DNA of 64,000 nt from Burkholderia metallica (GTDB lineage: Bacteria > Pseudomonadota > Gammaproteobacteria > Burkholderiales > Burkholderiaceae): the NCBI RefSeq assembly GCF_902832845.1, contig NZ_CADFDB010000007.1:1-64000 (forward strand), given 5' to 3'. The position numbers were made by a program, and so were the translations under genes. Shown piece by piece: positions 1 through 64,000 of the stretch; the stretch's first letter is position 1; each line of letters starts with the position of its first letter. The notes beneath the pieces were generated by a model that did no database searches, was not told where the DNA came from, and was given only the letters and a program-made list of their open reading frames with translations.

Positions 1-103
1 GACGCTGCTGCACGAGATGGTCAAGCGCGATGCGAAGCGCGGGCTGGCGTCGCTGTGCATCGGCGGCGGGATGGGTGTCGCGCTCGCGGTCGAGCGTCCG
101 TAA
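1..103 (+). CDS. phaA: acetyl-CoA acetyltransferase, C-terminal end (partial)
   Basis: Only the last 33 residues lie in the window; the gene starts upstream of base 1. The fragment ends with the thiolase C-terminal signature: [11 protein letters not shown], which holds the active-site cysteine that deprotonates the nucleophile acetyl-CoA, followed by AVERP and a TAA stop at 101-103. Thiolases of this type condense two acetyl-CoA to acetoacetyl-CoA, the first step of polyhydroxybutyrate (PHB) synthesis in the cytoplasm. The following acetoacetyl-CoA reductase and PHB regulator genes support the PHB assignment over a general beta-oxidation thiolase. Confidence 0.9.
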
Positions 104-223
104 CCGGCCGTTCGTCACCGCCGAATCGAATTCGTGCGCCGGCCGGTTGCGGTTTCGGCCGGCGTCACGTGAAGTCAGAGGGGGCCTCGGCAGCTCTCGA
201 AACCAAAAAATGGAGTGAGATTT

Positions 224-964
224 ATGTCTCAGCGAATTGCGTACGTAACGGGCGGGATGGGCGGCATCGGCACCAGCATCTGCCAGCGTCTGTCGAAGGA
301 CGGCTTCAAGGTCGTCGCGGGTTGCGGCCCGAACTCGCCGCGCCGCGTGAAGTGGCTCGAGGAGCAGAAGGCGCTCGGCTACGACTTCATCGCGTCGGAA
401 GGCAACGTCGGCGACTGGGACTCGACCAAGGAAGCATTCGACAAGGTCAAGGCCGAAGTCGGCGAGATCGACGTGCTGGTCAACAACGCGGGCATCACGC
501 GCGACGTCGTGTTCCGCAAGATGACGCATGAAGACTGGACGGCCGTGATCGACACCAACCTGACGAGCCTGTTCAACGTGACGAAGCAGGTGATCGACGG
601 CATGGTCGAACGCGGCTGGGGCCGCATCATCAACATCTCGTCGGTGAACGGCCAGAAGGGGCAATTCGGCCAGACCAACTACTCGACCGCGAAGGCCGGC
701 ATTCACGGCTTCACGATGTCGCTCGCCCAGGAAGTCGCGACGAAGGGCGTGACGGTCAACACGGTGTCGCCGGGCTACATCGGCACCGACATGGTGAAGG
801 CGATTCGCCCGGACGTGCTCGAGAAGATCGTCGCGACGATTCCGGTGCGGCGTCTCGGCGGTCCGGAGGAAATCGGTTCGATCGTCGCGTGGCTCGCGTC
901 GAACGATTCCGGCTTCGCGACGGGCGCCGACTTCTCGCTGAACGGCGGCCTGCACATGGGCTGA
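224..964 (+). CDS. phaB: acetoacetyl-CoA reductase (NADPH), PHB synthesis
   Basis: A 246-residue short-chain dehydrogenase/reductase that reduces acetoacetyl-CoA to (R)-3-hydroxybutyryl-CoA, the PHB synthase substrate. The glycine-rich cofactor motif TGGMGGIG is at residues 9-16, NNAG is near residue 88, and the catalytic Tyr153 and Lys157 lie in NYSTAK. The C-terminal NGGLHMG ending is typical of PhaB. The ATG at 224 is preferred over an in-frame GTG at 215 because GGAG at 212-215 is well spaced before it and the family begins MSQRIAYVTGG. It lies 120 bp after phaA, and a strong hairpin follows it. Confidence 0.95.
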   Translation: MSQRIAYVTGGMGGIGTSICQRLSKDGFKVVAGCGPNSPRRVKWLEEQKALGYDFIASEGNVGDWDSTKEAFDKVKAEVGEIDVLVNNAGITRDVVFRKMTHEDWTAVIDTNLTSLFNVTKQVIDGMVERGWGRIINISSVNGQKGQFGQTNYSTAKAGIHGFTMSLAQEVATKGVTVNTVSPGYIGTDMVKAIRPDVLEKIVATIPVRRLGGPEEIGSIVAWLASNDSGFATGADFSLNGGLHMG

Positions 965-972
965 GCGTCCGC

Positions 973-1009
973 GCTGCGCGGCCCGGGTGGCCGCGCAGCC
1001 GGGCGTTTT
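973..1009 (+). terminator. Rho-independent terminator after phaB
   Basis: An 11-bp perfect GC-rich stem (GCTGCGCGGCC paired with GGCCGCGCAGC) with a 5-nt loop is followed after a short GC stretch by TTTT at 1006-1009. It probably ends the phaAB transcript and separates it from phaR. Confidence 0.6.
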
Positions 1010-1083
1010 CCGAAGGCCCCCGCCTCCCGGATTCGGGCGGCGGGGATTCGTCAATTGCGCTACGCTGCACTCAAAGGCGTTAC

Positions 1084-1650
1084 ATGACTACTACAAAGAA
1101 GACGGCCGAACGGCTCATCAAGAAGTACCCGAACCGCCGGCTCTACGATACCGAGACAAGCACGTACATTACGCTGACCGACGTGAAGCAGCTCGTGCTG
1201 GAGCAGGAGGACTTCAAGGTCGTCGATGCGAAGTCCAACGAAGACCTGACGCGCAGCATCCTCCTGCAGATCATCCTCGAAGAGGAAAGCGGCGGCGTGC
1301 CGATGTTCTCGTCGTCGATGCTGTCGCAGATCATCCGTTTCTACGGCCATGCGATGCAGGGCATGATGGGCACGTACCTGGAGAAGAACATCCAGGCGTT
1401 CATCGACATCCAGAACAAGCTCGCGGATCAGTCGAAGAACCTGTATGAAGGCAATGCGATGAATCCGGAAGTCTGGTCACAGTTCATGAACATGCAGGCG
1501 CCGATGATGCAGGGGATGATGACCAGCTACATCGAGCAGTCGAAGAACATGTTCGTGCAGATGCAGGAGCAGATGCAGAACCAGGCGAAGTCGATGTTCA
1601 GCACGTTCCCGTTCAAGCAGCCGGGCGCGTCGGAGCCGGAGAAGAAGTAA
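1084..1650 (+). CDS. phaR: polyhydroxyalkanoate synthesis repressor PhaR
   Basis: A 188-residue protein with the PHB/PHA accumulation regulator DNA-binding domain at about residues 10-75 (LIKKYPNRRLYDTETSTYIT, then the DVKQLVLE and DLTRSILLQII segments). A Met/Gln-rich C-terminal half follows, suited to binding the polymer granule. In relatives PhaR binds DNA and represses phasin (phaP) and its own gene until PHB accumulates and titrates it away. The ATG at 1084 matches the family N-terminus (MTTTKK). Upstream in-frame codons read into the phaB terminator region and are unlikely starts. Confidence 0.95.
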   Translation: MTTTKKTAERLIKKYPNRRLYDTETSTYITLTDVKQLVLEQEDFKVVDAKSNEDLTRSILLQIILEEESGGVPMFSSSMLSQIIRFYGHAMQGMMGTYLEKNIQAFIDIQNKLADQSKNLYEGNAMNPEVWSQFMNMQAPMMQGMMTSYIEQSKNMFVQMQEQMQNQAKSMFSTFPFKQPGASEPEKK

Positions 1651-2063
1651 CGGTTTCGCGGCAGGCCGACCGCGACGGGCGACCCGTCGGGCGTCGGTGC
1701 CGCGAAGCAACGCGGTACGGGCCGGCCGATCGTGCATTCGGGCGCGACGATGGTGGTCGCTGCCTGTCTGATCACCTCGCCGATGGTCGCTCATGACCGT
1801 CGGTACCGAGTGCCCGCGCCGGGTTCGGGCGGGCATGACCGTTGTCCGGTCGATCGAGATCCAGTCACCTGTAAATGAACCCGGCGCGCATCACGCCTGG
1901 TGGCGTGCATGCGTGCGGGCACGCGTATCCTATGCGGCGCTGCATGGCGATGCGTGATTGCTGCGTTCGGCGAAAGGCGATACCGGTGCCCGGCATCACG
2001 GGCCGTGACAGGCGATGCCGCATCGACGCGGCATGAACAAGAAAAAACCGATTGAGAGAGAGC
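1651..2063. other. intergenic region, no gene seen
   Basis: About 410 bp between phaR and the LprI-like gene. I see no convincing coding frame, RNA gene or repeat. Short open frames on both strands lack family resemblance and ribosome sites. The last 100 bp should hold the promoter of the next gene, but no clear -35/-10 pair stands out. Confidence 0.5.
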
Positions 2064-2909
2064 ATGCGAGGGATTCGAATGGCATGGGCCCGCGGGCTGG
2101 CGGGTCTTGCGTCGATGTTCGTGATGGGCGCGGGCGTGGCGGTGCCGGCCTTTGCGATGGATTGCGCGAAAGCCGTGCAGCCGATCGAGAAGCGCATCTG
2201 CGCGAGCCCGGTACTGCGTGCGGCCGACGCGCGCATGAATTCGGCCTATGCGGGTGTGCTGAAGGCCGCGCCGGACGCGGCCATCCGCGACATGCTGGTG
2301 CGTAGCCAGCGCCGCTGGATCGACGCGCGCAACAACCGTCTCGATGCCGATTACGAAGGCCGCCCGCTGGCTGTCGACGAAGTGCGCAACGCAATCGATC
2401 GGCGTACCGCGGTGCTGGCCGATCGATCGGCTAAAGGATTGATCGCGCGTGCACAGGCCGAGCGCCAGTGGCTCGCGAAATACACGGGCGGCCCGCTCAC
2501 CGGTTTCGATGCGAACTGCGATTTCATTCCCGACGATGCGCGTGGCGCGCACGTTTCCTATGCCTGTTTCGGCGCGGTGCATGTGCAGCATCGCGCGCGG
2601 GTTTGCAGCCAGAGCGAGGACTGGGCGACCGGTGCGGTCTATCAGTATCGGTCGGTGAGCGCGGCCGACGGCGGGAAGGTGCGACCCGTCGCGTTCTGCG
2701 AGGCGCAGGCGCGCGCGAGCGCGTGCGACAACGGCGGGACGCACTCGGCGTGGATGCGTGCGGGGGTGTCCGGCGACGACAATCGCGCGTCGGCGCCGGT
2801 CGCCGGGTTGCCGCAACTCGATGCGGAAATGTGGCCGATTGGCGATGGCGACGATGCGGTATGGTTCGATCGGTGCCTGACGGCGCCGGTGTTTCCGGAC
2901 ATGCGGTGA
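2064..2909 (+). CDS. exported protein with LprI-like lysozyme-inhibitor domain
   Basis: A 281-residue protein. Residues 1 to about 30 form a signal peptide ending AVPAFA, so the mature protein starts at MDCAKAVQ and is periplasmic. Residues about 31-110 carry the LprI/DUF1311 pattern: DCAKA..PIEKRICASP.LRAAD..MN.AY, then R..Q..W...RN. The remaining 170 residues hold several cysteines and no family I can name. The domain is named for mycobacterial LprI, which inhibits lysozyme; inhibition here is inference. The ATG at 2064 follows a GAGAGAG ribosome site; an in-frame TTG at 2052 is less likely. Confidence 0.75.
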   Translation: MRGIRMAWARGLAGLASMFVMGAGVAVPAFAMDCAKAVQPIEKRICASPVLRAADARMNSAYAGVLKAAPDAAIRDMLVRSQRRWIDARNNRLDADYEGRPLAVDEVRNAIDRRTAVLADRSAKGLIARAQAERQWLAKYTGGPLTGFDANCDFIPDDARGAHVSYACFGAVHVQHRARVCSQSEDWATGAVYQYRSVSAADGGKVRPVAFCEAQARASACDNGGTHSAWMRAGVSGDDNRASAPVAGLPQLDAEMWPIGDGDDAVWFDRCLTAPVFPDMR

Positions 2910-2930
2910 AGAATCCCGCGCACGAGCACG

Positions 2931-2952
2931 GCCCGCCATGGCGGGCTTTTTT
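2931..2952 (+). terminator. Rho-independent terminator
   Basis: GCCCGCC and GGCGGGC arms separated by AT, followed by TTTTTTG. It lies 21 bp after the stop of the LprI-like gene. Confidence 0.85.
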
Positions 2953-3222
2953 GTTTCTCGAGCCCGGGCGTCATGCGGGGCGGATATCGATCAAGCGACT
3001 GCTTCGATGCCGGGTGCTGGAGCGTGAATTCGGTCCGTTGCCGGTGACGATGCGCGGAGCGCTCGTGTGGGTGGAGACGGACGCGCAGGCCGCCGCATTG
3101 ATCGCTGAGCAACGTGCCGCGGGTGTTGTCGCGCCCCGGTGTGATCCTGGCGCCCCTGCCCGGGCGCAGGGCGGCGAGCGCGATCCTGGGGGTAACGCGT
3201 GTCGTCGTCTTGTCGTCGTCCT

Positions 3223-3477
3223 TCAGTGCGCCGGATCGAAATCCTGCTCGCCGTCCGGCGGAGGAAGGTCGAGCACGAGCTTGACCGCGCTGTAGTTGGC
3301 CTTGAGCGAAAACACGCGGCCGATCACGAAAAACGTCTGGCGCGAATTTTCGAGTTCGACGAAGTCGCCCGGTTGCGGCACGTGCGCGCCCTGGTCATAC
3401 GAAAAGCTGGTGCTGGTCTGCTCGCCGATGGCTTCCGCCGCGTGCTCGGTGAATTCGATCGTGATGTGGGTGGTCAT
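3223..3477 (-). CDS. conserved small protein of unknown function
   Basis: An 84-residue acidic protein on the minus strand, starting with ATG at 3477. It contains no cysteine, signal peptide or membrane segment. The sequence (ITIEFTEHAAEAIGEQTSTSF, then a VPQPGDFVEL stretch, FFVIGRVFSL and a VKLVLDLPPP end) reads like a small soluble beta-rich protein. I recognise no named family. It stands alone, so context gives no function. Codon use resembles its neighbours, and the frame has a sensible start and length, so I take it as a real gene. Confidence 0.65.
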   Translation of the reverse strand: MTTHITIEFTEHAAEAIGEQTSTSFSYDQGAHVPQPGDFVELENSRQTFFVIGRVFSLKANYSAVKLVLDLPPPDGEQDFDPAH

Positions 3478-3937
3478 GCGAACCCCGTTGGGTCGATTGG
3501 AAAGGTAGCGGGTTCGATTTTCGCATAGCGGCCGACCGGGTTCGGGCGATTTTCATTGCAGCCAGGGCCCATGCCGGGAGCCGGATTGGGCGCCGCAATC
3601 CTCGCCAACCGTCGCCGCGGTGAGGCTAGGCGGCACCTCCGGACATCATTCCAATCCGTTATCGAACCGCTGACGAAAGAGGGGTCGCATGCACGCGGCA
3701 ACACGCTGCCCGGATTCCGTGCAGGAAACCGCGAGTGCCGTGGGGCACGGTGCCGGAATCGAGCCGACGATCGTCGATCCGAAGTGAAAGGGACGCATCG
3801 GACGCCATTTCGAGCTCGACCTGCATCCGCGAGCCCATTCGATTGGGCCTCACCACCTCTGCACGTCGCTCATTTTGGCTCGCCGCCCCTAAATCGCTGT
3901 AAACTCACGCTTTTGCTGCCACGCCCCCACATTCCAG
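3478..3937. other. divergent intergenic region before rimO
   Basis: About 460 bp between the small minus-strand gene and rimO. I see no convincing gene. The right end contains a possible promoter for rimO. Base composition is less GC-rich near 3640-3680 and 3860-3910 than in the flanking genes, as expected for regulatory DNA. Confidence 0.45.
3875..3903 (+). promoter_or_regulatory. possible sigma-70 promoter of rimO
   Basis: TTGGCT at 3875-3880 and TGTAAA at 3898-3903, spaced 17 bp, each match four of six consensus bases. They lie about 35 bp before the rimO ATG. A weak match chosen by position. Confidence 0.3.
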
Positions 3938-5299
3938 ATGTCCCAATCCCCCAAAGTAGGGTTCGTATCCCTCGGGTGCCCGAAGGCGCTCGTCGACTCC
4001 GAACAGATCATCACGCAACTGCGCGCTGAAGGTTATGAAATCTCCGGCACGTACGACGGCGCCGACCTCGTCGTCGTGAACACCTGCGGCTTCATCGACG
4101 AAGCGGTCCAGGAAAGCCTCGACGCGATCGGTGAAGCGTTGACCGAGAACGGCAAGGTGATCGTCACCGGCTGCCTCGGCGCCAAGTCGAGCGCCAGCGG
4201 CTCGAATCTGATCGAGGAAGTCCATCCGAAGGTGCTCGCCGTCACCGGTCCGCACGCGGTGGGCGAAGTGATGCAGGCCGTGCATTCGCACCTGCCGAAG
4301 CCGCACGACCCGTTCACCGATCTCGTGCCCGCGGCCGGCATCAAGCTCACGCCGCGTCACTACGCATACCTGAAGATCTCCGAAGGCTGCAATCACCGCT
4401 GCACGTTCTGCATCATCCCGTCGATGCGCGGCGACCTCGTGTCGCGCCCGGTCGCCGAAGTGATGCTCGAAGCCGAGAACCTGTTCAAGTCGGGCGTGAA
4501 GGAACTGCTCGTGATCTCGCAGGACACGAGCGCGTACGGCGTCGACGTGAAGTACCGCACGGGCTTCTGGAACGGCAAGCCGATCAAGACGCGCATGACC
4601 GACCTGGTCGCCGCGCTGGGCGAACTCGCCGCGCAGTACGGCGCATGGGTGCGTCTGCACTACGTGTATCCGTATCCGAGCGTCGACGAAGTGATTCCGC
4701 TGATGGCCGAAGGCCCGTTCAAGGGGCACGTGCTGCCGTATCTCGACGTGCCGTTCCAGCACGCGCATCCGGACGTGTTGAAGCGCATGAAGCGTCCGGC
4801 GAACGCCGAGAAGGTGCTCGAACGCGTGCAGAAATGGCGCGAGATCTGCCCGGACCTGACGATCCGCAGCACGTTCATCGCAGGTTTTCCCGGCGAGACG
4901 GAAGCGCAGTTCGAAACGCTGCTCGATTTCATCCGCGAGGCGGAACTCGATCGCGTCGGCTGCTTTGCCTACTCGCCGGTCGAAGGCGCGACCGCGAACG
5001 AACTTGATGGCGCGCTGCCGGACGACGTCCGTGAAGCGCGTCGCGCACGCTTCATGGAAGTGGCCGAGGAAGTGTCGGCGAAGCGTCTGCAGCGCAAGGT
5101 CGGCAAGACGCTCAAGGTGCTGATCGACGAGGTCGGCGAAGAAGGCGGCATCGGCCGGACGGCGGCCGATGCGCCGGAGATCGATGGCGTCGTCTATGTC
5201 GAGCCGGCCGCGAAGGCTTCGAAGCGCTACAAGGTCGGCGATTTCGTGTCCGTGAAGGTCACGGGCGCCGACGGTCACGACCTGTGGGGCGAGGTGTAA
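3938..5299 (+). CDS. rimO: ribosomal protein S12 methylthiotransferase RimO
   Basis: A 453-residue radical SAM enzyme that adds a methylthio group to the conserved aspartate of ribosomal protein S12. The N-terminal UPF0004 domain has the three cluster cysteines Cys14, Cys50 and Cys79 (SLGC, NTCG, TGCLG). The radical SAM core has Cys151, Cys155 and Cys158 in [10 protein letters not shown]-terminal TRAM domain occupies about residues 375-453. Order and spacing match RimO rather than MiaB, as does the [18 protein letters not shown] segment. It is followed 3 bp later by a sugar kinase gene. Confidence 0.97.
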
Positions 5300-5302
5300 G
5301 CG

Positions 5303-6229
5303 ATGGCCGCCGCATTGCCGGAGATCCTCGCGCTCGGCGAGGCGATGATCGAATTCAACCAGTCGCAGCCGGGGCGTCCCGAATTCCTGCAGGGCTTCGG
5401 CGGCGACACGTCGAACTTCTGCATCGCCGCGGCGCGCCAGGGCGCATCCACGGGCTTCGTGTCGGCGATCGGCGACGATCCGTTCGGCCGGCTGCTGGCC
5501 GACATGTGGCACGCGGAACACGTCGACACGTCGTACGTGCGGATCGACCGCACGGCGCCGACCGGCGTGTATTTCGTCACGCACGGCGCCGAAGGTCACC
5601 AGTTCGACTATCTGCGCGCGGGCTCGGCGGCGAGCCGCTATGCCGTGGGCGATCTGCCGCTCGATGCGCTGGCCGCCGCGAAGGCCGTGCACCTGTCGGG
5701 CATCAGCCTCGCGATCAGCACGGCCGCGTGCGACGCCGCGTTCGCGGCGATCGACCATGCGCGCCGCAACGGCGCGAAGGTCAGCTTCGACACGAATCTG
5801 AGGCTGAAGCTGTGGCCGCTGCCGCGCGCCCGCGCGGTGATGCGCGAAGCGCTGCGCCAGACGGATATCTGCCTGCCCAGCTGGGACGACGTGACGGCGC
5901 TCACCGGCGCGAACGATCGCGACGCGATCGTCGATGCGATGCTCGAACACGGGCCGCGGATCGTCGCGCTGAAGCTCGGCAAGGAAGGCGCGTACGTGGC
6001 GACCCCGGACGAGCGGCGCGTCGTGCCGGGCTTCGCGGTCGAGGCCGTCGACGCGACGGGCGCGGGCGACTGCTTCGGCGGCGCGTTCGTCGCGCGGATC
6101 GTCGCGGGCGACGATCCGTTCGCGGCGGCGCGCTATGCGAACGCGGCGGCGGCACTGTCGACGACGGGCTACGGCGCGGTCGCGCCGATTCCGCACCGCG
6201 ATGCGGTGGAGCGCCTGATGCAAGGCTGA
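5303..6229 (+). CDS. PfkB-family sugar kinase, probably 2-keto-3-deoxygluconate kinase
   Basis: A 308-residue ribokinase/PfkB-fold kinase. The N-terminal part has LGEAMIEFNQ and FGGDTSNFCIAAARQG (sugar lid region). The C-terminal part has DATGAGDCFGGAF, with the catalytic aspartate and the anion hole. The overall pattern, including YFVTHGAEGHQFDYLRAGSAAS, resembles KdgK, which phosphorylates 2-keto-3-deoxygluconate in the cytoplasm; substrate is inferred. It starts 3 bp after rimO and may be co-transcribed with it. A decayed thiolase follows. Confidence 0.8.
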   Translation: MAAALPEILALGEAMIEFNQSQPGRPEFLQGFGGDTSNFCIAAARQGASTGFVSAIGDDPFGRLLADMWHAEHVDTSYVRIDRTAPTGVYFVTHGAEGHQFDYLRAGSAASRYAVGDLPLDALAAAKAVHLSGISLAISTAACDAAFAAIDHARRNGAKVSFDTNLRLKLWPLPRARAVMREALRQTDICLPSWDDVTALTGANDRDAIVDAMLEHGPRIVALKLGKEGAYVATPDERRVVPGFAVEAVDATGAGDCFGGAFVARIVAGDDPFAAARYANAAAALSTTGYGAVAPIPHRDAVERLMQG

Positions 6230-6270
6230 TGCGGGACGCGCATGCCGGCCACGGCATCGCATGGGCGATT

Positions 6271-6660
6271 GATGCGAGCGCACAGCCGACCGCTCGCACA
6301 CGTCGTCGCGTATGCGCACGGGCGTCGATCGGGCCTGCATGGGAATCGGCCCCGTGCCCGCGACGCACAAAGGTACTCGCGCGCGAGGCTGACGGTCGCC
6401 GATCTCGACATGATCGACGCAAACGAAGCGTTCGCCGCGCGACGCGTGTGCGGTGACGCAGGCGCCGGGTCTCTCGGCCCGGCAAGGGTGAATCCGAACG
6501 GGGCCGGCATTTTTCTCGGCCACCCGATCGGGGCGACGGGCGCGCTGATCACCGGCATGGCGCTGTACGAGTTGCAGCACATTGGCGGTCGACATGCGCT
6601 CGTGATGACGTGACTCGGCAGCGGGCAGGGCATCGCCCGCGATTTTCGAGCGAATCTGAA
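6271..6660 (+). pseudogene. remnant of an acetyl-CoA acetyltransferase (thiolase) gene
   Basis: The C-terminal quarter of a thiolase can be followed through several frame changes: PLAHVVAYAH near 6291-6319, GVDRACMGIGPVPATHK at 6321-6371, KVLARE at 6370-6387, LTVADLDMIDANEAFAAR from 6389, ACAVTQAPGL in another frame, then VNPNGAGIFLGHPIGATGALI. The last block runs to HALVMT and a TGA at 6611-6613, where active thiolases have the catalytic cysteine. Reading past the TGA gives LGSGQGIARDF, the normal following motif. No start, no N-terminal domain and multiple frameshifts mark it as dead. Confidence 0.88.
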
Positions 6661-6677
6661 GCAAGGAGCAACACACG

Positions 6678-7220
6678 GTGGGTCGATATTCGCAATGGCA
6701 ACGGGCGCTCGTCGTCGCGGGCGCGCTGGCGGCGGGCATGGCGATGCCGGGCGCGGTCGCGGCGCAGGCCGTCGCGCCGGGCGTGCAGCAGGATGAACCG
6801 GCTCCGGCGCGGCCGCTGAAGCCGAATCCCGAGTTCGCCCGCTTGCCGCGCTACGAAGGCACGCTCGGCGACCGGCCGATCGTCGTGCATCTCGGCCCGA
6901 AGACGGACGAGGAAGGCGTGCACGGCGAATACCAGTTCGCCGATACGGGCGAAGTCGTGCTGCTCGCGGGCGATCGCGATGGCGACACGCTCGAAATCGA
7001 GGAATCGAACGACGGCACGAACATCACGGGCGTGTGGATCGGCCGCTTCGACGCGACGGGCGACCTGAAGGCCGACCGGATGAATTCGGACGAATCGGAT
7101 CCGCAGCCGGTCGTGCTGCGGCTCGCACCGGGCAAGCGCGCGGCGCTGCAGGTGCGCGACGGCCGCGTGCAGGAAATCGAAACGGTGGGTGGCGTCGTCA
7201 ATCTGCGCACCGACGACTGA
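6678..7220 (+). CDS. exported protein of unknown function
   Basis: A 180-residue protein starting with GTG at 6678 after an AAGGAG ribosome site at 6662-6667. Residues 1 to about 30 form a signal peptide (twin small-residue stretches, AVAAQA before the likely cut). The mature part is acidic and begins with a proline-rich linker. It has YEGTLGDRPIVVHLGPK, then GEYQFADTGEVVLLAGDRDGD, which reads as a small beta-sheet domain. I recognise no family. Its ribosome site abuts the thiolase remnant, so it may once have been downstream of a working thiolase gene. Confidence 0.7.
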   Translation: MGRYSQWQRALVVAGALAAGMAMPGAVAAQAVAPGVQQDEPAPARPLKPNPEFARLPRYEGTLGDRPIVVHLGPKTDEEGVHGEYQFADTGEVVLLAGDRDGDTLEIEESNDGTNITGVWIGRFDATGDLKADRMNSDESDPQPVVLRLAPGKRAALQVRDGRVQEIETVGGVVNLRTDD

Positions 7221-7332
7221 CCCGCGCTGGCTCGGTATGCGCGGCGCGCATTGTACCGGGCCAATTGCGCCGATTTTGGCTAATCTAGCAATCTGTTCCG
7301 CACTCGAACGGCCTCGTGCCCGGCTTCCCGTC

Positions 7333-8514
7333 ATGACTGAATCCACTTCCAAGCGCGCGCTGCAAACCCGCATCGTGCAACCCGACGACGCAATCCCGGA
7401 AGGCTTCCGTTCGTTCGTGCCGCCGGTCGCGCGCGCGTCGACGGTCGTGTTCCCCGATCTCGCGACGATGCGCGCGCTCGTCTGGCACAACGACAACCAG
7501 TGGCGCTACGGGCTGCACGCGACGCCGACGTCGCTCGCGCTCGCGCAGCGGCTCGCCGAGATCGAGGGCGGCACGCATGCGCTGCTGCAGCCGTCGGGTC
7601 TCGCGGCCATCGCGAACGTCTACTTCGGCATCGTGAAAGCCGGCGACGACGTGCTGATTCCGCACAACGTGTACGGCCCGAATGCCGATTTCGGCAACTG
7701 GCTCGCGAAGGATTTCGGCATTACCGTGCGCTTCTACGATCCGCTGATCGGGGCCGGCATCGCCGACCTGATCCAGCCGGACACGCGGCTGATCTGGATC
7801 GAGGCGCCCGGCTCGGTGACGATGGAAGTGCCCGACGTCCAGGCGATCACCGCGGCCGCGAAGGCGCGCGGCGTCGTCACCGCGATCGACAACACCTTTT
7901 CGGCGGGGCTCGCGTTCAAGCCGTTCGAACACGGCGTCGACATCTCGGTGCAGGCGCTGACCAAATACCAGTCGGGCGGGAGCGACTTGCTGATGGGCGC
8001 GACGATCACCCCGAACGCGGAACTGCATGCGAAGCTGAAGCTTGCGCGGATGCGCAGCGGCATCGGAGTGTCGGTCGACGATTGCTCGCTCGTGATGCGC
8101 AGCTTGCCGAGCATGCAGGTGCGCTTCGATGCGCACAGCAGGAGTGCGCTCGCGCTCGCACAGTGGCTGAAGGGGCGGCCGGAGATCGCGGCGGTACTGC
8201 ACCCGCAGATCGCGGATTGCCCGGGGCACGCGTCGTTCGTGCGCGATTTCACCGGCGCGGGCGGCCTGTTTTCGGTGGTGTTCGACGCGCGCTACAGCGC
8301 GGAGCAGGTCGACCGTTTCGTCGAGTCGCTCGAACTGTTCGCGATCGGCTGGAGCTGGGGCGGCGCGTGCAGCCTCGCGATGCCTTACGACGTCGCGTCG
8401 ATGCGTCCGGACTGGCCGCATCGCGGCACGCTGGTGCGTTTCTATGTCGGTCTCGAAGACGAATCCGACCTGCGCGCGGACATTGAGCGCGCGATGCAGG
8501 CCGCACTGGGGTGA
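7333..8514 (+). CDS. metC: cystathionine beta-lyase-type PLP enzyme
   Basis: A 393-residue Cys/Met-metabolism PLP-dependent enzyme. The cofactor lysine is Lys211 in LTKYQSGGSDLLMG. AIDNTFSAG and RYGLHATPTS (N-terminal tyrosine loop) are also present. The sequence fits the MetC group that cleaves cystathionine to homocysteine, pyruvate and ammonia in methionine synthesis; related lyases of this family cannot be ruled out. The ATG at 7333 gives the usual family length. An upstream in-frame extension to 7189 would overlap the previous gene and lacks homology. It is monocistronic, with a terminator behind it. Confidence 0.88.
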   Translation: MTESTSKRALQTRIVQPDDAIPEGFRSFVPPVARASTVVFPDLATMRALVWHNDNQWRYGLHATPTSLALAQRLAEIEGGTHALLQPSGLAAIANVYFGIVKAGDDVLIPHNVYGPNADFGNWLAKDFGITVRFYDPLIGAGIADLIQPDTRLIWIEAPGSVTMEVPDVQAITAAAKARGVVTAIDNTFSAGLAFKPFEHGVDISVQALTKYQSGGSDLLMGATITPNAELHAKLKLARMRSGIGVSVDDCSLVMRSLPSMQVRFDAHSRSALALAQWLKGRPEIAAVLHPQIADCPGHASFVRDFTGAGGLFSVVFDARYSAEQVDRFVESLELFAIGWSWGGACSLAMPYDVASMRPDWPHRGTLVRFYVGLEDESDLRADIERAMQAALG

Positions 8515-8545
8515 TCGCGCGCCGATAACGTCTTCCGGAAAAACG

Positions 8546-8583
8546 AAACGCCGGCGCGATGCATCCTCGCGCCGGCGTTTTTA
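8546..8583. terminator. bidirectional terminator between metC and serB
   Basis: AACGCCGGCGCGA and TCGCGCCGGCGTT arms around a short loop, preceded by an A-rich stretch and followed by TTTTTATTT. It lies between two convergent genes and can serve both. Confidence 0.88.
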
Positions 8584-8600
8584 TTTGATGCGCCGGGGAA

Positions 8601-9446
8601 TCAGAACAGCCGCAGCAGCCCGTCGAGGCCGACGTGATCGAACGCGACCGTTGCCGCCGCGCGCACGACGGGCTTCGCGTGGTACGCGATCGACAAGCCG
8701 GCTTCGGCCATCATCTTCAAGTCGTTCGATCCGTCGCCCATCGCGATCGCGCGGCTCGGCTCGAGGCCGAGCGACGCGCATGTGTCGCGCAGCAGGCGCG
8801 CCTTCACGTCGGCGTTGACGATTTCGCCGAGCACCTTGCCGGTCAGCTTGCCGTCGACGATCTCGAGCGTGTTCGCATGCGCGTAGTCGAGGCCGAGGCG
8901 CGCTTTCAGCCGCTCGGTGAAGAACGTGAAGCCGCCCGACACGAGCAGCGTCTTCATGCCGGCGGCCTTCACGCCGGCGAGCATCTTCTCGGCGCCCGGC
9001 GTCAGTTGCAGCCGTTCCTCGTACACGCGTTCGAGCGCGTGCGCGTCGAGCCCGGCCAGCAGCGCGACGCGGCGCGTGAGGCTTTCGTTGAAGTCGCGGA
9101 TCTCGCCGCGCATCGACGCTTCGGTGATCTCGGCAACCTGCGTTTTCAGGCCGCAGAAATCGGCGATCTCGTCGATGCATTCGATCGTGATCAGCGTCGA
9201 ATCCATGTCCATCACGGCAAGCCCGAAATCGCCGAGCGTGAGGCCGGCCTCGACGAACGCGAAGTCGAGCGCATGCGTGCCGCAATACGCATCGATGTCG
9301 AGGCGCTGCGCGGGGTTCGCGTCCTCGATACGCAGCGCGTGATCGTCGGTCTGCACGATGCGGGCGCCGCGCGACAGCGCGAGCAGCGGTTTGTGATGGG
9401 CGTCCGACAGCGGCGAAAGGCTCTGGATGACGAGGTTGTGGGTCAT
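8601..9446 (-). CDS. serB: phosphoserine phosphatase
   Basis: A 281-residue HAD-family phosphatase for the last step of serine synthesis, converting O-phosphoserine to serine. Residues 1 to about 70 are the short regulatory-type N-terminus. The nucleophile Asp80 and acid Asp82 lie in MDMDSTLITIE. VSGGF is motif II, and GDGSNDLKMM is motif III/IV with the Mg-binding aspartates. The ATG at 9446 fits the family start MTHNLVIQSL; longer readings up to 9593 lack homology. It converges on metC with a shared terminator. Confidence 0.95.
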   Translation of the reverse strand: MTHNLVIQSLSPLSDAHHKPLLALSRGARIVQTDDHALRIEDANPAQRLDIDAYCGTHALDFAFVEAGLTLGDFGLAVMDMDSTLITIECIDEIADFCGLKTQVAEITEASMRGEIRDFNESLTRRVALLAGLDAHALERVYEERLQLTPGAEKMLAGVKAAGMKTLLVSGGFTFFTERLKARLGLDYAHANTLEIVDGKLTGKVLGEIVNADVKARLLRDTCASLGLEPSRAIAMGDGSNDLKMMAEAGLSIAYHAKPVVRAAATVAFDHVGLDGLLRLF

Positions 9447-9603
9447 GACGGAGTGGTAGGAAGCGAATGAAAAGCCTGCGCGGCTGATGAGCGGCCGCCT
9501 GCCGATGCGGGCCCCGGCGTCGGGCGCTTGCATGGCGAACGCACCATTGTAGCCGGTTGACCGCGCACGGCGGTGGGGAGCGAAACCTTGCACGGCGCGG
9601 CGG

Positions 9604-10545
9604 TCAGCGCCCGGCCGCGCGATCCCAGTACGGCGGATCGCCGAAATGCTCGGCCAGGAACGCGATGAACGCGAGCGTCTTCAGCGGGACGTGCGCGCGG
9701 CTCGGGTAGACGGCCCAGATTGCGATGTCTTCCGCGAACGGATAGTCGTCGAGCACCGTGACGAGCGTGCCGCTCGCGAGCAGCGGGCCGACGTCCCAGG
9801 TCGACTTGATCGCGATCCCGAAGCCGTCGACGAGCGCTTCGCGGATCGCCTCGCCGTTGCTTGCGACGAGCCGGCCGCCGACCCGCACGGTGAGCGGCCC
9901 TTGCGGCGTCGCGAACGACCAGTCGCGCTGGTCGCCGAGGATCACGCATTCGTGCTGCGCGAGCTCGGCCGGATGTCGCGGCGTGCCGTGCTCGGCGAGA
10001 TACGCGGGCGAGCAGCACAGCACGCGGCGGTTCGCGGCGAGCTTGCGCGCGACGAGCGTCGAATCCTTCAGCATGCCGAGGCGGATCGCGACGTCGTAAC
10101 CGTCGTCGACGAGGTCGACGATCTCGTCCGACAGCCGCAGGTCGAGCGACACGGACGGATAGCGGCGCAGGAACGCGGGAATGACCGGCGCGACGTGCTG
10201 GCGGCCGAACGACGACGACATCGACACCTTCAGCCGTCCGTACGGCTCGGTGCGGCCGTGTCCGACCGACGCGCGCGCGGCGTCGGCGGCCGACAGCAGC
10301 GTGTCGGCGTGCGTCATGAAGACTTCGCCGTCCTGCGTGAGACTGATGCGGCGCGTGGTGCGATGCAGCAGCCGCGCGCCGAGCTGGCGCTCGAGCTGCG
10401 CGATGCGCGCGCTCGCGACCGCGGCCGACACGCCGAATTCGCGCCCGGCCGCGCTGACGTTCGCGAGCAGCGCCGCACGGACGAACAGCGCGACGTCGAG
10501 CAGGTCGAGCGGCTTGTCGGGGGCCGGAATCGGATCGGAGGCCAT
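9604..10545 (-). CDS. LysR-family transcriptional regulator
   Basis: A 313-residue regulator. The winged helix-turn-helix is at about residues 13-72 (ALFVRAALLANVSAAGREFGVS, then VASARIAQLERQLGARLLHRTTR). The rest is the periplasmic-binding-like effector domain. It is divergent from the adjacent alcohol-dehydrogenase-like gene with 125 bp between starts, the usual arrangement for a LysR protein controlling its neighbour. The effector is unknown. The ATG at 10545 directly precedes an imperfect palindrome that could be an autoregulatory site. Confidence 0.9.
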   Translation of the reverse strand: MASDPIPAPDKPLDLLDVALFVRAALLANVSAAGREFGVSAAVASARIAQLERQLGARLLHRTTRRISLTQDGEVFMTHADTLLSAADAARASVGHGRTEPYGRLKVSMSSSFGRQHVAPVIPAFLRRYPSVSLDLRLSDEIVDLVDDGYDVAIRLGMLKDSTLVARKLAANRRVLCCSPAYLAEHGTPRHPAELAQHECVILGDQRDWSFATPQGPLTVRVGGRLVASNGEAIREALVDGFGIAIKSTWDVGPLLASGTLVTVLDDYPFAEDIAIWAVYPSRAHVPLKTLAFIAFLAEHFGDPPYWDRAAGR

Positions 10546-10547
10546 TA

Positions 10548-10575
10548 TTCTGAAAATCCCGAAAATGTTTCAGGA
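10548..10575. promoter_or_regulatory. imperfect palindrome, possible LysR operator
   Basis: TTCTGAAA and TTTCAGGA arms (7 of 8 bases complementary) with a 12-base AT-rich centre, just upstream of the LysR start. Position and symmetry suit a LysR-type binding site. The exact operator is not proven. Confidence 0.35.
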
Positions 10576-10670
10576 AATATAGCGGTTTTCTCGAATGATC
10601 GGGTTGCCTACGATGACGTTCATGGGGGCTGCGCCGCGGCCCGCCCGGATTTCCTGAAAGGAGTATCGAG

Positions 10671-11687
10671 ATGAAAGCCGTTGGACTCACCCGTTATCTG
10701 CCGATCGACGACCCGCAAGCCCTGCTCGACGTGGAGCTGCCGCAGCCCGTTCCGGGCCCGCGCGACCTGCTCGTGAAGGTCGAGGCGATTTCCGTGAATC
10801 CGGTGGACACGAAGGTGCGCGCGCCGAAGCCGCAAGTCGAGGCGACGCCGCGCGTGCTCGGCTGGGATGCGGCCGGCACGGTGGTCGCGGTCGGCGCCGA
10901 CGTCACGCTGTTCCGGCCCGGCGACGAAGTGTTCTACGCGGGCAGCATCACGCGGCCGGGCGCGAACAGCGAATTCCATGCGGTCGACGAGCGGATCGCC
11001 GCACTGAAGCCGCGCACGCTCGACTTCGCCGCCGCCGCCGCGCTGCCGCTCACCGCGCTGACCGCATGGGAGGCGCTGTTCGACCGGCTGCGCGTGTCGC
11101 CTCAGGGCGCGGACGCTGGCAAGTCGGTGCTGATCATCGGCGGCGCGGGCGGCGTGGGCTCGATCGCGATCCAGCTCGCGAAGACGCTCGGCAAGCTGCA
11201 CGTGATCGCGACCGCGTCGCGGCCGGCATCGGCCGAATGGGTGCGTGGGCTGGGCGCCGATACGGTGGTCGACCATTTCGGCGACCTGCCCGCGCAATTG
11301 CGTGAGGCCGGGTATCCGGAGGTCGACTACGTGCTGATCTTCAACGACACGGATCGTCATTTCCCCGCCGCCGCGGAGGTAATCCGGCCGCAGGGCGGCA
11401 TTTGCACGATCGTCGAGAACGACAGGCCGGTGCCCGTCGAACTGCTGAAGGCGAAAAGCGCCGCGTTTCACTGGGAATTCATGTTCACGCGTGCGATGTT
11501 CGAGACGCCGGACATGATCGAGCAGCACCGGATCCTCGGCGAAGTCGCGCGGCTCGTCGACGGCGGTACGCTGCGCACGACCGTCGGCGAACAGCTCGGC
11601 ACGATCAATGCGGCGAACGTTCGTCGTGCACACCAGTTGCTCGAGGCCGGGCGCGCGATCGGCAAGCTCGTGCTGAGCGGCTTCTGA
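10671..11687 (+). CDS. zinc-type alcohol dehydrogenase / quinone oxidoreductase family protein
   Basis: A 338-residue medium-chain dehydrogenase/reductase. The N-terminal GroES-like domain contains VEAISVNPVDTKVR and LGWDAAGTVVAVG. The Rossmann domain has IIGGAGGVGSIAIQLAKTLG, the AXXGXXG-like cofactor motif. No catalytic zinc cysteine set is present, as usual for the zeta-crystallin/QOR-like branch, so it most likely reduces enones or quinones with NADPH. A GGAG ribosome site lies before ATG 10671. It is divergent from the LysR gene that probably controls it. Confidence 0.88.
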   Translation: MKAVGLTRYLPIDDPQALLDVELPQPVPGPRDLLVKVEAISVNPVDTKVRAPKPQVEATPRVLGWDAAGTVVAVGADVTLFRPGDEVFYAGSITRPGANSEFHAVDERIAALKPRTLDFAAAAALPLTALTAWEALFDRLRVSPQGADAGKSVLIIGGAGGVGSIAIQLAKTLGKLHVIATASRPASAEWVRGLGADTVVDHFGDLPAQLREAGYPEVDYVLIFNDTDRHFPAAAEVIRPQGGICTIVENDRPVPVELLKAKSAAFHWEFMFTRAMFETPDMIEQHRILGEVARLVDGGTLRTTVGEQLGTINAANVRRAHQLLEAGRAIGKLVLSGF

Positions 11688-11846
11688 GCGGCCGGCGCGT
11701 GTAAGGTTGCGGCGCCGCGAACGCAAGCGGGGTAACACCCGATGCGTTTGCGGCGCACTGCATCCCGCTTGGCGGTAGACTGGCAGCGCATCATGCATCG
11801 AAAACCGCGCGGCACGCGCGTGCCGCCGCATACCAAGGAGGTCAGC

Positions 11847-12398
11847 ATGAGCCAACGCAGCTTGTCAGTCGCCGCATCGTGGTCGGTCGTGTTCGCGGCG
11901 GCGTGCGTCAGCGCGAGCGTATTCGCGGCGCCGCCGGTCAAGGGCAGCCTGAAGGGAGGCGGTACCGGACAGCTCGAATACACGGTCAAGGTCGACTCGA
12001 AGACCTTCGGCAATACGCAGGAGACCCGCAAGATCCGCTCGGGCGAAACGGACGACTTCAACTGGAAATCGGTGCCGCCGAGCGGTGCGGTCGCGATGCC
12101 GGACGGCTGCCCGAACACGGACAGCCTGCCGCGCGACGCGAACGGCGCGATGGTGCGCCAGACCCAGGTGCGGCTCGCGCCGTCGATCGACGCGAAGGGC
12201 ATCGCCAACGTGCAGATGAGCTTCCAGGCGGCCGCGCCGAAGGGCACGCGCAACGTGACGGCCGGCGGCAAGTCGCTGCAGTGCCCGGACGTCGTGGCGG
12301 TGAGCCAGGTGAAGTGGGTGTCGATTCCGACCAACGGCGGTTCGAAGACCGTCACGATGAGCGACGGCACGAAGGTGACGGTGTCGATCAAGCGCTGA
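11847..12398 (+). CDS. exported protein of unknown function (DUF6013-like)
   Basis: A 183-residue protein with an excellent AAGGAGGT ribosome site at 11834-11841 before ATG 11847. Residues 1 to about 27 are a signal peptide ending SVFAA. The mature part is beta-rich and polar: GSLKGGGTGQLEYTVKVDSK, then MPDGCPNTD and SLQCPDVV. The two lone cysteines could form a disulfide. The sequence resembles a small family limited largely to Burkholderiaceae that I recall as DUF6013. Function is unknown. It is monocistronic. Confidence 0.75.
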   Translation: MSQRSLSVAASWSVVFAAACVSASVFAAPPVKGSLKGGGTGQLEYTVKVDSKTFGNTQETRKIRSGETDDFNWKSVPPSGAVAMPDGCPNTDSLPRDANGAMVRQTQVRLAPSIDAKGIANVQMSFQAAAPKGTRNVTAGGKSLQCPDVVAVSQVKWVSIPTNGGSKTVTMSDGTKVTVSIKR

Positions 12399-12737
12399 GT
12401 GGCGCGACGCGCGGGTCGGCCCGGCGGCACGTGACCGTTTCGTGTCGCCGTCACGGTGCTTGACGGCGATCTGCGTGGCCTTGTCGTGTTGCGGCAACGT
12501 ACGGCAGCATCGCGGGACGTCATGGATGCGTCACGCGATGTTCGCCCGCATCATCCCTTCCTGTCACGACCTCTCCATCAAATGCCGAATGCGCGCGGTG
12601 CGGTGCTGTGCGTCGGCGTCGGTCGACGGGCTCGCGCCGGACGCGGATATCGCAGCCGTGCTGCGGCAGACGATCGGCAAGCGTGTCGGCGCGCGCTGAC
12701 CGGCGAACCGCGCGAGCGAAGCGCGCGGCGCCGCAGG
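12399..12737. other. intergenic region, no gene supported
   Basis: About 340 bp between convergent genes. A plus-strand open frame of 85 codons (12442-12699) has no ribosome site and a composition unlike its neighbours (seven cysteines), so I do not call it. No clear terminator was seen. Confidence 0.4.
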
Positions 12738-13541
12738 TCAGTGCGCGCGTTCTTCCAGCCGCGCCGCGAGAAAGCGGTGATCGGCCGAGAACAGCCGGCG
12801 ATAGGTCATCAGCACCGCACCGACGGTCCCGAGCGCGGAGGCCGCGGCGATCAGGAACATGATCACGATCTGGTACCGCACGGCTTGCAGCGGCGACTGG
12901 CCGGCCAGCACCTGGCCCGTCATCATCCCCGGCAGGCTCACGACGCCGACGACGGCCATCTGGTTCAGCGTCGGCAGCATGCCGGCGCGCACGGCCTGGC
13001 GCGCGGCGTCCTGCGCGGCTTCCCAGCGCGTCGCGCCGAGCGCGAGCGCCGTTTCGACGCGATCGCGGCGTGCGGTGAGTTCTTCCATCATCCGCTCGAC
13101 ACCGAGCGACACACCGGTGAGCGTATTGCCGAGAATCATCCCGAGGATCGGGATCGCGTATTGCGGCGCGTACCACGGATGGATGCGGATCACGACGAAC
13201 AGGCCGACCGCCGCGACGAACCAGCTGCTGAACCAGATCGACACGATGCTGTCGATGCGCTGGCCGCGATACGTGCGCCTGGCGCGCCCCGCGCCGGCGA
13301 ACCCGGCGATCAGCGTCATCAGCGCGGTGAGGGGCAGCACGACGTACCAGTGAGGATGCCCGAACACCCAGCCGAGCACGTAGCCGATCGCGAGCAGCTG
13401 CACGACGGTGCGCACCGCCGCGAGTGCGAGCTTGCGGCCGAGGCCGAGCGACAGCGCCATCGAGATCGCGCCGTTGACCGCGACGAGCGCGGCGGCAATG
13501 CCGACGTCGACGAGACTCAGGTCCTGCAGCGCCGGGCTCAT
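12738..13541 (-). CDS. fetB: iron export ABC transporter permease FetB
   Basis: A 267-residue integral membrane protein of the FetB/YbbM (UPF0014) family, with about seven hydrophobic segments. Family motifs include VQLLAIGYVLGWVF, ILGMILGNTLTGVSLG and the ATRWEAAQ/MLPTLNQMAVVGVVSLPGMMTGQ stretch. With FetA it forms an ABC exporter linked in E. coli to iron homeostasis and peroxide resistance. It follows fetA with a 4-base overlap, so translation is probably coupled. It may balance the siderophore uptake genes later in the window, but no Fur site was seen here. Confidence 0.9.
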   Translation of the reverse strand: MSPALQDLSLVDVGIAAALVAVNGAISMALSLGLGRKLALAAVRTVVQLLAIGYVLGWVFGHPHWYVVLPLTALMTLIAGFAGAGRARRTYRGQRIDSIVSIWFSSWFVAAVGLFVVIRIHPWYAPQYAIPILGMILGNTLTGVSLGVERMMEELTARRDRVETALALGATRWEAAQDAARQAVRAGMLPTLNQMAVVGVVSLPGMMTGQVLAGQSPLQAVRYQIVIMFLIAAASALGTVGAVLMTYRRLFSADHRFLAARLEERAH

Positions 13542-14239
13542 TGCGTCGTCTCCGTCGGGTTGGCGACGTGCATCACCCCGGCCTGCATCACGAGCCGCAT
13601 CGTGCCGATGCGGGCGGCCTGGGCCGGATCGTGCGAGATCCACATGTAGGCGCGCGCGTCGGGCGCCGCGTCGAACCATGCGCCGACCAGCGTCTCGATC
13701 GCGCGCGCCGATTCCGGATCGAGCGCGGACGTCGGCTCGTCGAGCAGCAGGACGTCGGGGTCGAGCTGCAGCACGCGCAGCAGCGCGGCGATCTGCGCTT
13801 CGCCGCCCGACAGGTCGCTCGCGCGCTTGTCGAGAAAGTCGGGGCCGCGGCCCGCCTGCGCGGCGAGCGCTTCGGCGCGTGCGCGATCGAACGTCGCATC
13901 GCGATAGATCGCGAGCGCGTACGGATAGCGCAGTTGCGCTTCGACGGTGCCGTCCATCTGCGCGGGGCGCTGGCGCACGTACGCGACGCTGCGCCGGTAA
14001 CGCGGAATCGCGTTGCGCCGGATCCGCTGGCCACGCCACAGGATCTGGCCGCCATCGAGCGGATCGAGCAGCGCGAGCGCGCGCAGCAGGACGCTCTTGC
14101 CCGACCCGGACGGACCGGTGATAGCAATTCGCGATCCCGCTGCGAGGCTGAAATCGGTCGGTGCCAGCAACGTCTTGCCGCTACTGGCGTCGCGCCGCGT
14201 GATGCGCTGCGCATCGATGAGACCGGTGGGGGCAGTCAT
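13538..14239 (-). CDS. fetA: iron export ABC transporter ATP-binding protein FetA
   Basis: A 233-residue ABC ATPase. Walker A is GPSGSGKS, the signature is LSGGEAQ, and Walker B is [12 protein letters not shown]. The switch-region His is in WISHD. A Q-loop variant YVRQRPAQM is present. It powers the FetB permease encoded immediately downstream. The ATG at 14239 begins MTAPTGLIDAQ; readings upstream to 14428 lack homology. It is divergent from the AsmA-like gene, with about 150 bp between the starts. Confidence 0.9.
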   Translation of the reverse strand: MTAPTGLIDAQRITRRDASSGKTLLAPTDFSLAAGSRIAITGPSGSGKSVLLRALALLDPLDGGQILWRGQRIRRNAIPRYRRSVAYVRQRPAQMDGTVEAQLRYPYALAIYRDATFDRARAEALAAQAGRGPDFLDKRASDLSGGEAQIAALLRVLQLDPDVLLLDEPTSALDPESARAIETLVGAWFDAAPDARAYMWISHDPAQAARIGTMRLVMQAGVMHVANPTETTQ

Positions 14240-14391
14240 GTCAAAAGTGAAAAAAAGCGTTAATGGCGCCGAAGCGTCGAGTTGGCGTGCGTCATAATAC
14301 CGATTGAAAAGCTGCGAGTGTCGTGCGCCGTTCGTCCACACAAGCGGCCCGACATCGCGCGGCAACATTTCAGAACAACAACGGAACCGCC

Positions 14392-16680
14392 ATGACGCTA
14401 ACCCGAGCCATCGGCAAATCGGCTGCATGGATCGCCGGAATCGTCGCGGTGCTCATCGCGGCGGCCGGCATCTTTCTCTACGTCTTCGACTGGAATCGAG
14501 CGAAGCCGTGGGTCAACGAACAGGTCAGTGCCGCACTCGGCCGCCCGTTCGCGATCAACGGCGACCTGAAGGTCGGCTGGCGTCGCCCCGACGGCGAAAC
14601 CGGCTGGCGGGCATGGGTGCCCTGGCCGAGTTTTTCGGCCACGCAGCTCGAGATCGGCAACCCCGACTGGGCGAAGGCGCCCAAGTTCGTCACGCTCGAT
14701 GCCGCGCACTTCGATCTCGCGATCCTGCCGCTGCTCGCGCATGAAATCGTGATCCCGTCGATCGACGTCGTGAATCCGGCCGTCGATCTCGAGCGGCTGG
14801 CCGACGGCCGCAACACGTGGACCTTCCAGTTCAAGCAATCGTCGCAGCCGTCGCCGTGGAAAGTGCGGCTCGACAGCTTCGGCTTCGCGAAGGGCACCGT
14901 CACGTATCGCGACGCGATCACGAAGGCCGACCTGACCGTCGCGATCGATACGCTCGGGCAGCCGATTCCGCTCGGCGACGTGCTGAAGGAACAGGAGCAG
15001 ACGTCACGCGCGGCATCGGCGCAACGCGTCGGCAAGCATGGCGCCGCGCAGTTGAGCGCGAAGGCGAATGCGCAGGCCGCGTCGGGCGCTTCCGGCGCGC
15101 AGGCTGCGAGCGGGGCGTCGGGGGCCGCCGGGGCGTCGGCTGCGTCGGCCGTCGTGTCGGCTTCGTCGTCGTCGTCCGCTTCCTCCGCATCGGCTGCCGC
15201 CGCGTCCGGCGCAAGCGGCGCCGCGACACCCGCGAAGCCGGCCGGCCCGACCTATGCGTTCGGGCTGAAGGTCGACGGCCGCTACAAGAACGTGCCGATC
15301 AGCGGGACCGGCAAGGTCGGCGGCGTGCTCGCGATCGAGGACACGTCGCGGCCGTTCCCGCTGCAGGCCGACGTGAAGGCGGGCGACACGCGGCTCGCGA
15401 TCGTCGGTACGCTGACCGACCCGATGCATCTCGCGGCGATCGATCTGCGGCTGTGGCTGCAGGGCACGTCGATGTCGCATCTCTACCAGCTCACCGGCAT
15501 CACGCTGCCCGATACGCCGCCTTACGCGACCGAAGGGCGGCTGATCGGCAACTTCAAGCCGCACGCGAGCACGTTCCGCTACGAGAACTTCAACGGTCGC
15601 GTCGGCGGCAGCGATCTCGGCGGGACGCTCGTCTATGCGCAGCGCGAGCCGCGGCCGAAGCTGTCGGGCGAACTCGTGTCGAACCTGCTGCAGTTCTCCG
15701 ACCTCGCGCCGGTGATCGGCGCGGATACGGCCGCGAGCAAGGCCAAGCGCGGCGACACGACGCGTCAGCCGCCGGACCGGGTGCTGCCGGTCGAGACGTT
15801 CCGGACCGACCGCTGGCGCGCGATCGACGCGGACGTGAAGTTCACCGGCCGCAAGCTCGTCAAGAGCGCGAACCTGCCGATCACCAATCTGTACACGCAC
15901 ATTCTGATGCAGGACGGCGTGCTGACGCTCGAGCCGCTGCAGTTCGGCGTCGCGGGCGGCACGCTGGCGACGACCGCGCATCTCGACGGCAGCGGCACGC
16001 CGCTGAAGGGGCGCTTCACCGTGGCCGCGCGGCATCTGAAGCTCAAGCAGCTGTTCCCGACGCAGCAGGTCATGCAGTCGGCGCTCGGTGAAATCAACGG
16101 CGACGCGTCGCTGTCGGCGACGGGCAATTCTCCGGCCGCGCTGGCCGCGACGTCGACCGGCGAAGTGAAGGCGCTCGTCACGAACGGCCGCATCAGCCGC
16201 CTGCTGATGGAAGCGGCGGGGCTGAACGTCGCGAACGTCGTCTACGAGAAGCTGTTCGGCAACCGCGACGTGAACATCAATTGCGCGGCGATCGACTTCG
16301 TCGCGACCAACGGGATGCTCGACCCGAAGGTGTTCGCGCTCGATACGGACGACGCGCTGATCAACGTCGACGGCCCGATCAACCTGCGCGACGAATCAAT
16401 CGACCTGAAGATCCATCCGCATACGAAGGGCTTCCGGATCTTCTCGCTGCGCTCGCCGCTGTACGCGAAGGGCACCTTCAAGAACCCGAAGGTCGGCGTC
16501 GACGCGGGCGCGCTCGCGCTGCGCGCCGGCGCGATGGTCGGGCTCGGGTTGATCAACCCGTTCGCGGCGCTGATTCCGCTGATCGCGCCGAGCAACAACC
16601 GTGACGTGCCGTGTTCGGAGCTGTTCGGGCAGATGAACGCGAAGGCCGCGCAGAAGGCTGCCGCGAAGGCCGGCAAGTGA
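14392..16680 (+). CDS. AsmA-family protein
   Basis: A 762-residue envelope protein. Residues about 9-32 form one N-terminal membrane anchor (AAWIAGIVAVLIAAAGIFLYVF); the rest is periplasmic. The N-terminal AsmA domain includes the NEQVSAALGRPFAINGDLKV pattern. The C-terminal AsmA_2 domain has the NPFAALIPLI ending. Relatives are bridge-like lipid-transfer or outer-membrane assembly proteins. Residues about 206-283 are a striking Ala/Ser/Gly low-complexity insert, between the two conserved parts. The ATG at 14392 places the anchor at the N-terminus, as in the family. Confidence 0.88.
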   Translation: MTLTRAIGKSAAWIAGIVAVLIAAAGIFLYVFDWNRAKPWVNEQVSAALGRPFAINGDLKVGWRRPDGETGWRAWVPWPSFSATQLEIGNPDWAKAPKFVTLDAAHFDLAILPLLAHEIVIPSIDVVNPAVDLERLADGRNTWTFQFKQSSQPSPWKVRLDSFGFAKGTVTYRDAITKADLTVAIDTLGQPIPLGDVLKEQEQTSRAASAQRVGKHGAAQLSAKANAQAASGASGAQAASGASGAAGASAASAVVSASSSSSASSASAAAASGASGAATPAKPAGPTYAFGLKVDGRYKNVPISGTGKVGGVLAIEDTSRPFPLQADVKAGDTRLAIVGTLTDPMHLAAIDLRLWLQGTSMSHLYQLTGITLPDTPPYATEGRLIGNFKPHASTFRYENFNGRVGGSDLGGTLVYAQREPRPKLSGELVSNLLQFSDLAPVIGADTAASKAKRGDTTRQPPDRVLPVETFRTDRWRAIDADVKFTGRKLVKSANLPITNLYTHILMQDGVLTLEPLQFGVAGGTLATTAHLDGSGTPLKGRFTVAARHLKLKQLFPTQQVMQSALGEINGDASLSATGNSPAALAATSTGEVKALVTNGRISRLLMEAAGLNVANVVYEKLFGNRDVNINCAAIDFVATNGMLDPKVFALDTDDALINVDGPINLRDESIDLKIHPHTKGFRIFSLRSPLYAKGTFKNPKVGVDAGALALRAGAMVGLGLINPFAALIPLIAPSNNRDVPCSELFGQMNAKAAQKAAAKAGK

Positions 16681-16686
16681 CGCGCG

Positions 16687-17139
16687 TCAGCGGGCCGCGC
16701 GCACCCAGAGCAGCACGGCGTCGACGTCGCGACCGTCGATCCTCACCGGCGCGGCGGTGCCGAGCTGCAGGCGGTTGCCGTCGAGCCTGACGGCGCGCTG
16801 CTGCACGTTGCCGACCCAGTTCGGGAACAGGCTGATGTCCATTTCGTGGGTCAGCGTGCCGTCGTCGGCCACCTGAAAGGGGCCGGAATAGGCGATGTAG
16901 CCGCCGGCGGCGGCCGCGCGCTCGTCGGTGGTGCCGCCCTGCAGGTCGCCGTCGGCATAGGGCGGCCGGCCGGGTGCCATCAGCTGGGCGGACATGTAGC
17001 CGTCCGGCGTATAGAGGATCCAGCCGCGCACGTCGCGGCCGAGCGGATGGACGACCGCGCTGCCGTCGCGCGGGCGGATTTCGTAGGACACGAGGCGCCA
17101 TGCGCCGACGAGTTGTTCTCGAAGCTGGCTGGCAAGCAT
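16687..17139 (-). CDS. lipocalin-like domain protein
   Basis: A 150-residue soluble protein of the lipocalin-like (Lipocalin_5) group. The family pattern is plain: LVGAWRLVSYEIRPRDG, GWILYTPDGYMSAQLM, GGYIAYSGPFQV and the MDISLFPNWVGNVQQRAV stretch. There is no signal peptide, so it is likely cytoplasmic. The ligand is unknown. The ATG at 17139 gives the family start MLASQLREQLVG. It converges on the AsmA-like gene only 6 bp away with no terminator between them. Confidence 0.8.
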   Translation of the reverse strand: MLASQLREQLVGAWRLVSYEIRPRDGSAVVHPLGRDVRGWILYTPDGYMSAQLMAPGRPPYADGDLQGGTTDERAAAAGGYIAYSGPFQVADDGTLTHEMDISLFPNWVGNVQQRAVRLDGNRLQLGTAAPVRIDGRDVDAVLLWVRAAR

Positions 17140-17261
17140 GCGGGATTCCGGTAGGGCGGCGGCAGCGCGTGTGCCGCCGTATTGGCGGGCCGCCGGCGGC
17201 AGGGTCGGATGGGCCGGAATAGGCCGCCCGGGGCGGTACGGTCGGCAGTTTCTCCGACTCC

Positions 17262-17270
17262 TGCTAAAAT
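17262..17270 (+). promoter_or_regulatory. extended -10 promoter element of ybiT
   Basis: TGCTAAAAT is an extended -10 box (TGN plus TAAAAT, five of six consensus bases) about 40 bp before the ybiT start. No good -35 box is needed or seen. Confidence 0.5.
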
Positions 17271-17310
17271 ACACGGTTTTCCGTCGATTTCTCTCTTAAC
17301 GGGACCTGCC

Positions 17311-18903
17311 GTGCTTTCTACTGCCAACATCACGATGCAATTCGGGCCGAAGCCCTTGTTCGAGAATATCTCGGTCAAATTCGGCGAGGGCAACCGCTAT
17401 GGTCTGATCGGCGCGAACGGCTGCGGCAAGTCGACGTTCATGAAGATCCTCGGCGGCGACCTCGAGCCGAGCGCCGGCAACGTCGCGCTGGAACCGAACG
17501 TCCGTCTCGGCAAGCTGCGCCAGGACCAGTTCGCATACGAAGACGTGCGCGTGCTCGACGTCGTGATGATGGGCCACACCGAGATGTGGGCCGCGATGAC
17601 CGAGCGCGACGCGATCTACGCGAACCCGGAAGCCACCGACGACGACTACATGCACGCGGCCGAGCTCGAAGGCAAGTTCGCCGAATACGGCGGCTACGAC
17701 GCCGAGGCGCGCGCGGGCGCGTTGCTGCTCGGCATCGGCATCGAGGAAAAATTCCACAACGGCACGATGAGCGACGTCGCGCCGGGCTGGAAGCTGCGCG
17801 TGCTGCTCGCGCAGGCGCTGTTCTCGAAGCCGGACGTGCTGCTGCTCGACGAACCGACCAACAACCTCGACATCAACTCGATCCGTTGGCTCGAGCACAC
17901 GCTCAACGAGTACAACTCGACGATGATCATCATCTCGCACGATCGTCACTTCCTGAACTCGGTGTGCACGCACATGGCCGACATGGACTTCGGCACGCTG
18001 AAGGTCTGGCCGGGCAACTACGACGACTACATGCTCGCGTCGGCCCAGGCGCGCGAGCGCCAGGCCGCGGCGAACGCACGGGCGAAGGAGCGCGTGGCCG
18101 AACTGCAGGACTTCGTGCGCCGCTTCTCGGCGAACAAGTCGAAGGCGCGCCAGGCGACCAGCCGTGCCAAGCAGATCGACAAGATCAAGATCGAGGAATT
18201 CAAGCCGTCGTCGCGCCAGAACCCGTTCATCCGCTTCGAGTTCGAGAAGAAGCTGCACAACGTCGCGGTGGTGGCGGAAGAGATCACGAAGAAGTACGAA
18301 CGCACGATCTTCCAGAACTTCAACCTGTCGGTGCAGCCGGGCGAGCGCATCGCGATCATCGGCGAGAACGGCGCGGGCAAGACGACGCTGCTGCGCTCGT
18401 TGCTCGGCGCGCTCGCGCTCGACCACGGCACGGTGAAGTGGTCCGAGAACGCGAATGTCGGCTACATGCCGCAGGACACGTACGAGGAGTTCCCGGACGA
18501 CATCACGCTGATGGACTGGATCGACCAGTACCGCAAGGACGGCGACGACGAAACGATGGTGCGCGGCACGCTGGGCCGCCTGCTGTTCTCGTCGGACGAC
18601 ATCAAGAAGTCGGTGAAGGTGCTGTCGGGCGGCGAGAAGGGCCGCATGATCTGGGGCAAGCTGATGCTTGGCCGCCATAACGTGCTGCTGATGGACGAGC
18701 CGACCAACCACATGGACATGGAATCGATCGAGTCGCTGCAGATCGCGCTCGAGCAGTTCGAAGGCACGCTGATTTTCGTGTCGCACGACCGTGAGTTCGT
18801 GAGCGGGCTGGCGAACCGGATCATCGAAGTGCGCACGGACGGCACGCTGTTCGACTTCGGCGGGAATTATGAGGAGTTCCTGACGAGTCAGGGGCAGGAG
18901 TAA
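17311..18903 (+). CDS. ybiT: ABC-F ATPase YbiT (ribosome-associated)
   Basis: A 530-residue soluble protein with two ABC domains, the same length as E. coli YbiT. Domain 1 has GANGCGKST and [11 protein letters not shown]. Domain 2 has [18 protein letters not shown] and the [11 protein letters not shown] box. Between them lies the P-site tRNA-interaction linker (about residues 240-325, Arg/Lys/Ala-rich). ABC-F proteins bind the ribosomal E site and act on stalled or specialised translation. GTG at 17311 is chosen because the family begins MLSxxNITMQFG; longer in-frame readings lack homology. Confidence 0.93.
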
Positions 18904-18990
18904 GTGTCCTGACGCTTCCTTTCATGTGCCGCGGCTTCGCAATACGAAGCCTGCGCGCATAGACCGAAGCCGCGAGCCGGAATCTCTCGG

Positions 18991-19025
18991 GCCCGCATCG
19001 ACAGCGTAGTCGAGGCGGGCTTTTT
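18991..19025 (+). terminator. Rho-independent terminator after ybiT
   Basis: GCCCGCATCGA and TCGAGGCGGGC arms (one mismatch), an 8-nt loop and TTTTT. It closes the ybiT transcript before the biosynthetic cluster. Confidence 0.8.
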
Positions 19026-19153
19026 CATTTCCACGCATTCCCGCGCGGACGAAGCCCGGCTGCATCGCGCATTCCCGTTTCCTCGCATCGACCGACTTCG
19101 GGTAAATTACGCTCCGGATACCTCCCTCAATTCCGACCCGGAGCCGCCCCTCG

Positions 19154-19903
19154 ATGCAGGACCGTCCTTTGCCGCTCGACCTGTCCGGCCTTGCGCCAAG
19201 CCTGTACGCGCAGGGCACCGAGGAGGGCATCCTGTCGCGCCTGATGGAGCGGATCGCGCCGATCCACCGCTTCTGCGTCGATGTCGGCGCGAGCGACGGC
19301 CTGCGCAACAGCAACACGGCGCGCCTGTTGCGTGAACGGGAATGGTCCGGCGTGTTGGTGGAAGGCAGTGCGTACCGTTTCGGCAAGCTGGCCGCGCATT
19401 ACGCCGGCGCGAGCCGCGTTCGATTGCACCACGACCGCGTTCAGCCCGACACGATCGACACGTTGCTCGCCGATGCGGGCACGCCACCCGACTTCGACCT
19501 GCTGTCGATCGACATCGACGGCAACGACTACTGGGTGTGGCGCGGCCTGCAGGCGTTTCAGCCGCGCATCGTCGTGATCGAATACAACCCGTACTACACG
19601 CCGCCCGAGCGCTGGGTCATGTGCTTCAATCCAGACCACGAATGGGACGGGTCGACCTATTACGGCGCGAGCCTCGAATCGCTCGTTCACCTCGGCCGGC
19701 AGAAGGGTTATGAACTCGTCTGCTGCGACGACATGGGCAACAACGCGTTCTTCGTGCGGCAGGATCTGTATCCGCTGCTCGGCATCGCGAACAACGCTAC
19801 TTCGGTGCTGTTCCGCCCGGCGATGTACAAGGTGCGCTACGTCGGTCACAACACGTTCCTGAGCGGCCATCCGTATCGCTACGGGCCGGCCGAGGCTATC
19901 TGA
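19154..19903 (+). CDS. FkbM-like SAM-dependent methyltransferase
   Basis: A 249-residue soluble protein. SAM motif I is FCVDVGASDGLRNSNTARLL at about residues 39-58, then WSGVLVEG. DLLSIDIDGNDYWVW is the post-motif acidic loop, and VVIEYNPYYTP follows. These are FkbM-family features; such enzymes often O-methylate sugars or polyketides. It is the first gene of a tightly packed run: its stop is directly followed by the ATG of the next gene. GGAG at 19140-19143 supports ATG 19154. The substrate is unknown. Confidence 0.75.
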   Translation: MQDRPLPLDLSGLAPSLYAQGTEEGILSRLMERIAPIHRFCVDVGASDGLRNSNTARLLREREWSGVLVEGSAYRFGKLAAHYAGASRVRLHHDRVQPDTIDTLLADAGTPPDFDLLSIDIDGNDYWVWRGLQAFQPRIVVIEYNPYYTPPERWVMCFNPDHEWDGSTYYGASLESLVHLGRQKGYELVCCDDMGNNAFFVRQDLYPLLGIANNATSVLFRPAMYKVRYVGHNTFLSGHPYRYGPAEAI

Positions 19904-20896
19904 ATGGACTCGCTCGCCGCGACCTTCGACGAGATCCGCGATGCCTATGCGCTGCGCCGCAGCGGGCCGCCGCGCCAGGTCGGCGAACGCGTGTGGCACC
20001 TGCCGACCGACGACGGCGGCGTAGCGGTCAAGCTTTACGCGTCCGAACATCGCGCGCGAGCGGCGAAGGAAGCTGCCGTGCTCGCGCACTTCGAGACGCA
20101 CGGCGATGCACGCTTCCATGTGCAGACACTGAAACGCACGGCAGACGGCGCACCGCTGTGGACGGGAGCGAACGAACACGCGATGCTGACGCGCTGGGAA
20201 ACCGGGCGGTTCAGAACCTACGACACGTTTTCGCCGGCCGAATGGGCGGCGCTGGGCACGAGTCTCGGCGCGTTGCACACGAGTCTCGAACGGCTTCATC
20301 TGCCGCAGATCGACACGATCCACGCACGGCTGGCGGCGATCGACGCGGACGCGGTACGCCGCAGCCTGCTCGACGCGCTGGATCGCGTGCGCTCGCACGA
20401 CGGCGCCGACAGCCTGCGCCGCTATGTCGATCTCGCGCTGCGCCTGCTCGAGCGCTACTATCCGGGCAGCATCGACGCGTTTCCCGCCGACGATCCGCAG
20501 CACCCGATCCACAATGATTACAACCAGTTCAACTATCTGTTCACGGGCGCGCTGCCGCCGCTGATCGTCGACTGGGAAGCGTCGATCGGCGCGCCGCGCG
20601 AATACGAACTGGTGCGGTGCCTGAACCATCTGCCGCTGGAGGCGCCGCACCTCGCGCAAGCGTTCGTGCGCGCGTATCGGCGGGCCCGGCCCGTGGACCC
20701 GGCGCGCATTGCATGGGCGGTCGATGCCGCGTGCGTGCAGCACGCGCTGAAGCTCTGGATCGTGCAAGGCTGGCTCGACGAACCGTCGCGTTTCGCATCG
20801 CATCTGAACGGCGCGGTGACGATGGCGTCCGCGATGGTGGATGCGCGCGAGCGTCTCGTCGATTTCTTTTCCCGTTGTGTGGACGCAGGACGCTGA
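19904..20896 (+). CDS. APH/choline-kinase-fold phosphotransferase
   Basis: A 330-residue protein with the aminoglycoside phosphotransferase fold. The catalytic loop is HNDYNQFNYLF (Asp acting as base, Asn binding metal), and the metal-binding motif IVDWEASIG follows. The N-lobe has GVAVKLYASEH with the ATP-binding lysine and AKEAAVLAHFE with the paired Glu. Family members phosphorylate aminoglycosides, choline, homoserine or related small hydroxyl substrates. It starts on the base after the preceding stop. A second kinase of this fold is found at 24728. The substrate is unknown, and a resistance role is not implied. Confidence 0.8.
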   Translation: MDSLAATFDEIRDAYALRRSGPPRQVGERVWHLPTDDGGVAVKLYASEHRARAAKEAAVLAHFETHGDARFHVQTLKRTADGAPLWTGANEHAMLTRWETGRFRTYDTFSPAEWAALGTSLGALHTSLERLHLPQIDTIHARLAAIDADAVRRSLLDALDRVRSHDGADSLRRYVDLALRLLERYYPGSIDAFPADDPQHPIHNDYNQFNYLFTGALPPLIVDWEASIGAPREYELVRCLNHLPLEAPHLAQAFVRAYRRARPVDPARIAWAVDAACVQHALKLWIVQGWLDEPSRFASHLNGAVTMASAMVDARERLVDFFSRCVDAGR

Positions 20897-20897
20897 C

Positions 20898-21776
20898 GTG
20901 AATGCGAATCTGAACCGGATTGCGAATCCGCCGCCGCCGGCCGAGCGGCAGCATGTGTTTCCGCCGCCGCTGGATCGCGATTACCGCGTCGAAGACGGGC
21001 GCGTGCTGACGCGCTCGCTGGAAGCGCACATCGTCGATCACTGCAACCTGACCTGCGCGGAATGCTGCTCGCTGTCGCCGCTGCTGCCGGCGTGGTACGC
21101 GCGCCCCGAATCGATCGAGACCGATCTGCGCATCGCCGCGAAGGTGCTGCGCCCGCGCATGTTCAAGCTGGTCGGCGGCGAACCGCTGCTGCATCCGGCG
21201 CTCGTCGAACTCGTCGAGCGCGTGCGCGCCACCGGCATCGCACCGGTGATCTCCGTGACGACGAACGGCCTGAAGCTTGGCGAGATGTCCGACGCGTTCT
21301 GGCAGGCGGTGGATGCGCTGACGATCTCGCGTTACCCGAAACCGGCGCTGTCGTCCGACCTGGTCGCGCACGTCGAGCGTCAGGCGGCGCGCTTCGACGT
21401 GCGCCTGAACTGGAAGGTGCAGGACGTGTTCACGACGATGAACCGTGCGCAGCCCGGCACGGATCGCGACGCCGCCCGGCGCCTTTATCACGATTGCTGG
21501 ATCCGGGAGCGCTGCCATATGATTCGCGACGGCATGTTCTACACGTGCACGCGTCCCGCGCATTTCCATACGCTCTACAACGGCGCGAAGGATTTTCAAG
21601 CGGACGGCCTGCGGCTGCGCGACGATGCGGACATGCTCGATGCGATGCTCGCGTATCTGCAACGCGAGGCGCCGCTCGAAGCGTGCCTGCATTGCCAGGG
21701 CGGCAGCGCGCCGGTGGCGCCGCATCGCATCCTCAAACGCATTGAAGTGGACACCCTGAAGGCTCGTTATCCATGA
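20898..21776 (+). CDS. radical SAM enzyme with C-terminal cysteine-rich (Twitch/SPASM-like) domain
   Basis: A 292-residue enzyme. Cys49, Cys53 and Cys56 form the CNLTCAEC cluster motif. GGEP (residues 93-96, in KLVGGEPLLHP) binds SAM. Cys200, Cys206, Cys217, Cys263 and Cys266 could ligate an auxiliary iron-sulfur cluster as in Twitch/SPASM proteins such as BtrN. It probably performs radical chemistry on the cluster's small-molecule substrate. GTG at 20898, one base after the previous stop, is chosen; an in-frame ATG at 20841 would overlap the kinase by 56 bp. It overlaps the next gene by ATGA. Confidence 0.8.
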   Translation: MNANLNRIANPPPPAERQHVFPPPLDRDYRVEDGRVLTRSLEAHIVDHCNLTCAECCSLSPLLPAWYARPESIETDLRIAAKVLRPRMFKLVGGEPLLHPALVELVERVRATGIAPVISVTTNGLKLGEMSDAFWQAVDALTISRYPKPALSSDLVAHVERQAARFDVRLNWKVQDVFTTMNRAQPGTDRDAARRLYHDCWIRERCHMIRDGMFYTCTRPAHFHTLYNGAKDFQADGLRLRDDADMLDAMLAYLQREAPLEACLHCQGGSAPVAPHRILKRIEVDTLKARYP

Positions 21777-22843
21777 TCGTCGGCACGCGCGACCTGTTCG
21801 GTTTCGATCGTCTGCACTACCATCCGCGCACCGGCGTGTCGGCGTCCGGCATCCGCGCCGTACTGCATGCGTCGGGGCAGCCGGCCGGCGCGCCGGACAC
21901 GGCCGCCATCGCCGGTTACCTGAGCGGCGAGCGTCCGGTCGACCGCACCGTGCTGCGCGATGTGCTCGCGGTGCCGCCCGGCCATGCGCTGATCCGTTCG
22001 CCGCAAGGGCTGACGGTGCAGCCGACGCCCGAACGGCCGCAGCGCGCCGATCTGGAAACCGTGCTGCGCGCATCGCTGCAGCGCGCGCTCGACAGCGGCA
22101 AGCGGGTGGCGCTGGCGCTGAGCGGCGGGCTCGATTCGGCGCTGCTGCTGGCGTTGCTGCGCGAGCTCGGCACGCAGCGGCACGTAACGTCCTACATTCT
22201 CGCGACCGACATGCCGGACTACTGCGAACTCGACGCGGCGCTCGAGCTGGCCGAGCAGATGCAGGCGAACGTGAAGCTCGTGCGTGCGAACGAGGCCGAC
22301 TTCGTGGCCGCGCTGCCGCGAACGACGCATGCGGTCGAGGAACCGATGTTCAACCTGCATCCGGTCGCCAAGCTGCTGCTGGCCGAGGCGATGGCCGCGG
22401 ACGGCGTCGAGGTGGCCATCACCGGCGACGGCGCGGACCAGGTGTTGCGCCGCGACCAGTCGGCCAACTACCTGCCGCTGTGCCATGCGTTGTTCGATGC
22501 GGCGGCGGTCGACCTGCATCCGCCGTTTGTCGACGATGCGGTCGTCGCGCATCTGACGAGCATCGCGCCCGACCCGAACAAGCAGTGCCTGCGCGATCTG
22601 GGCGCGCGCCTGAACCTGCCGGAGCGTCTCGTGCACGGCCCCAAGCGCGGGCGGCTCGCCCCGGCGATGGACCTCGCGGCACTGCTCGATCGCGACCGCG
22701 CGTACGCGCTGGCCGACACGCTCGGTCTTGCCGCGCCCACGCTGCAGGCGGATACCGAACGCGTGCTGTGGACGACGCTGATGCTGATCCTCGATCATCT
22801 CGACCACTTCGATCATCGCGATGCCGCGCATCGCCCAACCTGA
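21773..22843 (+). CDS. asparagine-synthetase-like ATP-dependent amide ligase lacking the glutaminase cysteine
   Basis: A 356-residue protein. The PP-loop SGGLDS at residues 117-122 binds ATP. GDGADQ at 218-223 matches the GDGGDE motif of asparagine synthetase. Residues 1-80 look like a shortened N-terminal Ntn domain, but residue 2 is not cysteine, so it cannot release ammonia from glutamine. That makes it more like beta-lactam or carbapenam synthetases and other AsnB-like amide ligases, which join an amine to an adenylated carboxylate. It overlaps the radical SAM gene by 4 bp. The substrate is unknown. Confidence 0.78.
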   Translation: MIVGTRDLFGFDRLHYHPRTGVSASGIRAVLHASGQPAGAPDTAAIAGYLSGERPVDRTVLRDVLAVPPGHALIRSPQGLTVQPTPERPQRADLETVLRASLQRALDSGKRVALALSGGLDSALLLALLRELGTQRHVTSYILATDMPDYCELDAALELAEQMQANVKLVRANEADFVAALPRTTHAVEEPMFNLHPVAKLLLAEAMAADGVEVAITGDGADQVLRRDQSANYLPLCHALFDAAAVDLHPPFVDDAVVAHLTSIAPDPNKQCLRDLGARLNLPERLVHGPKRGRLAPAMDLAALLDRDRAYALADTLGLAAPTLQADTERVLWTTLMLILDHLDHFDHRDAAHRPT

Positions 22844-22850
22844 GCCGTTC

Positions 22851-24056
22851 ATGAAACGCATCCTGTTCTGCGTGGTGCCCGAAAAAGGGCACGTCAATCC
22901 GTGTATCGGCCCGGCGCAGCATCTGCGCGCCGCCGGCTGCGACGTCGCGTTCTATGCGCCGGCCGACATCAGCGCGCAGCTCGATGGCGCCGGCGGCTTC
23001 GCGTTCGTCGGGCCGCGCGAGACGCCCGAACGCCACGACCTGTCGCGCGGCGCGAGCTTCGCCGCGAACATTCGCGACGCCGACTGGTTGCGGCACTGGA
23101 TCCGCACGCTGCTGATCGACCTCGCGCCCGCGCAGGTCGACGGTATCCGCGCGGTCCTGCGCGAATGGCAACCGGACGTGGTCGTGATCGATCCGCTGCT
23201 CTATGCGGCGGCGATTGCGGCCGAGCTGGAAGGGCTGCCGTGGGTCTCGATGTCCAATTCGCTGAATCCGGTGTTGCCGGACGATCTCGATTCGGAGCTG
23301 CTGCGCACGGTACGCTGGCTCGCACCGGAACGCACGCGCCTGTTCGCGCGCTACGGCCTTGACGCGCGTTTTCGCGGTTGCGACATCCTGTCGCCGCATC
23401 TGACGCTCGCGTTCACGACCGACGCGCTGGTCGGTGCGCCGCCGCAAGGTATCGAACTGGTCGGCCCCGCGCTGCCGTCCGGCCCGCGCGGCGACGAGAC
23501 GGCGTTCCAGTGGGAACGCCTCGATGCGGATCGCCCGCTCGTCTACATGTCGCTCGGCAGCCAGCTTTACTACCATCCCGACGTATTTGCGAAGGTCATC
23601 GAAGCCACGCGCGCGACGTCGGCGCAACTGGTGCTGTCGGTGGGCGAACTGGTCGATTCGGATCTGCTGCCGACCGGTGACGAGCGCGTCGTCGCGGTGC
23701 GTTATGTGCCGCAACTGGCGCTGCTGCGGCGCACGCACGCGTTCGTCAGCCACGGCGGCGCGAATTCGGTGATGGAGTCGCTCGCGTGCGGTGTGCCGAT
23801 GCTGCTGTCGCCGTTCTGCAACGACCAGTTCCATTCGGCCCATTTCGTCGAGCGGGCCGGTGCCGGATGCGTACTGGATCTGCAGCAGGCCGGCGTGACG
23901 GACATTACCGATGCGCTCGAACGCCTGTTGCGTCCCGGTTCGTTGCGCGAGCATGCGGCGAGAATCCGTGCGAGCTACGCGCGCGATGGTTCGGCGCAGG
24001 CCGCGCGCCTGATCAGCGCACTCGCTTCAGGAAGCCGCCTGGCGACAGCGTCATGA
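22851..24056 (+). CDS. GT1/MGT-family glycosyltransferase
   Basis: A 401-residue GT-B-fold transferase. The N-terminal half has VPEKGHVNPCIGPAQHLRAAG, the acceptor-side GHV(N)P motif of macrolide-type glycosyltransferases. The C-terminal donor half has VYMSLGSQ, VPQLALLRRTHAFVSHGGAN, and the MESLACGVPMLLSPFCNDQ stretch, which binds the nucleotide sugar. Such enzymes glycosylate small molecules in the cytoplasm. ATG 22851 is 7 bp after the previous stop; an in-frame ATG at 22821 is possible. Its last 44 bp overlap the end of the convergent methyltransferase gene. Confidence 0.85.
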   Translation: MKRILFCVVPEKGHVNPCIGPAQHLRAAGCDVAFYAPADISAQLDGAGGFAFVGPRETPERHDLSRGASFAANIRDADWLRHWIRTLLIDLAPAQVDGIRAVLREWQPDVVVIDPLLYAAAIAAELEGLPWVSMSNSLNPVLPDDLDSELLRTVRWLAPERTRLFARYGLDARFRGCDILSPHLTLAFTTDALVGAPPQGIELVGPALPSGPRGDETAFQWERLDADRPLVYMSLGSQLYYHPDVFAKVIEATRATSAQLVLSVGELVDSDLLPTGDERVVAVRYVPQLALLRRTHAFVSHGGANSVMESLACGVPMLLSPFCNDQFHSAHFVERAGAGCVLDLQQAGVTDITDALERLLRPGSLREHAARIRASYARDGSAQAARLISALASGSRLATAS

Positions 24057-24702
24057 GCACGCGGTCCTCGATGTCCTCGTCGACCTCGAACCGGTCGTCG
24101 CGGGCGAGAAATTCGCGCACGGCCGTAGCCGGGTTGTTGCCTTTGCCGTACTGCTTGCCGTCGAACATCGATGCCGGCAAGTACTCCATGATGGTGTCCA
24201 TCACGATCGCGTAGCTGCCGGGCGTCACGAGTGGCGCATAGCATTCGAGTTCGCGCAGCACGTGTGAGTGGGTATGCGCGAGATCGAGGATTGCCATCAC
24301 GCGCGCGCCGTCGCCGATCTGCGCGCGCACCGACGCGAGCGTGTCGGCCGCGCACGATTCACCTTCGATCAGCACCATGCGATGGGCGAGCCGGTGCGAT
24401 TGCAGGCGTTGCCTGACCTCGTCGCGCAGGCGCGGTTCGATCGCGACGACGCGGCCGCGCTCGCCCGCCAGTTCCAGCATCGACGCGGAGAACACGACAC
24501 CACCGCCCGCCGCGATGCCGGTCTGCACGATGCAGTCGGGGCGCGCGCGCCAGATCAGTTCCTGGAGCGCGAGCATGTCGCCGGGCAGATGGAAGAAGCG
24601 CTCGCCGAGCCAGCGCGTCTGGAACAGATGGTCGAATTCGGCAGCGCGCGTCAGCCATTCGATGTTGATGTCCCGCATGCGGGCCGAAGGACGCTCTGAC
24701 AT
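24013..24702 (-). CDS. CmcI-like methyltransferase (cephalosporin hydroxylase family)
   Basis: A 229-residue SAM-dependent enzyme. The pattern is that of the CmcI/rhamnosyl O-methyltransferase family: QTGIAAGGGVVFSASMLEL, VVAIEPR, then LDLAHTHSHVLRELECYAPLVTPG, and MEYLPASMF..QYGKGNNPATAVREFL. Members methylate hydroxyl groups of sugars or antibiotics. It is transcribed leftward, against the five-gene run, and its 3' end overlaps the glycosyltransferase. ATG at 24702 is chosen; an in-frame TTG at 24708 exists. Its start codon overlaps a possible ATG of the divergent kinase. Confidence 0.8.
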   Translation of the reverse strand: MSERPSARMRDINIEWLTRAAEFDHLFQTRWLGERFFHLPGDMLALQELIWRARPDCIVQTGIAAGGGVVFSASMLELAGERGRVVAIEPRLRDEVRQRLQSHRLAHRMVLIEGESCAADTLASVRAQIGDGARVMAILDLAHTHSHVLRELECYAPLVTPGSYAIVMDTIMEYLPASMFDGKQYGKGNNPATAVREFLARDDRFEVDEDIEDRVLMTLSPGGFLKRVR

Positions 24703-24727
24703 GGTCAATGCAACGAATAGGAGTGGT

Positions 24728-25696
24728 GTGAAAACGCTGGAATCCTGGCTTCACCGGCACTGGAACCTCGGGCCGGCGCGCATGCAGGCGCTGTCGTCGG
24801 GCCATACTAACAAAACGTATCTCGTCGAGTGCGATGCGGCGCGCGCGGTGCTGCGCGTGTCGTGGTCCGGCAAACCGGTCGAGCAGGTGCATCGCGAGGC
24901 GGCGATACTCGGCCATCTGGGCCGCTCGCGCACGGCGCCGATGCTGCCTGCGTTGCCGCGATTGCGGCCGACCGTGGACGTGCAATCCGGTGTGCAGGCG
25001 CCCGATGGAAGCTGGCTGCATCTGTTCGAGCATATCGACGGCAGTCCCGGCTTGCCCGACGATGCGCAGGCAGGCGCGATCGATGCGATGCGCGCACTCG
25101 CGCATCTGCATGCGTCGCTGGCGGCGATCCCCGCGAGCGAATCCGCGCCGCTGGCATGGCTGACGGCGCGCCATGCGCGCGTCTCGGCACGCGCGACGCC
25201 GTCGTTGCCGGCCGACTTGAGCAGCCATTACGACACGATGATCCGGCGGATCGGCGCGCATCTCGACGCCGCGGCCCGCTGGCTGACGGGGCCGGTGCAT
25301 TGGCTGCACGGCGACTATCACGCGGGCAACCTGCTGTACGTGGGCCACGCGGTGAACGGCGTGCTCGATTTCGACGATGTCGGGCAGGGCGCGCAGTGGC
25401 TCGAGGCGGCCTTTGCGCTGTTCGCGCTGTCCCGCGATGCGGGCAGGGACGATCGCTTCGTGTTCGATACGCAACGATGGGAAGTCGGCCTGCAGACCTA
25501 TGCGGCGACGCGGCGCGATGCTGCGCCGGACTGGATGCGCGACAACCGCGCTGCGCTGATGGCCCTGTTCTGCGCGGACCAGACGCTGATTCATCTGGAA
25601 GCCGCCCAGCGCGGCCTGTGGATGCCGGGGCCCGGCATCGGATTTCTCGGTGGCTGGCGGCAGTTGCTGGACGGTGCGACGCCCGGAAGCTGGTAG
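24728..25696 (+). CDS. APH/homoserine-kinase-II-fold phosphotransferase
   Basis: A 322-residue kinase of the APH fold, distinct from the one at 19904. ALSSGHTNKTYLVEC is the nucleotide loop, HGDYHAGN at residues 194-201 the catalytic loop, and LDFDDVG near 213-219 the metal motif. The pattern is closest to homoserine kinase II/ChoK-like enzymes. GTG 24728 is chosen because AGGAG at 24719-24723 precedes it. An in-frame ATG at 24701 would overlap the start codon of the divergent CmcI-like gene by two bases. The substrate is unknown. Confidence 0.78.
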   Translation: MKTLESWLHRHWNLGPARMQALSSGHTNKTYLVECDAARAVLRVSWSGKPVEQVHREAAILGHLGRSRTAPMLPALPRLRPTVDVQSGVQAPDGSWLHLFEHIDGSPGLPDDAQAGAIDAMRALAHLHASLAAIPASESAPLAWLTARHARVSARATPSLPADLSSHYDTMIRRIGAHLDAAARWLTGPVHWLHGDYHAGNLLYVGHAVNGVLDFDDVGQGAQWLEAAFALFALSRDAGRDDRFVFDTQRWEVGLQTYAATRRDAAPDWMRDNRAALMALFCADQTLIHLEAAQRGLWMPGPGIGFLGGWRQLLDGATPGSW

Positions 25697-25707
25697 GTCC
25701 CCCTGCG

Positions 25708-26283
25708 TCAGTCCCGGCGATTCAGGAACAGGCGCACGGCTTCGACCGTGTTGGGTCGCGCTTCTCCATGCCGTGATCCATCGTGCATGCAGAACAGCAC
25801 GTCGCGATGCTGTGCCGCGCTGTCGGCGACATGTGCGCGCATCGTGTCGCACAGCGCCTGGGGCGACGGCGCCGGGCGCTGCCAGTCGTCCAGTATCGCG
25901 GTCCAGCCCGTGTGTTCGCGCCGCAGCCGCGCGAGCACGCCGGCGCGATTGTCCTGCGGCATCAGTCCGTAAGGAAGGCGCAGCGGGATCGCGGCCGGTG
26001 CGGGTACGCCGGCCCGGCGATAGGCCTCGCGAATCAGCGCGTCGGTCGCCTCGATCTCGTTGATCAGCGCGTCGTCCGGCAACGCGCCCGGCCTTGCATG
26101 CGAATGGGTGTGATTGCCGAGCCGATGACCTTCGCGCGCCATTCGCGCCGCGACGTCGAGCGCGCCCGCCAGGTTCCGGCCGAGCAGGAAGAAGGTCGCC
26201 TCGCACGACGCGGCGTGCAGCACGTCGAGCAAGGGCGGTGTCGACGGGCCCGGGCCGTCGTCGAAACTGAGGCGTATGGACAT
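25708..26283 (-). CDS. NodB-fold polysaccharide deacetylase-like protein
   Basis: A 191-residue carbohydrate esterase 4 domain. Motif 1 is LSFDDGP at residues 5-11 (Asp8 base, Asp9 metal). Motif 2 is HTHSH at residues 58-62, with the two metal histidines. RLPYG is motif 3. A final histidine in CMHDG completes the set. There is no signal peptide or membrane segment, unlike peptidoglycan deacetylases, so a cytoplasmic small-molecule or oligosaccharide substrate is likely. It converges on the kinase gene 12 bp away and probably belongs to the same functional cluster. Confidence 0.82.
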   Translation of the reverse strand: MSIRLSFDDGPGPSTPPLLDVLHAASCEATFFLLGRNLAGALDVAARMAREGHRLGNHTHSHARPGALPDDALINEIEATDALIREAYRRAGVPAPAAIPLRLPYGLMPQDNRAGVLARLRREHTGWTAILDDWQRPAPSPQALCDTMRAHVADSAAQHRDVLFCMHDGSRHGEARPNTVEAVRLFLNRRD

Positions 26284-26423
26284 CGCGTGGAGGGCGCGCC
26301 GTGTGAGTGGAACCTGAACGATAGCGCAATCCGACGGCTGACCGGGCGAGCCTCGTCAGTGAGCGGAAGCGTGCGGACCCAACGCGGCCGGCCGACACCG
26401 CCCGTGCTCAAGCGTTGAATCGC

Positions 26424-27233
26424 TCAGGCGTCGCAAGCAAGCGCTGGCTCGTCCGGAATCGCCCGCTCCGCCAGCGCGACGTAATCGCCCGACGCCGTGC
26501 GCTCGACCCTTGCATCGACCCGGTACGCGCGCCGCAGGTTCGGCGGCGTCAGCACGTCGGCCGGTGCGCCGTCCGCGACGAGTCCGTCGGCGCTCAGCAG
26601 CACGAGCCGGTCGCAGAAACGCGATGCGAGATTCAGGTCGTGCATCGCGACCAGCACGATCGCGCCGCGCCGGCGGGCCGCGTCGCCGACCGCCTCCAGC
26701 GCGAGCAATTGCCAGCGCAGGTCGAGCGCGCTGGTCGGTTCGTCGAGCAGCAGCAGCGGCGTGTCGCGCACGAGCACCTGCGCGAGCCCGACCATCTGCC
26801 GCTGGCCGCCCGACAACCGGTCGAGCGGCGACATCGCCAGCGGGTGCAGCCGCAGCCGCGTGAACACCTGTTGCAAACACCGGTCGTGCGTCGCGTCGGA
26901 CAGGCCGCCGCAGGTGGCGCGCAACGCGCTGCGCACGGCTTCATAGACGAGCAGCGACGACGGTTGCGGCAAGGTCTGCGGCAGATAGCCGACCTGCCGC
27001 GTGTGCTCGCGGCGCGACCCGGACAGCAGGTCGAAGCTGCCGAATGCCGCGCGACCGGTCGCGGACGCGAGCCGCGCCAGCGCGCGCAGCAGCGTCGACT
27101 TGCCGACGCCGTTCGGCCCGAGCAGCCCGATCGTCGTGCCCGGCTCGACTGGCGCGAGCGACAGCTCGTCGAGCACGACCCGGGCGCCGTAGCGGACGCA
27201 CAGCGCGTCGAGTTGCAGCATCGGCTCAGCCAT
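26424..27233 (-). CDS. iron-siderophore ABC transporter ATP-binding protein
   Basis: A 269-residue FepC/FecE-type ATPase. Walker A is LGPNGVGKST, the signature is RLSGGQRQMVGLAQ, and Walker B is LLLLDEPTSALD. The H-loop is in AMHDL. It energises import of the ferric siderophore through the permease encoded just upstream, with which it overlaps by 8 bp. It is the last gene of a leftward four-gene operon that begins at a Fur box near 30400. Confidence 0.9.
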   Translation of the reverse strand: MAEPMLQLDALCVRYGARVVLDELSLAPVEPGTTIGLLGPNGVGKSTLLRALARLASATGRAAFGSFDLLSGSRREHTRQVGYLPQTLPQPSSLLVYEAVRSALRATCGGLSDATHDRCLQQVFTRLRLHPLAMSPLDRLSGGQRQMVGLAQVLVRDTPLLLLDEPTSALDLRWQLLALEAVGDAARRRGAIVLVAMHDLNLASRFCDRLVLLSADGLVADGAPADVLTPPNLRRAYRVDARVERTASGDYVALAERAIPDEPALACDA

Positions 27234-28290
27234 CGAGCCTCCTGCGCCGGCTGACGAGCAGCATGAACAGCGGCACGCCGACCAGCGCGGTGATGATGCC
27301 GATCGGCAGCGTCACGCCGGGGATCAGCGTCTTGCTGAGCACGGACGCGCCGGCCAGCATGATCGCGCCGGCGAGCGCCGCGCCCGGCAGGTAGTAGCGA
27401 TGCTCGTCGCCGACCAGCAGCCGCGCGACGTGCGGCCCGACGAGGCCGACGAAACCGATCGTACCGACGAACGACAGTGCCGTCGCGGACAGCAGGCTGA
27501 TGCGCGCGAGCGCGACGAGTCGCAGCCGTTCGACCGCGATGCCCATGCTGCGCGCCTGCTCGTCGCCGGCGCGCAGCGCCGTCAACGACGCGACGTCGAC
27601 ACTCGCCCACAGCGTGCAGGTGGCGAATACGCAGGTCAGCAGCACGATCTTGCCCCATGTCGCGCGCGCCAGGCTGCCCATGCTCCAGAACACGATCTGC
27701 TGCAACGCATTCGCGTCGGCGATGAATTGCAGCAGCCACAGCAGGGCCTCGAAGCTGAACATCAGGCCAATGCCGAACAGCACGACGGTCTCGGTCGTCG
27801 CGCCGTGGCGCCACGCGAGCCAGACGATCAGCAGCGTCGCGGCGCTCGCGCACGCGAACGCGCCGAGCGACAGCGCGACGTTCTCGTTCCACAGCACCAG
27901 ATGCCAGCCGGAAATCACGACGAGCGATGCGCCGACGCTCGCGGCGGCCGACATGCCGAGCGTGAACGGGCTCGCGAGCGGGTTGTTCAGCACGGTCTGC
28001 ATTTCGGCGCCGGCGAACCCGAGCGACGCGCCGACGAGCACGGCCATCAGCGCATACGGCAGGCGCACGTCCCACAGGATCACGCGCTGTTCGAGCGGCA
28101 GCCCGCCGGGCCGGAACAGGCCGCCGAGCAGGTCGGCGACCGGGAACGGCGACGGGCCGGTCGAGACGTCGACGACGAGCAGCGCGACGAGCACGCCTGC
28201 GAGCACGACGAGCGCACCGACACGTCGTGCGGCGACCGCGCGGTAGCGAAGTCGCAGCGACGGAGATGAAACGGGTGTCGTCGTGCTCAT
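27226..28290 (-). CDS. iron-siderophore ABC transporter permease (FecCD family)
   Basis: A 354-residue membrane protein of the FecCD/BtuC family, with about ten hydrophobic segments. Family motifs include WDVRLPYALMAVLVGASLGFAG, MQTVLNNPLASPFTLG and the coupling-region GTIGFVGLVGPHVAR stretch. Only one permease gene is present, so the transporter is probably a homodimer rather than the FepD/FepG pair of enterobactin systems. It overlaps the upstream esterase gene by ATGA and the downstream ATPase gene by 8 bp. Confidence 0.9.
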   Translation of the reverse strand: MSTTTPVSSPSLRLRYRAVAARRVGALVVLAGVLVALLVVDVSTGPSPFPVADLLGGLFRPGGLPLEQRVILWDVRLPYALMAVLVGASLGFAGAEMQTVLNNPLASPFTLGMSAAASVGASLVVISGWHLVLWNENVALSLGAFACASAATLLIVWLAWRHGATTETVVLFGIGLMFSFEALLWLLQFIADANALQQIVFWSMGSLARATWGKIVLLTCVFATCTLWASVDVASLTALRAGDEQARSMGIAVERLRLVALARISLLSATALSFVGTIGFVGLVGPHVARLLVGDEHRYYLPGAALAGAIMLAGASVLSKTLIPGVTLPIGIITALVGVPLFMLLVSRRRRLDG

Positions 28291-29228
28291 GTGGCCGCTC
28301 CGGATGCGGGCTCGAAAACCACGCGTGATGCAAGCGCGAGGCTCGGCAGCACGACGCCGCCATGATCTTCGCCGTCGATCAGCCGGAACGCGGCGTCGAG
28401 CCCCGAGCGGCCGCCCACCCGCGCGACGAAGTCGCGGGCGGAACTGACCTGCTTGCGCGCCTGCTGGCGGCGCATCCGTTCGGCGTCGGGGTTCGGTGCA
28501 TCTTCCTCGAGGCAGCCTGCGGTCACGAGGACGCGCAGCGGTGGTGCGAGCGGCGCGGCTTGCGCGGCGAACCGGTCGGCATAAGGCAGCAGCATGCGCT
28601 CGCCCCACCAGATCGACGGGCTTGCGGCCACGTAGCGCCGAAACAGGTGCGCGCGCGTGAGCATCGCGTACAGCGTCAGCAGCCCGCCGTACGAGTGGCC
28701 GAACAGCGTCTGCCGCTCGGAGTCGACCGGCAACTGGCGGGCGAGCCACGGTTGCACGTCGTGCTCGATGAAGTCGAGAAAGCGGTCCGCGACGACGCCG
28801 CGCCCGTTCGGCAACGGCGCGAGCGTGTAGTCATCCGCGCGCGCGGCCATGTCGTAGGGCCCGTCGACCGGATAGCCGATGCCTATCACGACTGCCTCGG
28901 CGTCGCGCGTGCCGTCCGGCCGCGCGCGGCGATTGCGGGTGAGTTGCGCCGCGAGCGGGAACAGCGCGTTACCGTCGAGCACGGTGAGCACCGGATGGGG
29001 CGCCGAGCCAGAACGCTCGGCCGGCAACGCGACGAACAGACGCCGCGTGCGGCCGGCGATCGTCACATCGAACTGGCGGCTGTTCGGCACGAAGACCGGC
29101 GGCGCGGCGTCGAGGCCGGGCCACGCACGCGCATCGGCGGCACACGCGGGCGCGAGCCGGCCGCCGAGCGGGCCGGCCAAGCCGGCGACGAGCAGGGAGC
29201 GGCGCATGGAGGAGGCGGGCATCCGCAT
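28287..29228 (-). CDS. exported alpha/beta hydrolase of the siderophore esterase (IroE/Fes-like) type
   Basis: A 313-residue hydrolase. Residues about 9-31 form a signal peptide with an MRRSLLVAGLAG start, possibly Tat-type, placing it in the periplasm. The nucleophile is in GHSYGGLLTLY, and the likely catalytic histidine is in GEDHGGV. SPSIWWGE is a feature of the IroE/BesA esterase group, which hydrolyses trilactone siderophores. ATG 29228 sits one base after the upstream stop. If the native siderophore is a lysine amide, this enzyme may act on xenosiderophores, which is an open question. Confidence 0.78.
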   Translation of the reverse strand: MRMPASSMRRSLLVAGLAGPLGGRLAPACAADARAWPGLDAAPPVFVPNSRQFDVTIAGRTRRLFVALPAERSGSAPHPVLTVLDGNALFPLAAQLTRNRRARPDGTRDAEAVVIGIGYPVDGPYDMAARADDYTLAPLPNGRGVVADRFLDFIEHDVQPWLARQLPVDSERQTLFGHSYGGLLTLYAMLTRAHLFRRYVAASPSIWWGERMLLPYADRFAAQAAPLAPPLRVLVTAGCLEEDAPNPDAERMRRQQARKQVSSARDFVARVGGRSGLDAAFRLIDGEDHGGVVLPSLALASRVVFEPASGAAT

Positions 29229-29229
29229 G

Positions 29230-30369
29230 TCAGGACCCTTCCTGCACCCAGTATTCGCCTTGCAGCGCAACGGGCTGGAAGCGTCGCACCATCGTGTCGA
29301 ACGTGGCGCGCGGATCGAGATCGGCGAACAGCGCCGGATGCAGCCACTTGGCCATCGCCTGCACGGCGACGACGTTGAACGGCGAATTGTAGAAGTGATG
29401 CCAGATCGCATACGCGCGCCGCTCGCGGACCGCGCGCAGCGGCGCGATCTGCGGTCGCTTCAGCGAACGGTCGAGCGAGCGGACGGCGGCGTCGCGCGGC
29501 ACGCCGGCGCCGAGCGCGAGGCGTTGCGGCGCGCTTTGCAGCGTCTGGAGCGAGCCGATCGCGGTGCCGATGTAGAAATCGGGCTGGCGGCTCAGCAGGT
29601 ATTCGGGGTTCAGCGTGCCGTGCTCGCCGGGCACACGGCCCTTCGCGACGTTGTTGCCACCGGCGGCGTCGAGCAGGTGGCCCATCATGCCGGTCATCGT
29701 GTCGCAGCAGTCGCCCGACAGGCCGACACGGCTTTCGAGGAACACGCTCGGCGCGGCGGGGCGCGCGGTCGCGAGCCGCGTGCGGACGAGGTTGAGCTGC
29801 TGCTGCCAGTACGCATTGAATTCCGTCGCGCGCTGCGGCGCGCCGAGCACCTGGCCGAGCAGCGCGATGCTGCGCGGCGTGTTGGCGAGCGGGTCGTGCC
29901 GGAAGTCGACGAACACGATCGCGACGCCGGCCGCCTCGAGCCGCGCGAGCGTTTCGCGATCGCGCTCGCCGGGGCCGTGGCCGCCGCCGAGCCCGAAGAT
30001 CGCGACCTGCGGGCGCAGCGCGAGCGCGCGCTCGTCGCTGAAGCTGCCGGACTGCGAGCGTCCGATGCGCGGCACGTCCTTCAGGCGCGGGAAACGCGTG
30101 AGCCATTGCGCGTAGCTCGCGGGATCGAGTTGCTCGAAATCACCCATCATGCCCACGAGGCGGCGCGTCGGATCGCCGCCGTCGACCACCGCCAGCGCCG
30201 GCAGCAGGCGGCCCTCGCCGAGCAGCACGCGCTCGACGCGCGCGGGAATCCGAACCTGCCGGCCGGCCAGGTCGGTGACGGTCGTGGTGTCCGCCTGCGC
30301 GGCCTGCATCGCGAACCAGCCGCACAGCCATACGCCCAGCATGACCCATATTCCACTTGTCTTTCTCAC
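29230..30369 (-). CDS. periplasmic iron-siderophore-binding protein
   Basis: A 379-residue class III solute-binding protein (FepB/BtuF fold). Residues 1 to about 28 form a signal peptide ending AMQAAQA. TTTVTDLAGRQVRIP is the typical first beta hairpin, followed by RVERVLLGEGR. A long helix joins the lobes. GTG at 30369 is the start, with GGGAG at 30374-30378 on the minus strand just before it. It delivers the ferric siderophore to the FecCD-type permease. It is the first gene of the leftward operon, directly downstream of a strong Fur box. Confidence 0.85.
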   Translation of the reverse strand: MRKTSGIWVMLGVWLCGWFAMQAAQADTTTVTDLAGRQVRIPARVERVLLGEGRLLPALAVVDGGDPTRRLVGMMGDFEQLDPASYAQWLTRFPRLKDVPRIGRSQSGSFSDERALALRPQVAIFGLGGGHGPGERDRETLARLEAAGVAIVFVDFRHDPLANTPRSIALLGQVLGAPQRATEFNAYWQQQLNLVRTRLATARPAAPSVFLESRVGLSGDCCDTMTGMMGHLLDAAGGNNVAKGRVPGEHGTLNPEYLLSRQPDFYIGTAIGSLQTLQSAPQRLALGAGVPRDAAVRSLDRSLKRPQIAPLRAVRERRAYAIWHHFYNSPFNVVAVQAMAKWLHPALFADLDPRATFDTMVRRFQPVALQGEYWVQEGS

Positions 30370-30387
30370 GTGACTCCCGATACGATA

Positions 30388-30410
30388 TAAATGAGAACAA
30401 TTCTCATTTA
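30388..30410. promoter_or_regulatory. Fur box between the transport operon and the AraC gene
   Basis: A perfect palindrome with 10-bp arms, TAAATGAGAA and TTCTCATTTA, around a 3-base centre. It contains the AATGAGAA/TTCTCATT core of the Fur consensus. It lies 18 bp upstream of the binding-protein GTG and about 100 bp upstream of the AraC-type gene, so iron-loaded Fur could repress both directions. Confidence 0.9.
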
Positions 30411-30512
30411 ATTGTAGCCGAGCCGATGCCGCGACTGGGGCGTCGGTTGTTTGATCGAACACCAAAATAGTTTGCGCGGGCGCAAGAGGCCTGCGCGCGG
30501 GGGTATGACGAC

Positions 30513-31484
30513 ATGACAGCGCTGACGCCAGCCGCTTCCCATTCCGATCGCTATCGACACGATGCGCACGTCGCGCGGATCCGCGAGGTGCGGCCCGGGC
30601 TGCGCATCCATTCGGACGATGCAACGGACGAATTCGACGCCGTGATGTCGGGGCAGTGTTCGCCGGGCCTGCATCTCGTGCTGCTGCTCGAGGGTGCGCT
30701 CGACGTGTCGTACGGCGACCGGCGCGTGGTGCTGACGACGGACGGGCGGCGGACCGGCCGTGCCGGCCGCGAAGCCGCGCGGCCCGCGGTGCGGATGCAG
30801 TCGTTCCTGCTCAACGCGGTCGAGCCGGACACGTTCCGCAGGCGGCTCAGCAAGGGCGGTTACGCGCGGCGGCTGAGCCTCGCGATGTCGGGCGAATGGC
30901 TCGGTCATCTGCAGGAGGCCAGCCGCGGCGTCCTGCCCGAACAGCTCGGCGCGATGCTGTCCGCGCATCTCGCGATCCGCTTCTGGCAGCCGACGCCGCG
31001 CGCGACGGCGCTCGCCGAGCAGATCGTGCGGCCGCCGGCCTATCAGCCGATGCTGCAGGCGATCTATCTGGAAAGCCGCGTGCTCGAACTGCTCGCCGAG
31101 GCGTTCACGCCGCTCGAGAGCGACGCGGCGCAGGCGTCGGACGCGTCGCTCGGGTCGCGCGACTATCGCCGGATGGCTGAGCTGCGCGCGTTCCTCGCGA
31201 GCGACGCGGCGCAGGAACTGTCGCTCGACGACATCGCGCGGCACGCCGGGATGAGCGCGAACGCGATGCAGCGCCAGTTCCGCGCGGCCTACGGTACGAC
31301 CGTGTTCGACTTCGTCCGCGAACATCATCTGCAGCGCGCGCGGCTCGCGCTCGAGCGCGACGCCGTGAGCGTGAAGCAGGCCGCGGCGCTGGCCGGCTAC
31401 ACGAGCGCCGCGAACTTCGCGACGGCCTACAAGCGCCGCTTCGGCGTCACGCCGACGCTCGCGCGGCGCAGCGACCGGCGCTGA
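30513..31484 (+). CDS. AraC-family transcriptional regulator of the siderophore locus (PchR-like)
   Basis: A 323-residue regulator. The N-terminal part (about 1-200) is a sensor domain. The C-terminal AraC domain has two helix-turn-helix motifs at about residues 220-318 (LSLDDIARHAGMSANAMQRQF, then VKQAAALAGYTSAANFATAYKRRFG). It resembles PchR-type regulators, which sense the ferric siderophore and activate receptor and synthesis genes. Its position between the transport operon and the TonB receptor supports this. ATG 30513 is the first reasonable start. Confidence 0.85.
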   Translation: MTALTPAASHSDRYRHDAHVARIREVRPGLRIHSDDATDEFDAVMSGQCSPGLHLVLLLEGALDVSYGDRRVVLTTDGRRTGRAGREAARPAVRMQSFLLNAVEPDTFRRRLSKGGYARRLSLAMSGEWLGHLQEASRGVLPEQLGAMLSAHLAIRFWQPTPRATALAEQIVRPPAYQPMLQAIYLESRVLELLAEAFTPLESDAAQASDASLGSRDYRRMAELRAFLASDAAQELSLDDIARHAGMSANAMQRQFRAAYGTTVFDFVREHHLQRARLALERDAVSVKQAAALAGYTSAANFATAYKRRFGVTPTLARRSDRR

Positions 31485-31559
31485 CGACGGCCGGCGACGG
31501 CGCTCAAACGACTTCGATGCTTACGCAAAGATTTCGGTTGATTACATGTTTCATAATGC

Positions 31560-31580
31560 AAATGAGAATCAATCACATTT
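31560..31580 (+). promoter_or_regulatory. Fur box upstream of the TonB receptor
   Basis: AAATGAGAATC followed by AATCACATTT: the left half matches the Fur consensus well, the right half less so. It is 21 bp upstream of the receptor ATG. Confidence 0.7.
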
Positions 31581-31601
31581 TGAAACATCGAAAGCGCCAC
31601 C

Positions 31602-33797
31602 ATGCCGAATCAAGCTGCAAGCCTTGCATTGAAGCCGGTCGTCGTTGCCGGCCTGTATCTGATGGGTGCGTCGTGCGCGTGGGCGCAGACGCCTGACCCG
31701 GCGGCGGAACCTGCCGTCGCCGCCCGATCCGCCGCCGCCAAACCGGACGACCCGGCCAAGCCGGCCGGATCAGCGCCGCCGGAGGCCGCCGCCGATCCGG
31801 CCATGCTGAAGGAGGTCGTCGTCACGGCGAGCCGCCGCGAGCAGGCGATCCGCGACGCGCCCGCGAGCATTTCGGTGATCAGCCGGGAAGACATCGAGGC
31901 GAAGCCGTATACGTCGGTCGCCGAGATCGTCGCCAACGTCGAGGGCGTGAGCGTCGTCGGTGCATCGCCGAACGACCAGGACATCTCGATTCGCGGGATG
32001 CCGGGCGAGTACACGCTGATCCTCGTCGACGGGCGTCGCCAGAACACGCGCGAAACGATGAATCGCGGCACGGCCGGCGTGCAGTCGAACCTGATGCCGC
32101 CGCTGTCCGCGATCGAGCGGATCGAGGTGGTGCGCGGGCCGATGTCGTCGCTGTACGGCGCCGACGCGATGGGCGGCGTGATCAACGTGATCACGCGCAA
32201 GGTGCCGAAGCGTTGGGGCGGCACGATCACGGCCGGCAGTGTGTGGCAGCTCGAATCGAACCAGGGCGACACGCAGAGCGTCGACTTCTGGCTCGGCGGC
32301 CCGCTGAAATCCGACGTGCTCGGGCTGCAGGCGTCGGGGCGTCTCCTGCATCGCGGCGAAGACAACATCTACTACCCGAACAGCGGGACGGGCGGCGCGA
32401 ACGGGCAGCGGATCGGCAGCTTCGACGTGAAGTTGTCCGCGAAACCCGCGAGCAACCAGGACGTGAGCGTGAACCTCGGGCGCGAGCAGCTCACCTATCT
32501 CAGCACGCCGGGCAAGAGCGCCGCGCCGCTCACGCCGCGCACGGCGGCCACCGCGCTCACGGAGACGCGTCATGTCCGCGATTACTGGGGCATCACGCAC
32601 GACGGCCGCTGGGGCTTCGCCGACACGACGGTGTCGCTGTACGGCGAGCGCGGCGTGCAGGACCAGTGGACGCCGGCCGGGCGTTCGCCGGTGAAGCCCG
32701 CGCTGACCGACACGATTCTCGAGGCCAAGGCCGCCGTGCCGTGGTGGGGCGAGCGCAACATCCTGACCGTGGGTGGCCAGCACATCTGGTCGAGGCTGTC
32801 GGGCGTCAGCGTGCAGGACGCGGTGCCCAAAGGGCATGGCGCCAATGCGGATCGCGTCACGCGCAACGCGTGGGCGCTGTTCGGCGAGAACGACTACTTC
32901 TTCAACGACCGCTTCACGCTGACGACCGGCGTGCGACTCGATCACGACGATCGTTACGGCAGCCACGTGAGCCCGCGCATCTACGGCGTCTACCAGCTCA
33001 GCAAGGCGTGGACGGTGCGCGGCGGCGTATCGACCGGTTTCCGTCCGCCGTCGCTGCGTCAGAGCACGGCCGGCTACTGCATGACGTCGGGCGGCGCAGC
33101 GGGCGCGATGCCCGGCACGTTGTGCGGCAATCCGGATCTCAAGCCGGAGACGAGCCTGACCGAGGAGCTCGGCGTGCGCTACGACCTGGGCGACACGTAC
33201 GCGGGCCTGACGCTGTTCAACAACCTGTTCAAGAACAAGGTGGCGAGCTACGACACGGGCAAGGCCGATCCGCGTTCGCCGGGCCGCAACATCTATGTGT
33301 ACGACAACATCGACCGGGTCAAGCTGTACGGGCTCGAGATCGGCGCGGGCACGCGCCTGTCGCGCACGCTGAAGGTGTCGGGCGCCTACACGCTGACCGA
33401 ATCGCGCCGCGAGGGCAGCGGCGAGAAGGCGTTCAACGGCAGTTCGCTCGACGGTTATCCGCTCGACAAGACGCCGAAGCACAAATTCAACGTGCAGGTC
33501 GACTGGACGCCGACCGCCAGGCTCGACCTCTACGCGGCGGCGAACTACAGCGGCAGCGAATACTGGGCCGCGTTCCGCAACGGCGCGCAGGGCGTGCGCG
33601 AGCGGCCGTCGGCGACGACCTTCGATCTCGGCGGGCGCTACCGGATCGACAAGCGTTTCTCCGTCAATTTCGCGGTGCTCAACCTGACCAACAAGATGGT
33701 GCCGATCGACGATCGCACGCGCACGACCGGGCTGAGCGGCAACTGGCTCGTCGACCAGGGGCGCCGCATCGCGGTGAGTCTGACCGCCGAAATGTGA
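31602..33797 (+). CDS. TonB-dependent ferric siderophore receptor
   Basis: A 731-residue outer membrane receptor. A signal peptide ends near CAWA (residue about 28), followed by a Pro/Ala-rich linker. The TonB box is EVVVTAS at about residue 70. The plug domain contains ISIRGMPGEYTLILVDG, RIEVVRGPMSSLYGADAMGGVINVITR. A 22-strand barrel follows, with the extracellular Cys pair (YCMT, LCGN) typical of FepA/colicin-I-receptor-like catecholate receptors. The terminal residues AVSLTAEM do not end in Phe or Trp. It takes up the product of the locus, driven by TonB-ExbBD encoded elsewhere. Confidence 0.92.
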   Translation: MPNQAASLALKPVVVAGLYLMGASCAWAQTPDPAAEPAVAARSAAAKPDDPAKPAGSAPPEAAADPAMLKEVVVTASRREQAIRDAPASISVISREDIEAKPYTSVAEIVANVEGVSVVGASPNDQDISIRGMPGEYTLILVDGRRQNTRETMNRGTAGVQSNLMPPLSAIERIEVVRGPMSSLYGADAMGGVINVITRKVPKRWGGTITAGSVWQLESNQGDTQSVDFWLGGPLKSDVLGLQASGRLLHRGEDNIYYPNSGTGGANGQRIGSFDVKLSAKPASNQDVSVNLGREQLTYLSTPGKSAAPLTPRTAATALTETRHVRDYWGITHDGRWGFADTTVSLYGERGVQDQWTPAGRSPVKPALTDTILEAKAAVPWWGERNILTVGGQHIWSRLSGVSVQDAVPKGHGANADRVTRNAWALFGENDYFFNDRFTLTTGVRLDHDDRYGSHVSPRIYGVYQLSKAWTVRGGVSTGFRPPSLRQSTAGYCMTSGGAAGAMPGTLCGNPDLKPETSLTEELGVRYDLGDTYAGLTLFNNLFKNKVASYDTGKADPRSPGRNIYVYDNIDRVKLYGLEIGAGTRLSRTLKVSGAYTLTESRREGSGEKAFNGSSLDGYPLDKTPKHKFNVQVDWTPTARLDLYAAANYSGSEYWAAFRNGAQGVRERPSATTFDLGGRYRIDKRFSVNFAVLNLTNKMVPIDDRTRTTGLSGNWLVDQGRRIAVSLTAEM

Positions 33798-33804
33798 CGG
33801 CATG

Positions 33805-33823
33805 GCCGGCGCGCCGCGCCGGC
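33805..33823 (+). repeat. intercistronic hairpin between receptor and entC
   Basis: A perfect 8-bp stem, GCCGGCGC and GCGCCGGC, with a 3-nt loop and no following T run. It could stabilise the receptor mRNA end or reduce read-through into the biosynthetic genes. Confidence 0.4.
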
Positions 33824-33846
33824 TCATTCAATCTGGAGGCAATGTC

Positions 33847-35031
33847 ATGAATGCAATTTCCCGACCCGACGAACTATTAGTACCCCATAACGTGTGGGAT
33901 GTGTATCGCGCGGATACCCCGTTGTTTCTCGCAACGCCGGCGCATACGGTGCTGGCCTGCGATGTCGCGGAGGCGATCCCGCATGCGGACGCGTCGCTCG
34001 CGGCGCGCGTGAACGATGCGTTGCGTCGCGCGCGGGCCGACGGCCACATGGGCGCGACGGTGGTCGGCGCGGTGCCGTTCGACGTCGGCGCGCCGACCGC
34101 GCTGCGGGTTGCGCGCACGATGCTGCGCGCGCGACCGCTCGGCGCGCAGCGGGCAGCCGGGCCGGCCGGCACGCGCTATGCGACGCGCGAGGTGCCGTCC
34201 GCGGATGCGTATGCGGACGCGGTCGCGCTGGCGGTTGCCAGGATTCGCGCGGGCGAGCTCGACAAGGTCGTGCTGGCGCGCACGCTGGAGGCGACCGGCG
34301 AGGTGCCGGTCGACGTTGCGGCGCTCGTCGCGCGACTCGCGTCGTGCAATCCGCACGGCTATACGTTCTCCGTGGATCTCGGCGCGGGCCGCACGCTGCT
34401 GGGCGCGAGCCCGGAGCTGCTCGTGAACCGCTTCGGCGGCGTCGTGCGCGCGAATCCGCTGGCGGGTTCCGCGCCGCGCAGCCGCGACCCGGTCGAGGAC
34501 CGGCGCCGAGCGCAGGCGCTGCTGGCGTCGGCGAAGGATCTCGACGAGCACCGGGTCGTCGTCGACGCCGTGCGCGGCAGCCTCGCGCCGCTGTGCAGGC
34601 GGCTCGACGTGCCGGCGCGCCCGTCGCTGGTCCATACGGAAACGATGTGGCATCTGTCGACCGAGGTGTGCGGCGAAACCGACGCGGATGCGTTGACGCT
34701 CGCACTCGCGCTGCATCCGACGCCCGCCGTCTGCGGCGCGCCGCGCGCGGCGGCGCGCGACTGCATTCGCGATGCCGAGCCGTTCGATCGCGGCTTCTAC
34801 GCGGGGATGCTCGGCTGGGTCGATGCGCATGGCGACGGCGAGTGGGTCGTCACGATTCGCTGCGCCGAAGCGTTCGACCGCACGCTGCGGCTCTATGCGG
34901 GCGCGGGCGTGGTCGGTGAATCGACGCCCGAAGGCGAACGCGCGGAAACCGCGGCCAAGTTCCGGACGATGCTGGATGCGCTCGGTATCGATCGCGATGC
35001 CGCATCGGGCGCCGCGCGGGAGGCCGCATGA
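33847..35031 (+). CDS. entC: isochorismate synthase (siderophore)
   Basis: A 394-residue chorismate-binding enzyme that converts chorismate to isochorismate, the first committed step of 2,3-dihydroxybenzoate (DHB) synthesis. The [56 protein letters not shown] and [17 protein letters not shown] motifs form the active site. GGAGG at 33835-33839 supports ATG 33847. Its stop overlaps the entE start by ATGA, so translation is coupled. Confidence 0.93.
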
Positions 35032-36644
35032 CGCCCGCGAACCGCACGCCGTGGCCGGACGCGTTCGCCGCCGCGTATCGGCAGAAGGGGTACTGGCTCG
35101 GCCAGTCGTTCGCGCAGTGGTTCGACGAACGCGTCGCGCGGCACGGCGAACGTATCGCGCTCGTACAGGGCGACCTGCGCTGGTCGTACCGGACGTTCGC
35201 GGCGGAAGCCGAACGCACGGCCCGCGCGCTGACCGCGTGCGGGATCGTGCCGGGCGACCGCGTCGTCGTGCAATTGCCGAACTGCGTCGCCTTTTTCGCG
35301 GTGACGTTCGCGCTGTTCCGGATCGGCGCGCTGCCGGTGTTCGCGCTGCCCGCGCATCGCCGGCGCGAGATCGGCTACTTCTGCCGGCACGCGGGCGCGG
35401 TCGCCTATGTCGCGGCGGAACAGCACGACGGGTTTGACTACCGGGCGCTCGCGACCGAGATCCGCGCCGATGCGCCGACGTTGCGCCACGTGCTGTTCAC
35501 GGCGCCCGGCAACGCGCGCGTGGCGCTGCCGGATGCGACGCCCGACGTCGCGCTGCCGCCGGGGCCCGGCGCGCACGAGATCGCGTTCCTGCAACTGTCG
35601 GGCGGCAGCACGGGTACGCCGAAGCTGATTCCGCGCACGCACGACGACTACCTGTACAGCGTGCGCGAGAGCGCACGCATTTGCGGGCTGACCGAACGCA
35701 GCGTCTATCTCGCGGCGCTGCCGGCCGCGCACAACTATGCGCTGAGTTCGCCGGGCTCGCTCGGTGTGTTCGATGCCGGCGGCACCGTCGTGCTGAGCGA
35801 CGGCGCGAGCCCCGACACTGCGTTCCCGCTGATCGAGCGCGAGCGCGTGATGGTGGCGGCACTGGTGCCGCCGCTCGTGCCCGTATGGCTGGCCGCGGCC
35901 GGGCAGCGGCGCGGCGCGCTGGCGAGCCTCGAACTCGTCCAGGTCGGCGGCGCGCGCTTCGATCCGGCGCTTGCGGCGCGCGCGGCCGACGGCTTCGGCA
36001 CGCAATTGCAGCAGGTGTTCGGGATGGCCGAAGGGCTCGTCAACTACACGCGGCTCGACGATCCGCGCGACGTGGTGATCGCCACGCAAGGGCGCCCGAT
36101 CTCGCCGGACGACGAGATCCGCATCGTCGACGACGACGACCGCCCGGTCGAACCCGGCGCGGTCGGCCATCTGCTGACGCGCGGCCCGTACACGATCCGC
36201 GGCTACTACGACGCGGCCACGCACAACGCACGCGCGTTCACGGCGGACGGCTTCTATCGCACCGGCGATCGCGTCCGCCTGACGGCGGGCGGCCAGCTCG
36301 TCGTCGAGGGGCGCGCGAAGGACCAGATCAACCGCGGCGGCGAGAAGATCCCGGCCGAGGAAATCGAACACCTGCTGCTCGCGCATCCGGGTGTCGTCGA
36401 CGCGGCGCTGGTCGCGATGCCCGACCCGTATCTCGGCGAACGCAGTTGCGCGTACGTGATTCGAGGCACGCCCGCGCCGACCGCGGCAGACCTCGTGCGC
36501 TTCGTGCGTGGCCAGGGCGTGGCCGCGTACAAGGTGCCCGACCGGATCGAATTCGTCGACGCATTCCCGAAAACGCCCGTCGGCAAGATCGACAAGCGCG
36601 CGCTTCGGCAGCACATCGCGGATCGGCTCGCCGCCGCTGCGTGA
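35028..36644 (+). CDS. entE: 2,3-dihydroxybenzoate-AMP ligase
   Basis: A 538-residue ANL-superfamily adenylating enzyme that activates DHB and loads it on the aryl carrier domain of EntB. The P-loop is [30 protein letters not shown] holds the DHB-type aromatic pocket. YRTGDRVR and [17 protein letters not shown] are the A7-A8 motifs, and [11 protein letters not shown] carries the A10 lysine. The length equals EntE/DhbE. It overlaps entC by 4 bp and precedes entB. Confidence 0.95.
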
Positions 36645-36692
36645 CGAGTGCGGCGACGCCCCGTCGTTTTTTCCTTTCCCAAGCAATCCAAC

Positions 36693-37568
36693 ATGGCCAT
36701 TCCGAAAATCGCTTCCTATCCGATGCCGGCCGAGCTGCCGGCGAACCGCGTGAACTGGCGCTTCGACCCGCGCCGCGCGGCGCTGCTCGTGCACGACATG
36801 CAAGACTACTTCCTCGACTTCTACGACCGTGCGGCCGCGCCGGTGCCGACGCTCGTCGCGCACGTGCGTCGCCTGATCGATTTCGCGCATGCCGCCGGGA
36901 TGCCGGTCTACTTCACCGCGCAGCCGGCAACTCAGGCGGCGGCCGATCGGGCGCTCCTGACCGACATGTGGGGGCCGGGTCTCACCGCGCAGCCGTCGCG
37001 CGCGGCGATCTGCGACGCGCTCGCGCCGGCGCCCGGCGACACGGTGCTCGACAAGTGGCGGTACAGCGCGTTCCGGCGTTCGCCGCTCGAGACGCACCTG
37101 CGCGAGCAGGGGCGCGACCAGCTCGCGATCTGCGGGATCTACGCGCACATCGGCTGTCTGATGACCGCCTGCGACGCGTTCATGCGCGACGTGCAGCCGT
37201 TTTTCGTCGCTGACGCGCTCGCGGATTTCTCCGAGCGCGAGCACCGCATGGCGCTCGACTACGTGGCTGGACGTTGCGGAATGGCAGTGACCACGGACGC
37301 GCTCGTCGGCGTCGCACCGGTGGACGATACGGCACCGATGCTCGCCGCGATCGCGGCGCAGGTCGCCCGCAGCCTGCGGATGCCGACCGCCGACCTGCGC
37401 GAGCACGACAACCTGGTCGATTGCGGGCTCGATTCGATCCGGATGATGACGCTCGTCGAACAGTGGCGCGCGCAAGGCTACGACGTCACGTTCGTCCAGC
37501 TCGCCGAGCAGCCGACGCTCGGCGCATGGACGCGAGTGCTGCAGCGCGCGGCGCGGGTGAGCGCATGA
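36693..37568 (+). CDS. entB: isochorismatase with aryl carrier protein domain
   Basis: A 291-residue bifunctional protein. Residues 1 to about 210 are isochorismatase, which yields 2,3-dihydro-DHB: [13 protein letters not shown] with the catalytic Asp, DKWRYSAF with the Lys, and [16 protein letters not shown]. Residues about 215-291 are the aryl carrier domain, with the phosphopantetheine serine in [12 protein letters not shown] is attached there by EntE and passed to the NRPS condensation domain. ATG 36693 is the family start ([12 protein letters not shown]). Its stop overlaps the next start. Confidence 0.95.
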
Positions 37569-37891
37569 CGGCGCGTCCGGCGATGCCCGATGCCCGTCCG
37601 GCGTCGTTCGTCAGCACGGCGGAGGTGTCGGTGCCGCAGGCCGACCGCGTGCTGTTCAAGCTGTGCAAGCACTACGCGATCAAGGTGCCCGTCGTGTTCG
37701 ACGAACATCGCGCGACCGTCGATTTCCCGTACGGCGTCTGCCGGATGCTGCGTACCGACGACGTGCTGCAGCTTCGCTGCGAAGCCGATTCGTCGGAGCA
37801 GCTCGAGCAGATCCAGTACGTGATGGACGAGCACCTGGGGCTGATGTCGCGTAACCGGGCGCTGGTGGTCGCATGGGAGCGGGGCGCGTGA
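37565..37891 (+). CDS. DUF2218 family protein
   Basis: A 108-residue soluble protein that matches the DUF2218 pattern: a RVLFKLCKHYAIKVPV helix, then DFPYGVCRM.., LQLRCEA, and the LEQIQYVMDEHLGLMSRN segment. Relatives recur in iron-siderophore loci, but a biochemical role is not known to me. Its ATG overlaps the entB stop (ATGA), and its stop overlaps a possible GTG start of the NRPS gene, so it is embedded in a translationally coupled series. A role in DHB loading or iron handling would be a guess. Confidence 0.8.
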   Translation: MTARPAMPDARPASFVSTAEVSVPQADRVLFKLCKHYAIKVPVVFDEHRATVDFPYGVCRMLRTDDVLQLRCEADSSEQLEQIQYVMDEHLGLMSRNRALVVAWERGA

Positions 37892-37935
37892 CGCGGCCCG
37901 CCTCCGGCTCAACGAACTTCGGGGCAACCCCGCTC

Positions 37936-40900
37936 ATGACAAACGAATCCTTGCCGATCCGCGCGACTTCCGCGCAATACGGAATCTGGGTCGCGCAACA
38001 GGTCGACTCCGACGATCCGGGCTATCTGACGGCCGAGACCGTCGAGCTCGACGGCGCGCTCGACGTCGCCGCGCTGACCGACAGTGTCGAGGCCGTGCTC
38101 GATCACGCCGACGCGCTGCACATGCGGTTCGCGTGGCAGGACGATGCGCTGTGGCAGGCGCGCCGGACGCCACGCACGCGGCTGCCACTCGTCGATCTGT
38201 CGGCGCAAGCCGATCCCGTGCAGGCGGCGCATGCGTGGATGAAGGCGTCGCTGTCGATCTGCTGCGACGTGACCGCCGATCCGCTGTACCGCACCGCGCT
38301 GCTGCGGCTGTCGCCAACCCGGCACTGGTGGTATCTGCAGGTCCATCACATCGCGCTCGACGGCTTCGGCTACGGGCTGCTGCAGCAGGCCGCGGCGACT
38401 CGCTACAACGCGCGCGTCGGCGGCGGGCCGCTGCCGGAGCTGCCTGACTGGCGGATCGATCGCGTCGTTGAGGCCGAGGCGCGTTATCGCGCCGACGGCG
38501 GCTTCGATGCCGATCGCGCGTTCTGGCGCGCGCATCTGCGCGACGTGCCCGCGCCGCTCGTCCTCGCGCGGAAACAGGACATCGCCCCCGACGCGTGGCG
38601 CGCGACGCGCGTGTTCGACGCCGAACGCGTGCGCGCGCTGCGCGCCGCCGCCGAGCGGGTCGACGTCGACTGGAATGCGTGGCTGCTGTGCGCGGTCGGC
38701 ATCTGGCTCGCGAAGCAGGGCGGCCAGTGCGACCTGACGCTCGGGCTGCCGGTGATGAACCGACTCGGCACGCCGGCGCTCGGCGTGCCGTGCATGGCGA
38801 TGAACATCGTGCCGCTGCGCGTGCATGTCGACGCCGGGCGCTCGCCGCGTGAGCTTGCACGCGAATGCGCGGAGCGCCTGCGCGCGATCCGGCCGCACCT
38901 GTATTACCGGTACGGCTGGATTCGCGGCGATCTCGGGCTGCTGGAGCGCAACGCGTTCCTGTTCAACCAGGCCGTCAACGTGATGCCGTTCGAACGGAAG
39001 GTCGCATTCCATGGGCTCGCGAGCGACACCCGCGCGGTGAGCGGCGGTCCGGTGAAGGATCTGAACGTGACGCTCGCCGTGCGCGGCGGCGCGTGGCATC
39101 TGACGCTGGAAGCCAACCCGAACGCGTACGACGAAGCGGTGCTCGCCGCGCATGCGCGCGACCTTGCCGCGTGGCTCGACGCATTTGCCGAACAGGCGCC
39201 GGACGAACCGGTAAGTGCACTGCTCGATGGGATGCCCGCGCCGTCGATCGTGCGCGGCACGCCGCTCGCCGGGCCGTACGACGACGTGCTCGCGCGGATC
39301 GAACGCATCGCGCGCGACGCACCGGCGCACCCGGCTATCGAGGCCGGCGGCCACCGCATCGACTACCGCACGTTGCTCGCCGACGCCCATGCGCTTGCGT
39401 CGGAACTCGAGCGAAGGGGTGTGGCGCGCGATGCACGCGTCGCGATCGCCGCGCCGCGCGCGCCCGACGTGATCGCGGCGATGCTGGCCGTGCTGAAGGT
39501 CGGCGCGACGATCGTGCCGATCGATCCGGACGGACCGCCGCAGCGCGTCGCGGCGATGCTGGCGGATGCGGCGCCCGCGCTGGTGATCACGCGCGACGTG
39601 TATCGCGAATGTGCGGGTGGGCGGCCGGTGCTCGATCTGGCTGCGGCGCGCGTGTCGTCGCCGCGCGACGTGGCGTGCGCGGCGCCTGACGCGGCACAGC
39701 CCGCGTACCTCCTGTATACGTCGGGATCGACCGGCCGGCCGAACGGCGTGCTGGTCGGGCGCGGCGCGCTCGCGCATTTCGTCGCGAGCACGCGCGACCT
39801 GTATCGCATCGGTCCGAGCGACCGGGTGCTGCAGTTCGCGCCGCTGCATTTCGATGCGAGCTTCGAGGAGATCTTCGCGACGCTCTGCAACGGCGCGACG
39901 CTCGTGCTGCGCGACGACGCGATGCTCGACTCGATCGACGCGTTCACGGCCGAGGTCGAGCGCCGCCGCATCACGGTGCTCGACCTGCCGACCGCCTACT
40001 GGCACGTGCTCGCCCATGCCCTGGACGCGCGCCATGCGCAGCGCCTTGCCGGCGTGCGTCTGACGATCATCGGCGGCGAGGCCGCGTTGCCGGAGCGAAT
40101 CCGGCGCTGGCACGCGCACCTGCCGCATCTGGCGCTGCTGAACACCTACGGGCCGACCGAAGCGACGATCATCGCGACGGCCGCCTGCGTGAGCGGTCCC
40201 GGCGCGGTCTGGCGCGACGGCGAGCCGGTGCCGATCGGCACGCCACGCGCGGGCGTCGACGCGCAGGTGGTCGACGAGCGCCTGTATCCGGTGGCCGAGG
40301 GCCGCACGGGCGAGCTGGTGCTGTGCGGCGACGCGCTGGCGCTCGGCTACCCGGGCAATGCGGCGCTGACGTCCGAGCGCTTCGTCACGCTGCCGGGGAG
40401 CGGTACGCGCGCGTACCGGACCGGCGATCTCGCCTCCGTGCGCGACGGCCGGCTGGTGTTCGACGGCCGGATCGACCACGAGGTGAAGGTCAGCGGTGTG
40501 CGCATCGATCCGCGCGAGATCGAGGACTGGCTGCTGCGCACGCCGGACGTGCGCGAGGCGGCGGTCGTCGCGTTGCGCGGCGACGCCGACGTGACGACGC
40601 TCGCGGCGTTCGTCGTCGGGGTGGACGAAACGGCCGCGCTGCGTGCGCGGCTCGCCGACGCGCTACCGGCCGCGGCGATTCCCGACGCGTGGCACGTGCT
40701 CGAACGGCTGCCGCGCAACGTCAACGGCAAGACCGATCGCAACGCGTTGCGGCAGCGCGCGATGGCGGCCCGCATCGGCGTGGACGACGATCCGCGCGCC
40801 GACGCGCTCGAACGGCAGGTGATGCACGCGTGGCGCAGCGTGCTCGGCGGCGTCGCGCTGACGCCGGATTCGAATTTCTTCGACATCGGCGGCAAGTCGT

Positions 40901-41850
40901 TGCAGGCGATCCAGGTGAGCGCGCGGCTGGCGACCGCGCTCGGCCGCGACGTGCCGGTATCGATGCTGTTCCGCCATGCGACGGTCGCGGCGCTGGCGGC
41001 TGCACTGCGCACGCCGCTGCCGTACCGGCCGCGCGTGGAGCGCGACGCGTTCGCCCCGCATCTTGCGATCCAGACGGCGGGAGGCGCTGCGCAGCGGCTC
41101 ATCTGCATTCATCCGGCCGACGGCCTCGCGTGGAGCTATCTGCGGCTTGCCGCGTACCTGCCCGACACGACGGTCGACGGGCTGCAACTGTCAGTCGGCG
41201 ACACGAACGGCGCGGCCGATTTCGACGCGCTCGTCGACACCTATGTGCGGCGCGTGCGGGCACTGCAGCCGGACGGTCCGTACCACCTGCTCGGCTGGTC
41301 GCTGGGCGGCGCGCTCGCGTACGCGGTCGCGGCGGCCCTCGAACGCGTCGGCGCGCCGGTGGGCGTGCTCGCGCTGATGGACAGTTATCCGTCGTCCGCG
41401 TGGATGGCACAGCCGCAGCCGGAGGCGGGCGACGCGCTGCGGATTCTGCTGACGGTGAACGGCGATTTCGACACGGCGGCGTTGTCCGACGCATTGCTGC
41501 GGCAGCGCCTGTTGCGCGCGAACAGCCCGTTCGCAGCGCTCGGCGGCGCGGGGCTCGACGCGCTGGTCGACGCGACGCTGCGGCAGATGCGCCAGTTCCG
41601 CGCCGCGCCGACCCCGCGTTACGGCGGCGAACTGCTGCTGTTCAACGCAACCCGCAAGCGGCCCGGCACGCCGGGGCCCGACAGCTGGGCCGCGCACCGG
41701 CCGGCGGCGTTGCCGACCTGCGTGGCGCTCGACTGCTCGCACGACGGGATGTCCGATCCCGAACCGATGGCGGCGATCGGCGCCGCGCTGACCGAACGGC
41801 TCGCCGCATGGGCCGACATGGAAACCGTTACGAGGAACGTGAATCGATGA
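37936..41850 (+). CDS. single-module siderophore NRPS (C-A-PCP-TE), predicted lysine-activating
   Basis: A 1304-residue synthetase with the EntF domain order. Condensation domain, about 10-440: HHIALDG at residues 137-143. Adenylation domain, about 450-950: YTSGSTGRPNG, YRTGDLA, NVNGKTDR with Lys932. Carrier domain: Ser988 in GGKSLQ. Thioesterase: Ser1122 in GWSLGG, His1269 in CSHDG. Aligning to GrsA-PheA, I read the pocket as D640 A641 E644 D682 I711 G713 T737 I745 I746 K932. EntF's serine code (DVWHFSLVDK) is very different; DAE..IG resembles lysine codes. ATG 37936 is used; an in-frame GTG at 37888 overlaps the previous stop. Confidence 0.92.
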   Translation: MTNESLPIRATSAQYGIWVAQQVDSDDPGYLTAETVELDGALDVAALTDSVEAVLDHADALHMRFAWQDDALWQARRTPRTRLPLVDLSAQADPVQAAHAWMKASLSICCDVTADPLYRTALLRLSPTRHWWYLQVHHIALDGFGYGLLQQAAATRYNARVGGGPLPELPDWRIDRVVEAEARYRADGGFDADRAFWRAHLRDVPAPLVLARKQDIAPDAWRATRVFDAERVRALRAAAERVDVDWNAWLLCAVGIWLAKQGGQCDLTLGLPVMNRLGTPALGVPCMAMNIVPLRVHVDAGRSPRELARECAERLRAIRPHLYYRYGWIRGDLGLLERNAFLFNQAVNVMPFERKVAFHGLASDTRAVSGGPVKDLNVTLAVRGGAWHLTLEANPNAYDEAVLAAHARDLAAWLDAFAEQAPDEPVSALLDGMPAPSIVRGTPLAGPYDDVLARIERIARDAPAHPAIEAGGHRIDYRTLLADAHALASELERRGVARDARVAIAAPRAPDVIAAMLAVLKVGATIVPIDPDGPPQRVAAMLADAAPALVITRDVYRECAGGRPVLDLAAARVSSPRDVACAAPDAAQPAYLLYTSGSTGRPNGVLVGRGALAHFVASTRDLYRIGPSDRVLQFAPLHFDASFEEIFATLCNGATLVLRDDAMLDSIDAFTAEVERRRITVLDLPTAYWHVLAHALDARHAQRLAGVRLTIIGGEAALPERIRRWHAHLPHLALLNTYGPTEATIIATAACVSGPGAVWRDGEPVPIGTPRAGVDAQVVDERLYPVAEGRTGELVLCGDALALGYPGNAALTSERFVTLPGSGTRAYRTGDLASVRDGRLVFDGRIDHEVKVSGVRIDPREIEDWLLRTPDVREAAVVALRGDADVTTLAAFVVGVDETAALRARLADALPAAAIPDAWHVLERLPRNVNGKTDRNALRQRAMAARIGVDDDPRADALERQVMHAWRSVLGGVALTPDSNFFDIGGKSLQAIQVSARLATALGRDVPVSMLFRHATVAALAAALRTPLPYRPRVERDAFAPHLAIQTAGGAAQRLICIHPADGLAWSYLRLAAYLPDTTVDGLQLSVGDTNGAADFDALVDTYVRRVRALQPDGPYHLLGWSLGGALAYAVAAALERVGAPVGVLALMDSYPSSAWMAQPQPEAGDALRILLTVNGDFDTAALSDALLRQRLLRANSPFAALGGAGLDALVDATLRQMRQFRAAPTPRYGGELLLFNATRKRPGTPGPDSWAAHRPAALPTCVALDCSHDGMSDPEPMAAIGAALTERLAAWADMETVTRNVNR

Positions 41851-42641
41851 GCAGGGAAACCGAGATGACATTTCCGGCGGGGGTGGCCGTCGTGACCGGC
41901 GCGGCGCGCGGGATCGGCGCCGCCGTGGTTCGCGCGCTCGCCGCGCGCGGGGTCGACGTCGCCGCGTTCGACGCCGACGGCGACGCGCTGGCGCGGGCGA
42001 ACGAGGATCGCCCGCCGGCGCCGGGCCGCGTCCATCCGTTCGCGGTCGACGTGACCGACGCGCGCGCCGTGCGCGCGGCAATCGAGCACGTGGAGGCGAC
42101 GGTCGGCCCGATCGGCATGCTCGCGAACGTCGCCGGCGTGCTGCGGCTCGCGGCCGCGACGTCGCTGACCGACGACGACTGGGCGCATTGCTTCGCGGTG
42201 AACACGCACGGCGTGTTCCACCTGTCGCGCGCGGTCGCACAGCGCATGATCGAGCGGCGCACGGGCAGCATCGTGACCGTCGGGTCGAATGCGGCGCTCG
42301 TGCCGCGCACGCAGATGGCCGCCTACGCCGCGTCGAAGGCCGCCGCGCATCAGTTCACGCGGTGCCTCGGCCTGGAGCTGGCCGGTCACGGCATTCGCTG
42401 CAACATCGTCGCGCCGGGTTCGACCGACACGCCGATGCAGCGCCAACTGTGGCGCGGCCCGGAAGGCCCGGCAGGCGTCATCGCGGGGTCGCTCGAAACC
42501 TATCGCACGGGCATTCCGCTCGGGCGCATCGCCGCGCCGGACGACGTCGCCGGCACCGTGCTGTTCCTGCTGTCCGACGCCGCGCGCCACGTGACGCTGC
42601 ACACGCTGTGTGTCGACGGCGGCGCGACGCTCGGCGTGTGA
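41847..42641 (+). CDS. entA: 2,3-dihydro-2,3-dihydroxybenzoate dehydrogenase
   Basis: A 264-residue short-chain dehydrogenase that oxidises 2,3-dihydro-DHB to DHB with NAD+. TGAARGIG is the cofactor motif, NVAG follows, and the catalytic triad is Ser in VGSNAALVP, Tyr and Lys in YAASKAA. GSTDTPMQRQLW is characteristic of EntA/DhbA. It overlaps the NRPS stop by ATGA. It completes the DHB route together with entC and entB. Confidence 0.95.
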   Translation: MSRETEMTFPAGVAVVTGAARGIGAAVVRALAARGVDVAAFDADGDALARANEDRPPAPGRVHPFAVDVTDARAVRAAIEHVEATVGPIGMLANVAGVLRLAAATSLTDDDWAHCFAVNTHGVFHLSRAVAQRMIERRTGSIVTVGSNAALVPRTQMAAYAASKAAAHQFTRCLGLELAGHGIRCNIVAPGSTDTPMQRQLWRGPEGPAGVIAGSLETYRTGIPLGRIAAPDDVAGTVLFLLSDAARHVTLHTLCVDGGATLGV

Positions 42642-42675
42642 CGGCCCGTCTGAATTCCGTCTCCGGAGCATCTTC

Positions 42676-43779
42676 ATGAAACAGATATCGGCCTGTGCCG
42701 AACAAGGTGCGGCAGGCGCGTTCGCGTTGCCGCATCACGAGAAACGGTTGCGCGTCGGCGCGCGGCTGCCCGTGCCTGACGCGCTGCGCCACGCGGTGCC
42801 GGCGTCGTATGCGGCGCGGGCGACCGTCGACGCGGGACGCGCGCAGGTGCGCGCGATTCTCGAACGGCGCGACGCGCGCCGGATCGTCGTCGTCGGCCCG
42901 TGCTCGATCCACGATCCGGCGGCCGCGTTCGACTACGCGCGCCGTCTCGCCGGTCTTGCGCACGCGGTGCGCGACGCGCTTTGCGTGGTGATGCGCGTCT
43001 ACTTCGAGAAGCCGCGGACGACGGTCGGCTGGAAAGGGCTGATCAACGATCCGGGGCTCGACGGCAGCCATCGCGTCGAGGAGGGGTTGCGCACCGCGCG
43101 CCGGCTGCTCGTCGACATCAATGCGCTCGGGCTGCCGGTCGCGACCGAGGTGCTGGACGTCGCGACGCCGCACTACCTGTCCGACCTGGTGAGCTGGGCC
43201 GCGATCGGGGCGCGCACGACCGAATCGCAAATCCATCGCGAGCTGGCATCGGGGCTCGCGATGCCCGTCGGTTTCAAGAACGGCACGGACGGCCAGGTCG
43301 ACATCGCAGCGCACGCGATGCTGGCCAGCATGCGGCCGCACACGTTCATCGGCGTCGATGGCGCCGGCGGTCCGGCCTTGCTGCACAGCACCGGAAATCC
43401 GCACGCGCACCTCGTGCTGCGCGGCGGTCGCCACGGGCCGAACTACGACGCCGCGGCGGTGGCGGCCGCGGTCGAAACGTTGCGCGCGCAACGCCTGACG
43501 CCGAACCTGCTGATCGACTGTTCGCATGCGAACTGCGGCAAGCAGGCGATACGGCAACTGGCGGTGCTGGACGATGTGGTCGGGCAGATGCGCGCGGGCA
43601 ACGAAGCGATCCGGGGCGTGATGCTCGAAAGCTTCATCGAGGACGGCGCGCAGCCACTGGGCGGCGCACTGCGCTACGGCTGCTCGATCACCGATCCGTG
43701 CATCGGCTGGGAGGCGACCGAGGATGCGCTGTTGCGCGCCCGCTGCCTGCTGACCGACGACAGCCCCCATGCGCGCTGA
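42676..43779 (+). CDS. 3-deoxy-7-phosphoheptulonate synthase (class I DAHP synthase)
   Basis: A 367-residue AroFGH-type enzyme joining phosphoenolpyruvate and erythrose 4-phosphate, the first step of the shikimate pathway. IVVVGPCSIHDP is the PEP site, MRVYFEKPRTTVGWKGLINDP is diagnostic, and PVGFKNGTDG and DCSHANCGKQ supply metal and substrate ligands. Its position in the siderophore locus suggests a dedicated supply of chorismate for DHB, as in myxochelin gene clusters. CCGGAG at 42663-42668 precedes ATG 42676. Whether it is feedback-insensitive cannot be told by eye. Confidence 0.92.
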   Translation: MKQISACAEQGAAGAFALPHHEKRLRVGARLPVPDALRHAVPASYAARATVDAGRAQVRAILERRDARRIVVVGPCSIHDPAAAFDYARRLAGLAHAVRDALCVVMRVYFEKPRTTVGWKGLINDPGLDGSHRVEEGLRTARRLLVDINALGLPVATEVLDVATPHYLSDLVSWAAIGARTTESQIHRELASGLAMPVGFKNGTDGQVDIAAHAMLASMRPHTFIGVDGAGGPALLHSTGNPHAHLVLRGGRHGPNYDAAAVAAAVETLRAQRLTPNLLIDCSHANCGKQAIRQLAVLDDVVGQMRAGNEAIRGVMLESFIEDGAQPLGGALRYGCSITDPCIGWEATEDALLRARCLLTDDSPHAR

Positions 43780-43813
43780 CGCGCGTCGTTTACCTTTTCC
43801 ATCGGAACACCTT

Positions 43814-45052
43814 ATGTCGACGACTTCCGCTGAATCCCTGCAAGCGCCGGCCGATGCCGGCGCGTCCATGCTGCCGCTGCTGCTCGCGAACTTCGCGATG
43901 GTGGCCGGCACCTACGCATTCGTCACGATCGCCGGCCCGATGGCGCGCCGCATGCATCTCGAACCGCTGCATATCGGCGCGATCATCGGCGTCGTCGGGC
44001 TCGTGTGGATGGCTGTCGCGCCTCGCTGGGGGCGAGCGGCGGACACGCGCGGGCGCTTGTCGACCATGCGCGCGGCGATCGTCGGGTTCGTCGCGAGCTC
44101 GCTGTTGCTGGCCGGCTATGTCGGCTGGGCGTTGCGCGACGGCGGCAGCGCCGTGCCGCCGGTGTGGGCGGGCGTTGTCGCGCTGCTCGTCACGCGCGCG
44201 GCGATGGGCGGCTGCTATGCGGGGCTGCCCGTCGCGGCCACGGCGTGGATCGCGGACCGGACGCTGGCCACGGGGCGCGCGTCGGCGATCGCGCGATTCG
44301 GCGCGGCGGGCGCGATCGGGATGGTGCTCGCGCCGCCGCTCGCGGGCTGGCTGGCCGGGTTCGACATGACGGTCGCGCTCGCCGTGTTCGCGCTGTTGCC
44401 GCTCGTCGGGCTGGCGGGGCTGCGACGGCTGCGCGACGACGGCACGCACGCGGTGCGGCAGGCGCCGCCCCGGCTGAAGCCGACCGATCCGCGCGTACGC
44501 CTGCCGTGGTACAGCGCGTTCGCGCTGTACAGCGCGGTGATGATCGCGAACAGCGTGCTCGGTTTTTACGTGATCGACCGGCTGCACGTGCGAACGGGCG
44601 ACGCGTCGATGGTGGTCGGTTACGCGCTCGGCAGCGCCGGCATCGGGTTGATCGCGACGCAGTCGCTGGTCGGCCGGCTGCGTGCGGTCGCGCCGCTCCA
44701 ATGGCTGCGCTGGGGTGCGCTGGCGGGTGGCGCGGGGTTCGTGTCGGCGCTGGCCGCGGAGGCCGCGCACCCGCTGCTGCTGTGCGCGAGCTACTTCGTG
44801 GCGGCGTGCGGGATGGGCGCCGCATTTCCCGCGGTCGCGGCGCTCGCGAGCACGCGCGTCGAAACGCATGAGCAGGCCGCGTGCGCGGGCGCGATGTCGA
44901 TGGCGCAAGGGCTCAGCATGGTCGTCGCGCCACTGGCCGGCACGATGCTGTACGAACTGCATCCGGTGGCGCCGTTCGTGTCGATCGGCGTAGTGCTCGC
45001 GGTCGTATGCGTCGCGACATGCGGCGCGGGGGCACGCGCGCCGGCGGCGTGA
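43814..45052 (+). CDS. MFS transporter, probable siderophore exporter
   Basis: A 412-residue major facilitator superfamily protein with about twelve hydrophobic segments. VGLVWMAVAPRWGRAADTRGR is the loop 2-3 motif. It is the last gene of the biosynthetic run, in the place where EntS-like exporters are found, so export of the siderophore across the inner membrane is the likely role. Other MFS substrates cannot be excluded from sequence. It is followed by a convergent gene. Confidence 0.8.
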   Translation: MSTTSAESLQAPADAGASMLPLLLANFAMVAGTYAFVTIAGPMARRMHLEPLHIGAIIGVVGLVWMAVAPRWGRAADTRGRLSTMRAAIVGFVASSLLLAGYVGWALRDGGSAVPPVWAGVVALLVTRAAMGGCYAGLPVAATAWIADRTLATGRASAIARFGAAGAIGMVLAPPLAGWLAGFDMTVALAVFALLPLVGLAGLRRLRDDGTHAVRQAPPRLKPTDPRVRLPWYSAFALYSAVMIANSVLGFYVIDRLHVRTGDASMVVGYALGSAGIGLIATQSLVGRLRAVAPLQWLRWGALAGGAGFVSALAAEAAHPLLLCASYFVAACGMGAAFPAVAALASTRVETHEQAACAGAMSMAQGLSMVVAPLAGTMLYELHPVAPFVSIGVVLAVVCVATCGAGARAPAA

Positions 45053-45087
45053 CGGTTTTCGTGAGCGTCGCGCGAATCGGCCGCCGG

Positions 45088-45645
45088 TTATTCGACCGGC
45101 GCAACGACCAGCGGACAGGCGCCGATCGCGCGCAGCCGCGTGCCGGTCCATTCATAGAAGAACCGGGCGGCCTTCGCGTTGTTGTCGTCGCAGTCGTCGT
45201 TGAAGCAGCCCGAGACGATCAGCAGCGCACTGCCTGCGCGGAAATCGACGCGTTCGTCGTCGTTGCCCATGACGCCCGCGATCACTTTCACGCCGGGCAT
45301 TGTGTAGGTCGCGCCCGTGTACTTGTCGACGATCGCGAAATTCCGGCAATCCGTTCCGCAGCCCCAGATCGCGACGCGGTAGTGGCCGGCAAAATTGGCC
45401 GGTTGCGTGAATTCGTCGCGAATGACGGTGCGATACAGGCGGGCTTCCTTGCTGGTCAGCCGGGGCGCCGCGGCCGGCTTGCGCGGCGCGCGTGCGGCGG
45501 GTGCGGGATAGCGGTTGAACGAAGGCGACGGGCATGCGGCGGCAGCCGTCGCTGCGGCCGGGGGCGCCGCATGGGCGGCGCCGGCGTCGGCAAGCAGCGC
45601 GGCCGATGCACCGGCGATCAGCAGAAATCGATAGGCGAGCGCCAC
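45088..45645 (-). CDS. exported protein of unknown function
   Basis: A 185-residue protein starting with GTG at 45645; AAGGA lies 6 bp upstream on the minus strand. The signal peptide (residues 1 to about 27) ends GAAHA. An Ala/Pro-rich linker follows, then a conserved-looking domain: LTSKEARLYRTVIRDEFTQPANFAGHYRVAIWGCGTDC, GATYTMPGVKV, and CFNDDCDDNN. Four cysteines in the mature domain could form two disulfides in the periplasm. I do not recognise a named family. It converges on the MFS gene, so it is not part of the siderophore operon. Confidence 0.75.
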   Translation of the reverse strand: MALAYRFLLIAGASAALLADAGAAHAAPPAAATAAAACPSPSFNRYPAPAARAPRKPAAAPRLTSKEARLYRTVIRDEFTQPANFAGHYRVAIWGCGTDCRNFAIVDKYTGATYTMPGVKVIAGVMGNDDERVDFRAGSALLIVSGCFNDDCDDNNAKAARFFYEWTGTRLRAIGACPLVVAPVE

Positions 45646-45945
45646 GCGTCATCCTTCATGTTCGAGATTGAGATCGGGCCGAGGGCCCGAACGGCCGCCG
45701 CCGACGATTCTATGACGCTTCGCGTGTGCCGGCGACACGGAATGGCGTTCGCGCGCGCGTGCCTTCAGTTGCGCATCGAACCGGCCGTGCGTGATACGTC
45801 TCCCCGTCAAGCATTGTCAAATCGCGGCGATATATCACGATGCCTGACGTTTCAGGCCGCGCACGAAGGCTGTCATGTCCGGGTCGATTGAGTATCCTTG
45901 AATTCGATTTGCGGTAGTCATGCAGTCACAACCGGGAGGCTTCAC
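45646..45945. other. divergent intergenic region, no gene seen
   Basis: About 300 bp between divergently transcribed exported-protein genes. It is more AT-rich around 45780-45910, as expected for two promoters. No specific element can be named. Confidence 0.4.
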
Positions 45946-46425
45946 ATGAATGCACGTCTATACCGCGCGACCGTTGCCGGCGCGCTGATCGGATTGCTCG
46001 CACCGTTTTCGGTGGCCCATGCGCAGCTTGGCGATGTCCTGAAGCAGGTCGGCGGCGGTGGCGATTCGGGCGGCAGCGCGGGCGGTGCGCTCGGCAACCT
46101 CGGCGGCCTTGGTGGCGCACTGACGGGCGGCGGCGGTTCGTCGCTGATGCCGGGCAGCACCGGCAACGTCGCGGGCCTGCTGCAGTTCTGCATCCAGAAC
46201 AACTATCTCGGCGGCGCGTCCGGCGGCGCATCGTCGGTGAAAGACGCGCTGATGGGCAAGCTCGGCGGCAATGCATCGTCCGACAGCGGTTACACCAGCG
46301 GCTCGAGCGGGATCCTCGACGCCGGCAACGGCAACAAGCTCGACCTGAGCGGCGGCGGCCTGAAGCAGCAGGTGACGAAGCAGATCTGTGACAAGGTGCT
46401 GTCGCAAGGGAAATCGCTGTTGTAA
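45946..46425 (+). CDS. DUF2501 (YjjA-like) exported protein
   Basis: A 159-residue protein. GGGAGG at 45933-45938 precedes ATG 45946. Residues 1 to about 25 form a signal peptide ending VAHA, followed by QLGDVLKQV. A long Gly/Ser/Leu-rich region leads to LLQFCIQNNYLGG, and the end has LKQQVTKQICDKVL. The two cysteines, in FCIQ and ICDK, are the conserved pair of the DUF2501 family. The periplasmic function is not known. Confidence 0.85.
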   Translation: MNARLYRATVAGALIGLLAPFSVAHAQLGDVLKQVGGGGDSGGSAGGALGNLGGLGGALTGGGGSSLMPGSTGNVAGLLQFCIQNNYLGGASGGASSVKDALMGKLGGNASSDSGYTSGSSGILDAGNGNKLDLSGGGLKQQVTKQICDKVLSQGKSLL

Positions 46426-46695
46426 GCACGGGGCGTGCACCCTGCAACGGGGCGCACGATATCGAACACCGGCGCGACGGATTCGCGGCATGACCGCGTG
46501 ACTGCCGCCCGCGCATGCATTTCGCCGCAAATGGGGCGCGGCGTATGTCCGGCGCGTTGCGTCGACTACCGTCACCCGACCCGCCGCTGGAGGAAGGGAA
46601 AGGGTCCGGTCGGGCGCGGCGGTCGTGCCGGCGAGTGATGGCGGCAGCCGCTGCGGACTGGCCGGCCGCCGTTTGTGTACCGCCCACCGCGCGCG

Positions 46696-47061
46696 TCAAT
46701 CGGCCAGCCGCTTGTCCGCGAGCGCCTTGCAGCAGTCTTCGTATACCCATTGGACGAGCTTTGCCCGATAGTCGAGATCGTCGGTATCGACGATTTCCTC
46801 GACCGCGTCGCGTGCCCACGGCGCGTCGACGAACCCGGCATGCCGCTTCGCGATGTCCTGCGCGAGCGCCGCGAGCTTGGCGACCGCGAGCCAGTCGGCC
46901 TGGCGGTGATGGCGGTCGAGCCAGCGGTGCGCGGCCTGGACCTGGAACGCGGCGTCCGGCCACGATTCGTTGAGGTAAAACGCGCCGAGATTGCCGCAGG
47001 TGAGCCAGCAAAGCAGCTCCAGGCGGTCTTGCGAGCCGAGGGTATGGGATGCGTCGGACAT
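46696..47061 (-). CDS. conserved protein of unknown function
   Basis: A 121-residue mostly alpha-helical soluble protein with several Trp and Cys residues: LELLCWLTCGNLGAFYLNESW, AHRWLDRHHRQADWL, then VQWVYEDCCKALADKRL. It has no signal peptide. I recognise no family. ATG 47061 (MSDASHTLG) is chosen over upstream readings to 47133. It stands alone between longer intergenic stretches, so context gives no clue. Confidence 0.65.
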   Translation of the reverse strand: MSDASHTLGSQDRLELLCWLTCGNLGAFYLNESWPDAAFQVQAAHRWLDRHHRQADWLAVAKLAALAQDIAKRHAGFVDAPWARDAVEEIVDTDDLDYRAKLVQWVYEDCCKALADKRLAD

Positions 47062-47409
47062 GGCAGCGCTCACGAAATGCAGGGATTCCGGGCGGCGCCG
47101 GCCGCAATGGGCCGGTGCCGATAATAAAAACATAGCACGATGCGGGCCCGGCCGCGCACCCGGACGGATGCTGACGCGGCGGCGAAACGGACGCTGCGCC
47201 GGCGTTCACAGCCGACGGCGCAGCGAGGATGCGGCAGCGGTCGGCGTTCTTTCGAATGGCTGTCAATCGTCACACCAGTCGTCCGCAACGCTCGTTAGAA
47301 TGTCGGCTTCCCCGAAGCACGGGACCCGATGCGAAGCCTGGAGCAGGTGCTGACGCACCCGCTCCAGCCGACTTGAGCGCTAACTTTGGCCGACAGGAGA
47401 CGCAGCACG
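47062..47409. other. intergenic region, no gene seen
   Basis: About 350 bp between divergent genes. An AT-rich patch at 47121-47140 may hold the promoter of the small minus-strand gene. Nothing else can be supported. Confidence 0.4.
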
Positions 47410-48846
47410 ATGAAAATCTACGACCAGTTCTATATCGACGGCGCATGGCGCAAACCGGCCGGCACCGGCACGATCGACGTGATCGACTCGGGCACCGAAG
47501 CTGTGATCGGCCGGATTCCGGAAGGCGTCGCATCCGACGCGCAGGATGCGATCCGCGCGGCGCGCGCCGCGTTCGACACATGGGCGGCCACGCCGGCCGC
47601 GACCCGGGCCGGCTACCTGCGCAAGATCGTCGAGCATCTGCAGGCGCGCAGCGAGGAACTCGCGCAGTCGATCACCGGCGAAGTCGGGATGCCGATCAAG
47701 CTGTCGCGCGCGATCCAGGTCGGCGGCCCGATCTACAATTGGAAGGCGTACGCGAAGCTCGCCGAGACCTTCGAATTCGAGGCGCAGGTCGGCAACTCGC
47801 TGGTGGTGCGCGAACCGGTCGGCGTCGTCGCGGCGATCACGCCGTGGAACTACCCGCTCAACCAGATCACGCTGAAGGTCGCGCCGGCGCTCGCGGCCGG
47901 TTGCACGGTCGTCCTGAAGCCGTCCGAAGTCGCGCCGCTCAACGCGTTCATGCTGGCCGAAGCGATTCACGAAGCCGGGCTGCCGGCCGGCGTGTTCAAC
48001 CTCGTGTGCGGCTACGGCCCGGTCGTCGGCGAGGTGCTGGCCACCGATCCGGACGTCGACATGGTGTCGTTCACGGGCTCGACGCGCGCCGGCAAGCGCG
48101 TGGCCGAGCTGGCGGCCGCGAGCGTCAAGCGCGTCGCGCTCGAGCTGGGCGGCAAGTCGGCCTCGGTGATCCTCGACGATGCCGATTTCGCGACGGCGGT
48201 GAAGGGCACGGTCAATGCGTGCTACCTGAACGCGGGGCAGACCTGTTCGGCGCACACGCGCATGCTGGTGCCGGAAGCCCGCTACGACGAGGCGCGCGAA
48301 ATCGCGAAGGCGGCGGCCGAAACCTACGTCGCGGGCGATCCGCGGCAGGACGCGACGCGCCTCGGCGCGCTGGCGTCGGCCGTGCAGCAGCAGCGCGTGC
48401 AGGCATACATTCAGCGCGGGATCGACGAAGGCGCGGAACTCGTCACGGGTGGCACGGGTATGCCGGACGGGCTCGCGAAGGGCTTCTTCGTGAAGCCGAC
48501 CGTATTCGGCCGCGTCGATCCGAAATCGACGATCGCGCAGGAAGAAATCTTCGGGCCGGTGCTGTCGATCATCACGTACCGCGACGAAGACGAAGCCGTG
48601 CGCATCGCGAACGATTCGCCGTACGGGCTCGGCGGCGCGGTGTGGGCCGGCAGCGACGAACGCGCGATGGGCGTCGCGCGCCGCATCCGCACCGGGCAGG
48701 TCGACATCAACGGCGGCGCGTGGAACATGGCCGCGCCGTTCGGCGGCTACAAGCAGTCGGGTCACGGCCGCGAGAACGGCGTGTACGGGCTCGAAGAATA
48801 TCTCGAGTACAAGTCGATGCAACTCAAGCCCGCGAAGCCGGCCTGA
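47410..48846 (+). CDS. NAD(P)-dependent aldehyde dehydrogenase
   Basis: A 478-residue aldehyde dehydrogenase. [11 protein letters not shown] is the cofactor turn. Glu245 in LELGGKS is the general base, and Cys279 in GQTCSAH is the nucleophile. TPWNYPLNQ is also conserved. The enzyme oxidises an aldehyde to the acid; the natural substrate cannot be read from the sequence. GGAG at 47396-47399 supports ATG 47410. It is monocistronic, closed by a strong terminator. Confidence 0.92.
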
Positions 48847-48871
48847 GCGTTCGTCACGGCCCGGACCGGAA

Positions 48872-48897
48872 ACGGCACGCTCGCGTGCCGTTTTTTG
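48872..48897 (+). terminator. Rho-independent terminator after the aldehyde dehydrogenase
   Basis: CGGCACG and CGTGCCG arms with a 4-nt loop and TTTTTT. Confidence 0.9.
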
Positions 48898-48968
48898 TTG
48901 ACGGCCGTCAAGGTGCGCGCGGGTGGATCGTCGATCATCGCGGTTCCGATGTTTCGACGAGGTAACCG

Positions 48969-50159
48969 ATGACCGTACGCACTTCCTTTCCGCCGCTGAC
49001 GATTCGCGGCCGCACCTTGCTGCCCGTCGTGCAGGGCGGCATGGGCGTCGGCATCTCCGCGCACCGGCTGGCGGGCAGCGTCGCGCGCGAAGGCGCGGTC
49101 GGCACGATCGCGAGCATCGACCTGCGCCACCATCATGCGGATCTGCTCGCGCGTTGCCGCGCGCAACCCGATCGCGCGACGCTCGAGGCCGCGAACCGCG
49201 AAGCGCTCGCACGCGAGATCCGCTTGGCGAAGACCTACGGCGAAGGGCGCGGGATGATCGCGGTCAACGTGATGAAGGCCGTGAGCGCGCATGCGGACTA
49301 CGTGCGGGTCGCGTGCGACGCAGGCGCGGACGCGATCGTGATGGGCGCGGGCCTGCCGCTCGACCTGCCCGACCTCACGCAAGGGCATGACATCGCGCTG
49401 ATTCCGATCCTGTCGGATAGCCGCGGGATCGCGCTCGTACTGAAGAAGTGGATGAAGAAGGGGCGCCTGCCCGACGCGATCGTGATCGAGCATCCGGCAC
49501 ATGCGGGCGGCCATCTCGGCGTCACGCAGATCGACGACATGCACGACGGCCGCTTCGATTTCGCGCGCGTGCTCGACGAAGCCGCGCAGGTGATGGCATC
49601 GCTCGGGCTCGCGCGCGAAACGATCCCGTTGATCGTTGCGGGCGGGATCAACAGTCACGACGCGGTGCGCGCGGCGCTCGAGGCCGGCGCGAACGGCGTG
49701 CAGGTCGGGACACCGTTCGCGGTGACGGAAGAAGGCGATGCGCATCCGCACTTCAAGCGCGTGCTGGCCGACGCGACGCCCGACGACATCGTCGAATTCG
49801 TCAGCGTGACGGGGCTGCCTGCACGTGCGGTGAAGACGCCGTGGCTCGATCGTTACCTGCGCAACGAGGCACGCATCCGCACCAAGCTCGGTGCGCTGAA
49901 ACAGCGCTGCCCGACCGCGCTCGAATGCCTGAGCGTCTGCGGCTTGCGCGACGGCATCGAGAAGTTCGGCCATTTCTGCATCGACACGCGGCTCGCGGCC
50001 GCGCTGCGCGGCGACGTCGCGAACGGGCTGTTCTTCCGCGGCCGCGAAGCGTTGCCGTTCGGCCGCGCGATCCGCAGCGTGCGCGATCTGCTCGACCTGC
50101 TGCTCACAGGCAGTGCGACGGAGCCTGCGGCAAACCGTCCCACGTTTACGCTGGCTTGA
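48969..50159 (+). CDS. nitronate monooxygenase-like flavoprotein (NPD family)
   Basis: A 396-residue FMN-binding TIM-barrel protein of the 2-nitropropane dioxygenase family. PVVQGGMGVGIS is the N-terminal FMN loop. EHPAHAGGHLGV contains the AGGH motif with the catalytic histidine. PLIVAGGIN and GVQVGTPFAVTEE are phosphate-binding loops. A cysteine-rich stretch near the end (CPTALECLSVCGL) is unusual for simple nitronate monooxygenases, so the substrate could be different. It starts at ATG 48969 and is followed by ompW 65 bp later. Confidence 0.85.
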   Translation: MTVRTSFPPLTIRGRTLLPVVQGGMGVGISAHRLAGSVAREGAVGTIASIDLRHHHADLLARCRAQPDRATLEAANREALAREIRLAKTYGEGRGMIAVNVMKAVSAHADYVRVACDAGADAIVMGAGLPLDLPDLTQGHDIALIPILSDSRGIALVLKKWMKKGRLPDAIVIEHPAHAGGHLGVTQIDDMHDGRFDFARVLDEAAQVMASLGLARETIPLIVAGGINSHDAVRAALEAGANGVQVGTPFAVTEEGDAHPHFKRVLADATPDDIVEFVSVTGLPARAVKTPWLDRYLRNEARIRTKLGALKQRCPTALECLSVCGLRDGIEKFGHFCIDTRLAAALRGDVANGLFFRGREALPFGRAIRSVRDLLDLLLTGSATEPAANRPTFTLA

Positions 50160-50224
50160 CGGATATCAACATGACGAAAAGACCCTGCAAGGAAAATGGG
50201 AACCATTCTTTGGGGGTCCGTACC

Positions 50225-50866
50225 ATGCATGAAACGATTCGAACTTTTATTACCGCTGCGGCTGTTGCAGCCGCTTTCGCCGCGATGCCTTCGCTGTCGC
50301 ACGCGGCCTCGCCCGGCGACGGCATCAACCAGGGCGACGTCCTGGTCCGGCTGCGTGCGATCAGCATCCAGCCGAACGAACGCGCGAGCGATACGCTGGG
50401 CGCGCTGAACGTCGGCGTGAACAACGCGATCGTGCCCGAGCTCGACTTCACGTACATGATCCGCGACTACCTCGGCGTCGAACTGATCCTCGGCACGTCG
50501 AGGCATCAGTTGACGTCGAGCCTCGGCAATCTCGGCGGCGTGGGCGTGCTGCCGCCGACGCTGCTGCTGCAGTACCACTTCAACCACGCCGGCAAGGTAC
50601 GTCCGTACGTCGGCGCGGGGGTGAACTACACGTACTTCTACAACAACGGGCTCAACGTCGGCGGGGAGGGCGTGTCGATCAACAAGAGCAGCTTCGGCCC
50701 CGCGCTGCAGTTCGGCGTTGACGTGCAGTTGACGAAGAAGGTGTTCATGAACGTCGACGTGAAGAAGATCTGGATGAGCACCGATGCGACGCTCGGCGAC
50801 AAGGGCATCGGCACGCTGCACATCGATCCGCTGATCGTCGGCGTGGGCGTCGGGATGAAGTTCTAG
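50225..50866 (+). CDS. ompW: OmpW-family outer membrane protein
   Basis: A 213-residue small beta-barrel porin. The signal peptide ends SLSHA at about residue 27. The mature protein has GDVLVRLRAISIQPN, ELDFTYMIRDYLGVELI, LLLQYHF, the VRPYVGAGVNYTYFYN stretch and the terminal GVGMKF with the C-terminal Phe needed for BAM recognition. OmpW forms an eight-stranded barrel with a hydrophobic channel. A GGGGG site precedes ATG 50225; an in-frame ATG at 50171 would add a non-signal extension and is disfavoured. Confidence 0.93.
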   Translation: MHETIRTFITAAAVAAAFAAMPSLSHAASPGDGINQGDVLVRLRAISIQPNERASDTLGALNVGVNNAIVPELDFTYMIRDYLGVELILGTSRHQLTSSLGNLGGVGVLPPTLLLQYHFNHAGKVRPYVGAGVNYTYFYNNGLNVGGEGVSINKSSFGPALQFGVDVQLTKKVFMNVDVKKIWMSTDATLGDKGIGTLHIDPLIVGVGVGMKF

Positions 50867-50897
50867 ACGCGGCGGGAAAAAAACAGAGTTGGGGTTG

Positions 50898-50928
50898 GCG
50901 GCATGGCGGTCGGCATGCCGCTTTTTTT
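50898..50928. terminator. terminator between ompW and the DUF1289 gene
   Basis: GCGGCATG and CATGCCGC arms with an 8-nt loop and TTTTTTT, after an A-rich stretch at 50876-50884. It lies between convergent genes and may serve both. Confidence 0.85.
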
Positions 50929-50941
50929 ATGCGCGGCGGAT

Positions 50942-51145
50942 TTACAGCTTGTCGTACTGGAAGCGCATCGCGGTGCCTTCGCGCTGGATGCGCTCCCACA
51001 CCGCGCGCTTTTCGTCGTCGCTCAGGAACACCCAGTTCGACACTTCGGCGGCCGTGCGGCCGCAGCCCTTGCAGACTTCGTCGAACAGGGTCGAGCACAC
51101 GCCGATGCAGGGGCTGTCGGGTAGGTCGTGGAGATTGGAGGCCAT
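50942..51145 (-). CDS. DUF1289 family protein
   Basis: A 67-residue protein with four conserved cysteines in DSPCIGVCSTLFDEVCKGCGRT, followed by EVSNWVFLSDDEKRAVWERI. This is the DUF1289 pattern, presumably a small zinc- or iron-binding domain. Function is unknown. ATG 51145 (MASNLHDL) gives the usual family length; an in-frame ATG at 51181 would add 12 residues. Confidence 0.85.
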   Translation of the reverse strand: MASNLHDLPDSPCIGVCSTLFDEVCKGCGRTAAEVSNWVFLSDDEKRAVWERIQREGTAMRFQYDKL

Positions 51146-51564
51146 CGGAAGGGTTCGCGCGGTTGAATCGTCAGCCGCCATTTTAATGCATCGCGGCCGG
51201 ACGGCCGGGCGGGCGCGGCCGGCGTGCCCGCAAGGTGCGGCGGCGTGACGGTACGGCCGGGGCCGGGGCAGCCGCCGCACGGGGCGCGTTCGGGCGACGC
51301 GCGCGGTTTCGCCGCCGTCCGTTTTTCCCGGTGGACAGCCGCCGATTACCCGATAGAATTCCCCGGGAACGCCCCGCCGTGCGGGCGGCCAGCGTGGCCG
51401 ACGGCGGGAATCTGTTCCGTTTGCGCGACACCGGCATGATTTTTTTGTGACGGGGCGCGAATGATGGTAGTTTTCGGGGTTTTCGAGGGGCGGCGCGCCA
51501 GAATGCGCCGTCATGACGAGGCAGACGGCAGCCGGACACACGGTCCGGCCGGAGGGAGAACGGG
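51146..51564. other. divergent intergenic region before potF
   Basis: About 420 bp. It contains a good promoter match at 51332-51359 and GC-rich inverted repeats near 51360-51410, giving a probable structured leader of about 200 nt for the pot operon. No gene is supported. Confidence 0.45.
51332..51359 (+). promoter_or_regulatory. probable sigma-70 promoter of the pot operon
   Basis: TGGACA at 51332-51337 and TAGAAT at 51354-51359, 16 bp apart; each matches five of six consensus bases. It is about 200 bp upstream of potF. Confidence 0.45.
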
Positions 51565-52659
51565 ATGAAAGCAAAGGTAGTGGGCCGGTTCGCGGCGCTC
51601 GCGCTGTGCGTGGGTGCATCGGCGGCGGCGGCGAAGGATACGCAGCTCAATGTCTATAACTGGTCGGACTACATTGCGAAGGACACGATCCCGAACTTCG
51701 AGAAGCAGACGGGCGTCAAGGTCCGCTACGACAACTACGACAGCGACGACACGCTGCAGGCGAAGCTGCTGACGGGCAGCTCGGGCTACGACATCGTCGT
51801 GCCGACCAGCAACTACGCGGGCAAGCAGATCGCCGCCGGCATCTTCGCGCCGCTCGACAAGTCGAAGCTGCCGAACCTCAAGTACCTCGATCCGCAACTG
51901 ATGGCGCTCGTCGCCGGCGCGGACCCGGGCAACAAGTACTCGGTGCCGTGGGCGTACGGCACGACGGGCCTTGCCTACAACCTGACCAAGGCGCAGCAGG
52001 CGCTCGGCAAGGTGCCGCTCGACAACTGGGACATCCTGTTCAAGCCGGAAAACATCTCGAAGCTGAAGACCTGCGGCGTGTCGGTGCTCGACGCGCCGGA
52101 CCAGATGTTCGCGGCGACGCTGCACTACATCGGCAAGGATCCGATGAGCACGAACCCGGCCGACTACAAGGCCGCGATGGAGGTGCTGAAGAAGATTCGC
52201 CCGTACATCACGCAGTTCAACTCGTCGAGCTACATCAACGACCTGGTCGGCGGCGACATCTGCTTCGCGTTCGGCTGGTCGGGCGACGTGGTGATCGCGA
52301 AGCATCGCGCGATCGAGGCGAAGAAGGCGTACAAGATCGAGTACTACATTCCGAAGGGCGGCGCGCCGGTGTGGTTCGACGTAATGGCGATCCCGAAGGA
52401 CGCGAAGAACAAGGACGCCGCGCTGCAGTGGATCAACTACATCGAGGATCCGAAGGTGCACGCGGCGATCACGAACGCGGTGTACTACCCGAGCGCCAAC
52501 GCCGAGGCCCGCAAGTACGTGCGGCCCGACGTCGCGAACGACCCGGCCGTCTATCCGCCGGCCGACGTCGTGAAGACGCTGTTCCTGCTCAAGCCGCTGC
52601 CGCCTGAAATCCAGCGTCTGCAGACGCGTCTGTGGACCGAGCTGAAGTCGGGCCGCTGA
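51565..52659 (+). CDS. potF: periplasmic putrescine/polyamine-binding protein
   Basis: A 364-residue solute-binding protein of the PotD/PotF type. The signal peptide ends SAAAAK at about residue 23. The mature start LNVYNWSDYIAKDTIPNFEKQTG is diagnostic. YDIVVPTSNYAGKQIAAG, PWAYGTTGLAYN and FGWSGDVVIAKHRA line the polyamine site. It delivers putrescine or a related polyamine to the PotGHI transporter. The GGAG site at 51551-51554 precedes ATG 51565. A hairpin follows the gene before potG. Confidence 0.92.
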   Translation: MKAKVVGRFAALALCVGASAAAAKDTQLNVYNWSDYIAKDTIPNFEKQTGVKVRYDNYDSDDTLQAKLLTGSSGYDIVVPTSNYAGKQIAAGIFAPLDKSKLPNLKYLDPQLMALVAGADPGNKYSVPWAYGTTGLAYNLTKAQQALGKVPLDNWDILFKPENISKLKTCGVSVLDAPDQMFAATLHYIGKDPMSTNPADYKAAMEVLKKIRPYITQFNSSSYINDLVGGDICFAFGWSGDVVIAKHRAIEAKKAYKIEYYIPKGGAPVWFDVMAIPKDAKNKDAALQWINYIEDPKVHAAITNAVYYPSANAEARKYVRPDVANDPAVYPPADVVKTLFLLKPLPPEIQRLQTRLWTELKSGR

Positions 52660-52686
52660 CGCGAGCCGGCGTTCAAAGCAGTCATG

Positions 52687-52711
52687 AAGCCCCTGGTGCC
52701 CCCGGGGGCTT
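52687..52711 (+). terminator. possible attenuating hairpin between potF and potG
   Basis: AAGCCCC and GGGGCTT arms around an 11-nt loop; only a weak T stretch follows. Partial termination here would raise binding-protein levels over the membrane components. Confidence 0.45.
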
Positions 52712-52744
52712 TGTTCGTTCAACGCAGGAGAGAAGCAGCACATC

Positions 52745-53905
52745 ATGAATAGCCAGTCGGGTGCGCCGGTCGCGGGCGCGCCGTCCTCCGTGTCCTCCTC
52801 CGGCGCCGGTACGCGCGCCGAGACCTTTGTCCAGATCGTCGACGTCGTCAAGAAATTCGGTGACACCGAAGCCGTGCGCAGCGTCAACCTGACCGTGCGC
52901 CAGGGCGAGCTGTTCGCGCTGCTCGGCAGCTCGGGCTGCGGCAAGTCGACGTTGCTGCGGATGCTCGCGGGCCTCGAAACGGTCACGTCGGGCAAGATCC
53001 TGATCGACGGCGAGGACCTCGCGCAGATGCCGCCGTACAAGCGGCCCGTGAACATGATGTTCCAGTCGTATGCGCTGTTCCCGCACATGTCGGTCGAGTC
53101 GAACGTCGCGTTCGGTCTCAGGCAGGAGGGCACGCCGAAGGCCGAGCTGAAGGAGCGCGTCGCGTCGGCGCTCGAACTCGTGCAGATGAGCAAGTACGCG
53201 AAGCGCAAGCCGCATCAGCTTTCCGGCGGCCAGCAGCAGCGCGTCGCGCTCGCGCGTTCGCTGGTCAAGCGGCCGAAGCTGCTGCTGCTCGACGAGCCGA
53301 TGTCCGCGCTCGACAAGCAGATCCGCCAGCGCACGCAGATCGAGCTCGTCAACATTCTGAACAAGGTCGGCGTCACCTGCATCATGGTCACGCACGACCA
53401 GGAAGAAGCGATGACGATGGCGAACCGCCTCGCGGTGATGAGCGAAGGGCAGATCGTGCAGATCGGCTCGCCGAACGAAGTGTACGAATATCCGAACAGC
53501 CGCTTCTCGGCCGAATTCATCGGCTCGACGAACCTGTTCGACGGCGTGACCGTCGAAGACGAGCCCGACCACGTCTACATCGAATCGCCGGAGCTGCCGA
53601 GCCGGCTGTACGTGAGCCACGGGATCTCGGGCCCGCTCGGGATGCCGGTCACGGTGTCGGTGCGCCCCGAGCGGATCGCGCTCACGCGCAAGCCGCCCGA
53701 AGGCGCGTTCAACTGGGCGCGCGGCCGGATCAGCAACGTCGCGTACGTGGGCGGCTACTCGCTGTATCACGTGAAGCTCGACGCGGGCAAGACGGTGATC
53801 GCGAACGTGTCGAGCCTCGCGATTTCGGAGCTCGACACGCCGGCGCTCGGCGACGAGATCTACGTGCGCTGGAGCGCCACGGCCGGCGTGGTGCTGACGT
53901 CATGA
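52745..53905 (+). CDS. potG: polyamine ABC transporter ATP-binding protein
   Basis: A 386-residue importer ATPase. After a Ser/Ala-rich N-terminal tail, residues about 30-270 are the ABC domain: LLGSSGCGKST, QLSGGQQQRVALARS, LLLLDEPMSALD, VTHDQEEA. The C-terminal TOBE domain (about 290-386) includes SVRPERIALT. It energises polyamine uptake with PotH and PotI. It overlaps potH by ATGA. Confidence 0.93.
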   Translation: MNSQSGAPVAGAPSSVSSSGAGTRAETFVQIVDVVKKFGDTEAVRSVNLTVRQGELFALLGSSGCGKSTLLRMLAGLETVTSGKILIDGEDLAQMPPYKRPVNMMFQSYALFPHMSVESNVAFGLRQEGTPKAELKERVASALELVQMSKYAKRKPHQLSGGQQQRVALARSLVKRPKLLLLDEPMSALDKQIRQRTQIELVNILNKVGVTCIMVTHDQEEAMTMANRLAVMSEGQIVQIGSPNEVYEYPNSRFSAEFIGSTNLFDGVTVEDEPDHVYIESPELPSRLYVSHGISGPLGMPVTVSVRPERIALTRKPPEGAFNWARGRISNVAYVGGYSLYHVKLDAGKTVIANVSSLAISELDTPALGDEIYVRWSATAGVVLTS

Positions 53906-54828
53906 ACGCGTTCAAGTCCCTGCTCGAGTGGCCGGTGCGGCGCTTCAACCTGACGGGCGCGACGGCGGTGGTCGCCGGCCCGTTCACGTGGCTCGTGCTG
54001 TTCTTCCTCGTGCCGTTCGTGCTGGTCGTCAAGATCAGCTTCGCGGAGCTGCAGCTCGGCATCCCGCCGTATACGGAGCTGGCGTCGTATGCCGACGGCG
54101 TCGTGCACATCGCGCTGAACCTGTCGCACTACGCGTTCCTGTTCACCGACAGCCTGTATTTCGCGACCTACGTGAACTCGGTGTGGGTGGCCGCGATCAC
54201 GACGTTGCTGTGCCTGCTGCTTGGCTATCCGATGGCGTACTACATCGCGCGCTCGAACCCGGCAACCCGCAACCTGCTGATGATGGGCGTCATGCTGCCG
54301 TTCTGGACGTCGTTCCTGATCCGCGTGTACGCATGGATCGGCATCCTGAAGAACAACGGGCTGCTGAACAACTTCCTGATGTGGATCGGTCTCACGCATA
54401 CGCCGATCGAGCTGTATCGCACCAATTACGCGGTGTACATCGGGATGGTGTATTCGTACCTGCCGTTCCTCGTGATGCCGCTGTACGCCCACCTCGTGAA
54501 GATGGACCTGCGCCTGCTCGAAGCCGCGTACGACCTCGGCGCGAAGCCGTGGAAGGCGTTCGTGCAGATCACGCTGCCGCTGTCGAAGAACGGGATCATC
54601 GCGGGCTGCCTGCTGGTGTTCATCCCGGCGGTGGGCGAGTACGTGATTCCGGAGCTGCTCGGCGGCGCGAACACGCTGATGATCGGCCGCGTGATGTGGA
54701 ACGAGTTCTTCAACAACGCGGACTGGCCGATGGCGTCGGCCGTGACCTGCGCGATGGTGCTGCTGCTGCTCGTGCCGATGGCGATGTTCCAGCACTTCCA
54801 GGCGAAGGAACAGGGAGGCCGTCGATGA
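53902..54828 (+). CDS. potH: polyamine ABC transporter permease PotH
   Basis: A 308-residue inner membrane protein with about six transmembrane segments. The EAA coupling loop is LEAAYDLGAKPWKAFVQITLPLS. FLIRVYAWIGILKNNGLLNNFL is typical of PotB/PotH. It is translationally coupled to potG and potI by 4-base overlaps. Confidence 0.93.
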   Translation: MNAFKSLLEWPVRRFNLTGATAVVAGPFTWLVLFFLVPFVLVVKISFAELQLGIPPYTELASYADGVVHIALNLSHYAFLFTDSLYFATYVNSVWVAAITTLLCLLLGYPMAYYIARSNPATRNLLMMGVMLPFWTSFLIRVYAWIGILKNNGLLNNFLMWIGLTHTPIELYRTNYAVYIGMVYSYLPFLVMPLYAHLVKMDLRLLEAAYDLGAKPWKAFVQITLPLSKNGIIAGCLLVFIPAVGEYVIPELLGGANTLMIGRVMWNEFFNNADWPMASAVTCAMVLLLLVPMAMFQHFQAKEQGGRR

Positions 54829-55646
54829 AGCCGAATCGTTACCTGCAGTTCGCGGCGCTGTTTGCCGGCTTCGCGTTCCTGTACATCCCGATCATCAGCC
54901 TGATCGTCTACTCGTTCAACGAGTCGAAGCTCGTCACCGTGTGGTCGGGTTTCTCGTTGCGCTGGTACTCGGCGCTCGTCGCCGACGACGAACTGCTGAC
55001 GGCCGCGTGGCTGTCGCTGAAGATCGGCGTGCTGACCGCGTTCGCGTCGGTGTTCATCGGCACGTGGGCCGGCTTCGTGCTCGCGCGGATGGGGCGCTTT
55101 CGCGGTTTCGCGCTGTTCAGCGGGATGATCAACGCGCCGCTCGTGATTCCCGAGGTGATCCAGGGGATTTCGCTGCTGCTGCTGTTCATCGAGCTCGCGA
55201 AGTGGATCGGCTGGCCGGCCGAGCGCGGCATCTTCACGATCTGGCTCGGCCACGTGATGCTGTGCATCTCGTACGTCGCGATCATCGTGCAGTCGCGCGT
55301 GCGCGAGCTGAATCCGTCGCTGGAGGAGGCCGCGCTCGATCTCGGCGCGACGCCGCTGAAGGTGTTCTTCACGATCACGCTGCCGCTGATCTCGCAGGCG
55401 CTGATCGCGGGCTGGCTGCTTTCGTTCACGCTGTCGATCGACGACCTCGTGCTGTCGGCGTTCCTGTCGGGCCCCGGTTCGACGACACTGCCGCTCGTCG
55501 TGTTCTCGCGCGTGCGTCTCGGGCTGAACCCGGAGATGAACGCGCTCGCGACGCTGTTCATCATCGCGGTGACGGCCGGCGTCGTGATCGCGAACTTCGT
55601 GATGCTGCGCCAGGAACGCAAGCGGATGGCGGGGTTCGCCGCCTGA
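54825..55646 (+). CDS. potI: polyamine ABC transporter permease PotI
   Basis: A 273-residue permease, partner of PotH. FLYIPIISLIVYSFNESK begins the first membrane segment. The EAA loop is LEEAALDLGATPLKVFFTITLPL, and SIDDLVLSAFLSGPGSTTLPLVVFS is the PotC/PotI signature. It is the last gene of potFGHI, with a terminator about 30 bp downstream. Confidence 0.93.
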   Translation: MKPNRYLQFAALFAGFAFLYIPIISLIVYSFNESKLVTVWSGFSLRWYSALVADDELLTAAWLSLKIGVLTAFASVFIGTWAGFVLARMGRFRGFALFSGMINAPLVIPEVIQGISLLLLFIELAKWIGWPAERGIFTIWLGHVMLCISYVAIIVQSRVRELNPSLEEAALDLGATPLKVFFTITLPLISQALIAGWLLSFTLSIDDLVLSAFLSGPGSTTLPLVVFSRVRLGLNPEMNALATLFIIAVTAGVVIANFVMLRQERKRMAGFAA

Positions 55647-55674
55647 CGCTCGGGTGGCGATCGCCATCGCGATG

Positions 55675-55715
55675 AAAAACGCCCGGTGCCGACGATGAGT
55701 CGGCCCGGGCGTTTT
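55675..55715. terminator. bidirectional terminator after potI and the TauE gene
   Basis: AACGCCCGG and CCGGGCGTT arms with an internal GCCGAC/GTCGGC extension, flanked by AAAA and TTTT. It lies between convergent operons. Confidence 0.88.
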
Positions 55716-55753
55716 GATTTGTGTGGCGGTGCGTATCGGCAGCCGCCGACGGT

Positions 55754-56560
55754 TCATGCGCCGAACGCCGCCTTCGCGAGCAGCCCGAGCGCGACGCAGA
55801 CGAGCACGGCCGCGAATCCGGCCTGCACGTGCCGCGCGGCGAGGCGGCGCGCCGCGCCGCGACCGGCGGCCATGCCGAGCGCGGTCGCGACGGTGAACCA
55901 CAGCGTCACGTCGAGCGGCGCGCGCGTGCCCGACACGAGCGTCGCGAGCACGCCGCCGGTACCGACGAGCGCGATCACCATCAGCGACGTCGCGACCACG
56001 CCGTGCATCGACACGTTCGTGAACTTGCGCAGCATCGGCACGATCACGAAGCCGCCGCCGACACCGAGCAGCCCCGTCATCAGGCCGGTCACCGCGCCGG
56101 TCGACGCGAGCGCGACGCCCACCGGCCACGACCACACGAGCCGGCCCGTATCGGGATTCACGCGGCCGACGCACAGCGGCGACGCCTCCGCGTCGGCCGG
56201 CGCGCGCCGCAGCGCCTGCCGCAGCAGGCGGGCCGCGACGACCAGCATCGTCAGCGCGAACAGCGTGAGCAGCAGGCGCTGCGGCAGCACGTGTGCGAGC
56301 CGTACGCCGAGCGTGGTCAGCGGTACGCCGGCCACGGCCATCAGCAGCGCCGCGCGATAGCGCACGAGCCCGCGGCGAAAGCCTTCGAGCGCGCCGAGCG
56401 CGGCGCTGCCCGCTACCGCGACGAGTGCGACGGGCGTGGCCTGCTGCATCGGCCAGCTCATCCCGACCACCAGCGCGGGCACCGCGAGGATGCCGCCGCC
56501 GGCGCCGGTCAGGCCGAGCACGGCGCCGACGAAGCCGCCGAGTACGAGGGAAATCAGCAT
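55754..56560 (-). CDS. TauE/SafE-family sulfite or sulfur-anion exporter
   Basis: A 268-residue membrane protein with about eight hydrophobic segments. Two inverted halves carry the family motif: GGFVGAVLGLTGAGGGILAVPAL at the N-terminus, and GLMTGLLGVGGGFVIVPML in the middle. It is the last gene of the leftward sulfide oxidation operon, so it probably exports sulfite or thiosulfate made from persulfide; the exact anion is inferred. Confidence 0.88.
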   Translation of the reverse strand: MLISLVLGGFVGAVLGLTGAGGGILAVPALVVGMSWPMQQATPVALVAVAGSAALGALEGFRRGLVRYRAALLMAVAGVPLTTLGVRLAHVLPQRLLLTLFALTMLVVAARLLRQALRRAPADAEASPLCVGRVNPDTGRLVWSWPVGVALASTGAVTGLMTGLLGVGGGFVIVPMLRKFTNVSMHGVVATSLMVIALVGTGGVLATLVSGTRAPLDVTLWFTVATALGMAAGRGAARRLAARHVQAGFAAVLVCVALGLLAKAAFGA

Positions 56561-56578
56561 GACGTCATCGGGCTCCGG

Positions 56579-58246
56579 TCAACGTGCGATCGCGGGCTTC
56601 GCGAGCCATTCGCGGCCCTTGAGCATCGCCTTCCAGTAGAGCGGCGGCAGCACGCGCGCCTTGAGCAGCCACGCGAGCCGCGACGGGCGCTTGCCGTCGA
56701 TCAGCCACGCCGGGAAGGTCGGCGCGACCTTGCCGCCGTACAGGAATTCGGCGAGCACGATCTTGCCGCGCTCGACGGTGAGCGGGCACGAGCCGTAGCC
56801 GTCGTACGCGGCGTCGCCGTGCGCGCGGCCGAGCGATGCAAGCAGGTTGTGCGCGACGACGGGCGCCTGCTTGCGGGCGGCCGCGGCGGTTTTCGCATTG
56901 GTCGTGTTGGTGACGTCGCCGAGTGCGTAGATGTCCGGAAACTGCTTGTGCCGCAGCGTCGCCGGATCGACGTCGATCCAGCCGGCCGCGTCGGCGAGCG
57001 GGCTCGCGCGCACGAAGTCGGGCGCCTTTTGCGGCGGCACGACGTGGATCATGTCGAACGAACGCACGACGGTTTCCTTGCCGCCGTCCGGCAGCGCGCG
57101 TGCGAACGTCGCGCGGCGTGCGGGCCCGTCGATCGCGACGAGGTTGTGGCCGAACGACAGCGCGATGTCGTAGCTTTTCACGTACTCCATCAGCGCGGGC
57201 ACGTAATCGGCGACGCCGAACAGCGCGCCGCCCGCATTCAGGAATTCGACGTTCGCGGCGCCGAGGCGGCCCGCGCGGCGCCAGTGGTCGCACGACAGGT
57301 ACATCGCCTTCTGCGGCGCGCCCGCGCACTTGATCGGCATCGGCGGCTGCGTGAAAAGCGCATTGCCGCCGCGGAACGCGCGGACGAGTTCCCACGTGTA
57401 CGGCGCGAGATCGTAGCGGTAGTTCGACGTGACGCCGTTGCGGCCGAGCGTGTCGGCGAGGCCTTCGATCGCCTCCCAGTCGAGCTTGAGCCCCGGGCAC
57501 ACGACGAGCTTGCGATAACCGATGCGGCGGCAGCCGTCGAGCACGACCGTATGCGCGTCGGGCTCGAAGCCCGCGACGGCGGCCTGGATCCGGCGCACGC
57601 CGCGCGGCAGCACGTCGGTGACTTGGCGCGCGGTCGTCTCGGGCCGGAACACGCCCGCGCCGACCATCGTCCAGCCCGGCTGGTAGTAGTGAACGTCGGC
57701 CGGGTCGATCACCGCGATGTCGAGCGACGCGTCGCGCGCGAGCAGGCTCGATGCGACCGCGATACCGGCCGCACCCGCGCCGACGATCACGATGTCGTGC
57801 CGCGCGTCGACGGCCGGTGCCGCCTGTCGGCCCCCCTGGTCGACACGCGACGCGAGCGCGCTCAGGTCATGGCCGGCCGCACCGGCGGTGGCGACGATGT
57901 CGTTCAGCGGACGCGACCCTGCCTGCGACAGCGCCCACAGCGTGGCCGAGCGCGTGCCGCTGCGGCAGTACGCGAGCAGCGGGCCGTCGAGCGACGCGAC
58001 GAGCGCGCCGAACTGCGCGGCCTGGTCGTCGGTGACCTTGCCCGTATCGACCGGCAGGTAATGCACGTCGATGCCGAGCGGCGCGGCGGCCGCGCGGATC
58101 TCGGCGACGGTCGGCTGGTCGGGGCCTTCGCCGTCGGGCCGGTTGCAGACGATCGCGCGGATGCCCGCCGCGTGCAGCGCGGGCAAGTCGGCCGCCGCGA
58201 TCTGCGGCGAGACCGACAGCGCGTCGGTCAGCTTGCGAAGGGTCAT
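56579..58246 (-). CDS. fusion of rhodanese-like DUF442 domain and sulfide:quinone oxidoreductase
   Basis: A 555-residue two-domain protein. Residues 1 to about 115 are a DUF442/Blh-type domain whose loop CRSGTR (Cys94-Arg99) has the six-residue length of rhodaneses. Residues about 148-555 are a type II-like sulfide:quinone oxidoreductase: IVIVGAGAAG at 152-161 binds FAD, and Cys250 (VVCPGLKLDW), Cys306 (PIKCAGAPQK) and Cys318 (YLSCDHW) are redox candidates. It should oxidise H2S to persulfide, passing electrons to quinone, with the N-terminal domain moving the sulfane sulfur. It follows the dioxygenase gene. Confidence 0.9.
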   Translation of the reverse strand: MTLRKLTDALSVSPQIAAADLPALHAAGIRAIVCNRPDGEGPDQPTVAEIRAAAAPLGIDVHYLPVDTGKVTDDQAAQFGALVASLDGPLLAYCRSGTRSATLWALSQAGSRPLNDIVATAGAAGHDLSALASRVDQGGRQAAPAVDARHDIVIVGAGAAGIAVASSLLARDASLDIAVIDPADVHYYQPGWTMVGAGVFRPETTARQVTDVLPRGVRRIQAAVAGFEPDAHTVVLDGCRRIGYRKLVVCPGLKLDWEAIEGLADTLGRNGVTSNYRYDLAPYTWELVRAFRGGNALFTQPPMPIKCAGAPQKAMYLSCDHWRRAGRLGAANVEFLNAGGALFGVADYVPALMEYVKSYDIALSFGHNLVAIDGPARRATFARALPDGGKETVVRSFDMIHVVPPQKAPDFVRASPLADAAGWIDVDPATLRHKQFPDIYALGDVTNTTNAKTAAAARKQAPVVAHNLLASLGRAHGDAAYDGYGSCPLTVERGKIVLAEFLYGGKVAPTFPAWLIDGKRPSRLAWLLKARVLPPLYWKAMLKGREWLAKPAIAR

Positions 58247-58274
58247 GTCGGGGTTCTCCGGTGGTGCGTGCGGC

Positions 58275-59159
58275 TCAGATCGCGTCGAGCGGGATCTTCA
58301 GGTAGCGCACGCCATTGTTTTCGGGCTCGGGCAGGTGGCCGGCGCGCATGTTGACCTGCACGGACGGCAGCATCAGCACCGGCATCGCGAGCGTCGCGTC
58401 GCGCGCGGTGCGCATCGCGACGAAATCGTCCTCGGTCACGCCGTCCTTCACGTGCACGTTCGCGCGGCGCTGCTCGGCCACTGTCGTCACGAACTGCACG
58501 TCGCGGCCGCCCGGCTGGTAGTCGTGGCACAGGTACAGGCGCGTGTCGGGCGGCAGCGCGAGCACGCGCGCGATCGAGCGGTACAGCGTGCGCGCATCGC
58601 CGCCGGGAAAGTCGCAGCGCGCGGTGCCGTAGTCGGGCATGAACAGCGTGTCGCCGACGAACGCCGCACGCTGCGTGGCATCGTCGACGCAGTAGGTCAT
58701 GCACGCGGGCGTATGGCCGGGCGTGTGCAGCGCACGGATCGTCAGCGCGCCGAGCGCGAGCGTGTCGCCGTCGTCGACGAGCCGGTCGAACTGGCGGCCG
58801 TCCTGCGCGAAGCCTGGGCCCGCGTTGAACAGCGTGCCGAACACATGCTGCACGCGGCACACGTGCGCGCCGATCGCGATCCGGCCGCCGACGTGTTCCT
58901 TCAGGTACGGCGCGGCCGACAGGTGGTCGGCGTGCACATGGGTTTCCAGCAGCCAGTGCACGTCCGCGCCGAGTTCGGCGACGCGGGCGATCAGCCGGTC
59001 GGCACTCGCCGTGTGCGTGCGGCCGGAGGTCGGGTCGTAGTCGAGCACGCTGTCGATCAGCGCGCACGCGCGACTTGCGGTATCGAGCAGCAGATAGCTG
59101 ACGGTGTGGGTCGCCGGGTCGAAAAAGCCTTCGACCGACAGGGCGGGGGCGTTGCTCAC
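58275..59159 (-). CDS. persulfide dioxygenase-like MBL-fold protein (ETHE1/Blh type)
   Basis: A 294-residue metallo-beta-lactamase-fold enzyme. THVHADH at residues 73-79 has the ETHE1-type metal ligands. TPGHT (His149) and FVGDTLF (Asp170) complete the mononuclear iron site. [19 protein letters not shown] is the persulfide dioxygenase signature. It oxidises glutathione persulfide to sulfite. GTG 59159 is the start because GAGGAC at 59165-59170 (minus strand) is well spaced; an in-frame ATG at 59228 lies upstream of the sigma-54 promoter and is unlikely. It is the first gene of the operon. Confidence 0.9.
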
Positions 59160-59204
59160 GGGGTGTCCTCGATCGGGTTCTGCATCTGCAATCGGGATCA
59201 GTAA

Positions 59205-59221
59205 TTCAAGAAGCGTGCCAG
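59205..59221 (-). promoter_or_regulatory. sigma-54 promoter of the sulfide oxidation operon
   Basis: On the minus strand, CTGGCACGCTTCTTGAA matches the -24/-12 consensus YTGGCACGNNNNTTGCW at all but the C of TTGC. It is 45-60 bp upstream of the dioxygenase start, and its activator gene is adjacent. Confidence 0.8.
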
Positions 59222-59327
59222 CCTGCATCGCAGTGCCGACCGATCTGCCAGGGACTTGATTCGGCTCGGATTTTCGGTGCGGCCGCGGCGATGCGCGGGT
59301 GTCGCCGGCACCGGTTCGACACGGTGG

Positions 59328-59377
59328 ACTGCCACGACTGGCAGTACCGTGGCAGAATTGGCAGTCTGCGTGGCAGT
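59328..59377. promoter_or_regulatory. TGGCAG enhancer array for the sigma-54 activator
   Basis: ACTGCCA-N4-TGGCAGT forms a perfect palindrome at 59328-59345. Further TGGCAG copies begin at 59350, 59359 and 59371. Same-strand copies are 11, 9 and 12 bp apart, about one helical turn. The array is 107-172 bp from the -24 box, the usual place for an upstream activating sequence. Confidence 0.75.
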
Positions 59378-59407
59378 TCGTCAGGCAGCCCTACACCGAG
59401 CGTCCGC

Positions 59408-60805
<1,398 letters not shown>

Positions 60806-60877
60806 ACGGGCGGGCGGCTGGCAGCGGCAGGCGGCTTTGTCGATAATGGCGCGTTCGATCCTGCCTCCACGTCAACG

Positions 60878-61408
60878 ATGAAGACACGCTTCCTTTCGCC
60901 CGGTCTGTTTCTTGCCGCCACCGCGCTGTGCAATCTGGCGCAAGCCGCCGCCCAATACACATGGACCGACGCGGCCGGTGCACACGCGGTGACGCTCGCC
61001 AGGACCGAATCCGGCGACGACGTCGAACTCAAGGTGGCCGCGACGCTCGACGGCCGGCCCGACTGGACCGTACGTGACTACGTGAAGGCATGCCCGGTCG
61101 ACGTGATCCTCGACGTCGTGCCCGCGTCGATCGAAATGCGCGACCTGCTCGGCAACGGCCGCAAGCAGTTCCTGTTCGCGTACAAGATCGGCTGCCGCGG
61201 CGACGTCAGTGCCGACCAGGTCAAGTACTTCCTGGTCGACCAGGGCACGAAGTACGTGCTGCGCGGCGAGGAAACCGTGACGGTCAACGGCAAGTTCATG
61301 GACGGCGGCGCGGCGCCCGTGCCGAATGCGGACCTGAAAGCCCAACCCGCGTTTCTGCGCTACATGACGAAGCATTGGCGCGGGATCAGCGTGCGCGACT
61401 ATCGATAG
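60878..61408 (+). CDS. exported protein of unknown function
   Basis: A 176-residue protein. The signal peptide (1 to about 24) ends AQAAA. The mature domain has VELKVAATLDGRPDWTVRDYVKACPVDVILDVVP, NGRKQFLFAYKIGCRGD and the VKYFLVDQGTKYVLRGEE stretch. Two cysteines could form a disulfide. The pattern of a short repeat describing tool-like beta strands resembles small surface-associated proteins, but I cannot name a family with confidence. It stands alone between fisR and the DUF2975 pair. Confidence 0.75.
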   Translation: MKTRFLSPGLFLAATALCNLAQAAAQYTWTDAAGAHAVTLARTESGDDVELKVAATLDGRPDWTVRDYVKACPVDVILDVVPASIEMRDLLGNGRKQFLFAYKIGCRGDVSADQVKYFLVDQGTKYVLRGEETVTVNGKFMDGGAAPVPNADLKAQPAFLRYMTKHWRGISVRDYR

Positions 61409-61505
61409 GCGTGCGCTCGGCGATCGCGATGGTGCGTCCGACACGCGACTGTCGAGACGAGCTTGAGCGTGCCATGCGACAGAAAATCATAAAAATACAA
61501 CAATT

Positions 61506-61526
61506 AATTATCGTTTTACGATAATT
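61506..61526. promoter_or_regulatory. palindromic operator upstream of the DUF2975/HTH pair
   Basis: Perfect 8-bp arms AATTATCG and CGATAATT around a 5-base centre, in a markedly AT-rich stretch, 47 bp before the DUF2975 start. It is probably bound by the HTH protein encoded two genes on. Confidence 0.6.
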
Positions 61527-61572
61527 GTCGGTGTACACTCGACGCGTGTTCATTCCCCGTCGAGGATTTCGC

Positions 61573-62133
61573 ATGCATTCCGATCGCATCGCTCGTATCA
61601 GCCAGCAAATGGCCACCGTCACGCTGTGGTTCATCGTCGGCATGCTGGTGCTCAACGCCGCGTGCTGGGCGTTTCCGTCATTGAACGCGGCCTCCGGGCC
61701 CGGCCTCGTATTCGGCCTCACCGATTCGGTGATGTCGAACCTGAACGTGGACGTCGCCGCCTTCCCGTGGTGGCAGAAGGCCGTCGGCATCCTGCTGTCG
61801 AGCGTGCCGCTGATCGCGCTCGCGAACGGCCTGCGCCATCTGCGCGCGCTGTTCCGCACCTACGCGCGCCGCGATTATTTCTCCGCGCAAGCGGCCGGCC
61901 ATCTCGGCAAGACGGGCCGTGCGATCGGGCTGTGGGTGTTGCTCAGCCTGCTGTGTGAACCGCTGCTGACCGTGTGGGCGACGCTGCGCGAGCCGGTCGG
62001 CCATCGCGTGGTCAGCATCGGCTTCAGCCTGCCATATGTGGTCGCGCTGTTCACCGCGGCTTGCATTGCGGTCATCGCGCACATCCTCCGGCAGGCGAGC
62101 GAGCTCGATGCCGAACATCGACAGTTCGTCTGA
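61573..62133 (+). CDS. DUF2975 membrane protein
   Basis: A 186-residue inner membrane protein with four hydrophobic segments at about residues 16-36, 72-92, 115-137 and 152-176. The layout and the ISQQMATVTLWFIVGML start fit the DUF2975 family. Such proteins are typically encoded beside a small YozG-type HTH regulator, as here. Function is unknown; a sensory or regulator-sequestering role has been suggested for similar pairs but is inference. GAGGA at 61562-61566 supports ATG 61573. Confidence 0.82.
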   Translation: MHSDRIARISQQMATVTLWFIVGMLVLNAACWAFPSLNAASGPGLVFGLTDSVMSNLNVDVAAFPWWQKAVGILLSSVPLIALANGLRHLRALFRTYARRDYFSAQAAGHLGKTGRAIGLWVLLSLLCEPLLTVWATLREPVGHRVVSIGFSLPYVVALFTAACIAVIAHILRQASELDAEHRQFV

Positions 62134-62141
62134 GGCGCGCG

Positions 62142-62366
62142 ATGACGATCGTGGTCAAGCTCGATGTGATGCTCGCGACGCGCAAGGTCCGCTCGAAGGA
62201 TCTCGCGGCAGCCGTCGGCATCACCGAACAGAATCTGTCGCTGCTCAAGCAAGGGAAGGTCAAGGGCATCCGTTTCGCGACGCTCGACGCGATCTGCCGC
62301 TATCTCGACTGCCAGCCCGGCGACCTGCTCGCGTTCAGCGATGACGGCGGCGGCGAGCCGGACTGA
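62142..62366 (+). CDS. small YozG/Cro-type HTH regulator
   Basis: A 74-residue DNA-binding protein: VVKLDVMLATRKVRSKDLAAAVG, then ITEQNLSLLKQGKVKGIRFATLDAICRYLDCQPGDLL. This is the compact HTH_26 (YozG) fold. It lies 8 bp after the DUF2975 gene and probably autoregulates the pair through the palindrome at 61506-61526. Its 3' end overlaps the next gene's likely ATG. Confidence 0.9.
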   Translation: MTIVVKLDVMLATRKVRSKDLAAAVGITEQNLSLLKQGKVKGIRFATLDAICRYLDCQPGDLLAFSDDGGGEPD

Positions 62367-63054
62367 CCCGTCGCAGCCGAGAAGTGCCGACGTGGCGGGG
62401 CGGCGTCGGTGGCGCATGGTCCCGGCGGCCGTCGCCGTTGCCGTCTCCGTGTCGATTCACCTGCTTGGATGGTTCGTGCTGCAACGGACACCGACGGCGG
62501 CCGGCCCGGCAGCCGGCGTGTCGCGCCGCGTCGCGCTGCGTGTCGAGCTGATTCCGGCGCGGCCTGCGCCCGTGGCGAGCGTGCGTGACACCACGCGAAC
62601 CGGCCCAGGGTCGGGTGGGCGCGGTGTCGGGCGCGCCGCGCCTTCGACGAAACGGCTTGCCGCGGTTGCAGCGTCGCGCATGGCGACGCGGACGTCTGCG
62701 GATGCGGCGGGCGTTTCGCATCGGCAGCGCGAGGCGCTTGCCGGCGCAATCGCGGACCGACGCGAATCTCGTCCCGGCATCGCGTCGGGGCTCGATTTCG
62801 ACTGGCGCCGCGATCTCGACGCGATCGGCTCTCGGCATGCGGCAGCGCGTAGCCCGGCGCAGGCGGCGGTGGGCGCGCTGGGCGCGTCGTCGGGCGGCGC
62901 GGCTGCGCGCCGTGAGACGGTCGATGCGAGGCTGGCGGACGGCATGACGCATGCCCGTCGCGCCGACTGTCGGCGTGCGTATTCGGGTGCGGGCCTGCTG
63001 GCATTGCCGATGCTCGCACTGGATGCGGTTCGCGATACCGGCTGCAAATGGTGA
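62341..63054 (+). CDS. membrane-anchored protein of unknown function
   Basis: A 237-residue protein. Residues about 26-46 form one membrane segment (MVPAAVAVAVSVSIHLLGWFVL) and the rest is Ala/Arg/Gly-rich and probably periplasmic. It resembles TonB-like anchoring in layout, but no TonB C-terminal domain is present. The C-terminal part has CRRAYSGAGLLALPMLALDAVRDTGCKW, with two cysteines that could pair. The start is uncertain: ATG 62341 overlaps the HTH gene; ATG 62416 would put the anchor at the very N-terminus. Confidence 0.6.
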   Translation: MTAAASRTDPSQPRSADVAGRRRWRMVPAAVAVAVSVSIHLLGWFVLQRTPTAAGPAAGVSRRVALRVELIPARPAPVASVRDTTRTGPGSGGRGVGRAAPSTKRLAAVAASRMATRTSADAAGVSHRQREALAGAIADRRESRPGIASGLDFDWRRDLDAIGSRHAAARSPAQAAVGALGASSGGAAARRETVDARLADGMTHARRADCRRAYSGAGLLALPMLALDAVRDTGCKW

Positions 63055-63100
63055 AACGGGCGGCACGCGGGAAGCCCGCTTGCCGCCCGCAACGTCATGC

Positions 63101-63154
63101 ACTCAACGCACTCAACGCACTCAACGCACTCAACGCACTCAACGCACTCAACGC
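63101..63154. repeat. six perfect copies of a 9-bp tandem repeat
   Basis: ACTCAACGC is repeated six times without mismatch. The last copy contains the stop codon (63148-63150) of the leftward TipAS-domain gene. Every copy carries a TGA in that gene's frame, so changes of copy number do not change the protein. Confidence 0.95.
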
Positions 63155-64000
63155 GCCGGCGCAAGCTGCGCCATCGCCTCCCGCACGAAGCCGATCAGCG
63201 TGTCGTCGGCCCACGAATCCTTCGTCAGCGCCGGCTCGCTCATCATCGCGTGACGAAATTTCGCGTGCGTGGCCGGATCGTGGCCCGCGTAGCTGCAGAA
63301 CAGCTCGAGCCAGCGCTGCGCGAGCGCGCGGCCTTCCGGCGAAGCGGGCGTCGCGCCCGCGTCGATCGCGTCGCGCACGTCGGCCATCAGTTGCGGCCAT
63401 TCCATCGCACGGTCGGCGTAGTGCGCGCGCATGAAGCGGATCTCGTCCTGTGCGAGATACTTCTCGAAGATCCGCATCTTCGTTTCCGCCGACGCGCGCA
63501 GCACGTAGTCGCGCAGCGCGGTCGAAATGCCGATTTTCGACTGCATTGCCGGCTCCTGCTCGTGCATCAGGTTCAGCTTCGTCAGCAGCCGCGGATCGTT
63601 GTTCGTGTCGCGCACGAGCAGCGCCATCCAGCGGCCGGCGAGCGCACGCACGCGCTCGTCCTCGGCGGGCACGCCCGCGTCGTACAGCGCGCGGACGTCG
63701 TCGATGAGGGCGATCCATTCGGCGTCGCCAGCCTGGCTTTTCTGGTACATCGGCAGGCGCGCGAGTTCTTCCTCGGAAAAATATTTGTCGTACACGGTCA
63801 TCAACTCCAGTGTGGTGAGCCAGTCGGCCAGCTCCGGCTCCGTGCCCGCGGCGAGCTGCGCATGCAGGCTCACGAGCCGCTCGCGCAGCTGCGTGGTCTG
63901 CGCGAGCTGACGGTCGAGCAGTGCGATCTGCTTCGCGACGATATCGACGAGCGGGGTGTCGGGCTGGTTCAGGTGGTCGCCGATTTCGGCGAGCGACAGG
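63148..64000 (-). CDS. TipAS antibiotic-recognition-domain regulator (MerR family, partial)
   Basis: The gene runs off the right edge; 283 codons plus a stop are visible. The visible part is the end of a MerR-type coiled coil (DIVAKQIALLDRQLAQTTQLRERLVSL, preceded by LSLAEIGDHL) and a TipAS domain: YDKYFSEEELARLP, RWMALLVRDTNNDPRLL, and LFCSYAGHDPATHAKF. TipAL-type proteins bind antibiotics or other ligands through TipAS and activate promoters through MerR. The N-terminal DNA-binding helices lie outside the window. Confidence 0.85.
   Translation of the reverse strand, partial: LSLAEIGDHLNQPDTPLVDIVAKQIALLDRQLAQTTQLRERLVSLHAQLAAGTEPELADWLTTLELMTVYDKYFSEEELARLPMYQKSQAGDAEWIALIDDVRALYDAGVPAEDERVRALAGRWMALLVRDTNNDPRLLTKLNLMHEQEPAMQSKIGISTALRDYVLRASAETKMRIFEKYLAQDEIRFMRAHYADRAMEWPQLMADVRDAIDAGATPASPEGRALAQRWLELFCSYAGHDPATHAKFRHAMMSEPALTKDSWADDTLIGFVREAMAQLAPAR

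Follow-up and report, generated by a model that had tools for sequence, protein, structure and literature searches.

Whether eight closely packed genes make a single product, and of what kind, is the question raised by positions 19154-26283 of a 64,000 nt stretch of Burkholderia metallica DNA (contig NZ_CADFDB010000007.1, positions 1 to 64,000; hereafter the window). A first-pass annotation had read this region as one orphan biosynthetic block, and its eight open reading frames, here named genes A to H, are all intact at the coordinates given in Table 1. That annotation knew of no described pathway with this set of genes, and searches of the open-licence PMC literature aimed at the cluster found none.

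Table 1. Genes and candidate signals of the eight-gene block and its upstream border, in window coordinates
Feature	Position	Strand	Evidence
Gene A, FkbM-type methyltransferase, 249 aa	19154..19903	+	PF05050 E 1e-8, above cut-off
Gene B, putative APH-fold small-molecule kinase, 330 aa	19904..20896	+	HNDYNQFNYLF ... DWE motif
Gene C, HygY/SpeY-type twitch radical SAM protein (assigned by sequence), 292 aa, GTG start	20898..21776	+	
Gene D, asparagine-synthetase/beta-lactam-synthetase-type ATP ligase (assigned by sequence and fold), 356 aa	21773..22843	+	
Gene E, GT1 (MGT-like) glycosyltransferase, 401 aa	22851..24056	+	PF00201 E 2e-20, above cut-off
Gene F, CmcI/rhamnosyl O-methyltransferase family, 231 aa	24013..24708	-	PF04989 E 2e-62
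Gene G, APH-family kinase, 331 aa	24701..25696	+	PF01636 E 3e-21
Gene H, NodB-type polysaccharide deacetylase, 191 aa	25708..26283	-	PF01522 E 2e-21
Shared CATG, with ATG start of G (+) and ATG of F (-)	24700..24703		
Terminator-like hairpin and T run after the upstream ABC-F gene; upstream border, outside the block	18991..19025	+	Alignment by eye
Candidate promoter region, TTTCCT ... GGTAAATTAC, some 45 bp upstream of gene A	19078..19110	+	

Gene C most likely starts at its GTG codon, the alternative ATG at 20841 falling within gene B, whilst the start of gene E lies at 22851 in the corrected geometry and that of gene F at either TTG 24708 or ATG 24702. Genes A to E are separated by gaps of 0-7 bp or overlap, as originally described; the accompanying description of the last three genes as packed within 12-50 bp was partly wrong, some of these junctions being overlaps. 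Genes E and F overlap tail to tail by 44 bp, an arrangement kept in 25 of 26 sequences; F and G are arranged head to head with their ATG codons inside one CATG, which is in frame for both in 22 of 26; and G and H are tail to tail with 11 bp between them.

Conservation and distribution of the block

Conservation of at least five of the genes as a block had been suggested as a mark of a single pathway, and here it extends to eight. Of 22 loci from Burkholderia, Paraburkholderia, Trinickia and Bordetella, 21 carry the whole set in identical order and with the same alternating orientation; the remaining one is cut by a contig end. Seven further genomes were checked: four have all eight genes (three additional loci, one of the four probably coming from an organism already represented), one is again cut by a contig end, and two have distant relatives of gene C in fetched stretches that hold no other block gene. 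Within Burkholderia, sampled at one genome per species, 31 of 65 genomes carry the block. Searches of order, class and phylum samples with gene C returned the genome of the window itself and only two distant relatives (33-35%), and no plasmid match was obtained when ligase D, kinase B or the DNA of genes A-E served as query.

Purifying selection acts on all eight genes. Measured against seven orthologues, every gene has dN/dS values of 0.08-0.35, dS being close to 1 for the two distant ones, and against five Burkholderia orthologues the value for gene E is 0.08-0.12; gene A is 78-94% identical among block orthologues. Evolution is faster in genes B, G and H, which may be accessory, and one carrier has an in-frame stop within G.

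The borders of the block were examined by comparing 16 loci. Outside A to H, any open reading frame common to different genera was only 29-40% identical; the flanks of the three Bordetella loci match one another. The Fec iron-transport genes downstream were considered as part of the unit and rejected, since of the 15 eight-gene Burkholderia loci only six have a FecE relative (80% identity or more) after the block. As the tree used here was rooted on Bordetella by choice, it says nothing on the direction of transfer.

Enzyme families and catalytic motifs

The family matches of A, D, E, F, G and H exceed their Pfam cut-offs; gene C matches Fer4_12 above its cut-off and Radical_SAM below it. Gene C is also matched across nearly its whole chain by PDB 7wzv (profile E 1e-79), which we take to be SpeY, and is 38.9% identical to a HygY homologue from Streptomyces sp. 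SAT1, a different protein from the published HygY. The locus encoding this homologue lies on a plasmid and also carries a predicted gene for APH(7'')-Ia, which confers hygromycin B resistance. The CX3CX2C motif of radical SAM enzymes (Cys49/53/56) and the twitch cysteines Cys200/217/263/266, predicted to ligate an auxiliary cluster and kept in 7wzv, are invariant in 15 of 15 rows. Gene C shares both features with HygY (hygromycin B), SpeY (spectinomycin) and BtrN (butirosin), and has an extra cysteine in common with the HygY homologue, but differs from these enzymes in lying within a block in Proteobacteria that lacks aminocyclitol genes. On sequence grounds it is a twitch enzyme of the HygY/SpeY type, related to sugar epimerases from antibiotic-making Streptomyces, in keeping with the aminoglycoside-type logic first seen in the combination of glycosyltransferase, deacetylase and twitch-like radical SAM protein.

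The extra residue, Cys206, is a cysteine in all 15 rows and aligns with residue 183 (also Cys) of the SAT1 homologue, whereas 7wzv has a serine there; 183 is, we assume, the number of the catalytic hydrogen-donor cysteine of HygY. Since 7wzv keeps the other four twitch cysteines despite this serine, Cys206 looks surplus to the cluster. Because it matches residue 183 of the HygY homologue at a position where 7wzv has Ser, gene C is predicted to be a sugar epimerase rather than a dehydrogenase, dehydrogenation having been one of the reactions first considered. According to a title cited in PMC10991966, the choice between epimerase and dehydrogenase in HygY depends on a single cysteine. Among the eight proteins, PADLOC returned no matches beyond two viperin models on the core of gene C (E 8e-11 and 4e-7); as these cover the radical SAM core, and were taken as general similarity of that core, a role in phage defence was rejected.

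In fold and PP-loop (SGGLDS), gene D resembles carbapenam synthetase, beta-lactam synthetase and asparagine synthetase B, the best rows of the structural comparison being 16-19% identical to it, but it differs from them in missing the N-terminal glutaminase half: the chain begins MIVGTRD, with the N-terminal Cys glutaminase domain absent, and TIGR01536 matches only from model position 137 of 517. Its sequence and fold place it among the ATP ligases of the AsnB/beta-lactam synthetase superfamily, not the glutamine-hydrolysing asparagine synthetases. The earlier description of an amide-forming, asparagine synthetase-like ligase hence held for family and fold, but as the glutaminase half is missing the enzyme should not simply produce a primary amide from glutamine. 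It is also weakly similar to lasso and macrolactam cyclase models, and a radical SAM protein beside an AsnB-like ligase recalls RiPP clusters, as does a short PqqD-like protein seen by eye next to a distant relative of gene C. Nevertheless, a radical-SAM RiPP or lasso-like peptide cluster, with D as the cyclase, seems very improbable: the junctions between A and E leave no space for a precursor, the sole plus-strand open reading frame of at least 20 aa between the ABC-F gene and gene A is 27 aa long (18926-19009) and lies in a variable segment, and the closest relation of gene C is an enzyme of a sugar pathway.

Both kinases had been assigned to the APH family, which the Pfam match bears out for G. 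Gene B has no Pfam kinase match; its structural model is of moderate confidence (pLDDT 70, falling below 50 in residues 201-230, which hold the motif) and has as best neighbours N-acetylhexosamine 1-kinase and APH(9)-Ia, similar in fold at 8-14% identity and large rmsd. Its HNDYNQFNYLF and DWE motifs are invariant in 15 of 15 rows, the APH form being HxDxxxxN plus a metal-binding Asp, and from this model and motif B is probably an APH-fold kinase. The relation of C to HygY and SpeY, the family of G, and the occurrence of the spectinomycin kinase APH(9)-Ia among the fold neighbours of B would all suit a classical aminocyclitol aminoglycoside pathway in which G and B confer self-resistance. However, a family search of the eight proteins confirmed the reported absence of 2-deoxy-inosose synthase and found no aminotransferase or inositol dehydrogenase family; inositol-phosphate synthase (PF07994) has no match in the genome, and the one match there to the DHQ-synthase family (PF01761) is presumably the shikimate gene. 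Furthermore, a 26-kb Streptomyces stretch holds, among the eight genes, a relative of C only. Such an antibiotic is consequently regarded as improbable. A search of the Streptomyces plasmid with gene E, run without a positive control, returned no match.

Gene E matches TIGR01426 below its cut-off, and gene H has NodB (TIGR04243), also below cut-off, as its best NCBIfam model. The H chain starts MSIRLSFDDGPG, and neither it nor any of the other seven proteins has an apparent signal peptide or membrane segment, no 19-residue hydropathy mean exceeding 1.65. No exporter or regulator family was found among the eight, as had been noted from the outset. These properties bear on the proposal that the block decorates a surface glycan, LPS core or glycolipid, its enzymes methylating, phosphorylating, deacetylating and acylating envelope-polymer sugars. 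The FkbM, CmcI/RMNT, NodB and GT families are found in glycan loci, and distant relatives of gene A have glycosyltransferase and sugar-nucleotide genes as neighbours on one Rhizobium and one Azospirillum plasmid (two neighbourhoods examined). Against this, flippase, polymerase and membrane-glycosyltransferase families are also absent, there is no strongly hydrophobic segment, and the flanking open reading frames vary by genus and do not resemble an obvious glycan locus when their first 60 residues are inspected by eye. The surface glycan, first raised as an alternative product, gained no positive support and is considered doubtful.

The same solubility and lack of exporter and regulator families would be expected of a metabolite retained in the cell, such as a compatible solute, redox buffer or signal. 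Mycothiol and bacillithiol are made through glycosyl transfer, deacetylation and ATP-dependent amide formation, and the block likewise combines glycosyltransferase, deacetylase and amide ligase. However, its deacetylase and ligase belong to other enzyme families than those of the two thiol pathways, its predicted epimerase, pair of methyltransferases and pair of kinases have no place in them, and a house-keeping solute would be expected more widely than in 31 of 65 genomes, making this explanation unlikely.

A proposed pathway

The gene content, co-conservation, purifying selection, families and folds, and catalytic motifs are established directly. We think it on balance probable that genes A to H form one complete, patchily distributed module for a single soluble, cytosolic metabolite of aminosugar type that is glycosylated, epimerised, O-methylated, acylated and phosphorylated. 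As no inositol-phosphate synthase was found in the genome and the block has no transporter, neither a surface glycan nor an aminocyclitol antibiotic of the classical kind is a good fit.

The substrates, order of steps, product and transcription of this module are those we infer. Starting from sugar nucleotides of primary metabolism, the GT1 enzyme E would transfer a hexose or N-acetylhexosamine onto an acceptor, and the cytosolic NodB-type protein H would remove an N-acetyl group to leave a free amine. The HygY-type enzyme C would then invert a single carbinol centre in the glycoside thus assembled, Cys206 donating the hydrogen. Ligase D might activate a carboxylate with ATP and acylate an amine, instead of using ammonia derived from glutamine; methyltransferases A and F would cap hydroxyls, and the APH-type kinases B and G would phosphorylate the product or intermediates, for activation or self-protection.

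More tentatively, the block may make a new class of metabolite, a glycoside that is phosphorylated, O-methylated and N-acylated and contains a rare sugar formed by late radical epimerisation, thereby placing HygY-type chemistry outside the aminocyclitol antibiotics; the interlocked, partly antisense layout, with its shared CATG and fixed 44-bp overlap, would serve for its expression and would have held the set together during its spread in Burkholderiaceae and Bordetella. To our knowledge, radical sugar epimerisation is known mainly from actinobacterial antibiotics. If correct, the proposal would extend it to Proteobacteria and represent a complete, small and clean natural-product pathway in nearly half of the Burkholderia genomes sampled, and eight seemingly soluble enzymes within fixed borders make it feasible to rebuild the pathway in vitro and identify its product.

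Gene arrangement and expression signals

In Staphylococcus aureus, menE-menC-MW1733-ytkD-MW1731 is described as a noncontiguous operon, in which genes serving one process are interrupted by a gene on the opposite strand (PMC7154746). The arrangement of the block fits this pattern, with F on the opposite strand, but differs in that the coding sequences themselves overlap. The reversal of F between E and G may couple expression in the same style, and the conserved overlaps make the block suited to testing antisense-coupled expression of a metabolic pathway.

Scans of positions 18850-26450 called one promoter-like and two terminator-like sites, against 0.8 and 4.3 in shuffled sequence, so that none is above expectation; the hairpin at the upstream border was not among the sites of the consensus scan, nor was the candidate promoter called by the sigma-70 scan. 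The arms of the hairpin pair fully in seven of ten rows and with one mismatch in the window, whilst it is absent from two loci. The TTTCCT and GGTAAATTAC elements, which may mark the promoter region of the block, are conserved in all ten aligned Burkholderia rows.

Conservation of the eight genes as a unit

The block of genes A to H is real and conserved. A pattern scan that detects close relatives of the gene D ligase only, run on a collection of 84,980 species with a single genome per species, found 22 loci, distributed among Burkholderia, Paraburkholderia, Trinickia and Bordetella. The first-pass annotation had proposed that retention of at least five genes as a block across relatives would support one pathway; all eight are present, in identical order and orientation, at 21 of the 22 loci, and the last (L025) starts within D at a contig end and carries D to H. 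Seven further genomes included four loci with all eight genes (L031, L032, L033 and L034, of which L032 is probably the same organism as L020) and one, L035, that a contig end cuts within D, leaving A up to that point; no other block gene was present in the fetched stretches around the distant relatives of gene C in L029 and L030. A comparison of ORFs in 16 loci found none outside A to H common to different genera, except 29-40% matches, hence the unit is A to H itself; the three Bordetella loci do have flanks in common with one another.

Gene C was found in 31 of 65 Burkholderia genomes and 24 of 299 in the family sample; counting the window's own genome, the figures for the overlapping order, class and phylum samples were 2/399, 2/369 and 1/398. 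This patchy presence, together with the differing flanks, suggests that the block may have been both lost and transferred as one piece. A tree of A, C, E and F from 24 loci and the window, rooted on Bordetella by choice and omitting L025 and L035, which lack genes, as well as L032, recovers the Burkholderia sequences as one group (support 0.999); several nodes in other parts of the tree are weak. Against seven orthologues, a Nei-Gojobori-type dN/dS was 0.08-0.35 for all eight genes, although the ratios from the two distant comparisons are rough, because dS there is about 0.7 or higher for most genes; constraint was strongest on E, with B and G among the least constrained.

Gene borders and interlocked layout

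All eight previously annotated genes exist, but some borders needed correction. The true start of F is uncertain, as most sequences have an in-frame ATG further inside the gene. Among the matches listed, none of A to H reached an NCBIfam cut-off (gene C: best 25 of 29).

Genes of the block in the window, with Pfam assignments
Gene	Position	Strand	Remarks
A	19154-19903	+	FkbM methyltransferase, above cut-off
B	19904-20896	+	No Pfam match above cut-off
C	20898-21776	+	GTG start; Fer4_12 above cut-off, Radical_SAM below
D	21773-22843	+	Asn_synthase, above cut-off
E	22851-24056	+	UDPGT, above cut-off
F	24708-24013	-	Start TTG, or ATG at 24702; RMNT_CmcI, above cut-off
G	24701-25696	+	APH, above cut-off
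H	26283-25708	-	Polysacc_deac_1, above cut-off

The conserved layout is unusual. In 25 of 26 sequences the 3' ends of the convergent genes E and F overlap by 44 bp (47 bp in L021), and a single CATG is common to the starts of F and G in 22; it was not seen in L021, L023, L031 or L034, although it may also be shared in L023, where the best alignment begins inside G. E, F and G are consequently packed too closely for a separate promoter to fit between them, an arrangement similar in gene layout to the noncontiguous operons described in PMC7154746. Between the ends of G and H there is either a gap of 3-34 bp or an overlap of 4-36 bp in every sequence except L004 (25/26). In L004 (Burkholderia cepacia LK29, 11920-12912), gene G contains one in-frame stop within an otherwise conserved stretch.

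Genomic position and flanking sequences

An ABC-F gene precedes the block in the window. In all five block-less genomes fetched, out of 34 in the genus without gene C, DNA similarity through this gene breaks off no more than 6 bp from its stop codon. Two carriers, one within the genus and the other from a different genus, have the ABC-F gene on a separate contig from the block. In most aligned rows the ABC-F gene ends in a terminator-like hairpin of its own. Around 45 bp upstream of A, TTTCCT...GGTAAATTAC is kept in 10 of 10 rows; we read this as the block's own candidate promoter, which a standard promoter scan did not call.

The ABC-F 3' end appears to be a hot spot for insertions. In L008 (Burkholderia aenigmatica, 1435-5080) a Septu-like pair (PtuA model, E 5e-153; PtuB model, E 6e-94) and a serine recombinase are inserted between it and the block, followed by a duplicate of that 3' end, 38 residues long; fragments of the ABC-F 3' end also lie upstream of gene A in L005, L009 and L015. 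Downstream of the block are Fec-type iron-siderophore uptake genes (window 26424-33797: ABC ATPase, FecCD permease, esterase and TonB receptor); of the 15 Burkholderia loci with all eight genes, 6 have a FecE of at least 80% identity downstream.

Proposed function

The gene set suits tailoring of a single glycoside, in which E would perform glycosyl transfer, H deacetylation, C epimerisation, D acylation, A and F methylation, and B and G phosphorylation. A classical aminocyclitol pathway is unlikely, since the genome has no inositol-phosphate synthase match and one DHQ-synthase-family match, and the 26-kb Streptomyces stretch, a plasmid locus with a HygY homologue, holds a relative of no block gene other than C. 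The enzyme families of the block are known, but we could not match their combination to any known pathway; judged by titles and the starts of abstracts, searches of the open-licence PMC literature aimed at the cluster gave nothing recognisable as a description of it.

Near its N-terminus, gene D of Bordetella ansorpii (L022 and L024) has insertions of several tens of residues absent from the other 12 aligned sequences. The distant HygY-like radical SAM gene (33%) of L029, from a genome of the order (6974-12994), lies upstream of proteins that by eye are glycosyltransferase-like, PqqD-like and HprK-like, which places this type of enzyme in another genomic setting.
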